Shown here: in pieces, positions 1 to 31,100 of the stretch
Numbering within the stretch: position 1 is the stretch's first letter
Layout: each line of letters starts with the position of its first letter
From: a virus
Length of the DNA stretch: 31,100 nucleotides
Reading direction: 5' to 3' (one strand)
Virus record (IMG/VR): IMGVR_UViG_3300040960_001159
Coordinates: 1 to 31,100 of that record
The notes under the pieces: generated by a model
Told to the model about the DNA's origin: nothing
Databases searched by the model: none
Seen by the model: the letters and a program-made list of their open reading frames with translations, nothing else
Translations under genes and position numbers: made by a program

Positions 1-223
1 GGAAGGCATGACTGTAGAGTTTGACGAAAGGCAGGTCTTCACCTTCGGGAGCAGGAAGGAAACGGATGACGGCATAACCATTGCCGCTCTTATCACATTC
101 CAGTTTCCATTGGCGGTCATCACCAGAAGATGAACCGTTATTATTCATTTTTTCGACTTCCTTGACCAGTTTTGCGGTCAGGTTGCCAAGTTTCGATTGC
201 TTTTTAAGGTCTGCGAAGCTCAT
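1..223 (-). CDS. 32: gp32 single-stranded DNA-binding protein, N-terminal part (cut by window edge)
   Basis: Only the first 74 codons lie in the window. The protein begins MSFADLKKQSKLGNLTAKL, which I recognise as the basic N-terminus of cyanophage gp32; in T4 this region drives cooperative binding between monomers. The following part (DRQWKLECDKSGNGYAVIRFLP) is the start of the OB-fold core. gp32 coats single-stranded DNA at the replication fork and recruits gp59 and the helicase. The ATG at 223-221 has a GAGG ribosome site about eight bases upstream. It is the last gene of the gp59-DUF1825-gp32 group but also has its own promoter, as expected for a protein needed in large amounts. Identification rests on remembered family sequence, not a search. 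Confidence 0.9.
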   Translation of the reverse strand, partial: MSFADLKKQSKLGNLTAKLVKEVEKMNNNGSSSGDDRQWKLECDKSGNGYAVIRFLPAPEGEDLPFVKLYSHAF

Positions 224-225
224 TT

Positions 226-271
226 GGATTACCTCGGATAGTTTTGGATTCGGGGGATTTACTCGGATAGT
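226..271 (-). repeat. imperfect 17-bp direct repeat in the gp32 leader
   Basis: Minus-strand copies at 271-255 and 242-226 both begin ACTATCCGAG and differ at two positions; their period is 29 bases. The second copy contains the GAGG ribosome site of gp32. T4 gp32 represses its own translation by binding its leader, so a repeated leader element that includes the ribosome site is a candidate operator; this is inference. The first copy overlaps the -10 box. Confidence 0.5.
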
Positions 272-297
272 ATAGCAAAGATTCCCTCAGTCGTCAA
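269..297 (-). promoter_or_regulatory. sigma70-type promoter for gp32
   Basis: On the minus strand TTGACG (297-292) and TATACT (274-269) are separated by exactly 17 bases. Predicted initiation is near 262, leaving a leader of about 40 bases before the gp32 start. The -35 box overlaps the last codons and stop of the upstream gene. Its form matches the other early promoters of this window. Confidence 0.75.
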
Positions 298-619
298 GAT
301 AGTCTTTGAGGGATTCAATTGTTTCTCTCATACTGTCGAATAAAATTGACATATCAGTGTCTGGTGGGAAACCCATCAGTGCCACCGATTTGCGTAGGTT
401 CTCTTTCATCTCAACCGCTTGTGGGTCATCTGAAAGAGACAATCTAGTATACATGATCCTTTGCTTTTCTAGCAAGGTCTGTAACTTTTCAACGTGTTCT
501 CTCTTGGTCTCAGCATCCATTCCACCAAAGGTCAGGATACTGCCATAGATTTCTTCCTGAAGATTATTAATCTCAGTCAGTTCGTCTTGGATAATATCAG
601 ATTTAAAAAAGTCACTCAT
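287..619 (-). CDS. DUF1825-like small conserved protein
   Basis: A 110-aa soluble, acidic, helical protein. The N-terminus MSDFFKSDIIQDEL and the central run LLEKQRIMYTRLSLSDDP fit the DUF1825 family of cyanobacteria and their phages, whose function is unknown to me. The ATG overlaps the gp59 stop by eight bases, so translation is probably coupled. It lies between gp59 and gp32. By position one might call it gp33, but a better gp33 match lies at 2122-2382. The C-terminal ESLKDYLDD is acidic and hydrophobic, vaguely like clamp-binding tails of phage late-transcription proteins; that is only a resemblance. The likely route is host-derived or shared with the host. Confidence 0.65.
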   Translation of the reverse strand: MSDFFKSDIIQDELTEINNLQEEIYGSILTFGGMDAETKREHVEKLQTLLEKQRIMYTRLSLSDDPQAVEMKENLRKSVALMGFPPDTDMSILFDSMRETIESLKDYLDD

Positions 620-1202
620 TGATTATAGACCGCAAAATCTTACGATAATTGAACACATCAATATTTATGAACGGGGAATACTTTTTTAATTTTAAACTTA
701 CGGATTCCCACACTGGGTCCAAAAGTTTCTTATCAAACTTATTCCCGAACAGGAATATTTTATCATATATCACCAGGGTTTCTAGGGAAATTTTCCCGCC
801 CAGGAACATTTTTAGAACGGGTGGATGACCTTTCGAACAGTCGAAAACACTCTCTAATTCGTTCTCCGAGAACAATTCGTTGCTTTGTTCTTTGAACAAG
901 TATGTCAAACTCTGTTGTCGTTTCGTCCATTCGGCGTAGTTTCTTTCGCCAGAATTGATAATTTCGCCAATCCATACCTGATTTACACTATTAGATTCTA
1001 CAAAGTTTGCGACCAAAAAATTAACAATCTCTTCGTCCTTATATTTACGACTTGTTTTCTCAAAGAAGTAACGGTCTTTTCTTTTGTAAAAAGATTGAAG
1101 AGAAGCCCTTACCTTTTTATTGTATTTGAAGTAATCATAGTTTTTATTAGAAAAATGCGATTTCAAAGCAAGATATTCGCAATAAACTTGATAAGGAGTC
1201 AC
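612..1202 (-). CDS. 59: gp59 loader of the gp41 replicative helicase
   Basis: A protein of about 196 aa (T4 gp59 is 217) aligning by eye with T4 gp59. Shared stretches are YDYFKYN (T4 YDVIKYN), KRKDRYFFEKTSRKYK (T4 QKRRDKYFFQKLSEKYK), WIGEI and SVSLKLKKY (T4 NYSIKLKAY). gp59 binds forked DNA and gp32 and loads the hexameric helicase. No ATG is available: candidates are GTG at 1202-1200 (protein MTPYQVY...) and TTG at 1208-1206 (MKVTPYQVY...). I prefer GTG because GAAAG lies six bases upstream and cyanophage relatives start close to a TPY motif. An in-frame-looking upstream ATG is followed at once by TGA. Its promoter lies in the end of the endonuclease gene before it. Confidence 0.88.
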   Translation of the reverse strand: MTPYQVYCEYLALKSHFSNKNYDYFKYNKKVRASLQSFYKRKDRYFFEKTSRKYKDEEIVNFLVANFVESNSVNQVWIGEIINSGERNYAEWTKRQQSLTYLFKEQSNELFSENELESVFDCSKGHPPVLKMFLGGKISLETLVIYDKIFLFGNKFDKKLLDPVWESVSLKLKKYSPFINIDVFNYRKILRSIINE

Positions 1203-1230
1203 CTTCAACTTTCACATTTCAACTGTATGT

Positions 1231-1259
1231 ATTATATCAGTCTTTAGGTTTGGCGGCAA
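1231..1259 (-). promoter_or_regulatory. extended -10 / sigma70-type promoter for gp59
   Basis: Minus-strand TTGCCG (1259-1254), a 17-base spacer, then TATAAT (1236-1231) preceded by TGA, giving an extended -10 element. The -35 and spacer lie inside the last codons of the GIY-YIG gene. Initiation is expected near 1224, just ahead of gp59. Confidence 0.65.
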
Positions 1260-1839
1260 GTTTTTTTCTTCTGTGGTAATATTCCCTGTGATATTCTCTC
1301 AACTTTTCTTTATTCTTTTGTTGATATTCTCTTTGTGTTTCTGCGATACGCTCTTTGTTATTCTCCCTATAAATCTTATCTGCTGCCTTCTTGCGTTCAG
1401 AGTTTCTCGCGTTCTCGTTTAGTTTTTCTTTATTTTTATCTCTATACTTTTTCTTTATTTCTTTGACCCGCTCTTTGTTTTCAGTGACCCATCTATTATA
1501 AGTTTCTCTGCCCTTTTCAGATTGTTGATATTTTTTAACAATATCTTTTCTCCTTTCTTTAAACTCTTCTTCAGTTTCTCTATACCGACTATTTCTTTTT
1601 CGCCCACCGACACTCGTATTGAGTAGAATACCTCCTTCACACTTTCTACCATAGACTTCTATAAGATACTCTTCATACTTATAGCTCTCTTCTTCGTCGT
1701 CAAAGGTCTCAACGATTACTATTCTATCTCTAGGTGGCGGGTTGCCGATTAAGTGCTTAACATATGCCCTATATTCTTTGCCCTTACCCACATAATAAGG
1801 CGTCCTATCCTCTCTTAACCAGAGATAAACGTAATACAT
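1237..1839 (-). CDS. free-standing GIY-YIG homing endonuclease A
   Basis: A 200-aa protein. Residues 1-90 form a GIY-YIG nuclease domain: YYVYLWLREDRTPYYVGKGK holds the YVY...YVG core, followed by a conserved Arg-Ala-Tyr and the later EEYLIEVYGRKCEGG segment with the likely metal-binding Glu. Residues 95-200 are lysine- and glutamate-rich, with a repeating unit of about 15 residues of the form YRE-NKER/K, a likely DNA-binding helical tail. Such genes cut DNA lacking them and spread by repair. It separates gp59 from gp33; in T4 these are neighbours (33-59-32), which supports insertion. It begins with ATGTATTAC exactly as copy B at 6858-7451 does. The ribosome site is weak. Confidence 0.88.
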   Translation of the reverse strand: MYYVYLWLREDRTPYYVGKGKEYRAYVKHLIGNPPPRDRIVIVETFDDEEESYKYEEYLIEVYGRKCEGGILLNTSVGGRKRNSRYRETEEEFKERRKDIVKKYQQSEKGRETYNRWVTENKERVKEIKKKYRDKNKEKLNENARNSERKKAADKIYRENNKERIAETQREYQQKNKEKLREYHREYYHRRKKLAAKPKD

Positions 1840-1863
1840 TTCTGCTTTGACTGTCGTTACAGT

Positions 1864-1871
1864 TATTTATA
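1864..1871 (-). promoter_or_regulatory. T4-type late promoter of endonuclease A
   Basis: TATAAATA on the minus strand, a perfect T4 late box, 24 bases upstream of the endonuclease ATG and directly after the terminator's T-rich run. It belongs to an 18-base core (1864-1881) identical in the leader of endonuclease B. Confidence 0.75.
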
Positions 1872-1873
1872 CA

Positions 1874-1894
1874 AGAAAAGGGTCATAAAGACCC
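1874..1894 (-). terminator. intrinsic terminator ending the ThyX-gp33 operon
   Basis: On the minus strand GGGTC-TTTAT-GACCC (1894-1880) is followed by TTTTCTT. It lies after the 64-aa gene and just before the late promoter, so it insulates the endonuclease from early transcription. Confidence 0.7.
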
Positions 1895-1930
1895 CATTCC
1901 GCTTGAATAACGACAGACAAGCACCATTAT

Positions 1931-2125
1931 TTAGTCACTTTCAGCATCGACTAACTCAAGATCTTCAATACAATCAACAGTAACTTCATGCTCGGCAATA
2001 CGATACCAATGTTTATCTTCACCTAAAGTATCTGGATAAAAACCCAGATACTCCAAGTCATCGCATTTATTTTCACGCAACCATGCTTGTAGGCGATGGT
2101 GCATTAAATCAGCACGAGAAATCAT
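1931..2125 (-). CDS. 64-aa acidic hypothetical protein
   Basis: The protein MISRADLMHHRLQAWLREN... is soluble and ends in a very acidic tail (DCIEDLELVDAESD). Its ATG overlaps the gp33 stop as ATGA (2122-2125), the signature of a translationally coupled operon member. It is the last gene before the terminator at 1874-1894. I do not recognise a family; the aromatic, charged middle (HWYRIAEHE) shows no catalytic motif. Confidence 0.7.
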   Translation of the reverse strand: MISRADLMHHRLQAWLRENKCDDLEYLGFYPDTLGEDKHWYRIAEHEVTVDCIEDLELVDAESD

Positions 2126-2382
2126 AGTGGTAGTTTTGCCCTAGAAGTTCTCTTCATAAAGTTAAGTCTTGTTGCATCCCACTTAAGTTTTTCCTTGAGT
2201 GGTTTTGAGACAAGCTTTGTTATAGAGTCTACCTCAAGATTATTGATTTCGCAATAATGGCAAATAGCATCAATATAGTTAAAGTTTTCTTCCGCAACAA
2301 TTTTCTCAATTTCTAGGGCAAACCTAGAAGGAGTTAAGAATTTACTTTCTATTGCTTGTTCTAGTTCTTTATTCTGTTCCAT
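2122..2382 (-). CDS. 33: gp33-like late transcription coactivator
   Basis: An 86-aa protein. The core FALEIEKIVAEENFNYIDAI is followed by CHYCEINNLEVDSITKLV. It matches the pattern of T4 gp33 (IEKMVEEFGMSYLEATTAFLEENSI), which bridges RNA polymerase and the sliding clamp at late promoters. The ending TSRAKLPL is typical of the cyanophage form. I place the start at ATG 2382-2380: the frame is open further upstream, but that would overlap the exonuclease by about 120 bases, whereas this ATG overlaps it by 14 and has GGA seven bases upstream. It is expressed from the early operon, consistent with preparing late transcription, whose TATAAATA-type boxes are present in this window. Confidence 0.75.
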   Translation of the reverse strand: MEQNKELEQAIESKFLTPSRFALEIEKIVAEENFNYIDAICHYCEINNLEVDSITKLVSKPLKEKLKWDATRLNFMKRTSRAKLPL

Positions 2383-3049
2383 AGAGTTCCAGTTTATCTC
2401 TAACAAACTTTCTAATGTATTGGGTGAGTAGTTTAATGTACTTTGATTTGTCTCGTTCTTCATAGACGACGCATTCTCCATTTTCACAAGCCATGATGAT
2501 TACAAGTTTTTTGACTGAGATACCAGTCAGTTCGTACAGCATACAACCATATGCCATGCACTGTACAAAATAGTGTTCGATCCACTCGCGTGGTTTTGGT
2601 TTTTTAGATGTCTTAAAATCGATTATTGCTAGTTCGCCGTCGTATTCAGCGATACAGTCAACTGTACCAGCAATACCCAGTTGCTTACTATATAGGGAAC
2701 CTTCTAAGGCGTAAATATTATTTATACGTTTTAGGTCTGATTTTGAGATCTTAAAGAGAAAATCAGAAATCGGTTGCACTTTTGGTAGGTCTTCATTCTT
2801 CAGATGATGTTCTACCAGAGTGTGCATATCTGTACCACGACTTGTTGCTGCTTTTGTGATACGATCTGCTTCTTCATTACCAACTTTCTTACGCCAGTTG
2901 ACGAAAATCTCCTTATTAAAATGACTGGTCACCGAAGTGATGGAGACCAGTCGGAGAAGTTCTTCGTCATCAGGTACTTTATAATAACGGACCCCATCAA
3001 TAGTCTCTCTTTCAAGAGATGGGAGGTCAATATCAACATGATTAAACAT
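2369..3049 (-). CDS. PD-(D/E)XK exonuclease (MGME1/Cas4-like)
   Basis: A 226-aa nuclease of the type often annotated as exonuclease in cyanomyoviruses. Visible catalytic elements in order are Glu116 in ALEGSLYS, Asp131 in GIAGTVD, Asp144-Phe-Lys146 in IIDFKTSKK, and the Q-x3-Y motif at 163-167 (QCMAY). This is the usual order of the PD-(D/E)XK nucleases related to MGME1 and RecB. The likely role is DNA degradation or end processing during replication and recombination, perhaps of host DNA. The ATG overlaps the PhoH stop by one base (TAATG), and the end overlaps gp33 by 14 bases. No helicase domain is attached. The fold is clear; the exact substrate is unknown. Confidence 0.8.
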   Translation of the reverse strand: MFNHVDIDLPSLERETIDGVRYYKVPDDEELLRLVSITSVTSHFNKEIFVNWRKKVGNEEADRITKAATSRGTDMHTLVEHHLKNEDLPKVQPISDFLFKISKSDLKRINNIYALEGSLYSKQLGIAGTVDCIAEYDGELAIIDFKTSKKPKPREWIEHYFVQCMAYGCMLYELTGISVKKLVIIMACENGECVVYEERDKSKYIKLLTQYIRKFVRDKLELYGTE

Positions 3050-3807
3050 TAAAAACCTGCTTCCATTTTTGCTAGAATATACTCTTTGACAAGTCCAGAA
3101 CGGACAATATCATCAACTCCAAACTCAATCATATCAAAAGATGGCATTTTACGCAATACCGTCATAAAATCAACGATACCATTACGCTCATTCGTTTTCT
3201 GCAAATCAGATTGCATAGCATCACCACAGAAACAGATCTTTGTATTTTCACCAACACGGGTGATAATACTATCAAGTTCGTGGAAGTTGAGATTTTGGAA
3301 TTCGTCTACAATTACAATTGCATTATCAAGAGTAGTTCCACGAAGGAATGAAGTGGACCAGAACTTAATAGTTTCTTGTGATTTGAGATTACCATAAAGC
3401 ATCTCAAAGTCGGCATCAGAAGGCATTTGGAACATATACTTCACCATATTCTTATAAGGAATCTGGTAGATGTCTGCCTTATCTTCATGCGAACCAGGAA
3501 GGAAACCAATCTCTCTAGTTGCTACAAGAGAGCGTACAAGGTAGATACGCTCATAAGGAGTTCTTTCGTCTAAAACATCACAAAGGGCATTGTAGAGGGT
3601 AATAAAGGTCTTTCCAGTACCTGCACACCCATAAGCAGCGATGTGTTTTCCCTCTTTATATGAATCAAAGAGTCTTTGTTGATTTTCTGTAAGTGGATCA
3701 ATTTCTACTAGGTACTCAGAACTGAGCGGTTTTTTCCGCTTCATCTGCTTTGCCGTGAGTCCAACCCCGATAGGTTGCTCTGCAGATGCTCTCTTTCTTC
3801 TTGCCAT
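3049..3807 (-). CDS. phoH: PhoH-like P-loop ATPase
   Basis: A 252-aa protein with Walker A GCAGTGKT at residues 60-67, Walker B IVIVDEFQN at 164-172 and a sensor-like CGDAMQSD at 194-201, all diagnostic of the PhoH family (an SF1-like ATPase). phoH is among the most widespread auxiliary genes of marine phages. Its biochemical role is not settled: links to phosphate stress and to RNA metabolism have both been proposed. The first 30 residues are basic (MARRKRAS). It overlaps both neighbours by one base (TAATG), so it is co-translated with the 82-aa gene and the exonuclease. Confidence 0.93.
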   Translation of the reverse strand: MARRKRASAEQPIGVGLTAKQMKRKKPLSSEYLVEIDPLTENQQRLFDSYKEGKHIAAYGCAGTGKTFITLYNALCDVLDERTPYERIYLVRSLVATREIGFLPGSHEDKADIYQIPYKNMVKYMFQMPSDADFEMLYGNLKSQETIKFWSTSFLRGTTLDNAIVIVDEFQNLNFHELDSIITRVGENTKICFCGDAMQSDLQKTNERNGIVDFMTVLRKMPSFDMIEFGVDDIVRSGLVKEYILAKMEAGF

Positions 3808-4055
3808 TAGATTTTCTTTACTTTAGAACCAGGTGCTTTTGATGCTTTGTGAAGTACGTCATTCCAACCAGGATTTTTGGCGACGAGTTTATCTCGCCAT
3901 TCGCCAACTTCTCCAGGTTGAGGGCAGGTTGATGGGTCAGACCAATCCCGAATCCAATCAGGATTGTCTTGTTTCCATTGATCCCAATCGTGGACGCTAA
4001 GAACAACTTCTTTTTGCTCTCCAGTTTTTGTATTCACTACGGGGTACGATGCCAT
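3807..4055 (-). CDS. 82-aa conserved cyanophage hypothetical protein
   Basis: MASYPVVNTKTGEQKEVVLS followed by DWDQWKQDNPDWIRDW resembles the start of FmdB-like small proteins, which begin with a short beta strand and then a W-x5-NP segment. The paired cysteines of that zinc ribbon are absent; only one Cys remains. The C-terminal half (GEVGEWRDKLVAKNPGWNDVLHKASKAPGS) is familiar from cyanophage relatives, without known function. It lies 24 bases after thyX. A possible late box, TCTAAATA (one mismatch), covers the thyX stop at 4084-4077, so late expression is possible but weakly supported. Confidence 0.75.
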   Translation of the reverse strand: MASYPVVNTKTGEQKEVVLSVHDWDQWKQDNPDWIRDWSDPSTCPQPGEVGEWRDKLVAKNPGWNDVLHKASKAPGSKVKKI

Positions 4056-4079
4056 TGTTATAATTTCAAGATAATTTAT

Positions 4080-4715
4080 TTAGACCCACTCCAGTGCTTC
4101 TGCAACTGTGGGGAACTGCTCAGCAAAGATCTTCTTACATGCCTCTGCGATTTCCATGTGCTCCTTCTGGGTTCCATTTTTTTCTCTAAGTTGGATGTAA
4201 TGAATCCAGGATCGGCAAGATCCCGACATGTACAAGCGAGTAGGAGTTGCCAGAGGAAGCACAAAGCGAGCACATTCCTTTGCAACACCGTTATCAAGCA
4301 GATGCTGATACAGACTCATACCTTGAGCAAAGTAGGTTTCAATCTGCTTGTTAGACAATGCTACAAACTCAGGATCCAGGTCGTCAATAGAATTCTGACG
4401 ATTCTTGGTGTCTTGACGGCGAAGTTCGGGGACTGGGATCGTCTCTGCGAGTAAGGAAGAATCAGCATAGCGTTGGGAAAACTCTTGATAGGTGAAACTA
4501 CGGTGACGCAAAATCTGAGCTGCCAGACCACGAGTAGTCTCAATCTCCAGAGTCATGAAACTCTGCTCAAACACAGACCAGTGGTTGTGCTTGATACAAT
4601 AACCCAACAACTTAGCATAGTTGGGGTTTTCCTGATTGTTGGGGTTAGAAACACGAGCAACATATGCCATGTTCTTTTCCGCATCAGGAGTTACACTGAC
4701 CAGTTTTACGCTCAT
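4080..4715 (-). CDS. thyX: ThyX flavin-dependent thymidylate synthase
   Basis: A 211-aa enzyme converting dUMP to dTMP with FAD, NADPH and methylene-tetrahydrofolate. The ThyX signature RHR-x7-S is seen as RHR at 70-72 and Ser80, followed by QRY. Other family features are HWSVFEQ at 45-51 and the C-terminal [11 protein letters not shown], which holds the conserved substrate-binding Arg. Length is normal for the family. It supplies thymidylate for phage DNA synthesis in the cyanobacterial host, which commonly uses ThyX. The ATG overlaps the stop of the 54-aa gene (ATGA, 4712-4715). Confidence 0.96.
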
Positions 4716-4876
4716 TTACCAAATCCTTTCGATGTTTTCTTTTCGATATCTGCGAGTTGCTCTTTCAACTCACGAAGTTGGACCTTCATCTCACGAATCT
4801 TTTCATCGTCGTATAGATGGTCTTGCTTGATTAAACGCTCAAGCAACTTTACAAGTTTTTTAGATCTACTAGTCAT
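4712..4876 (-). CDS. 54-aa coiled-coil-like small protein
   Basis: The frame reads [18 protein letters not shown]..., then [23 protein letters not shown], and ends KGFGK. Heptad-like Leu/Ile spacing suggests a short coiled coil rich in Lys and Glu. Support for a real gene comes from both ends: the start overlaps the upstream stop by one base (TAATG at 4876) and the stop overlaps the thyX start (ATGA). It fills the gap between thyX and the 56-aa gene exactly. Function unknown. Confidence 0.8.
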
Positions 4877-5046
4877 TAGTCGGGGTATCCATCATCATCG
4901 TCAAAAATTTCGTCATAGTCATGAAGACCTGTTTTTACTTCTTCATAGTTCAGGTAACTTTGAGTATCAGAATACACTTCTGCTTTAAGTGAGTCTACTA
5001 GAAGTTCAAGGTTACGAACAAGAAGTTTGAGTTTTTCTCTGTCCAT
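4876..5046 (-). CDS. 56-aa acidic small protein, first gene of the ThyX operon
   Basis: Reads MDREKLKLLVRNLELLVDSL..., with an acidic end DEIFDDDDGYPD. The frame is open further upstream (to 5097), but the promoter at 5069-5097 predicts initiation near 5062, so earlier starts are excluded or nearly leaderless. ATG 5046-5044 has AGAGTGGA upstream. The N-terminal half is an amphipathic helix; no family is recognised. It is coupled to the next gene by TAATG. Confidence 0.75.
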   Translation of the reverse strand: MDREKLKLLVRNLELLVDSLKAEVYSDTQSYLNYEEVKTGLHDYDEIFDDDDGYPD

Positions 5047-5068
5047 TTGGGTAGTATCCACTCTAACC

Positions 5069-5097
5069 ATTATACACAAAAAAAGAGGGAGAGTCAA
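5069..5097 (-). promoter_or_regulatory. strong sigma70-type early promoter of the ThyX operon
   Basis: Minus-strand TTGACT (5097-5092), a 17-base spacer and TATAAT (5074-5069). The -35 box lies in the loop and inner stem of the terminator at 5085-5105, and the T-run of the terminator forms part of the spacer. Expected initiation is near 5062. Confidence 0.85.
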
Positions 5098-5105
5098 TCT
5101 CCCTC
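5078..5105 (-). terminator. intrinsic terminator overlapping an early promoter
   Basis: Minus-strand GAGGGAGA-TTGAC-TCTCCCTC (5105-5085), an 8-bp perfect stem with a 5-base loop, followed by seven T. It ends the small-gene group; the stop codon of the 51-aa gene (5096-5094) lies within the hairpin. Confidence 0.88.
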
Positions 5106-5249
5106 AAACTTTAGTAGTTTATCAAACCACTCGTCCAAATGAACAAGGTAGCATGACCAATAGTTGCAACCTCTGTATTTTAACTGATAACAGGCAGGTG
5201 GTCTGTTATCTTTATCCATATCATCATAATGATATGTGTAATTTTGCAT
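5094..5249 (-). CDS. 51-aa cysteine-containing small protein
   Basis: Reads MQNYTYHYDDMDKDNRPPAC..., then CNYWSCYLVHLDEWFDKLL. Three Cys (ACY, GCN, SCY) and many aromatics; no family is recognised. The start is coupled to the 28-aa gene by TAATG (5251-5247), and the stop is inside the terminator stem, so the 3' end is tightly packed. Confidence 0.72.
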   Translation of the reverse strand: MQNYTYHYDDMDKDNRPPACYQLKYRGCNYWSCYLVHLDEWFDKLLKFEGD

Positions 5250-5335
5250 TACTTACTCAGCAATAGTACTTCAGCATAAATGAGAAGCATAAATGCAGTC
5301 GAACCTAAAACGATTCCACTGATTAAACTAATCAC
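5249..5335 (-). CDS. 28-aa single-span membrane peptide
   Basis: GTG start at 5335-5333 preceded by GGTAGG six bases upstream. The peptide MISLISGIVLGSTAFMLLIY followed by AEVLLLSK is almost wholly hydrophobic and long enough for one membrane helix. Its start overlaps the preceding stop (GTGA) and its stop overlaps the next start (TAATG). Such peptides can act as membrane regulators, but nothing here shows the target. Confidence 0.65.
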   Translation of the reverse strand: MISLISGIVLGSTAFMLLIYAEVLLLSK

Positions 5336-5442
5336 TTTTTACCTACCTGGCAGTGACCCGCCATGCAGAGAACTGCTTTATGACGCTTCTCTTCTTTTTG
5401 CTTCTGCTCTTTAATGAGTTGAAGGAAATTGAGTTTCTGCAT
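5332..5442 (-). CDS. 36-aa small protein with a CMAGHC motif
   Basis: Reads MQKLNFLQLIKEQKQKEEKR, then HKAVLCMAGHCQVGKK. The basic helical first half is followed by a C-x4-C pair with His, possibly metal-binding or redox-active. I recall similar short proteins in cyanomyoviruses, without a known role. AGGAGG lies about seven bases upstream of the ATG, and the start overlaps the stop of the DUF4278-like gene (TGATG). Confidence 0.72.
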   Translation of the reverse strand: MQKLNFLQLIKEQKQKEEKRHKAVLCMAGHCQVGKK

Positions 5443-5573
5443 CACTTGTCCTCCTTGACAAACTTAATGCCACGATAGGCTTCGTTGTGCTGTTGAGGTT
5501 GCTGTTGTGCTTGTCTTTGCTCACGACGCTCTACAGTGTCGTAAGATTGACCACGATAAACGACTTTAGACAT
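5442..5573 (-). CDS. 43-aa DUF4278-like protein
   Basis: Reads MSKVVYRGQSYDTVERREQR, a Gln-rich linker, then YRGIKFVKEDK. Two YRG motifs, one near each end, are the hallmark of DUF4278, a short family of cyanobacteria and cyanophages with unknown function. GGAG lies eight bases upstream of the ATG. It starts the chain of overlapping small genes that ends at the terminator at 5078-5105. Confidence 0.75.
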   Translation of the reverse strand: MSKVVYRGQSYDTVERREQRQAQQQPQQHNEAYRGIKFVKEDK

Positions 5574-5686
5574 GGTTTTACTCCAAAGAAATGAGACGGT
5601 TAAATCCCGTTCCTTCGGGCGGCGTTTGCGTTCGCTATTTGCGAATAGCGAATGAACGATCCGTTCCGCGTCGTCCTACTTGCGTC
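5574..5686 (-). other. 113-bp GC-rich non-coding spacer with perfect hairpin
   Basis: Between the 62-aa and 43-aa genes. It holds a 9-bp perfect stem with a 4-base loop at 5631-5652 (TTCGCTATT / AATAGCGAA), extendable by a wobble pair and a C-G pair. There is also a 5-bp stem with a 7-base loop at 5595-5611. Base composition is much richer in GC than the neighbours. No T-run follows the hairpin, so it is not a normal terminator; it may be an RNA processing or stability element, or a recent insertion. Confidence 0.5.
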
Positions 5687-5875
5687 CTATTCTTCTACCT
5701 CTGGGAAACAGGCAGGATCAGTCCCGTCTGCATATCTAGCAATAAACTCAATCTTCTTCCATACAGAAAGAGATTCAGTTCTCATTGTCCTTTCAGATAA
5801 CCATTCAAACTGCTCACAAGTGAGAAGCATTTGTGGTTCTGGTTGGGCGATTGCCAATAGGAGAGGTAGAAACAT
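5687..5875 (-). CDS. 62-aa small protein with signal-like N-terminus
   Basis: The start MFLPLLLAIAQPEPQMLLTC resembles a short signal peptide or membrane anchor, possibly followed by a mature region from the TCEQFEWLSE segment. Two Cys remain (LTC and PACFPE), which could form a disulphide if exported. I recall similar cyanophage proteins of unknown function. It is the first gene after the promoter at 5893-5921, with expected initiation about ten bases before the ATG, and no convincing ribosome site is visible, so translation may be nearly leaderless. Confidence 0.7.
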   Translation of the reverse strand: MFLPLLLAIAQPEPQMLLTCEQFEWLSERTMRTESLSVWKKIEFIARYADGTDPACFPEVEE

Positions 5876-5892
5876 AGGATGAACGTAAGGGT

Positions 5893-5921
5893 ATTATACC
5901 CCGTTATTGATATTTAGTCAA
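5893..5921 (-). promoter_or_regulatory. sigma70-type early promoter of the small-gene group
   Basis: Minus-strand TTGACT (5921-5916), 17-base spacer, TATAAT (5898-5893), with the -10 inside the near-palindrome GGGTATAATACCC. Same consensus as at 5069 and 6846. Confidence 0.83.
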
Positions 5922-5946
5922 ATTTTTCTGATCGACCCTACAGACC

Positions 5947-5973
5947 AAAAATTTTGGCGGATTTTTTTCCGCC
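5947..5973 (-). terminator. probable terminator after the 86-aa gene
   Basis: Minus-strand GGCGGA-AAAAAA-TCCGCC (5973-5956), followed by AAAATTTTT. The stem is strong but the T-run is displaced by four A, so efficiency is uncertain. It lies between the stop of the 86-aa gene and the next early promoter. Confidence 0.6.
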
Positions 5974-5984
5974 GATCTGGGAAA

Positions 5985-6245
5985 CTACTTTCGCTTTTTG
6001 GTTTCAGAGGGTTTGTACCCCCACATCTTAGGGTTAACTGTACCTTCAGTCCACTCCATACTTCTTACATCACGATACTTGTCCCAATATTGATCAAAGA
6101 TATCAGAACGAAGTCCTTGTACTATATCATACTTCTGCGTATCATCATCACCGTAAGAAATAATATAGGAGTCTCTTGGCAGACTCTTATCCTCAGCAAG
6201 AGATGGGTCGCAATTCACATGAATAATATTAATACCCTTCCCCAT
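5985..6245 (-). CDS. 86-aa conserved cyanophage hypothetical protein
   Basis: Starts MGKGINIIHVNCDPSLAEDK and ends with a basic tail (KPSETKKRK). The frame is open upstream to 6323, but that overlaps the preceding gene; ATG 6245-6243 lies just after its stop, with GGAGG about eleven bases upstream. A mixed alpha/beta character is likely, with an aromatic central part (FDQYWDKYRDV). I recall close relatives in cyanomyoviruses but no function. It forms a two-gene unit with the DUF6433-like gene. Confidence 0.75.
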   Translation of the reverse strand: MGKGINIIHVNCDPSLAEDKSLPRDSYIISYGDDDTQKYDIVQGLRSDIFDQYWDKYRDVRSMEWTEGTVNPKMWGYKPSETKKRK

Positions 6246-6246
6246 A

Positions 6247-6825
6247 TCAAGAACGACCTCCCCACTTAATATCTGGATAGGCTTGAGAAATAACTTCCTT
6301 TGTAATTTTATATTTGGTATCAAGTTTCTTATCCTTCACCAAACAAACAATCTCTGCTTCAAGAGGATGGAGACCTTGAAGAATATTAATGAACATCGTT
6401 TCTCTACGGAGAGAACTGAGTCCATCATTACCACCCTTCACAAAGTTATAAAACTTCTGATACTCTTTACGAATAGAAGAACGACCTTGGTCCTGAGAAC
6501 CAAGAGAACTTGTATCAAGTTCTTCCATTTTATCTACTGCATCAGCAATTTTCTCACTCAAGGTTCCAGAAAAAGAATCTTGTTCATTGAGTGCTGAGTA
6601 AGGAACATCTCCCTCTGGAAGAACTGAGATGATACTTTCATCAAAGTTCCAGATGAACAGAGACTTCAAACAAGGATGTTCAAACTTTTTAAGTGCTTCT
6701 ACTTTCTTTGCATTACTCCTTTGTTTCTGAACGATGTTAAAAACTTCAAAAACAAAAGGATTTGCTGGGAGATCAGGGATTGCCTGATTAGTCGTCTTCT
6801 TCTTCGTCGTTGATTTCGTAGTCAT
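6247..6825 (-). CDS. DUF6433-like conserved phage protein
   Basis: A 192-aa protein typical of T4-like cyanophages. Characteristic segments are NPFVFEVFNIVQKQRS, LFIWNFDESIISVLPEG, FYNFVKGGNDGLSSLRRE, LHPLEAEIVCLVKDKKL and the closing YPDIKWGGRS. The family name DUF6433 is from memory; the function is unknown. The N-terminal dozen residues are Lys/Thr-rich and probably disordered. I use ATG 6825-6823; an in-frame GTG at 6834 lies only about five bases after the predicted transcription start. Confidence 0.8.
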   Translation of the reverse strand: MTTKSTTKKKTTNQAIPDLPANPFVFEVFNIVQKQRSNAKKVEALKKFEHPCLKSLFIWNFDESIISVLPEGDVPYSALNEQDSFSGTLSEKIADAVDKMEELDTSSLGSQDQGRSSIRKEYQKFYNFVKGGNDGLSSLRRETMFINILQGLHPLEAEIVCLVKDKKLDTKYKITKEVISQAYPDIKWGGRS

Positions 6826-6845
6826 AGTATCCACAATTTAAAATG

Positions 6846-6874
6846 ATTATACCGTATTTAGTTTATAGAGTCAA
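6846..6874 (-). promoter_or_regulatory. sigma70-type early promoter of the DUF6433-like gene
   Basis: Minus-strand TTGACT (6874-6869), 17-base spacer, TATAAT (6851-6846). The -35 box is formed by the Leu-Asp-Ser codons near the end of endonuclease B, and the stop codon of that gene lies in the spacer. Confidence 0.83.
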
Positions 6875-7451
6875 GGAGTTTATTTTTTCTTTTTCTTTTA
6901 AGTATTCTATCTCTATTTTTAGCATAATATTCTCTTTCTTTCCTTCTAACTTCTTCTCTATTTTTCTCTCTATACTCTCTTTGCTTTTCATTTATTTTAT
7001 CTCTGTTTTTATCAGCATATTCTTTTTGTCTCTGATTTAAAATTTCTCTTCTATTTGCATTCCTTTCATTTGTTTTTCTATTAAATTCTTCTCTGTTTTC
7101 TTCTCTCCATCTTTTCAATTTTTTAGCAGCGTTTATTTTATTCCTCAATAATGCATTTTCTTTTTCTTTTTTAGTTAAATATTTTCTTGCTCCACCTTTT
7201 CCGCCGTGAACCATATTAACTAAAATTCCACCTTCACATTTTCTTCCATATAAAGCAATCAAATACTGTTCGTGTTTATATGCTTCATCTTCTATTTCAA
7301 AGTTTTTGAGTATTAGTATTTGATTTCTATTTTTTGGTAATAAATTTTGACCATTATTTCTTATGTGTTTCTGATAAGCTCTATCTCCCGATCCCTTTCC
7401 AATGTAATAGGGAGTCCTATCTTCACGCAAATAAGCGTAAGTGTAATACAT
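6858..7451 (-). CDS. free-standing GIY-YIG homing endonuclease B
   Basis: A 197-aa paralogue of the protein at 1237-1839. The N-terminus MYYTYAYLREDRTPYYIGKG has the same YxY...YIG core, and the segment YKHEQYLIALYGRKCEGG is nearly the same as in A. From about residue 100 it becomes a charged repeat rich in N-R-E-K (ADKNRDKINEKQ, REKNREEVRRKE), probably DNA-binding. It lies between a membrane protein gene and a DUF6433-like gene, with a terminator and a perfect late box in front. The first nine coding bases equal those of A, and the leader core is identical over 18 bases, so the leaders share an origin. Confidence 0.88.
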   Translation of the reverse strand: MYYTYAYLREDRTPYYIGKGSGDRAYQKHIRNNGQNLLPKNRNQILILKNFEIEDEAYKHEQYLIALYGRKCEGGILVNMVHGGKGGARKYLTKKEKENALLRNKINAAKKLKRWREENREEFNRKTNERNANRREILNQRQKEYADKNRDKINEKQREYREKNREEVRRKEREYYAKNRDRILKRKRKNKLLDSIN

Positions 7452-7475
7452 CTACTCTGTTGTGATTCGCAATAG

Positions 7476-7483
7476 TATTTATA
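7476..7483 (-). promoter_or_regulatory. T4-type late promoter of endonuclease B
   Basis: Perfect TATAAATA on the minus strand, 24 bases upstream of the ATG, as in copy A. Part of the shared 18-base core at 7476-7493. Confidence 0.75.
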
Positions 7484-7509
7484 CAAGAAAAGGTGCCGAA
7501 GCACCCTTT
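7484..7509 (-). terminator. UUCG-loop intrinsic terminator ending the glycan operon
   Basis: Minus-strand GGTGC-TTCG-GCACC (7505-7492) is extended outward by one G-T and three A-T pairs to a 9-bp stem (7509-7488) and followed by TTTTCTT. It separates the long upstream operon from the late promoter of endonuclease B. Confidence 0.88.
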
Positions 7510-7544
7510 CACCTGATAGTTGCGAATCACACAGGTATTACTAT

Positions 7545-7778
7545 TTATTCATCAATTTCATCATCGTACTCTTCATCATCAAAATAATCGGGATTAAATG
7601 AAACTGCCAAAACTTCATCGGGAATTACATTTCCATTTTGATCGTAGAATTCTGGATGCAACTTTGGAATTTCCCGATAGTTCATCATATATTCTCTAGC
7701 AGTCCACCCAATCACAAGTCCCACTATAAGAAATAGAATAGTCAGAAATGAACCAAAAACTAGACTAACTGCTAACAT
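7545..7778 (-). CDS. 77-aa single-span membrane protein
   Basis: Residues 1-25 (VFGSFLTILFLIVGLVIG) form one membrane helix, followed by a soluble tail with EYMMNYREIPKLHPEFYD and a strongly acidic end (YFDDEEYDDEIDE). Similar proteins occur in cyanomyoviruses; function unknown. AGGAG lies about eight bases upstream. It may be expressed by read-through of the glycan operon and from a possible late box at 7962-7969. Confidence 0.8.
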   Translation of the reverse strand: MLAVSLVFGSFLTILFLIVGLVIGWTAREYMMNYREIPKLHPEFYDQNGNVIPDEVLAVSFNPDYFDDEEYDDEIDE

Positions 7779-7961
7779 TTTTCTTTCTCCTGGGAATTAC
7801 TTTTCTCTTCCTTGACTTGAAGGAAAATTCGAAATAGATAGTAACTTCCCTATTCAGAAAGCAAACCATCTTTTCGAAGATGATGTGAAATGGATAAGTT
7901 TGCTTTCTTTTACCTCCATTAAGTAGAAAGTCAACACCACGGTTCTTGTGGTCTTCTGGTT
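7779..7961 (-). other. non-coding spacer with a nested inverted repeat
   Basis: About 180 bases without a convincing gene. Its main feature is a 10-bp perfect inverted repeat, GAAAGCAAAC at 7857-7866 against 7898-7907. It encloses a 6-bp hairpin at 7867-7882 (CATCTT / AAGATG) that abuts the left arm. No T-run follows on the minus strand. In mRNA it could form a bulged stem upstream of the membrane protein gene. Confidence 0.5.
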
Positions 7962-7969
7962 TATTTATG
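7962..7969 (-). promoter_or_regulatory. possible late promoter of the membrane protein gene
   Basis: CATAAATA on the minus strand, one mismatch from TATAAATA, directly after the glutaredoxin stop. The long leader it would give (about 170 bases) contains the inverted repeat at 7857-7907. Single short motif in AT-rich DNA. Confidence 0.35.
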
Positions 7970-8212
7970 TCAGGACTTGATGATTTGTTGTTCTTTGAGG
8001 TATTTGATCGTCTCAACACATCCTCCTATCTTAGTGTCTTCATACATAACTTGTGGAAAGGTAGATCCATTACCAAAGATAGAGTAAAACTCATCTTTAG
8101 AAAAGTCTTCATTCAAAGTATAAACCACGAACTGACTATCTGTCAACTCCAATACTGTTTTAATTTTGGTACAAAAAGGACAATTTTCTTTCGAATAAAC
8201 TACATAGCTCAT
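7970..8212 (-). CDS. glutaredoxin
   Basis: An 80-aa dithiol glutaredoxin. The active site CPFC is at residues 11-14 after the first beta strand, the cis-Pro motif TFPQV at 51-55, and GGCVET at 63-68 completes the glutathione-binding site. Length is typical of phage glutaredoxins, which usually reduce ribonucleotide reductase. No reductase gene is present in this window. The GGAG ribosome site overlaps the stop region of the preceding 1210-aa gene, indicating co-transcription with the glycan operon. Confidence 0.92.
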   Translation of the reverse strand: MSYVVYSKENCPFCTKIKTVLELTDSQFVVYTLNEDFSKDEFYSIFGNGSTFPQVMYEDTKIGGCVETIKYLKEQQIIKS

Positions 8213-8224
8213 AATTTTAAACTC

Positions 8225-11200
8225 CTAATTTCTTTCCAGGATAACTAGACCATCACTGCTAGTCTCCACTTTTCTAAACTTCCACTCTGAATTGTTAGTA
8301 ATAAAATCAATGATACATACTAGAATTCCTTTTGAATCTGGCGATTCTCCCTGGAAAGCATACTGACATGTTCCGTTAAAAACAAGATACTTTTTGACTT
8401 TTTGATGGTGGAGACTTAATTGACTTTGAAGATGGTGATATTCATGATAAGTATCAATGTACAAAAGATCAGTCTGTTCAATATCAACCATTGTATTTTC
8501 AGATTGATAATATTTAACATCCTTACCCTGAGAGATTGCTTTTTTAAACAGATTATCAACTAATGCTTTCTTTTCATTTTCATAAGTTCTAAGTGTAGCA
8601 TCAGTATTTAAAAATGCTGTCGTACTTACTCCACTACCATCACCGAATTCAGTAATGTGTTTACACTCCTTTGCCAGTTCGTAAAGAACTGACACATTCT
8701 TTTTGATTCCATTTGGTGTTTGAAGAATTCTATTGTACTCATTACTAAAATCAAACTGCTTTTGCTTAGGAACAACTCTTACACCTATTTTAATCAGGTT
8801 ATCAAAAACTGTCTTGGTGTACTCACCATTCATCTCATGATTATGGTATAGATCAAGAAGGATCTCCTTGCTTCTAACAGTTTTTTCCCACCACCATCCA
8901 GAAATTGCTTTCTCAAATAAAAGACCATATCTACCAGGGTATTCTACATCAGTAATCAATGGTTTGCAATCAAAATCTGCAAATACTAGACCCCACTCAG
9001 CGTAAATATAACAGTCCTGCCACTGACTACGGCGCTCTGCAAAGCGACTAATCAAAAAGTATGCTTCTGGTCTCCTAGGCATCAATACAATTGCTTGCTG
9101 AAGCAATCCCTTGGCAGTTCCATCTCTGGTTCCCTGCCGTTCATAACAGAATGCTCCTTTTATAAGCGCTTCATATGCGAGATCATCATCGGTAGACCTT
9201 TCAGCACATCTCAAAAAGTATGAGAGTGCGGGAGCAGTATGACCCCTCTCTTCATACCAAACACCGAGAGCAAAGTTCTTTTCTGGACTTTCAACATCCA
9301 TAGAAAAGTTTGTTAGTAAGGTTTGTATGTCATTCATTTTTGAAAAATTAACTGGTTCATAGAATAAAAACTTTTCAACTCTTGGAAGTTCAAAAATTTC
9401 TTTTGGAAGATTTTCTTTTGGATACTTGACAAGAATTGTATTTTTATCTCCAGAAGGGGAGATTGATCCTTCTTTTAAATCTAAGGATTCGTGAAAATCC
9501 TCAGTATCTTTAGCTGAATATTTAGAGGTTGCCAAATAACCAAATTTATCATCGTAATGTGTAAATGCCTTACACTTTATTTTCCTAATATCTGGATCAC
9601 CCATCCAAGAAAAATGCCATCCAAGGTCTTGTAAAATTTGTCCATCTTGGGCAATGAAATTAATTGGATATGGATTAAAAACATTTGACCTGATTTGAGT
9701 TGGCGTCGCTTTTAGTAAATGAGTTTTTGTAGCGACAAACATTCCTGTCCATTCTTTAGGAGACCTTGTATCTCTCATGTGAACACGATAATCTGCTCTT
9801 CCTTCCAGATGAACGATTGGAATTCTAGTTACAGATTGAAGATTGTTCTTTACGAAATTAGAAATGAATCCAATGCAATCTGGTTTGATAATTTCATCAA
9901 TATCACTGTGAATAAAAACAGTATCATCAGAATAATCATCTAATACACTGAGTAGTGCATCCTTTTGCATCCTCTCCCTTGCTCTAGCCCGAAGAGAATT
10001 TAAATTATTATTATTGCCATCATAACAATTATGATAGTCTATTTCTTGAATAATAAGATCTTCATCATCAGGAATATCTAATTTAATAATTCTGATTTTT
10101 TCTTTTGGTAATTTTAATTCATCTAATATCTTTTCAAGTTCATATTCTATCGGAGATCCACTCTGAGTTTTATTTGATTCACAAATGATAAACTCATCAA
10201 CATAATCTTTGAATATATTGATTCTCAACTCTAACATTTCTCTCCCAGTGGGAGCAAAAAATGGAAAATAATCTACAATTCTTTTTGATGACATATGCTT
10301 TTGCCTCCACATTTCTAATGTATTCTCGGATGAAATTTTATGAGTTTTATCATGCAAGGATGGGTTATGGTGCTCAGACTCTACAAAAGTTGTTCCTCCA
10401 CTGCAATCCTCAACAAAAAGTGGTACAGAATAAACCTTACCAAGACTATAAAATAGAGTCTCTACAAGGGGCATTACATCACTATCTTTCAATTCCAACT
10501 TATATGCACTTCCATCACAGTAAGAATCGATTATCTTTTTTGCATACTCACGATTTATAATATATGCAGTCACAGACCAATCATTCCATTCCCTAGGTTT
10601 TAATTCCAAAGAAGGTATGTCTCCACCTTCCCTAAGGTATGTCAGTTGAACACACTCCCAATCTTCTGGCAATTTATCAACAAATTCTTGCCAAGTAAAA
10701 TCCCAGTATTTAACTGTCTCTAGACTCAAATCATCTTCACAGAAAAATCCGTAATCATCTATAGTATGAGTATACCAATGCTTAATTGCCTTCAAATGAG
10801 ATACAGCACATCCGATTGTTCCTGGAAGAAGTTGATCTAGATACTTACCACAAACAATGTCATTAGAATATTTGAATCTCTTTGAGATGATAGGTGTTGG
10901 TTTTATTTGATACTCACCAAATTGAGAATCAATATTTTTTCTTCTGCCTATAGATTCTTCAAGACTTATGTAGTATACCTTAGGAAAGTTTTCAAGCTTT
11001 CCAGTTCCATGCTTTTTGTTGATATCAGGTATCATGTGTGTTCTCGAATCTTGCTTTTTTGCTATAAAAGTTTGCTTTCCAGTTTGATTTAGATTCCAAA
11101 TAATATCAGATTTGAAATGGTAATCAGTAATTTTTAAACTTTTTTGCTTATTGATTTCTATATGATGTTGGGCAAGAACATAATCTTCTTGCCATTGAAG

Positions 11201-11857
11201 TTCATCACCACTGTAGATGTGTGATAGTGAATTTCTAACCTTTTCTCTTAGATTAGTATCTGTATGATGAGCTTCAAAATGTTCTATTCTTTTTTTATCT
11301 GGATGAGGTATGTGAATAATATGATGATTATAGCATACTTTCTTCTTAGTTAATCCCAGATATTCTAATCTAGCGACTATTTCATCGTCTTCATATGCAT
11401 AATACTGAGTATTAATTTCATTGTACCCACCAACCTTGGCATAATTTTCTGAAGTAATAAAAAGAAGTCCCCTCAAATACTTGAAGTAGGGACTCGAACT
11501 TATGGGTTCTTTCTCGTCAGTTTGACCACAAACAAAAGAGTGTGCGTCAACTTTGTAATAATCAAAGAAGTTAAAATATGGACTTAGGATATAATCACCA
11601 TCAACTTTTAAAATATAATCTCCAGTAGCTAAACTTGCTGCAAGATTTAATGGTTGTGGTTGATTAAAATACTTTTGATCTGGAACCGTAATCACAAAAA
11701 TTCTTGGGTCAAGTTTTGTCAGATAATCTATTGGTTCATCCGAACTCCAGTCAACAATAATAATTTCGTGTATTTCTTTATAGTTTAACCATGATGCAAG
11801 AGATATCTTTAATGGTTCTACCCTATTCTTGCATGAACATATTAGTGATACCTTCAT
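8225..11857 (-). CDS. five-module glycan enzyme: GT2, GT25, GT17, TPR-like, methyltransferase-like
   Basis: A 1210-aa protein. Residues 1-250 form a GT2-type GT-A domain (CSCKNR start, VDWSS, DGDYIL at 86-91 as the metal-binding motif, YEDDE at 155-159). Residues 290-490 resemble GT25 LPS transferases (YYISLEES, GTIGCAVSHLKAIKHW, FCEDDL at 372-377). Residues 525-830 are GT17-like (LELRINIFKDYVDEFIICES, HSDIDEI at 650-656, GWHFSWMGD at 746-754). Residues 860-1000 look helical and TPR-like (NFALGVWYEERG, AYEALIKGAFCYERQG). Residues 1055-1210 resemble a class I methyltransferase of the Methyltransf_24 type (TEFGDGSGVSTTAFL, LLYIDTYHEYHHL, KYLVFNG). All modules act on glycans or sugar products, so one chain may carry out several steps. 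Start and stop are coupled to neighbours (ATGA at 11854). Acceptor unknown. Confidence 0.8.
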   Translation of the reverse strand: MKVSLICSCKNRVEPLKISLASWLNYKEIHEIIIVDWSSDEPIDYLTKLDPRIFVITVPDQKYFNQPQPLNLAASLATGDYILKVDGDYILSPYFNFFDYYKVDAHSFVCGQTDEKEPISSSPYFKYLRGLLFITSENYAKVGGYNEINTQYYAYEDDEIVARLEYLGLTKKKVCYNHHIIHIPHPDKKRIEHFEAHHTDTNLREKVRNSLSHIYSGDELQWQEDYVLAQHHIEINKQKSLKITDYHFKSDIIWNLNQTGKQTFIAKKQDSRTHMIPDINKKHGTGKLENFPKVYYISLEESIGRRKNIDSQFGEYQIKPTPIISKRFKYSNDIVCGKYLDQLLPGTIGCAVSHLKAIKHWYTHTIDDYGFFCEDDLSLETVKYWDFTWQEFVDKLPEDWECVQLTYLREGGDIPSLELKPREWNDWSVTAYIINREYAKKIIDSYCDGSAYKLELKDSDVMPLVETLFYSLGKVYSVPLFVEDCSGGTTFVESEHHNPSLHDKTHKISSENTLEMWRQKHMSSKRIVDYFPFFAPTGREMLELRINIFKDYVDEFIICESNKTQSGSPIEYELEKILDELKLPKEKIRIIKLDIPDDEDLIIQEIDYHNCYDGNNNNLNSLRARARERMQKDALLSVLDDYSDDTVFIHSDIDEIIKPDCIGFISNFVKNNLQSVTRIPIVHLEGRADYRVHMRDTRSPKEWTGMFVATKTHLLKATPTQIRSNVFNPYPINFIAQDGQILQDLGWHFSWMGDPDIRKIKCKAFTHYDDKFGYLATSKYSAKDTEDFHESLDLKEGSISPSGDKNTILVKYPKENLPKEIFELPRVEKFLFYEPVNFSKMNDIQTLLTNFSMDVESPEKNFALGVWYEERGHTAPALSYFLRCAERSTDDDLAYEALIKGAFCYERQGTRDGTAKGLLQQAIVLMPRRPEAYFLISRFAERRSQWQDCYIYAEWGLVFADFDCKPLITDVEYPGRYGLLFEKAISGWWWEKTVRSKEILLDLYHNHEMNGEYTKTVFDNLIKIGVRVVPKQKQFDFSNEYNRILQTPNGIKKNVSVLYELAKECKHITEFGDGSGVSTTAFLNTDATLRTYENEKKALVDNLFKKAISQGKDVKYYQSENTMVDIEQTDLLYIDTYHEYHHLQSQLSLHHQKVKKYLVFNGTCQYAFQGESPDSKGILVCIIDFITNNSEWKFRKVETSSDGLVILERN

Positions 11858-12858
11858 ACTAAATCAAAAATAAAATCCCTAACAAATTTTTGTGAAATTC
11901 TCAAAAGATATGCAGCATTATCTTGGAATCCAAACGTCATGAGATAGTCATTACCATACTCACACATTCCAACTGCAAACTCCACCTCTGCTTCTAAGAA
12001 TGAAAATCTCCTGGATACTTTAGAGATCTGCCAATCCTTATCCCAAACAATGAAACGATGACGATATGTTCCATCCTTTCTATCTGCTTTACTCCTGAAA
12101 AGAAATGTCTCGTGGTTCAGTGCAATGTGTCTTCCAGAATCATCAAAAGGAATGACTTGTGAACCTCCGCGCAAATCAACACATCCCAAATCCTTCCAAT
12201 CAGTTACTATGACTTGAGAGGTCGTTTGCGTTCCAATATCAAATCGAACAACTTCAGTACCGTTAGTCCACTTCACAAAATGAAATGGCATGTCGATGAT
12301 TGGCATCCAATTCTTTTCACAATAAGAACCATCATCAACATGATGACCAGGAGTTGGGATACGATATTGCTTAACTTCCTTCACCCCATTCTCAGTAATC
12401 TCAATCTCAGAGAGTTCCATTCTACCCCTACCAGTGGGGTCAAGGTCTCTACGTACACCACACACATAGAGTTTTTCATCCCACCTCATGATACGGCAGT
12501 CTTCAAGTCCAACAAACTCCCAGAGTTCTTTATCTGGGAAACTGCTAGTATCAATATGATGATACCACTTGATAGACATATCATCATTCATCTCACACAT
12601 GATGTTCCATGTACGAAGACGAAGATCGTTCTCTGGGTGAATGTAGACTAGAGGTCCCCAGTGATGTTCAAATCTCTTTTTCTCAGAGTGAAATAGTGTA
12701 TAATTAATGTTCCTAAGATTACAAAGAATCCTACCATTATCATTATAGATGGAAGGATTAGTAAGTGCTGGTCCTTTCAGTTCATTGGATGGGATAATGA
12801 GAGGATGAATACTCCCACCATTCTCTAGAGCAAGTTTTACAAAGTTATCAGTAGTCAT
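11854..12858 (-). CDS. GH130-like five-bladed propeller glycan enzyme
   Basis: A 334-aa protein with the pattern of GH130 mannoside phosphorylases and related transferases: NPSIYNDNGRILCNLRN at 34-50, GLEDCRI at 117-123 (family GxEDPR), EKNWMP at 181-186, LRGGSQ, ALNHE and the final FAVGMCEYGNDYLMTFG. GH130 enzymes cleave beta-mannosides with phosphate; distant relatives are mannosyltransferases. The conserved Pro of EDPR is Cys here, so activity is uncertain. It lies 23 bases after the GT17-GT4 gene and overlaps the 1210-aa gene (ATGA). The context suggests trimming or transfer of mannose-like residues on the same glycan. Confidence 0.65.
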   Translation of the reverse strand: MTTDNFVKLALENGGSIHPLIIPSNELKGPALTNPSIYNDNGRILCNLRNINYTLFHSEKKRFEHHWGPLVYIHPENDLRLRTWNIMCEMNDDMSIKWYHHIDTSSFPDKELWEFVGLEDCRIMRWDEKLYVCGVRRDLDPTGRGRMELSEIEITENGVKEVKQYRIPTPGHHVDDGSYCEKNWMPIIDMPFHFVKWTNGTEVVRFDIGTQTTSQVIVTDWKDLGCVDLRGGSQVIPFDDSGRHIALNHETFLFRSKADRKDGTYRHRFIVWDKDWQISKVSRRFSFLEAEVEFAVGMCEYGNDYLMTFGFQDNAAYLLRISQKFVRDFIFDLV

Positions 12859-12881
12859 AAGATAGTCATTCCTATAGTTAA

Positions 12882-14810
12882 TTATACAACATTTTTAAAC
12901 ATCTCTGGAATGTCTCCATCCTTAACCCAAAGATGCTTATCAAGTTTAATCCAGTCCTTAACACGTGTCTCCCAAGAATAATAATCATTGACCTTCTTAA
13001 CTTGCTCAGTAGAATCAAACTTTCCTGCACGATATTCATCAATCGTCTCTTTAAGTTCTTGTGCGAAACGAATGATGTGCTTCTGCCTGTCAGGAATGAA
13101 ACCATACTGACGTGCAAATCCAAGTGATGTTTCAGGAAGTGCACCAAGATTACTGGAGACAACAGAGCATCCAGCAGCAAGAGCTTCAATCATACAAATA
13201 CATGAGGTCTCTTCGAAGTATGCAGGATATGCGAAGATGTGTGTCTTCATCAACTGCTCTCTAATTTGAGAGTTATTAGACCTGGTATGACGAACAACTC
13301 TCTTATCGGCAACGGCAAGACTTAAACAATAACGAAGGAATGCTTCTTCTTGTTGGCATACGTGAGAGTATTCATAGGTCTGCAGACCTTCAAGATACTG
13401 TTGCTTACGTGCATCAGGATCAAGTTCATGGTAAATGTGTAAATCAAAGTCTTCATCTGGAAGAAGTTTAATTGCCTCCAAAAGAACGTCAAGACCACGA
13501 ATGGGATTGGGATGGAACATCAATTGAAGTTTTCCATCACGCTTCTTGTGTGGTTCAAATGGTTTGATAGCGTTCTTCAAAACATAACACTTCTCTGCAG
13601 GAAGTTTAAAAGTCTCAACGAACCTCTCATATTGCCAATCAGACACAAAGACATATGCCTTGAAGTGTTTCTGGAACTGAGGGTCCATCAACTGTTCCAT
13701 ATTTGGTTCCCGATGATGAGGATGCAACCAAACGATATTGGAGTTGTCTGGAGAGATAATGTTGTCTCCAGGAATGACGCACCAGTGCCAGTCAGCAAGA
13801 TCAGGAGCAGCAGGCAATACATAATCCTGCCAAGCACGACCCATAATCTCTGTACCACCATTACCATCAGGATTCAATGACGCCTCAAGAAGAGGTGGCA
13901 TATGCTTTGGATCCACATACTGATTTGCTGGATTGGATGGATCCACATAACGACGTTTCTTAGATTGATCTGGATTAGTAATATCAGTCTCAGTAATATA
14001 ATACTCCTGAGAATAACCCTTGATAATAAAATCTCTTAGTTCTTCTGGAAGATTATAGAAGTTATATTCTTGGAAACTTTCTCCCCTTTGAAGAAGATCT
14101 TTTTTGTTCTTGATTGCATCAAGAATATTTTGATCGTTCTTATATTGCTCTTTATTATATTCCTGATGAGCAAATGAATCTAATTTATGTTTGATCTGTT
14201 CAACATCACCGAAGTATGAGAAGTGCCAACCACCATTTTGCACAGGGAAAAGTGTAAACCTTTGACTACGGAAGTAATCACATCCCTTCTGGAGAGCATT
14301 CTTCACACTGGTAAATACTGTTCCTGCCCAGTGGTTATGGCAGTATGTTGTGAAGTTATAGTAGAACATTTCACACTGGGCAACATAACAAAAGTCCTCA
14401 TCGAACCTTGCACCCATAAAGTTTTTAATAACTTCTTTGCGTGGAATTTCATCCACATCACTCACCATAAAGAGATCATTCAAAGAAAAACTAAAGAGAT
14501 TTTTAGTGATGAAATCTCTCTGTTCTCTCTCAAGTTTCCAATTTCCATTATCAAAATCACACTTCTCTACACTATCGGGAAGTGTAATCTGACTCAGATC
14601 TGGTTCATACTTAAGACGTGTAATCTTTTTCCTGATGTCCTCGGGAATCTCATTCCAAACTTCATCCAGGTAATAAGGTTTTGGTTTTCCCGAATGAGTA
14701 TAGTTTGACTCTGAAATGATAAAGTGATCGACAATATCATTCAAGTAATTCAAACGGAGTTTGAGCATATCAAACTCATTAAAGAATGTAAAACTATCGA
14801 TTACTTTCAT
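12882..14810 (-). CDS. GT17-GT4 fusion glycosyltransferase
   Basis: A 642-aa bifunctional protein. Residues 1-270 are GT17-like: MKVIDSFTFFNEFDMLKLRL, then IISESNYTHSGKPK, VSDVDEI at 116-122 as the metal-binding motif, and GGWHFSYFGD at 193-202. A linker with a duplicated YVDP motif (288-300) leads to a GT-B domain of GT4 type at 305-642. That domain has GGTEIMGRAW, FHPNPIRGLDVLLEA and the donor-binding segment EETSCICMIEALAAGCSVV at 533-551. A GT17 module also occurs in the 1210-aa protein, so modules have been duplicated and recombined. Overlaps the preceding gene by ATGA. Donor and acceptor sugars cannot be told. Confidence 0.85.
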   Translation of the reverse strand: MKVIDSFTFFNEFDMLKLRLNYLNDIVDHFIISESNYTHSGKPKPYYLDEVWNEIPEDIRKKITRLKYEPDLSQITLPDSVEKCDFDNGNWKLEREQRDFITKNLFSFSLNDLFMVSDVDEIPRKEVIKNFMGARFDEDFCYVAQCEMFYYNFTTYCHNHWAGTVFTSVKNALQKGCDYFRSQRFTLFPVQNGGWHFSYFGDVEQIKHKLDSFAHQEYNKEQYKNDQNILDAIKNKKDLLQRGESFQEYNFYNLPEELRDFIIKGYSQEYYITETDITNPDQSKKRRYVDPSNPANQYVDPKHMPPLLEASLNPDGNGGTEIMGRAWQDYVLPAAPDLADWHWCVIPGDNIISPDNSNIVWLHPHHREPNMEQLMDPQFQKHFKAYVFVSDWQYERFVETFKLPAEKCYVLKNAIKPFEPHKKRDGKLQLMFHPNPIRGLDVLLEAIKLLPDEDFDLHIYHELDPDARKQQYLEGLQTYEYSHVCQQEEAFLRYCLSLAVADKRVVRHTRSNNSQIREQLMKTHIFAYPAYFEETSCICMIEALAAGCSVVSSNLGALPETSLGFARQYGFIPDRQKHIIRFAQELKETIDEYRAGKFDSTEQVKKVNDYYSWETRVKDWIKLDKHLWVKDGDIPEMFKNVV

Positions 14811-16438
14811 TTCAGTGCCTCCTCAAGGAATGTGGTCATTGGACTTTGTTTGAACTTTTCAAGTGCTCGAACTGCACTTGCCTCTAGTTCTTCTGGTTTT
14901 TTAAGAAGTCTATAAGTTGTATCTACAAAACGATTATAGGTTGAAAGATTAACCGTATCTTCCATATAATCTGGGAAGTCAGTATCTGGTGCTCTCTCTG
15001 CAAGAATAGGAATACCCTGTTGGAGTGCATGAGAAATTCTCACCATCTCAAAGATCTTATTATCATAGTTATGAATATTAATAATCAACTTTGCTCTTGC
15101 CATCATATTATCTCTTTCTTCTCCATAAGTGCTTTGAAGATTAACAAAGTTAATATTAGGATTATTCTTGAACTGATCCATAATCTTCAGTCGTCTTGGA
15201 CCAGGAGACATATATGCAAGAATATCAATATCTCTCTTCTCAGGTGGTTGGCGTTCCACATAAGAAATCTCAGGAACATATCCAATAGGAACAACCTTAA
15301 TGTTCTCAACACCAGCAAGTTCAAGAGTTTCTTTATTGAAAACAGAATAATCCCAAACTTCTAGACCACGATACTTGCGGCACCAGCGAATACATTCTGG
15401 TGTATCACGCATTTGTTCTAGAGAATAGACAATAGTGTTCTTCGGTACATCGTGCCTCACAATATCTACAGGGCAGTGTTGCATACCAAAGACGATGTTT
15501 CTAGCATCAGGAACAAAGTCATTAATCGTATTTGTGACATCAAAACCCATTCTCTTCAACGTAAAGAAGAATGCTGCTTCAATTTCGTGAAAGACCTGAG
15601 CATGGACATAGTATCCATTATCGGGAACAATACGAACTAGATTAAACTTATCAGACTTTGCCTGAGTAATGTAGTTGTTTAAATTCATCGGTTTTTCTTC
15701 TTTCTTTTCTATAAATTTTTGAACTTCAGCAGACTCAGTATCTCTTACGTCCATATAATGAATTTTTGGATTTTGAGTTCCAACCCAAAGTTCAAATGCA
15801 TATCGGTAGTTTGAAGCACTATTGTTATTATAGTACTCATCTGCATCCAATGGATCACCTAGTTTCTTGATATGATCTGTAGATGCCCACCAAAAGTTTC
15901 CTGCAAAAGGATAAAAATCTTTATAGTAGTTTGCACCTACGCAATCATAACCTTCATCTAGTTTTTCAACACACTCTTTCCATCGTGTTACACAGTGGTG
16001 TTGCATATAACGACGCCACCTATGGTCTTCACCAAAAACTCCCCATGTATTATAGAAGTTCTCGGTCATACCTTTGTTGTGTAAGTATAACACATATCCA
16101 TCAGTTTTCAAAGAGTGCAGATACAACTCCTTGAGTGTTTGACCTTCAAAGATATTTGGTTGCTCACCGACATCACGAACATTTACAATCTCTGCAAATG
16201 GATATCGTTCAGTAATATATTCTAAAACAACTTCACTATAATTCTTTTCAACATAAACTGCACTATTTTTTTTAATCTGTCCTACCAGACCCAAAGGCAT
16301 CGTAATGCAAACTTTGACTTTTGTATTTTCTACTAGACCACTTTTTTGAATGAGACCGAGTTGTTCATCAACCCACCATACCCACATTCCAGATGTATTA
16401 GGAACAAACAGATGGTAAAAAACTGTAAGATTTTTCAT
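14807..16438 (-). CDS. two-domain glycan enzyme: shared RgpF-like domain plus CgeB-like GT-B
   Basis: A 543-aa protein. Residues 1-230 form a domain also present in the next gene upstream (466 aa): NLTVFYHLFVP, WVWWVDEQLGLIQKSGL, FEGQTLKELY, GYVLYLHNKGM at 114-124, and FAGNFWWAS at 178-186. The HNKG and GNFWWA elements recall rhamnan-synthesis (RgpF-type) domains. Residues 260-543 look like a GT-B glycosyltransferase of the CgeB / Glyco_trans_1_2 type (YSLEQMRDTPECIRWC, FEMVRISHALQQGIPILAE). Fold assignments are from motif memory. Coupled by ATGA overlaps at both ends. Confidence 0.65.
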   Translation of the reverse strand: MKNLTVFYHLFVPNTSGMWVWWVDEQLGLIQKSGLVENTKVKVCITMPLGLVGQIKKNSAVYVEKNYSEVVLEYITERYPFAEIVNVRDVGEQPNIFEGQTLKELYLHSLKTDGYVLYLHNKGMTENFYNTWGVFGEDHRWRRYMQHHCVTRWKECVEKLDEGYDCVGANYYKDFYPFAGNFWWASTDHIKKLGDPLDADEYYNNNSASNYRYAFELWVGTQNPKIHYMDVRDTESAEVQKFIEKKEEKPMNLNNYITQAKSDKFNLVRIVPDNGYYVHAQVFHEIEAAFFFTLKRMGFDVTNTINDFVPDARNIVFGMQHCPVDIVRHDVPKNTIVYSLEQMRDTPECIRWCRKYRGLEVWDYSVFNKETLELAGVENIKVVPIGYVPEISYVERQPPEKRDIDILAYMSPGPRRLKIMDQFKNNPNINFVNLQSTYGEERDNMMARAKLIINIHNYDNKIFEMVRISHALQQGIPILAERAPDTDFPDYMEDTVNLSTYNRFVDTTYRLLKKPEELEASAVRALEKFKQSPMTTFLEEALK

Positions 16439-17835
16439 TCTAATACCTTCGCAAATTCTGTTTTAATTTCGTCAATCAGTGTTTGATCTTTTGATACAAC
16501 TCCTAATCCATTTGAGATATGGAAATTAACTTTAGGAAGATCAATTTCACCAAAGAATTTTCTTACACCAAAACCAGGATTATTCACACAAGTGTCGTGG
16601 AAAAGAATAACACCATCTTCTTTCACAAACTTATTCCAAGTTTCATAATCATTCTTGACTGCCTCATAAGTATGAAGTCCATCAATGTGTAAAATATCAA
16701 TTGGTTTATCCCAAGTTTTTGCCACATCATCAAAGTATCCTTTAATGAAAGTGATATGATCAAATCCAAGTTCTTCTTTCTTTTCCTTCACATAATCATA
16801 AGTATCTCGTAGTCCTGCATGATCATCACCTTCAAAACTATCTATACCATAAATCTCACCAATTCTTGGCAGAGCAAAACAGAAAGTTGAATAAGCATAG
16901 TCAACACCAAGATCAACAACAACCTCTGGGTTCTTGCGTCTTACGATCCACTGAGCAAAAGTGATATGGTTCTTCCAGTTGAACTGATTTTTTGCACCAA
17001 CCAAAGTAATGATATGAACTGGATCTTTTGCCTGCTCTTCCATTGAAGGAAGATTAATATACCTTTCTTTAGGATAAAGTTCAAAATAATGATGAGCATT
17101 ACTTTGATGGAAAGAATAATAATTTGAATGATCTGTTTTACATCCGTGACCCATCCATACCTCAAAAGCATAACGATATGTCTTGAGATTCTCCATCATA
17201 TATTTCACATCAGAATACTTCTCCATATCCAACGGATCTGGAAGACTGCGAATATGCTTTGCGGTTGCCCACCAGAAGTTTCCTGCAAAGTGATTGCACA
17301 GGAACTTTTGTTCTTCCGTAAATGTATCCTGATTTAGATTTTCTTCCTTGAGAAGATTGATGCCACAAGCATCATATCCCTCATCAAGTTTTGCAATACA
17401 GTCCTTCCACTTTTCCAAATTAAAATAGTGCATTAATCGTTTCCAGTCACTCAACCCACCAGGAATATGAGTACCATAAGAACTCATTCCTTTATTGTGG
17501 AAGTAGAAAACATAACCATCAAAGGTTTGGCAGTAGTCCCAAAGTTTCTTAATCGTTTGACCTTCAAACCAGTTGGGTTCTTCATGTCTTCCTCGTACAT
17601 CAAGAACATTTACAAAAGGAAAATGATCCTTAATATACTCAATGACCATTTGATCAAAGGTCTTATTATTTTTTTGATTGACCATTCCAAGAGGAAGAGT
17701 GGTGCAAAGAAACACCTCCGCATTCTCTGCAAGTCCAGTGGATTGAAGAAGACCCATTTGTTCTTCAATCCACCAGACCCAAGACTCCATCGGTTCAGGA
17801 ATGAATAGGTGATAAAAGACTGCAAGTTTTTTCAT
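16435..17835 (-). CDS. two-domain glycan enzyme: shared RgpF-like domain plus methyltransferase
   Basis: A 466-aa protein. Residues 1-250 are paralogous to the N-terminus of the 543-aa protein (KLAVFYHLFIP, WVWWIEEQMGLLQSTGL, YFHNKGM at 111-117, FAGNFWWAT at 183-191). Residues 300-466 form a class I SAM-dependent methyltransferase of the Methyltransf_24 type: VVVDLGVDYAYSTF at 305-318, GIDSFEGDDH at 330-339, LHIDGLHTYEAV at 382-393, and ILFHDTCVNNPGFGV. It may methylate a glycan. The start overlaps the upstream GT by one base (TAATG) and the end overlaps the 543-aa gene (ATGA). Confidence 0.75.
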   Translation of the reverse strand: MKKLAVFYHLFIPEPMESWVWWIEEQMGLLQSTGLAENAEVFLCTTLPLGMVNQKNNKTFDQMVIEYIKDHFPFVNVLDVRGRHEEPNWFEGQTIKKLWDYCQTFDGYVFYFHNKGMSSYGTHIPGGLSDWKRLMHYFNLEKWKDCIAKLDEGYDACGINLLKEENLNQDTFTEEQKFLCNHFAGNFWWATAKHIRSLPDPLDMEKYSDVKYMMENLKTYRYAFEVWMGHGCKTDHSNYYSFHQSNAHHYFELYPKERYINLPSMEEQAKDPVHIITLVGAKNQFNWKNHITFAQWIVRRKNPEVVVDLGVDYAYSTFCFALPRIGEIYGIDSFEGDDHAGLRDTYDYVKEKKEELGFDHITFIKGYFDDVAKTWDKPIDILHIDGLHTYEAVKNDYETWNKFVKEDGVILFHDTCVNNPGFGVRKFFGEIDLPKVNFHISNGLGVVSKDQTLIDEIKTEFAKVLE

Positions 17836-18479
17836 TAAATTACCATCGTTTTTGTATGACCAACAATTACAGAAGGATCAACAAAGACCTGATGACCCTT
17901 TGCGGCAACTCTTTCACACCAATCTAGGTCTTCTCCTAGAGGAAGTGTATAAGTTGTTCCGTCAATTTCGTGTTGTACTTTTCCAAGACCAAACCACGGA
18001 CGACCAATATCTTCAAACACACCAGATTTTACACAAACAAAACCAAGACCAACACCATAAACAGGGAAAGTATTGAAGCGATATTTGATTTCCTGTTGCG
18101 CCATCATTCTATAACTATCCTTATGTTCGTGAATGACCGCATCACCATTATGAGACTCAAAATAAACACCAGAAACAACACTCCTATCACTGGAATAGAG
18201 TTTCATAAAGTCTTCTGGTTTCCATACAATATCACTATCAATCATAAACAGTTTATCATATGTAAAATTACCAAGTCCAGGTTCCCTTGATGTTACACAT
18301 ACATTACGACTACCAGCAATAGCAGCCTCTCTCGCATTTGTAACAAGAGAAGAGTGTTCGTTTTGATAGGTCCAGGTAATATTATTCTCTTCTAAAACCT
18401 TAATGGTTGCAAGCAATGACTTAACATAACCAGCAACCAATGAGTTTCCTGGGGTTGCAATCACAACATTGTAATGCAT
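17835..18479 (-). CDS. GT-A type glycosyltransferase, tandem paralogue 2
   Basis: A 214-aa single-domain protein. FMIDSDIVWKPEDF at 78-91 carries the DxD motif, EDLDWCERV near 190 is the second acidic site, and VGHTKTM near the end holds the metal-binding His. It is a clear paralogue of the 240-aa gene just upstream: YDKLFMIDSDI matches YDYIMWIDSDI, KSGVFEDIGRPWFGLGKVQ matches KKGVFESIPYPWFAPKKVQ, and VIVGHTKTMVI matches VRVGHQKMVVL. A short GT-A domain without membrane segments, probably cytoplasmic. TAATG overlaps link it to both neighbours. Confidence 0.82.
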   Translation of the reverse strand: MHYNVVIATPGNSLVAGYVKSLLATIKVLEENNITWTYQNEHSSLVTNAREAAIAGSRNVCVTSREPGLGNFTYDKLFMIDSDIVWKPEDFMKLYSSDRSVVSGVYFESHNGDAVIHEHKDSYRMMAQQEIKYRFNTFPVYGVGLGFVCVKSGVFEDIGRPWFGLGKVQHEIDGTTYTLPLGEDLDWCERVAAKGHQVFVDPSVIVGHTKTMVI

Positions 18480-19201
18480 TACAGAACCACCATCTTTTGA
18501 TGTCCAACACGGACCTTAGGATTACACCAGACCTCAAATCCATACTCCTTGAAGTCCTCACACATCGCAACGTCTTCAGAGCACATATCTTCAAGAATGG
18601 TTCCATCTTCTTTGATGAGTTGAACTTTCTTAGGAGCAAACCAAGGATAAGGAATACTCTCAAATACGCCTTTCTTCATCAGCACCCAACCAAAACCACA
18701 GTAATCTACCTTGAATGGTCCTGGACGACGTGCCATTTCTTCTACGGTCTCAAAGTGATAAGCACCTTTGTTGAGTAGAAGTTGCTTATCCATTTTCTCA
18801 ACCACAGTTGATTGATTGGAAATGGGAGTACCGTTGGACTGAATATACCATCCAGTCGCAATATCCTTATCCATTTTCAGGAGTTCAATCAAGTCTTCTG
18901 TCTTGAAGATAATATCACTATCGATCCACATAATGTAATCATAAGGAATTTGCCCTCGCCAAGGAGTCAGCATTGTTCCTGCAAAATTATCTGCCTGCAA
19001 GCAATCAGTTCTGGCAAAATTTACCATTGAACTATAATGCTGCGAAATATAAAAATTGATTCCCAACTGGTTCAGGTCAAAGACCAGACGGATCATTTGA
19101 GTCATAAAGGTTCCAGAGTACATTGCACCTGGAAGACAAAATGCTATTGTTTTGCCACGAAAATCGTCTTTGGGTTGATTTGTATAGTTCAGTTTCGACA
19201 T
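18479..19201 (-). CDS. GT-A type glycosyltransferase, tandem paralogue 1
   Basis: A 240-aa protein with WIDSDIIFKTEDL at 92-104 (DxD), SEDVAMCEDF near 215 and a C-terminal VGHQKMVVL. The frame is open to 19243, but the extra codons cover the extended -10 promoter at 19224-19232, so I use ATG 19201-19199 (MSKLNYTNQ). No ribosome site is obvious. It is the first gene of the glycan operon running to 7545 and the duplicate of the next gene. Substrate unknown. Confidence 0.82.
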   Translation of the reverse strand: MSKLNYTNQPKDDFRGKTIAFCLPGAMYSGTFMTQMIRLVFDLNQLGINFYISQHYSSMVNFARTDCLQADNFAGTMLTPWRGQIPYDYIMWIDSDIIFKTEDLIELLKMDKDIATGWYIQSNGTPISNQSTVVEKMDKQLLLNKGAYHFETVEEMARRPGPFKVDYCGFGWVLMKKGVFESIPYPWFAPKKVQLIKEDGTILEDMCSEDVAMCEDFKEYGFEVWCNPKVRVGHQKMVVL

Positions 19202-19223
19202 AAAAACAATCAGTTTATGATGT

Positions 19224-19232
19224 ATTATATCA
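19224..19232 (-). promoter_or_regulatory. extended -10 promoter of the glycan operon
   Basis: TGATATAAT on the minus strand, the same extended -10 as before gp59. No good -35 box is visible 17 bases upstream. Expected initiation near 19217, shortly before the first glycosyltransferase. Confidence 0.6.
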
Positions 19233-19246
19233 TATCTATACAAGTT

Positions 19247-22200
19247 TTACCACCAGGTAATTTTAACGTATCCATCACCACCATCACCACCGACTCCAAA
19301 ACGGTTTGTTTCTTGGGAGTATCCACCTCCACCACCTCCACCTCCTCTGGTTCCGTTGCCTCCATTAAATGCGATTGAGACTGTTTCTGCTGATGCTGTT
19401 GCCACACCTCCACCAGAAGAACCCAAAATAATCTTATTATTATCAGCAGATAAAGAATTATATGTTCCCCCATTAAGCAAATATACGTCTGTCCATACAA
19501 TACCATCTGTAGAAGAATTTAAATCTCCCAACCCACCAGCAAAATAAAGATTATTGATGTAGGTGAGAGAATAAATGACTCCTAGACGAGAAGTTCTATA
19601 AGTCCATACAATTGTATCTGTAGAAGTTGTTAGAACTCCACCAACACCACCAGAGGCATAAAGACCATTACCATAAGTAAGAGCATCAATATCCGATGTA
19701 CCAAATCCAGAAGTTCTTTGTTCCCATACAATAGTATCTGTAGAAGTTGTTAGAGTTCCACTATCACCACCAGCAACATAAAGATCATTACCATAAATGA
19801 GAGAACGAATATGTGTTGTACCAAATCCAGAAGTTCTTTGAGTCCATACAATAGTATCTGTAGAAGCTGTTAGTTTTCCACTAAGACCACCAGCAACATA
19901 AAGATTATTAACATAAGTAAGAGTATTAATAGTACCAGTTCCAGAAGTTCTTCGAATCCATACAATAGCATCTGTAGAAGTTGTTAGAGTTCCACTAGTA
20001 CCACCAGCAACATAAAGATTATTACCATAAGTGAGGGAAAAAATTGCTACTGTAAATCCAGAAGTTCTATAAGTCCAAGCAATAGCATCTGTAGAAGTTG
20101 TTAGAGTTCCACCAGAACCACTACCAGCAATATAAAGATCATTTGCAGCAAGAACTACAGTACTAGAATTTGGTAATCCAGCATTTCTCGGATACCAACT
20201 ATTCAATCCTTCACTAATCGCAGAACCTCCTCCACCACCAGAACCATAAGACCCCGTGAGTACTGGGTCGATTCCGTCATTATTTGTTTGGTCATAAATA
20301 TCGAGAGCACTTGAGGTTATTAGAGTTCCACTATTACCAGAAACAACGAAGAAATTATTTCCAAAAGTAGAACTATTAATAGTGTTTGTAGTATTTGAAG
20401 TTCTTGGTGTCCAAACTATTGTATCTGTTGAGGTTCTTATAGTTCCACCAGCACCCCCAGCAATATAAAGATTATTATTATAAGTTAAAGATCTAATTTC
20501 TGATGTACCAAATCCAGAAGTTCTACGAGTCCATACAATACTATCTGTAGAAGTTGTTAGAGTTCCACCTCCACCACCAGCAACATAAAGATTATTAACA
20601 TAGATGAGGGCATGAATTTGTGTCGATACGGTTGAGGTTGTTCTCGCAATCCAAACAATACCATCAGTAGAAACTCTTAGATTTGAAGTATTCCAACCAC
20701 CCAAAACATAAAGACCATTACCATAAGTTAATGCAGTAATTTCAGAAAAACCTCCAGAAGTTCTTTGAGTCCATACAATAGTATCTGTAGAAGTTGCTAC
20801 TCCTAGATTGGTGCCGAAACCACCAGCAGCAACATAAAGATTATTACCATAAGTGAGTTCAGAAATACCTGTATTAGTCGCAGCAAGACTAGAAGTTCTT
20901 TGAGTCCAAACAATAGTATCTGTAGAAGTTGTTAGAGTTCCACCAAAACCACCAGCAACATAAAGATTATTAACATAATTAACAGTAAGTGTACCAAATC
21001 CAGAAGTTCTTGCAACCCACCCAATACTATCAGTTGAAACTCTTATTGTTTCACTATTACCCATATAATACTGAGGAACATCAACATCTTCATCAGTACC
21101 TAGTGCAGTTTCTATCAGTCCAGAATCACCAACCGCAACATAATTATCAGTACCACTAAGGAATAAAGAATTTCCATACAACTTATTATTTCCTCCTATA
21201 ATTTCATTTACATTACTTGAAGTTGTCTTGAACGTATCAGTCCAGGATATACCATCAGTAGAAATTATAATAGTTCCATTATCACCACCAACAGTATAAA
21301 GACCATTTTCATAAGTAATTGTATTAAGATCGATTGTTTCATTGAGACCTGATGTTCTTGCGGTCCAACTGATTGTATCGGTTGATTGTGAGATTGAACC
21401 TTTTGTATCAAAGATTGGTGAGGTTGCTATGATTCCATTCTGTCCAGCGGCAATAAACAAATTCAAACTGGTATTATATTTTAAATCTCTAATATCCGTT
21501 GTTCCAAATCCAGAAGTTCTATAAGTCCATACAATAGTATCTGTAGAAATTCCAATTGTACCAGAACTTGTAGCAACGACATATATTGGATCCTTGTAAT
21601 CAATATCTTTAATATTTTCATTTAGAAATATTGAAGTTCTTAAAGACCATCTAATACCATCAGTTGATGTCGTTATTCTACCATTTTCTGATCCAACGAC
21701 ATAAAGATTATTTCCATATGTTCCGACCATATTCAAACTTGCAGCAGCAATTCCATGTGATCTAAAAGTCCAAACAATAGTATTAGTTGATGTTTGAACT
21801 TGTTGATTACCACCAGTAATCATGTACTTTTCTACTAAATTGGAAGCATATGAAAAACTTCCAACACGAGAATTAGCTTCTAAAGGTGCTAAACAAGTTC
21901 TTGCCGACCATACAATAAGATCAGTAGATGCCCACACCGCCATCTGACCGTTAGTAGAACCCTGCCCACCAATATAGTATAAAGAGTCATCCGAAACATA
22001 TTTAAGAGATTTTGGTCCAAATCCCAAACTAGAAGATACTCCAGAAACCGTTCTTAAAGTCCATATAATACCATCAGTAGAAGTTGAAAACACTCCCAAA
22101 CTAAACATACAAGTATACAAATAATTATTAATATATTCTAAATTTTGAATAAAATTAGAAGTTGTTGAAGTTCTTAGAGTCCAAGTTAGAAAATCTGAAG

Positions 22201-25200
22201 ACACTGCTATTTGACCAGATACACCACCTCTATAATATAAATTGCCATCATAATCAATAGTACTAATAAGTGAAGTAGTACCAGAAGTTCTTTGAGTCCA
22301 TAAAGAACCCTCTAAGTATCCACCACCAACGGCAACATAAGAACTACCATCATAAGCAACACCATTAATATAATCACTTGTGATTGTGGTGGTTCTGGAA
22401 GACCATATGATTCCAGTTGTGGATGTTATGAGTGCTGAGTCGTTATAGAGTTCTGTTGAGGTTGTTAGAGTTCCACTATCACCACCAGCAACAAAGATAT
22501 TATTACCATAAGTGAGAGCACGAACACTCGATGTACCAAATCCAGGATTTCTTTGTTCCCATACAATAGTATCTGTAGAAATTGTTAGAGTTCCACTAGA
22601 ACCACCAGCAACATAAACCTCATTAGCATAAAGAATTTCGAATATTTTTGTTGTACCAAACCCAGAAGTTCTTTTTTCCCATGTAATAGTATCTGTAGAA
22701 ATTGTTAGAGTTCCACTATCACCACCAGCAACATAAAAACCATTACCATAGGTTAGTCCATTAAAATTAATTGCAGTTCCCCCACCAAACCCAGAAGTTC
22801 TTTGTTCCCATACAATTGTATCTGTAGAAGTTGTTAAAGTTCCACTTTGACCACCAGCAACATAAAGATTATTAGCATAAGTAAGAGCAAGAACAGAAGA
22901 TGTACCAAATCCAGAAGTTCTTAATTCCCATACAATAGTATCTGTAGAAGTTATTATAATTCCGCCAGTACCACCAACAATATAAAGATTATTACCATAA
23001 GTGAGAGAACCAATGATTGTGCCAGATAATCCAGAAGTTCTATAAGTCCATACAATCGTATCTGTAGAAATTGTTAAAACTGGATTAGGACCACCACCAG
23101 CAACATAAAGATTATTTCCATAAGTGAAAGAAATAATTGCTGTTGTACCAAATCCAGAAGTTCTTTGAGTCCATACAATACCATTTGTAGAAGTTGTTAG
23201 AGTTCCAGTAAAACCACCAGCAACATAAAGATTATTAACATAAGTGAGACCATAAATTGCAGATGTACCAAATCCAGAAGTTCTTTGAGTCCATAAGTCT
23301 CCAGCAGGTGCATAATCAAGACCACCACCAGCAAGATAAGTTTGTGGAGCATAATCTATAGACTTAATATCATAACCAAAATCTAAACCAGAAGTTCTTC
23401 TAGTCCAGTTGATTTGGTTGGTTGATGTTAAAATGTTTTGATTCTCACCAACGGCAACATAAGGTTGGTTCTTATATCCTGGACGATTATATGCTAGTGA
23501 GGTTGTTAGAGTTCCACTATCACCACCAGCAACATAAAGATTATTACCATAAGTAAGAGCATAAATGTCTGTAGTACCAAATCCAGAAGTTTTATAAATC
23601 CAAACAATAGCATCTGTAGAAGTTGTTAGAGTTCCACTACCACCACCAGCAACATAAAGATTATTCTCATAAGTAAGAGTAAGAATAGTTGTTGAACCAA
23701 ATCCAGAAGTTCTTAATTCCCATACAATAGTATCTGTAGAAGTTGCTAGTTTTCCAATAAAACCACCAGCAACATAAAGATTATTACCATAAGCAAGAGT
23801 AAGAATAGTTGTTGAACCAAATCCAGAAGTTCTACGAGTCCATACAATAGTATCTGTAGAAGTTGTTAGAGTTCCATCAAATACACCACCACCAGCAACA
23901 TAAAGATTATTAGCATAAATTAGAGATTGAATTGCTGTTGAACCAAATCCAGAAGTTCTATATTCCCAAACAATCGTATCTGTAGAAGTTGTTATAGTTC
24001 CAACAAAACCACTAGCAACATAAAGATTATTGCCATAAGTAAGAGTACTTATTGACGTTGAACCAAATCCAGAAGTTCTATAAGTCCATACAATACTATC
24101 TGTAGAAGTTGTTAGAGTTCCACTAGCACTAGCACCACCAGCAACAAAAAGATTATTACCATAAGTGAGAGTACTAATTTGTGTTGCGCCAAATCCAGAA
24201 GTTCTTTGTTCCCATACAATAGTATCTGTAGAAGTTGTTAGAGTTGCACTTTCACCAGCAGCAACATAAAGATTATTAGTATAAGTAATAGAATAAATTG
24301 TTCTTGTACCAAATGTACCAAATCCAGAAGTTCTCAGTACCCATTCACTTCCTGCTTCAATAACACTCTCATAAGGATCAGCAGATATAATTTCGTTAAA
24401 GGTTTCGGTAATACCAGAAGTTCTTAGACTCCAGGAAATAGTATCAGTAGAAGTATCAATCTTACCTGTGGTTCCTGATGCTAAGTATCCTTTGGGACTT
24501 ATTTCGTATGCATAGTCTGGTGAGGTTGTGATAGATAATCCGCCACCGACAACATAAAGATTATTACCATAAACAGCAGATTGTAAATTACTTATTCCAG
24601 CAGTCCTTAAGGTCCAAGAAATTCCATCAGTAGAAATTGATAATCTGTAGTCTTGTGGCCCTGCGTTTCCACCGACAGCAACATAAAAACCACTACCATA
24701 GGAAACAGAAGTAATACTGAAATTTGCACCAGCAATTTTCGTTACTCTAGAAGTCCATACAATCGTATCTGTAGAAGTTCTTAATTTACCTTCACCACCA
24801 GCAACAACATAAAGATTATTAGCATAAAGTAAACTTTTCCATCCATTTAAAACATTATTATCTCCAGAAGTTCTGTAAGTCCATGCAATAGTATCTGTAG
24901 AAATTAGAATTTCACTACCACCAGCAAGAACATAAAGACCATTACCGTAAGTAACATCACCAATAAATCCAGCACCAGAAGTTCTACGAGTCCATGTCTG
25001 TGTATCAGTTGATGTTGATAGAGTTGCACCACCACCAAGAACATAAAGACCATCACCATAAGAAATACCTCTAATTGCGTCATTTCCACCAAAACCAGTA
25101 CTATATCTACGATCCCACGTATAACCATCTGTTGATACAAATAGAATATCAGTACCACCAACAAAGAAAAGATTATTAGCAAATCTAGCAGTAAAAAGTC

Positions 25201-28200
25201 TCTGCGAAGGAGATGAATGAGATACTGTTTTTTCCCATACGATAGAATCGGTAGAAGAAATTATACCTGCGGTTCCAGCAAAAGTAAATCCCGTAGCAAC
25301 ATAAATTCCATTACCAAAAGTAACTTCTTCAATATTACTAATGTCACTAGTAATTCCAGAAGTTCTCAAAGTCCAAATACCTAAATCACCACTAAAATTA
25401 CTATCATCATAAACAAGTTTATCAGTCGCATAATGAGCAGTATTATAAGAACTCTGTGCAGTTCTTAAGGTCCAATTAACAGTATCAGTTGATTGGAGTA
25501 CTTCTGTTCCTACGGCAAGGTATTCTCCAGGAGAAGAAGTAATTGAATTAATATTATTAACTACACTAGAAGTCTTTACTATCCAATTAGTTGCTTTAGG
25601 TATTGTATAAGTATATGGAGGACTATAGGTAAGTGCATTTAGATTGAATGCAGTTCCTGAGGTTCTTAGATTCCATAAAGAACCTTTTGGATATTTTAGA
25701 TACGCTTGTGCGAGTGCTGTATAAGTATTTCCGTAATAATAAGTCGTTGAAGATCCTCCATCATATGACCCATAAGCACCTCCACCTCCAGAAGATACTT
25801 GCATATCAAATTGTTGTGCCACTGAAAATGATTCACCTGCAATACTTCTTCCAGATCCTCCATTAACACTATCAGCAGCATAAAGATAATTACGAGTTGG
25901 ATATGATAAATTAGTAGAAGACCCTCCACCTGTTGTACTAGTATTACTACCTCCACTAGGATTGGAACCAAATGATGCCCTATAATTTATAGTGCCAGTT
26001 GGAGAGTTTCCAGTCCAAGTAACATTTGTAATACCTCCAGAACCTCCACCACCAGCAGAAGAAACACCACCAGCAATCAAGAGATTGTTTCCGTAGGTGA
26101 GAGCATTAATTGTTGAATTTTTAAATAATGAAGTTCTATAAGTCCATACAATTGTATCTGTAGAAGTTGTTAGAGTTCCCCTATCACCACCAGCAATATA
26201 AAGACCATTGCTATAAGTAAGAGAACGAATGAATGTTGTACCAAATCCAGAAGTTCTTTGTTCCCATACAATAGTATCTGTAGAAGTTATTAAAGTTCCA
26301 CCAGCACCACCAGCAAGATAGAGATTATTAACATAAATGAGAGAATTAATTTGTGATGTACCAAATCCAGAAGTTCTTTGAGTCCATACAATCGTATCTG
26401 TAGAAGTTGTGAGAGTTCCACTTTGACCACCAGCAACATAAAGATTATTAGCATAGATAAGAGAATAAATTGTCGATCCACCAAATCCAGAAATTCTTTG
26501 TTTCCATACAATAGTATCTGTAGAAGTTGCTATAGTTCCAATAGCACCACCAGCAACATAAAGATTATTGTTAAAAAGAAGTGTGATGATATTCGTATTT
26601 CCAAATCCAGAAGTTCTTTGAGTCCATACAATAGTATCTGTAGAAGCTGTTAGTTTTCCAAAAGCACCACCAGCAACATAAAGATTATTTCCATAAGTGA
26701 GAGTATAAATTACAGACGTGCTAAGTCCATAAGTTCTACTAGTCCAAGTAATACCATCGGGAGAAGTTGATAGAGTTCCATTAACTAGACCACCACCAGC
26801 AACATAAAGATTATTTCCGTAAGTGAGGGCATAAATTATTGATGTACCAAATCCAGAACCAACTGCTTCCCAAGTTTGACCATCAGTACTAATAGACATT
26901 CCACGACTATTTCCACCAACACCACCAGAACCAACGGTGACTGACATCGTAGAAGCATTTCCAAGTTCTGCTCTGCGAATTAACCAAGAAGCATAAGCAC
27001 CATGACCACCCCCACCACCAGAACCTAATGTTCCAAAGTAGCGTCCTGATGCTCCACCTGCTCCACCACCGATTGCTTCAATATAAAAAGTTTTTGCATA
27101 TGGTGGAATATTGAATGTTGAGTTTCCAGGAGTTGTGAATTCCTCATAACCCTTATATGATAATTGTTCTGGTTGTGGTGATGAAGTATCTGCAAGACTT
27201 TCCCAGTATTGTTGAGTTTCTAGTGATACTGTGATAGTTCCACCTTGACCACCAGCAACATAAAGATTATTAACATAAGTAAGAGCATTAATGATCGATG
27301 AACCAAATTCAGAAGTTCTTTTAGTCCATACAATCGTATCTGTAGAAGTTGTTAGAGTTGCCCCAGAACCACCAGCAACATAAAGATCATTACCATAAAT
27401 GAGAGAACGAATTTGTGATGTACCAAATCCAGAAGTTCTTTGCTCCCATACGATACTATCTGTAGAAGTTGCTAGAGTTCCACTACCACCACCAGCAACA
27501 TAAAGATTATTACCATATGTAAGAGCATAAATTATTGATGAACTAAATCCAGAAGTTCTATAAGTCCATACAATACTATCTGTAGAAGTTGTTAGAGTTC
27601 CACTACCACCAGCAACATAAAGATTATTACCATAGATGAGAGTATTAATGTTTGTACTATCAAATCCAGAAGTTCTTGAAGTCCATGTGTTTCCGTCAGT
27701 AGAAACTGAAATGTTGTCAAAAGGTGTAGCAAAATATAATCCATTAGCATATAAAGTAGCATTAATTCCAGCAGAACCAGTAAAACTAACACTTTTATAA
27801 GTCCAAACAATACCATCAGTGGATACAGTAAATGCAGAATTTTGACCACCAGCGATATATAAACCATTGCCATAACTAATAGTATTAATTTGTGATGTAC
27901 CAAATCCAGAAGTTCTATAAGTCCATACAATACTATCTGTAGAAGTTGCTAGAGTTCCACTACCACCACCAGCAACATAAAGATTATTACCATATGTAAG
28001 AGCATAAATTATTGTTGTACCAAATCCAGAAGTTCTTTGTGCCCATAAAATCGTACCAGGATAAACACTCAAAAACTTTCCAATATCTTGAGTTGATGGA
28101 TCAATTATACGTTTCGCACCATCAACATAACTCTTCGAAGCCGCATCAGTAGATGCTAAAACATCAGTGATTCCTTTTATACTGTGCTTTCTAATCTGCG

Positions 28201-28204
28201 ACAT
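19247..28204 (-). CDS. giant glycine-rich adhesin with nested Asp-box propellers (2985 aa)
   Basis: The N-terminus (residues 1-50) is tail-fibre-like, with ASKSYVDGAKRI. A glycine-rich scaffold begins with EEFTTPGNSTFNIPPYAKTF, runs through islands near 26900-27204, 25690-26070 and 20200-20280, and ends with GGDGGDGYVKITWW. This is the style of poly-glycine receptor-binding tips of T4-like phages. Most of the rest is a ~40-aa repeat of the form W-TxRTSGFGT-x3-LTYGNNLYVAGG-SGTLTTSTDTIV-W. STDTIVW is an Asp-box (S-x-D-x3-W), the turn motif of BNR/sialidase-type propellers. About 55 boxes fall into blocks described separately. No sialidase catalytic residues are seen, so binding or spacing is more likely than catalysis. 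A late box lies upstream. The ribosome site is weak. Confidence 0.82.
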   Translation of the reverse strand: MSQIRKHSIKGITDVLASTDAASKSYVDGAKRIIDPSTQDIGKFLSVYPGTILWAQRTSGFGTTIIYALTYGNNLYVAGGGSGTLATSTDSIVWTYRTSGFGTSQINTISYGNGLYIAGGQNSAFTVSTDGIVWTYKSVSFTGSAGINATLYANGLYFATPFDNISVSTDGNTWTSRTSGFDSTNINTLIYGNNLYVAGGSGTLTTSTDSIVWTYRTSGFSSSIIYALTYGNNLYVAGGGSGTLATSTDSIVWEQRTSGFGTSQIRSLIYGNDLYVAGGSGATLTTSTDTIVWTKRTSEFGSSIINALTYVNNLYVAGGQGGTITVSLETQQYWESLADTSSPQPEQLSYKGYEEFTTPGNSTFNIPPYAKTFYIEAIGGGAGGASGRYFGTLGSGGGGGHGAYASWLIRRAELGNASTMSVTVGSGGVGGNSRGMSISTDGQTWEAVGSGFGTSIIYALTYGNNLYVAGGGLVNGTLSTSPDGITWTSRTYGLSTSVIYTLTYGNNLYVAGGAFGKLTASTDTIVWTQRTSGFGNTNIITLLFNNNLYVAGGAIGTIATSTDTIVWKQRISGFGGSTIYSLIYANNLYVAGGQSGTLTTSTDTIVWTQRTSGFGTSQINSLIYVNNLYLAGGAGGTLITSTDTIVWEQRTSGFGTTFIRSLTYSNGLYIAGGDRGTLTTSTDTIVWTYRTSLFKNSTINALTYGNNLLIAGGVSSAGGGGSGGITNVTWTGNSPTGTINYRASFGSNPSGGSNTSTTGGGSSTNLSYPTRNYLYAADSVNGGSGRSIAGESFSVAQQFDMQVSSGGGGAYGSYDGGSSTTYYYGNTYTALAQAYLKYPKGSLWNLRTSGTAFNLNALTYSPPYTYTIPKATNWIVKTSSVVNNINSITSSPGEYLAVGTEVLQSTDTVNWTLRTAQSSYNTAHYATDKLVYDDSNFSGDLGIWTLRTSGITSDISNIEEVTFGNGIYVATGFTFAGTAGIISSTDSIVWEKTVSHSSPSQRLFTARFANNLFFVGGTDILFVSTDGYTWDRRYSTGFGGNDAIRGISYGDGLYVLGGGATLSTSTDTQTWTRRTSGAGFIGDVTYGNGLYVLAGGSEILISTDTIAWTYRTSGDNNVLNGWKSLLYANNLYVVAGGEGKLRTSTDTIVWTSRVTKIAGANFSITSVSYGSGFYVAVGGNAGPQDYRLSISTDGISWTLRTAGISNLQSAVYGNNLYVVGGGLSITTSPDYAYEISPKGYLASGTTGKIDTSTDTISWSLRTSGITETFNEIISADPYESVIEAGSEWVLRTSGFGTFGTRTIYSITYTNNLYVAAGESATLTTSTDTIVWEQRTSGFGATQISTLTYGNNLFVAGGASASGTLTTSTDSIVWTYRTSGFGSTSISTLTYGNNLYVASGFVGTITTSTDTIVWEYRTSGFGSTAIQSLIYANNLYVAGGGVFDGTLTTSTDTIVWTRRTSGFGSTTILTLAYGNNLYVAGGFIGKLATSTDTIVWELRTSGFGSTTILTLTYENNLYVAGGGSGTLTTSTDAIVWIYKTSGFGTTDIYALTYGNNLYVAGGDSGTLTTSLAYNRPGYKNQPYVAVGENQNILTSTNQINWTRRTSGLDFGYDIKSIDYAPQTYLAGGGLDYAPAGDLWTQRTSGFGTSAIYGLTYVNNLYVAGGFTGTLTTSTNGIVWTQRTSGFGTTAIISFTYGNNLYVAGGGPNPVLTISTDTIVWTYRTSGLSGTIIGSLTYGNNLYIVGGTGGIIITSTDTIVWELRTSGFGTSSVLALTYANNLYVAGGQSGTLTTSTDTIVWEQRTSGFGGGTAINFNGLTYGNGFYVAGGDSGTLTISTDTITWEKRTSGFGTTKIFEILYANEVYVAGGSSGTLTISTDTIVWEQRNPGFGTSSVRALTYGNNIFVAGGDSGTLTTSTELYNDSALITSTTGIIWSSRTTTITSDYINGVAYDGSSYVAVGGGYLEGSLWTQRTSGTTSLISTIDYDGNLYYRGGVSGQIAVSSDFLTWTLRTSTTSNFIQNLEYINNYLYTCMFSLGVFSTSTDGIIWTLRTVSGVSSSLGFGPKSLKYVSDDSLYYIGGQGSTNGQMAVWASTDLIVWSARTCLAPLEANSRVGSFSYASNLVEKYMITGGNQQVQTSTNTIVWTFRSHGIAAASLNMVGTYGNNLYVVGSENGRITTSTDGIRWSLRTSIFLNENIKDIDYKDPIYVVATSSGTIGISTDTIVWTYRTSGFGTTDIRDLKYNTSLNLFIAAGQNGIIATSPIFDTKGSISQSTDTISWTARTSGLNETIDLNTITYENGLYTVGGDNGTIIISTDGISWTDTFKTTSSNVNEIIGGNNKLYGNSLFLSGTDNYVAVGDSGLIETALGTDEDVDVPQYYMGNSETIRVSTDSIGWVARTSGFGTLTVNYVNNLYVAGGFGGTLTTSTDTIVWTQRTSSLAATNTGISELTYGNNLYVAAGGFGTNLGVATSTDTIVWTQRTSGGFSEITALTYGNGLYVLGGWNTSNLRVSTDGIVWIARTTSTVSTQIHALIYVNNLYVAGGGGGTLTTSTDSIVWTRRTSGFGTSEIRSLTYNNNLYIAGGAGGTIRTSTDTIVWTPRTSNTTNTINSSTFGNNFFVVSGNSGTLITSSALDIYDQTNNDGIDPVLTGSYGSGGGGGSAISEGLNSWYPRNAGLPNSSTVVLAANDLYIAGSGSGGTLTTSTDAIAWTYRTSGFTVAIFSLTYGNNLYVAGGTSGTLTTSTDAIVWIRRTSGTGTINTLTYVNNLYVAGGLSGKLTASTDTIVWTQRTSGFGTTHIRSLIYGNDLYVAGGDSGTLTTSTDTIVWEQRTSGFGTSDIDALTYGNGLYASGGVGGVLTTSTDTIVWTYRTSRLGVIYSLTYINNLYFAGGLGDLNSSTDGIVWTDVYLLNGGTYNSLSADNNKIILGSSGGGVATASAETVSIAFNGGNGTRGGGGGGGGYSQETNRFGVGGDGGDGYVKITWW
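19395..20197 (-). repeat. propeller block P8 in the giant adhesin
   Basis: Seven Trp anchors: NSW plus six Asp-boxes. Lies between the scaffold island GSGGGGGSAISEG and the terminal NGGNGTRGGGGGGGG segment. Confidence 0.7.
20310..21055 (-). repeat. propeller block P7 (six anchors)
   Basis: Starts with ETIRVSTDSIGW and has only six Trp anchors, the exception to the seven rule. It follows the apparent closure of the host propeller and precedes the glycine island DPVLTGSYGSGGGGG. Confidence 0.55.
21420..22300 (-). repeat. nested propeller block P6
   Basis: Seven Trp anchors: SLW plus six boxes, more diverged than P4 and P5. Lies between GGYLEGSLW and PIFDTKGSISQST, at the same blade turn as P5. 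Confidence 0.65.
22455..23293 (-). repeat. nested propeller block P5
   Basis: 838 bp with seven Trp anchors: DLW plus six Asp-boxes. Lies between LDYAPAGDLW and TELYNDSALITST, at the turn between the last two strands of a host blade. Confidence 0.7.
23498..24343 (-). repeat. nested propeller block P4
   Basis: Seven Trp anchors: SEW plus six Asp-boxes. Starts after EAGSEW and ends TTS before LAYNRPGYKNQ, where the host blade resumes at PYVAVGE. Units are nearly identical. Confidence 0.7.
24520..25375 (-). repeat. nested propeller block P3
   Basis: Seven Trp anchors: LGIW plus six Asp-boxes. Starts after FSGDLGIW and ends TTS before PDYAYEISPKG, where the host blade resumes at GYLASG. It is more diverged than P4 and P5. 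Confidence 0.65.
26075..26900 (-). repeat. propeller block P2 in the giant adhesin
   Basis: Seven Asp-boxes between the scaffold segments GSGGVGGNSRG and SSAGGGGSGG. Here the permutation differs: the block opens with the Asp-box strand (MSISTDGQTW) and ends after the LLIAGG strand. Confidence 0.7.
27205..28042 (-). repeat. propeller block P1 in the giant adhesin
   Basis: About 838 bp, seven units of 120 bp with seven Trp anchors. It begins right after TILW (residue 54) and ends at QQYW, before the scaffold resumes as ESLADTS. Units are near-identical. Confidence 0.75.
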
Positions 28205-28225
28205 TCTTCAGGACAGTCTTTCTAA

Positions 28226-28233
28226 TATTTATT
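28226..28233 (-). promoter_or_regulatory. late promoter of the giant adhesin
   Basis: AATAAATA on the minus strand, one mismatch from TATAAATA, overlapping the TAA stop of the 904-aa gene. It gives a short leader of about 17 bases before the 2985-aa start. Confidence 0.55.
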
Positions 28234-30946
28234 ACCACCAGGTGATCTTGACATAACCATCTCCACCATTTCCACCGTTTCCAAAAGAAGTTGAATAGAC
28301 GGCACCACCACCTCCACCACCTCCACGAACTCCATTACCTCCAGATCCAATATAAACTGGAGAAACTTCTATAAATCCATCACTACCACCAACCAGTGCA
28401 TATCCATCCCCATAAGTTATACTACGCACAGTCTTTATGACACTACTATTTGAAGTTCTCACAGTCCACGTAATACTATCAGTAGAAATACTGTACCACT
28501 GATCTGTAGCTCCTGCATCTCGACCCGCAATTATAAATCCCGTTGGAGTGACTCCCAAGTTATTATTACCAATACCCCCACTAACATTTCCAGTTGTTCT
28601 GGATATCCATATAACAGTATCTGTTGATGATATCACATCCGCGCCGCCATCAGTCATAACATAGTATCCATTTTGATATCCAAAAGATTTATAACTATCA
28701 ACAGGAGCAGTTCTCTTTATCCATGTAATTGTATCAGTCGAAACTGATGGTGTAGCATTTGGATATGCTATAAAGTAGTATCCATTGGCATAACCAAGAC
28801 CTTCAATGGGTTCAGTTATAGAAACGCCAGTCGTTCTTTTAGTCCAGTGTGCAGCATCAGTGGATACTGCAAGAAATGCATTATCCCCAGATATAATAAA
28901 TTGATTATCATCATAAATTGCTTGCCTAACAATATCAGTAAATCCAGCAGTTCTCAATATCCATACAGTAGAGTTGGTAGAAGTTGATACATATCCATTT
29001 GGTCCACCAGCAGCTAAGAAAAATTCTGGAGATTTTGTAAGTCCATATATGTTAAAGTTTCCACCCTCATCTTGTTGTTCCCATACGATAGTGTCAGTAG
29101 AAGAAAGTATAAAATTTTGAGAACCAAGAATATAATATCCATTACCAATAACACTAGAATAAAAAGAAGCATTAAGAGATTTTCCACTTGTTCTTAAAGT
29201 CCACGAATATCCTGCAGATATTGATCCCCCACCACCTCCTCCACCATAAGGAAGTCCAGATATGAGAGTTGCATTCTGTCCTGTGAGAGTTGCAGTATCA
29301 GCACCAATACCACCAGAAGCAGAAATAGAGTTTCCATAATAACTTATAGATCCTCCAGATCCTCCTGTTCCAGAATCTACGGCACCACTTCCTCCTCCTG
29401 TTGGTTGGAATTGATTTGTTTGTGAAGTTCCATCATTTCCAGAAGAAGATGAAATGTATTGTACTATTGCACCATCAGAACCAGCAGTTGTATAAAAAGA
29501 ACTACTACTTGATACAGTGTTTGCTGCTGTTGATGATGCAGTAATTGTATATGTTTGTGCATTTGGACCAGTCCAAGATATTGTCGTATCAGATCCAGCA
29601 CTTCCCAATTCACTATCAGTTGTTCCACCAGTTCCACCTGCTCCAGGATTAACTGTAAGATTAGAATAAACAATATTTCTTGGTATATACCAGGAAGTAT
29701 AAGCACCTGCGGATCCACCCTTTCCAGAAAATACAGAAGGACTAATAGTGCCATATGCATATACTGCATTATTTAAATACTTTATATCTTCTACTGTTTT
29801 ATTAATACCAATGTTTTTTTCTTCCCAGACAATAGTATCTGTTGATCTAATTATTCTTCCTTCCCCACCACCAACAAAATAATACCCACCACCATAAGAA
29901 ATAGAATATAAGTTTTTCCCCTCTTGACCAGAAGTTCTTAATTCCCATGTCTGAGCATCAGTCGATGTTGCAATTCTTCCTGCGCCAGTTGACCAGGAAC
30001 AAACGACATAAAGATTATTCCCATAAAAAATATCAGTTACGGTTGCTCCTGTTAAACCATAATTTGTTTGTACCCAATGAATAGTATCTGTTGAAACACG
30101 ATTTGCTGATGCAGATCCAGAAATATAATATTTTGAACCATCATATGTAGATCCGTACATTTGAAAACCAGTTCCAGAAGTTCTTAGTTCCCATACAATA
30201 CAATCGGTAGATGCTTGTATTCTTCCAGCATTATCTCCAATAATAAAATATCCACCACCATAATTAAAAGTCCATCTTGGAGTAAATCCAGTATTAATAG
30301 CAGTACGCAAAGTCCAAACAATACTATCAGTAGAACTTGCCGCATATACCGCATTATTTGCATCCATAACCAAATAAAATTGATTATTAACCGCAATCAA
30401 TGATTGAATTCTTTCATTAAATCCAGAAGTTCTCAAAGTCCAGTTAATAGTATCTGTAGAAACTATTATTCCATAATTGCTAGTAATGTCATCACCCATA
30501 ACATATAATCCATTCGCATAAGCAGTTGGTCCTCTTATCCCAAACGGAGTATTTGGTACTATCCAATCACTTCCAAAAATACTACTCGTAATTAACCCCG
30601 TTGCTCCTGCACCACCACCAGCACCAGCACCAACTGCCTCAATATACAGAAGATTTGCCTGTGGTGGGAGTGTAAATGTTTGTGCTCCTGGAGTTGTGAA
30701 TTCTTCAATATTAGAAACATAATCCCAAGTGTTGGCAATTCCATCAGTTGTAGTTAAAAACTTACCTTCATCTTGTGGTGCGATATCTGGATAAATGAGT
30801 GTCTTATCAACATAAGATTTACTTGCTACATCACCACCATCAATGACCGTTACGATTCCACTAATCCTATCATTATAAAATACAAGTCCCGATCTTGTGG
30901 TTGTTGATACTCCACTATTGGTATTAATTGTTTGTTTTACTGACAT
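28232..30946 (-). CDS. glycine-rich adhesin with two Asp-box propellers (904 aa)
   Basis: Paralogue of the giant protein. The N-terminus carries VASKSYVDKTLIYPD and GKFLTTTDGIANTW, then the scaffold starts EEFTTPGAQTFTLPPQANLL, continues through GKGGSAGAYTSWYIPRNI and several glycine runs, and ends GGNGGDGYVKITWW. Two blocks of Asp-box repeats (boxes such as STDTINW, STDCIVW, STDAQTW) are inserted in glycine loops. The repeats are more diverged than in the giant protein. Length and ends suggest a tail-fibre tip or accessory receptor-binding protein. The ribosome site GGAG overlaps the stop of the preceding adhesin, so the two are co-translated; no separate late box is seen. Confidence 0.8.
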   Translation of the reverse strand: MSVKQTINTNSGVSTTTRSGLVFYNDRISGIVTVIDGGDVASKSYVDKTLIYPDIAPQDEGKFLTTTDGIANTWDYVSNIEEFTTPGAQTFTLPPQANLLYIEAVGAGAGGGAGATGLITSSIFGSDWIVPNTPFGIRGPTAYANGLYVMGDDITSNYGIIVSTDTINWTLRTSGFNERIQSLIAVNNQFYLVMDANNAVYAASSTDSIVWTLRTAINTGFTPRWTFNYGGGYFIIGDNAGRIQASTDCIVWELRTSGTGFQMYGSTYDGSKYYISGSASANRVSTDTIHWVQTNYGLTGATVTDIFYGNNLYVVCSWSTGAGRIATSTDAQTWELRTSGQEGKNLYSISYGGGYYFVGGGEGRIIRSTDTIVWEEKNIGINKTVEDIKYLNNAVYAYGTISPSVFSGKGGSAGAYTSWYIPRNIVYSNLTVNPGAGGTGGTTDSELGSAGSDTTISWTGPNAQTYTITASSTAANTVSSSSSFYTTAGSDGAIVQYISSSSGNDGTSQTNQFQPTGGGSGAVDSGTGGSGGSISYYGNSISASGGIGADTATLTGQNATLISGLPYGGGGGGGSISAGYSWTLRTSGKSLNASFYSSVIGNGYYILGSQNFILSSTDTIVWEQQDEGGNFNIYGLTKSPEFFLAAGGPNGYVSTSTNSTVWILRTAGFTDIVRQAIYDDNQFIISGDNAFLAVSTDAAHWTKRTTGVSITEPIEGLGYANGYYFIAYPNATPSVSTDTITWIKRTAPVDSYKSFGYQNGYYVMTDGGADVISSTDTVIWISRTTGNVSGGIGNNNLGVTPTGFIIAGRDAGATDQWYSISTDSITWTVRTSNSSVIKTVRSITYGDGYALVGGSDGFIEVSPVYIGSGGNGVRGGGGGGGAVYSTSFGNGGNGGDGYVKITWW
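28365..29203 (-). repeat. propeller block B in the 904-aa adhesin
   Basis: 838 bp with seven Trp anchors: YSW plus six Asp-boxes. It lies between the scaffold runs GGGGGGSISAG and GSGGNGVRGGGGGGG. Confidence 0.7.
29735..30565 (-). repeat. propeller block A in the 904-aa adhesin
   Basis: About 830 bp with seven Trp anchors: SDW plus six Asp-boxes. It interrupts the glycine-rich scaffold between GAGATG and GKGGSAGAY. Confidence 0.7.
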
Positions 30947-30958
30947 TGATTTTATCTC

Positions 30959-31100
30959 CTACCACCAAGTGATTTTGACATATCCATCACCACCGTTCCC
31001 TCCTTCTCCTGCGAGTTCGGTTCCTGTTGTAGTATCTAGGAGATATCCACCTCCACCACCTCCACCACCTCTGGATCCGTCTCCACCTCTTCCTGCGATT
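30959..31100 (-). CDS. C-terminus of a third glycine-rich adhesin (cut by window edge)
   Basis: Forty-six codons and a TAG stop are visible. They read IAGRGGDGSRGGGGGGGGYL, then a short polar loop, then GGNGGDGYVKITWW, the same ending as the two adhesins downstream. This shows at least three tandem paralogues. Whether it also carries Asp-box blocks cannot be seen; the last 46 residues contain none. Confidence 0.85.
   Translation of the reverse strand, partial: IAGRGGDGSRGGGGGGGGYLLDTTTGTELAGEGGNGGDGYVKITWW

Follow-up and report, generated by a model that had tools for sequence, protein, structure and literature searches.

The window, the whole 31,100-nucleotide stretch of DNA that was analysed, comes from an uncultured T4-like phage, probably a cyanophage, and carries on its minus strand the gene P0001 (19247-28204), a single intact open reading frame of 2985 amino acids. 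Upstream on the same strand lies a paralogue of 904 amino acids, P0002 (28232..30946), with the same glycine-rich design and two seven-bladed propellers that are not nested. In P0001 we found nine Asp-box beta-propellers, each seven-bladed, with an Asp-box hairpin (S-x-D-...-W) that joins strands three and four of the blade and recurs every ~40 residues in all blocks. All fully parsed propellers that start with strand D have one naked W strand and six Asp-box W strands, consistent with a 1+3 velcro and n-1 Asp-boxes; P2 is the exception to the D start and has a 2+2 closure. The repeats had been called near-identical in an earlier note on this DNA, which is too strong: P1, P2, P4, P5 and P8 are about 78 to 84% identical in DNA, and P3 and P6 are clearly diverged. 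P0001, whose glycine-rich pieces are interrupted by propellers, gave no match in a Pfam search to PF21722 (Gly_rich_2); P0002 matched this family over residues 406-580 (25.4 bits versus a gathering threshold of 24.3). Neither P0001 nor its diverged propeller Q itself had a close relative in the searches made.

Propeller P1 (residues 51-328; 27221..28054, minus; seven blades, un-nested) is supported by the blade hidden Markov model (HMM) and by orthologues, and is flanked by an N-terminal segment (TDAAxKxYVD...GKFLSVYPG) on one side and by the glycine-rich domain on the other. The first part of this domain (residues 355-433; 26906..27142, minus; EFTTPG...IEAIGGGAGG...) aligns to the corresponding segment of the orthologues. 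Propeller P2 (residues 434-715; 26060..26905, minus) sits in a glycine-rich loop, starting at C-D and ending at A-B, and is followed by the middle part of the domain (residues 716-841; 25682..26059, minus). Propeller P8 (residues 2667-2944; 19373..20206, minus; seven blades) occupies the last glycine-rich loop, and the domain ends at the C terminus with GGGGGGGGYSQETNRFGVGGDGGDGYVKITWW (19250..19372, minus).

The region singled out in the earlier note corresponds to residues 844-2632 of P0001. Here the sequence reads as two levels of propeller-in-propeller, enclosed by the glycine-rich domain: a propeller H0 holds the diverged host Q, and Q is split by four complete propellers, P3 to P6. The 5' part of H0 (residues 842-869; 25598..25681, minus; SLWNLRTSGTAFNLNALTYSPPYTYTIP) supplies the velcro D strand and strands A and B. 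It is followed by the first piece of Q (residues 870-940; 25385..25597, minus), which contains strand D (ATNW), blade 1 (TVNW) and the start of blade 2. P3 (residues 941-1232; 24509..25384, minus; seven blades by HMM, AlphaFold2 and Foldseek) lies in the A-B turn of Q blade 2; the second piece of Q (residues 1233-1284; 24353..24508, minus) continues with B, C, D (TISW) and the start of blade 3, whose A-B turn holds P4 (residues 1285-1571; 23492..24352, minus; seven blades). The third piece (residues 1572-1634; 23303..23491, minus) runs B, C, D (QINW), A, B, and P5 (residues 1635-1919; 22448..23302, minus; seven blades) lies in the B-C turn of Q blade 4. After the fourth piece (residues 1920-1965; 22310..22447, minus; C, D [GIIW], A, B), P6 (residues 1966-2264; 21413..22309, minus), with seven diverged blades, lies in the B-C turn of Q blade 5; the best stretch of the Pfam family DUF6242 (residues 2095-2186) falls in P6. 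The fifth piece (residues 2265-2372; 21089..21412, minus) contributes C, D (TISW), blade 6 (GISW) and strands A-B-C of blade 7, which close Q. All seven host anchors and the four blocks reported earlier are present. The block that would follow in the earlier numbering, P7, is the 3' part of H0 (residues 2380-2634; 20303..21067, minus); it resumes from strand C (TIRVSTDSIGW) and completes seven blades, and H0 encloses Q.

The blade model behind this reading was a cyclic 40-position HMM that allowed free jumps and did not assume nesting. The HMM track broke and resumed in phase around the inserts. Before P5 and P6, Q ended at HMM positions 27-28, the end of strand B, and resumed at positions 31 and 29, in strand C; after P3 and P4 it resumed at positions 17-22, in strand B. 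Where a piece of Q comprises five strands (B C D A B), the host next resumes at C rather than B, as it must if the propellers are nested. The entry points of P3 and P4 are less sharp than those of P5 and P6 because the A strands of Q before them are too diverged for the HMM, and the putative nesting of these two blocks rests on those strands. With a profile trained without the window sequence, the five Q pieces, when joined, gave exactly 7.0 blades without a break, and among 24 cyclic orders of the pieces the native one ranked first. The native linear order ranked only 22 of 120, as rings are cyclic. Joining residues 842-869 of H0 to residues 2380-2634 raised the score by 17.8 bits, and the in-phase cut gave the maximum. 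D strands numbered seven in six of the six propellers P3 to P6, Q and H0 (P about 0.0006 for shuffled run lengths), and the order expected of recursive insertion, A1-B1-C-B2-A2 with the host resuming past its insert, was observed.

The same nesting grammar was detected with the unconstrained repeat HMM in about 20 IMG/VR contigs. In seven sections of these relatives, counting only sections with balanced entry and exit events, all 36 of 36 propellers closed at seven (null mean, 8.8; maximum, 19). One relative of 4380 amino acids has 12 entries and 12 exits and 13 layers, and every propeller in it has seven blades, with Asp-boxes kept in all shells. Among orthologues, P1 is found with or without a single whole insert of 298-311 amino acids. 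MAFFT alignment of nested and un-nested P1 propellers with their flanks included placed the gap near the B-C turn; without flanks, MAFFT slid the un-nested propellers across the insert. Alignment with empty orthologues by a single gap fixes the size of the insert and leaves its edge uncertain by one blade. In two relatives (L011 and L028), the middle glycine-rich stretch ends without a propeller. We found no nested propeller in isolate phages and no match to the blade pattern in cellular genomes (84,980-species collection).

Structure prediction bears on single blocks. AlphaFold2 with 83 sequences modeled P3 as a closed propeller (pLDDT, 87.4; pTM, 0.87), and Foldseek matched this model to seven-bladed propellers and to a Ycf48-like chain. 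The TM score was 0.70 against a chain of 8am5 (RCII/PSI complex), which we take to be Ycf48. The earlier expectation that each insert would be predicted as a separate fold is therefore borne out for P3 only; for the remaining blocks, the closed toroid is predicted by homology. A one-insert nest from a relative (L064), modeled with only two sequences, reached a pLDDT of 51 with solenoid-like Foldseek matches of low confidence. This model is uninformative, neither supporting nesting nor providing evidence against it. Because it is the only whole-nest model, ring-within-ring folding has not yet been seen in structure.

Could the region instead be a row of tandem propellers, the apparent host pieces being linkers formed from stray blades or blades that have degenerated? 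Asp-box propellers do occur in tandem (GH74, type 3; PMC2716378), and the orthologue alignment alone would tolerate a one-blade shift of the insert edge. Read flat, however, the run lengths vary from 1 to 7 blades without rule, yet the stacked reading closes every propeller at seven, and a flat row does not account for the B-to-C shift after the B C D A B piece of Q. Further, the halves of split hosts share similarity patterns and selection. Halves of one shell showed similar patterns (Mantel r, 0.50; P = 0.006) that were lost when the pairing was reversed (-0.18), and such halves lie up to about 3,400 residues apart. In one pair of relatives (L093 and L094), the two halves of the host had dN/dS values of 0.24 and 0.25 and the insert between them 0.57, indicating stronger purifying selection on the split host than on its insert. 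We consider a flat row highly unlikely.

These selection data also bear on the possibility that nesting is real but that the hosts are decaying relics of recombination, with only the inserts folding and working. Q is indeed more diverged than P4 and P5, but the constraint on the L093/L094 host halves and the intact blades and Asp-boxes in all shells of the 4380-amino-acid protein leave this explanation only a slim chance. Slimmer still is an open solenoid or fiber, a linear stack of blades without a closed ring. The sole whole-nest AlphaFold2 model did resemble solenoids, but it fell below useful confidence, whereas with 83 sequences the blades gave a closed propeller (pLDDT, 87), and neither a count of seven nor n-1 Asp-boxes per unit would be expected of a solenoid. 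The proposal of the earlier note, that a host propeller carries whole propellers in its blade turns and continues in register after each, passed every sequence test run: phase, seven-blade closure, piece order, presence or absence in orthologues, and the shared history and selection of host halves. At the level of sequence, then, we regard repeat phase, closure, grammar, ring presence or absence and the host-versus-insert difference in selection as demonstrated, and the folding of a single block as a propeller as established by prediction.

What might such a protein do? Gene neighbors in relatives encode collagen-like and S74 tail fibers, baseplate-wedge-like proteins and psbA. We think it quite likely that P0001 serves a T4-like cyanophage as an adhesin associated with the tail, in which seven-bladed Asp-box propellers form a tree of scaffold and head rings. 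The tail, receptor and sugar roles are inferred from gene neighborhood and fold, without an assay; that all rings fold at the same time, that the shape is branched, and that the protein sits on the tail and binds glycans are likewise inferences. A nested protein that does not bind receptors, such as one that decorates the virion or serves as a spacer or matrix, is less probable but has to be kept in mind: direct functional evidence is absent, and in isolate cyanophages related single propellers occur in proteins annotated as baseplate wedge. The fast-evolving insert, the adjoining tail fiber genes and the glycine-rich, tail-fiber-like layout fit host contact better.

For the nested adhesin, we propose that a propeller in which the N-terminal outer strand closes the ring (1+3 velcro) would have its ends side by side, so that it could be plugged into a blade turn of another ring, A-B or B-C, leaving the host unbroken. 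Repeated plugging from a pool of blocks homogenized by recombination may then produce rings within rings, with layers running from the glycine-rich domain through H0 and Q to P3 to P6. Outer rings would serve as conserved scaffolds and inner rings as faster-evolving heads contacting host surface sugars; the innermost ring presumably closes before its hosts can. We lean toward a more general view, that this is a self-similar, open-ended tree of same-fold rings whose depth is not fixed (13 layers seen) and that provides an evolvable, branched organ for receptor binding. Nesting would explain how a phage grows a branched, swappable attachment organ and suggests a route by which phages build and reshuffle multivalent ones. 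Nested rings also test the depth limit of nesting and the folding order of such a chain, and the natural insert series (empty, one, two, four and twelve) could be used in folding experiments and with AlphaFold-type predictors. Domain annotation that assumes contiguous repeats misses such proteins, as seen in the absence of any match for P0001 in PHROGs.

Asp-box (BNR) propellers are found in sialidases, GH74, Vps10 and Ycf48, and Asp-boxes fall into four organizational types: single, interrupted by another domain, tandem, and an interrupted stretch giving two propellers (PMC2716378). P0001 resembles known Asp-box propellers in having n-1 Asp-boxes, placed between strands C and D, and the 1+3 velcro, and GH74 in its seven blades, but fits none of the four types, which lack a propeller inside a propeller and recursion. 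With Ycf48, P3 shows only fold similarity. Identity as a sialidase (GH33/GH58; six blades, catalytic arginine triad, F/YRIP motif) was rejected since the P0001 propellers are seven-bladed. In RbmC/Bap1-type adhesins, a lectin or prism domain is inserted into a propeller. The Vibrio cholerae sialidase likewise holds a whole domain in a blade turn (type 2; PMC2716378). In both, the insert has a different fold; in P0001 it has the same fold and appears to be a host in turn. DDB1/CPSF160 comprises three propellers in one chain (BPA, BPB and BPC), one of which interrupts another in sequence, but it is a fixed three-ring scaffold, constant in ring number and without a recursive plug-in series. In gp38-type tail-fiber tip adhesins, a glycine-rich core presents variable segments at the tip; these are short loops, whereas P0001 would present complete propellers and propeller trees. 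Domain insertion is usually shallow, with inserts usually smaller than hosts, and here one fold appears to be inserted in itself repeatedly; the earlier view that this is undescribed held in the open-access literature searched. If the tree view above is right, no deeper domain nesting would be known, and these proteins would be the first example of a protein dendrimer made through recursion of one fold. Among 2.7 million domains surveyed, the deepest nesting was the recursive insertion of small domains, up to six levels, in Si3 of the cyanobacterial RNA polymerase beta' subunit, and inserts were smaller than hosts in 77% of events (PMC13114784). Si3 consists of small hybrid-motif domains in a housekeeping enzyme, whereas the phage proteins would insert whole 280-residue rings at up to 12 levels, with an inserted branch far larger than its host and a ring number that varies between phages.

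Most of P0001, the 2985-aa product of a giant gene on the minus strand (19247-28204), consists of a repeat of 37-47 residues with the consensus, counted from W, WTLRTSGFGTSAINALTYGNNTYVAGGASGTLNTSTDAIT. We read the order of this repeat as that of a propeller blade, with D, A, B and C strands and an Asp-box preceding D. A free-standing propeller in P0001 is composed of a D strand without an Asp-box (a "naked" W), six full blades and A-B-C, making seven blades. Such a propeller has a 1+3 velcro closure and n-1 Asp-boxes, in agreement with the published description of the Asp-box family (PMC2716378).

Can a propeller of this kind host others? The earlier note had proposed that diverged fragments between the blocks form one host propeller (Q), interrupted by blocks P3-P6. 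To parse P0001 we used a cyclic profile HMM in which jumps anywhere were allowed at a cost and nesting was not modelled. P1-P6 and P8 emerged as contiguous units, and the short pieces between them started and stopped mid-blade. Before P5 and P6, host pieces stop after strand B (position 27-28) and restart at strand C (31 and 29, respectively); after P3 and P4, the host restarts at strand B (positions 17-22). Concatenated, the five host pieces make a single unbroken run of 7.0 blades, and their native cyclic order ranks first of 24 by score. The phase of the breaks, the joined run and the cyclic order confirm Q as a host.

Q is not the outermost ring. The unit that would be called P7 is without the first D-A-B of a propeller, and these strands were found at residues 842-869 (SLWNLRTSGTAFNLNALTYSPPYTYTIP), ∼1500 residues upstream and immediately preceding Q. 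The continuous-blade score was 426.1 bits without and 443.9 bits with residues 842-869 joined to 2380-2634, and it peaked at the in-phase cut. Thus, Q lies in the first B-C turn of an outer propeller, H0. The nesting order predicted from sequence is a glycine-rich domain containing H0, H0 containing Q, and Q containing P3-P6. D strands number seven in each of H0, Q and P3-P6 (probability with shuffled run lengths, 0.0006).

Relatives were fetched from IMG/VR contigs with degenerate patterns for the C-terminus (GDGYVKITWW) and the blade, and further scans supplied orthologues of P1 and of P0002, the paralogue upstream. The gene for P0001 is also found at four loci (L011, L014, L028 and L029), which have P1, P2 and P8 at matching sites and an empty H0 position. 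One insert is present in P1 of L064 and L077, two inserts in L033 and L018, and a Q-like propeller within a propeller, with two inserts, in L016; L032, parsed by hand from HMM output, holds a tree four rings deep. For Q as it stands in the window, our searches found no close relative. A single block of 298-311 residues, roughly seven blades in length, distinguishes P1 orthologues from one another; owing to the repeats, its edge can be placed only to within one blade.

The deepest nest was a 4380-aa ORF with, by our parse, 13 propellers one inside another (L089, 3424-16563, minus strand). It has twelve consecutive entries, an intact innermost ring and twelve exits; all rings close at seven. Entries always fall in the B-C turn of the preceding ring's blade 1, 2, or 4 (4, the outermost). 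Could such an ORF be an assembly error? Two IMG/VR contigs, 104 and 177 kb long, encode this ORF identically (in L090, at 3458-16597), and the 3589-aa ORF of L091, another nest carrier, is identical in two others, which argues against this explanation, although the independence of the samples is uncertain. Upstream of the 13-layer gene, long ORFs lie open opposite one another on the two strands (L098:290-8872).

For blade counts, sections were kept only if entry and exit numbers balanced, a criterion in which blade counts play no part. All 36 propellers in the seven balanced sections count seven; when run lengths were shuffled within sections (5000 trials), a mean of 8.8 and a maximum of 19 did so. 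Excluded sections were those in which the automatic classifier missed or added an entry or exit; L016 and L033, among these, were seven throughout by hand check of HMM segments. In early parses, the automatic count was five or some other number for L041, L078, L026 and L049; L041 and L078 are fragments of the 13-layer gene ending at locus ends.

The pairing of the split host halves has independent support, from comparisons of the halves with each other and from the single block that distinguishes the P1 orthologues. For L089 shells (split outer rings) 2-11, 5'-half and 3'-half similarity matrices correlated under last-in-first-out pairing (r = 0.50, permutation p = 0.006), versus -0.18 under reversed pairing. 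Shells 3 and 5 are 68% and 73% identical and shells 4 and 6 are 54% and 64% identical, which looks like duplication of a pair of shells. Between L093 and L094, dN/dS was 0.24 and 0.25 for the halves of the split P1 host and 0.57 for the insert between them. Judged from these substitution ratios, rates track the proposed domains rather than chain position, and this host is not decaying.

AlphaFold2 on the L064 nest, with a two-row alignment, reached a pLDDT of only 51, and Foldseek returned unrelated, mainly solenoid-type matches (E > 0.7) for this low-confidence model. P3 of the window, with an alignment of 83 seven-blade units, was modelled at pLDDT 87.4 and pTM 0.87 and matched 900 PDB chains at E ≤ 0.001. 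These include seven-bladed beta-TrCP (TM 0.70-0.73) and a chain of the RCII/PSI complex 8am5 (TM 0.70, 18% identity), which we take to be Ycf48; viral BNR and DUF6242 propellers also matched (TM ∼0.8). On this confident model and its matches, a single insert is predicted to fold as a propeller. Simultaneous closure of all rings in a nest is inferred, without a confident whole-nest model.

Upstream of the arrays in relatives lie collagen-like and S74-chaperone tail fibres and baseplate-wedge-like proteins. On one contig, psbA (photosystem II D1, E 6e-171; L101:5148-6218) adjoins tail genes upstream of the array and marks this relative as a cyanophage. From the tail and baseplate neighbours, together with psbA, we infer that the arrays belong to the tail module of a T4-like cyanophage. 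In isolated phages, related propellers occur only singly or in small numbers, several of them within baseplate wedge initiator proteins of Synechococcus phages, and the blade pattern had no match in bacterial or archaeal genomes (84,980-species collection). On these grounds we read P0001 as a tail adhesin with a conserved ring scaffold and faster-evolving ring heads, an inference for which there are no functional data.

This 31.1-kb virus record also carries T4-like genes for a helicase loader, late-transcription regulator, PhoH, exonuclease and thymidylate synthase. P0002, also encoded by a giant gene (28232-30946, minus strand, 904 aa), has a glycine-rich domain broken by two un-nested propellers, and its relatives occur in the same gene arrays in 15 other contig records. 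Beyond this pair, a third gene is truncated by the window edge (30962-31093). Large glycosyltransferase and methyltransferase genes cluster directly downstream of the adhesin array (8225-18479), and genes of similar kind lie downstream of arrays in L097 and L099. Two tandem phrog_1574 paralogues of unknown function (17835-18479; 18479-19243) lie between adhesin and glycosyltransferases. A phrog_10829 protein is present in two copies (1237-1839 and 6858-7451), the second of which matches phage homing endonucleases.

How might new rings arise? Among most blocks in the window, DNA identity runs at 75-84%. P6 (21413-22309), otherwise diverged, contains a 45-58-nt patch 91-98% identical to P1, P2, P4, P5 and P8. 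These identities suggest exchange between repeats within the gene, recent in the case of the patch, and such exchange may be the source of new rings. Velcro closure brings the two ends of a ring side by side, as insertion requires; inserted domains have close termini (PMC13114784).

Searches of 5.4 million open-access papers, which left subscription papers outside, found no nested or inserted propellers of this sort. Unlike P0001 and its relatives, the Asp-box propeller classification (PMC2716378) includes no propeller-in-propeller type. In a 2026 survey of 2.7 million domains, the deepest nesting was six levels, in cyanobacterial RNA polymerase (PMC13114784). Domain insertion and the Asp-box propeller are both known; the depth of nesting found here is, as far as can be seen, unprecedented.

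Follow-up and report, generated by a model that had tools for sequence, protein, structure and literature searches.

Beta-propellers built from Asp-box units are known from sialidases, GH74 enzymes and the Vps10 domain, in which, as in the phage proteins described here, an SxDxGxTW-like motif occurs once per 40-aa unit. The available portion of a survey of these folds (Quistgaard and Thirup 2009, PMC2716378) describes 5-, 6-, 7- and 10-bladed forms, alone or in tandem, with tandem propellers in GH74 among the seven-bladed ones, and reports that solved structures have a conserved bottom face and a variable top face, the latter being the sole face used functionally. No propeller is seen inside the blade of another in that portion, whereas the adhesins analyzed here are read as nested. 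Recently amplified propellers, the Asp-box group included, carry near-identical blades amplified in frame and form a continuum of consecutive blade numbers from 2 to 47, where an array of 15 is predicted to divide as 7 + 8 (Pereira and Lupas 2022, PMC9218822). In the present proteins, by contrast, nearly every closed set has seven units and the sets are nested; the words 'nested', 'inserted' and 'insertion' are absent from the text of PMC9218822. Glycine-rich motifs are shared with S16 gp38 (PMC6851490) and with gp24 of the fibre of cyanophage Pam3 (PMC9608196), whose variable distal loops are the proposed receptor binders in the available sections of both reports; those loops are short, whereas the loops of window-type adhesins carry whole propellers. 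Insertion of a domain into a propeller is also seen with the integrin alpha-I domain. In proteins of the DDB1 type, propellers are interleaved in one chain. Both systems have one level and unlike domains or a fixed arrangement, in contrast to the phage adhesins, in which a domain appears inserted in itself, up to four levels deep and with variable occupancy. Seven-bladed Asp-box propellers, amplified blades and domain insertions are already known. Propellers nested in propellers in a phage were not found in the literature searched, mostly by titles and abstract beginnings, nor was four-level propeller nesting with the number kept at each level, and there is a real chance that the recursive architecture is more than a variant of these known forms.

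Here, we analyzed a 31,100-base IMG/VR virus record (the window), whose large genes lie on the minus strand and include those for the adhesin P0001 and its paralogue P0002 (Table 1). With a probability of roughly 0.8, we propose that these are tree-like adhesins in which closed seven-bladed Asp-box modules are inserted in a Gly_rich_2 core and in each other, the ring fold and the receptor role being predicted from sequence. Because psbA/psbD-family genes (PF00124) occur in 11 of 19 records of related loci and the window PhoH (3049-3807) is 86.9% identical to PhoH of Synechococcus phage S-SRM01, the phages carrying these adhesins can be assigned to the cyanophages. At G001:C1:78188-79757 and G018:C1:36722-38242, the psbA-family match is split near model position 140-145, with stops in the match of the first half; the single site in two records suggests an intron or insertion.

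The window ends within the C-terminal part of a third adhesin gene (30962-31093, minus strand), which is 74% identical to the P0002 C-terminus and cut by the end of the record. Downstream of the adhesins lies a row of seven genes (8225-19243, minus strand), several of them glycosyltransferase-like (Pfam GT17, GT2 and GT1 groups). Two small minus-strand ORFs (1237-1839 and 6858-7451) resemble each other and, by eye, look like GIY-YIG homing endonucleases. Upstream of the adhesins in the relatives L017 and L066 are genes for tail fibres that carry a Peptidase_S74 chaperone, and the L017 fibre (4849-7245) itself matches PF10282, a seven-bladed lactonase-type propeller family.

Asp-box units and blocks in the window adhesins

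Units in P0001 and P0002 were counted by W-to-W splitting combined with an HMM of the 40-aa unit, and one Asp-box-like motif was found per repeat of ~40 aa. The original prediction of seven units in each of the blocks P1-P6 and P8 of P0001 and A and B of P0002 held under this count, with the first unit of block A recognized by eye. That unit (W128) is divergent and matches the HMM only partially, and the automatic parser counts six units there; the seventh is visible by eye, and W128 is invariant in its column of alignment A4. The expected block length of ~838 bp is a fair centre of a real scatter from 804 to 882 bp, with P7 (W2396-W2598) at 708 bp. Most blocks begin at a Trp without an Asp-box and end after a strand C without one, in agreement with the proposed opening in mid-unit after a Trp and ending before the next Asp-box. 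This does not apply to P2, which has an extra C strand and Asp-box at its start and a last unit that stops after strand B. Closed sets of seven, made of six linked units and one built from the two ends, were likewise borne out at the sequence level. Free variation of repeat numbers under a profile, named beforehand as the outcome that would count against a fixed number, did not occur.

The six units of P7 were counted correctly, yet P7 is not a real exception to seven, as it is what remains of a propeller, L0, when the first blade is left out. Between P3, P4, P5, P6 and P7 lie Asp-box units cut in two, which were missed in the original prediction. According to the unit HMM, residues 1258-1275 cover model positions 1-19 and are complemented by residues 1577-1599, after P4, which cover 18-40; residues 1934-1964 (1-32) are similarly complemented by residues 2267-2278 after P6 (28-39), and the partial unit 1600-1628 covers 1-28, with its C strand returning only after P5. 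For the nested reading, each Trp-to-Trp segment was scored as LINK (an intact unit), OPEN (a unit that breaks off) or END+CLOSE (the final unit of a ring and, after it, the strands that the interrupted blade still lacks). When every segment of P0001 was given its own best label, a balanced bracket string resulted, in which all nine propellers had seven units. L0 comprises W844, W2396, W2433, W2478, W2518, W2558 and W2598, its W844 first blade lying ~4.6 kb from the rest, cut off by inserted propellers. Inside L0 blade 1 sits L1 (W874, W911, W1258, W1600, W1934, W2280 and W2321), of which blades 2, 3, 4 and 5 harbor P3, P4, P5 and P6, respectively. P1, P2, P8 and L0 are the core-level propellers.

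Table 1. Positions of the adhesin genes and their predicted propeller parts in the window
Feature	Positions	Strand	Trp span	Block length (bp)	Evidence or remark
Adhesin P0001, 2985 aa	19247..28204	-			nine predicted seven-unit propellers
Paralogue P0002, 904 aa	28232..30946	-			two predicted seven-unit propellers (A, B)
P0002 block A, seven units, first divergent (W128)	29738..30565	-	W128-W374	828	W-splitting, unit HMM, alignment A4
P0002 block B, seven units	28361..29203	-	W582-W827	843	equivalent site empty in L017, L019, L020
P1, seven units, aa 54-327, N-terminal linker site	27224..28045	-	W54-W293	822	site empty in L019 and L038
P2, seven units, aa 435-715, glycine-rich loop	26060..26902	-	W445-W687	843	closure: C and D strands from N end, A and B from C end
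L0 first blade (D, A strands, W844), cut by L1 insertion	25586..25675	-			OPEN 21.5 vs LINK 6.3 bits
L1 blade 1 and start of blade 2 (W874, W911)	25376..25585	-			unit HMM, segment scores
P3, seven units, in L1 blade 2	24527..25375	-	W944-W1197	849	unit HMM, bracket parse
L1 end of blade 2 and start of blade 3 (W1258)	24344..24526	-			unit HMM, segment scores
P4, seven units, in L1 blade 3	23498..24343	-	W1288-W1535	846	unit HMM, bracket parse
L1 end of blade 3 and start of blade 4 (W1600)	23294..23497	-			unit HMM, segment scores
P5, seven units, in L1 blade 4	22454..23293	-	W1638-W1882	840	unit HMM, bracket parse
L1 end of blade 4 and start of blade 5 (W1934)	22301..22453	-			unit HMM, segment scores
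P6, seven units, in L1 blade 5	21419..22300	-	W1969-W2226	882	unit HMM, bracket parse
L1 end of blade 5, blade 6 (W2280), closing blade 7 (W2321)	21092..21418	-			unit HMM, segment scores
Rest of L0: re-entry strands and six units (P7)	20312..21091	-			unit HMM, segment scores
P8, seven units, last glycine-rich loop	19394..20197	-	W2670-W2904	804	unit HMM

Unit numbers in related adhesins

Scans of IMG/VR, with contained copies removed, yielded 45 complete adhesins, of which 44 have units and one has none; metagenome assemblies such as these may collapse repeats. Seven units were found in 138 of 144 propellers of the 44 adhesins by a bracket grammar without preset count (linker -8), whose tokeniser and linker constant were tuned on the same 44 proteins. 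The share was 135/149 at linker values of -4 and -6, 134/142 at -10 and -12, and 113/133 at -15. The six misses at -8 comprise window block A, where W128 was not tokenised, L015_+3726, where the first Trp is Phe, two propellers of L016_+9977 affected by a single missed Trp, and two of L041_+11573, which have seven units at -6. L041_+11573 was read at -6 in the shuffle and length-fit, insertion-site, divergence, and 90%-collapse and period analyses, as it misparses at -8; L016_+9977 was set by hand to two propellers in the length fit, omitted from the insertion-site count and redundant in the 90% collapse. After collapsing at 90% identity (43 proteins, L041 at -6), seven units remained in 137 of 139 propellers, the sixes being window block A and L015_+3726. 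Two earlier parsers, one based on regular expressions and length (104/152 at seven, threshold 52, summed from printed counts) and one a profile parser (129/149 at seven, Viterbi), were replaced. Their errors concerned interior Trp, host Trp and W-to-F changes, and the fixes were general rules made after inspection of these data.

Contiguous runs alone vary from 1 to 7 units. In nested regions, by comparison, 31 of 32 hosting propellers, several of which are orthologous and thus not independent, have seven, versus a mean of 7.6% and a maximum of 24% in 2000 label shuffles under balance. The parser does not impose this number, since it recovered the correct count in 119 of 120 synthetic arrays assembled from 4-12 real units. 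Among 145 propellers, 97 are at nesting level one, 29 at level two, 14 at level three and 5 at level four, and the longest adhesin (L017_+11816, 3589 aa) is parsed into 11 propellers, all with seven units.

In contigs outside the tuning (L096, L097 and L104), seven units were read in 12 of 17 entries automatically and in 16 of 17 by hand, the manual corrections concerning a host Trp taken for a unit, an OPEN segment labelled LINK and a ring interrupted by a frame break. The sole six that reading does not explain, propeller Q, lies on a 1714-aa piece of a gene that is frame-broken in both records. This gene is a giant type-3 adhesin at L104 (116-5257 and 5344-13521), split by a frame change in two records (G001 and G002). 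Other phage proteins, with different cores (L093 758-3166, L102 2-1516 and L090 1492-5004), were also observed to carry just one block each, of about six or seven Asp-box units. A profile search of genome contigs with alignment A2 retrieved no relative, and a phage database search matched P0002 only at 30% identity and retrieved no match for the propeller-free protein or the giant gene of L041.

Core, insertion sites and exchange of whole propellers

Protein length follows 298.9 + 300.7 n aa in the 45 proteins (r2 0.9992, residual s.d. 20 aa, maximum 59). The best length period is 301 aa (R 0.915 vs 0.50 at the 99.9th percentile of uniform lengths), and the 11 proteins >1250 aa alone give R 0.81 (P 0.0004). 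The n = 0 member (L023 174-1124, 317 aa) matches Gly_rich_2 (PF21722) over 1-225/226 with 30.9 bits and also matches minor-tail-protein PHROGs. Scores for Gly_rich_2 are 25.4 bits in P0002 (curated cut-off 24.3), 26.4 bits in L009 type 3 and 21.4 bits, below the cut-off, in a single-propeller protein of L017; the Pfam search gave no Gly_rich_2 match for P0001 itself. A phmmer comparison of the propeller-free relative with solved glycine-rich adhesins yielded only a glycine-linker match. From the length ladder and the Gly_rich_2 match of the n = 0 member, the core is predicted to be a Gly_rich_2 tail domain that has propellers in its loops and the preceding linker.

The position at which a blade is left was at least 25 in the unit model in 44 of 47 nested insertions, and that of the return at least 26 in 43 of 47, i.e., the B-C loop; the window protein uses the A-B loop as well. 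As the Asp-box turn is the C-D loop, the B-C loop would lie on the opposite face. A full Asp-box before the first Trp is present in 17 propellers, all at the P2 site, 16 of which lack a last-unit C-strand gain >3 bits, whereas 101 of the other 124 propellers have this gain (sorted by eye). The complementary ends at the P2 site are one event, because it is one homologous site.

In alignments, the type 2 site B is filled in P0002 and empty in three relatives, and the type-3 P1 site is unoccupied in L019 (Table 1). The type-3 genes of L037 and L038 are 92.4% identical over 4572 aligned bases, with L038 lacking the pair at the P1 site and the propeller at the P2 site. At the P8 site, one branching pattern is common to L037 and L038 and its base pattern is found in L017 too; at the tip of the branch, L043 has one additional propeller and L041 has two. 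The quantity that varies between phages is thus whole sets and not single units, as foreseen. Their arrangement as separate packets in a row was not borne out, since several sets sit inside the blades of others. At the level of sequence, one predicted propeller of ~300 codons is shown to be the unit of gain, loss and copying.

Recent copying of whole propellers is observed in relatives (L047, L023 and L037) and is claimed for these only, because most pairs of window propellers, compared unit by unit, are without register. Copies at different sites are in register in L047 (184/573; 0.83 in register, 0.38 out of register) and L023 (89/1077; 0.81 and 0.37), and in both the homology falls near the propeller edges. 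Across all 280 within-protein pairs, the in-register excess is small (0.427 vs 0.404), with a best shift of 0 in 87 pairs and 40 expected if the seven shifts were alike. In amplified propellers of the window, units resemble one another without register. Two processes therefore seem to be at work: whole propellers are copied, and the blades of a propeller are homogenised among themselves, while the number stays at seven. Divergence was compared in four nested type-2 orthologues (five pairs, excluding the close pair L037/L038): identity is 0.83-0.90 in the core, 0.56-0.77 in the outer propeller and 0.36-0.39 in the inner propeller, the last being no higher than among out-of-register units (0.40). 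Given this difference from the core, the inner propellers may be swapped or fast-diverging, which fits the expectation for receptor-binding tips.

Fold, alternative readings and biological meaning

The propeller fold is predicted on the basis of the Asp-box pattern, Pfam Kelch motifs that match single blocks, sequence matches to solved designed proteins (Tako8, Ika8 and Ika4) and the bracket evidence. We take these designed proteins to be WD40-like propellers. AlphaFold2 models reached a pLDDT of only 34 for P0002 (10 sequences) and 40 for the L037 nested pair (4 sequences), and a Foldseek search with the latter low-confidence model gave no match at E <= 0.001. The mixed alignment A3 was excluded from folding, as its rows with only one propeller are misaligned into the inner one. 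AlphaFold2 can fail on highly symmetric propellers (PMC9218822).

It is conceivable that P1-P8 are separate tandem propellers and that what lies between them is decayed half-blades or linkers that do not fold independently. These pieces are indeed more divergent than the blocks (mean unit identity of 0.32 within L1 vs 0.66 within P4), and AlphaFold2 gave the outer ring of the L037 nested pair no support. Decay, however, should not yield balanced halves that sum to seven, nor the excess of seven-unit hosts over shuffled labels when contiguous runs alone vary so widely, and most of the 47 insertions exit and re-enter the blade at one loop, with the interrupted blade kept in four orthologues. We therefore regard a simple tandem array as improbable. 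A beta-solenoid or very large ring, with seven as a by-product of one duplicated ancestral block, is more improbable still. Common ancestry of blocks would copy the number, and autotransporter beta-helices are among the weak Foldseek matches of the low-confidence model. The solved relatives and Kelch motifs matched nevertheless point to propellers, and the register-free likeness of units in amplified window propellers suggests homogenisation at the level of blades, with seven kept nonetheless.

Selection on closure might also be dispensable if recombination between near-identical blades or linkers simply moved sets of seven. Such a mechanism would leave the same pattern as selection, and the in-register copies with homology falling near propeller edges speak in its favour. 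Recombination between near-identical 40-aa units, on the other hand, should often give six or eight, whereas single-unit in-frame changes are almost absent and the one apparent six lies in a frame-broken gene. We consider this purely mutational account unlikely, albeit the least so of the three.

Under the tree-like reading, both window genes would specify adhesins of the tail of a T4-like cyanophage. Closed seven-bladed Asp-box beta-propellers would be inserted whole in the loops of a glycine-rich core of ~300 aa. A propeller could in turn take up other whole propellers, mostly in a B-C loop of one of its blades, and the protein would thereby grow as a tree. In the window, the core would hold P1, P2, P8 and L0, L0 would hold L1, and L1 would hold P3, P4, P5 and P6. 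Seven would be retained because sets with more or fewer units would fail to close. The outermost propellers may serve as receptor-binding tips, probably for cyanobacterial surface sugars, and would be the parts most readily exchanged, as suggested by their faster divergence in one orthologue set. It is intriguing, and in our judgment fairly probable, that the adhesin is a self-similar protein in the wider sense, i.e., that a seven-bladed Asp-box propeller was inserted into its own copies according to a fixed rule, with entry at the loop of a blade, completion of seven blades and exit at that loop, giving 0 to 11 propellers on up to four levels with the outermost exchanged as receptor-binding heads.

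If true, recursive nesting of a protein domain in itself is compatible with its being encoded, folded and exchanged, a point relevant to ring closure in chains that other rings interrupt. Since the blades look homogenised and seven is kept, the family is also a natural system in which to test whether folding or history sets the number of blades. For freshwater cyanophages, the architecture would be a modular way to add or swap putative receptor-binding heads, visible as steps of ~300 codons between close relatives, and a new means by which a virus could enlarge and exchange the surfaces with which it grips.
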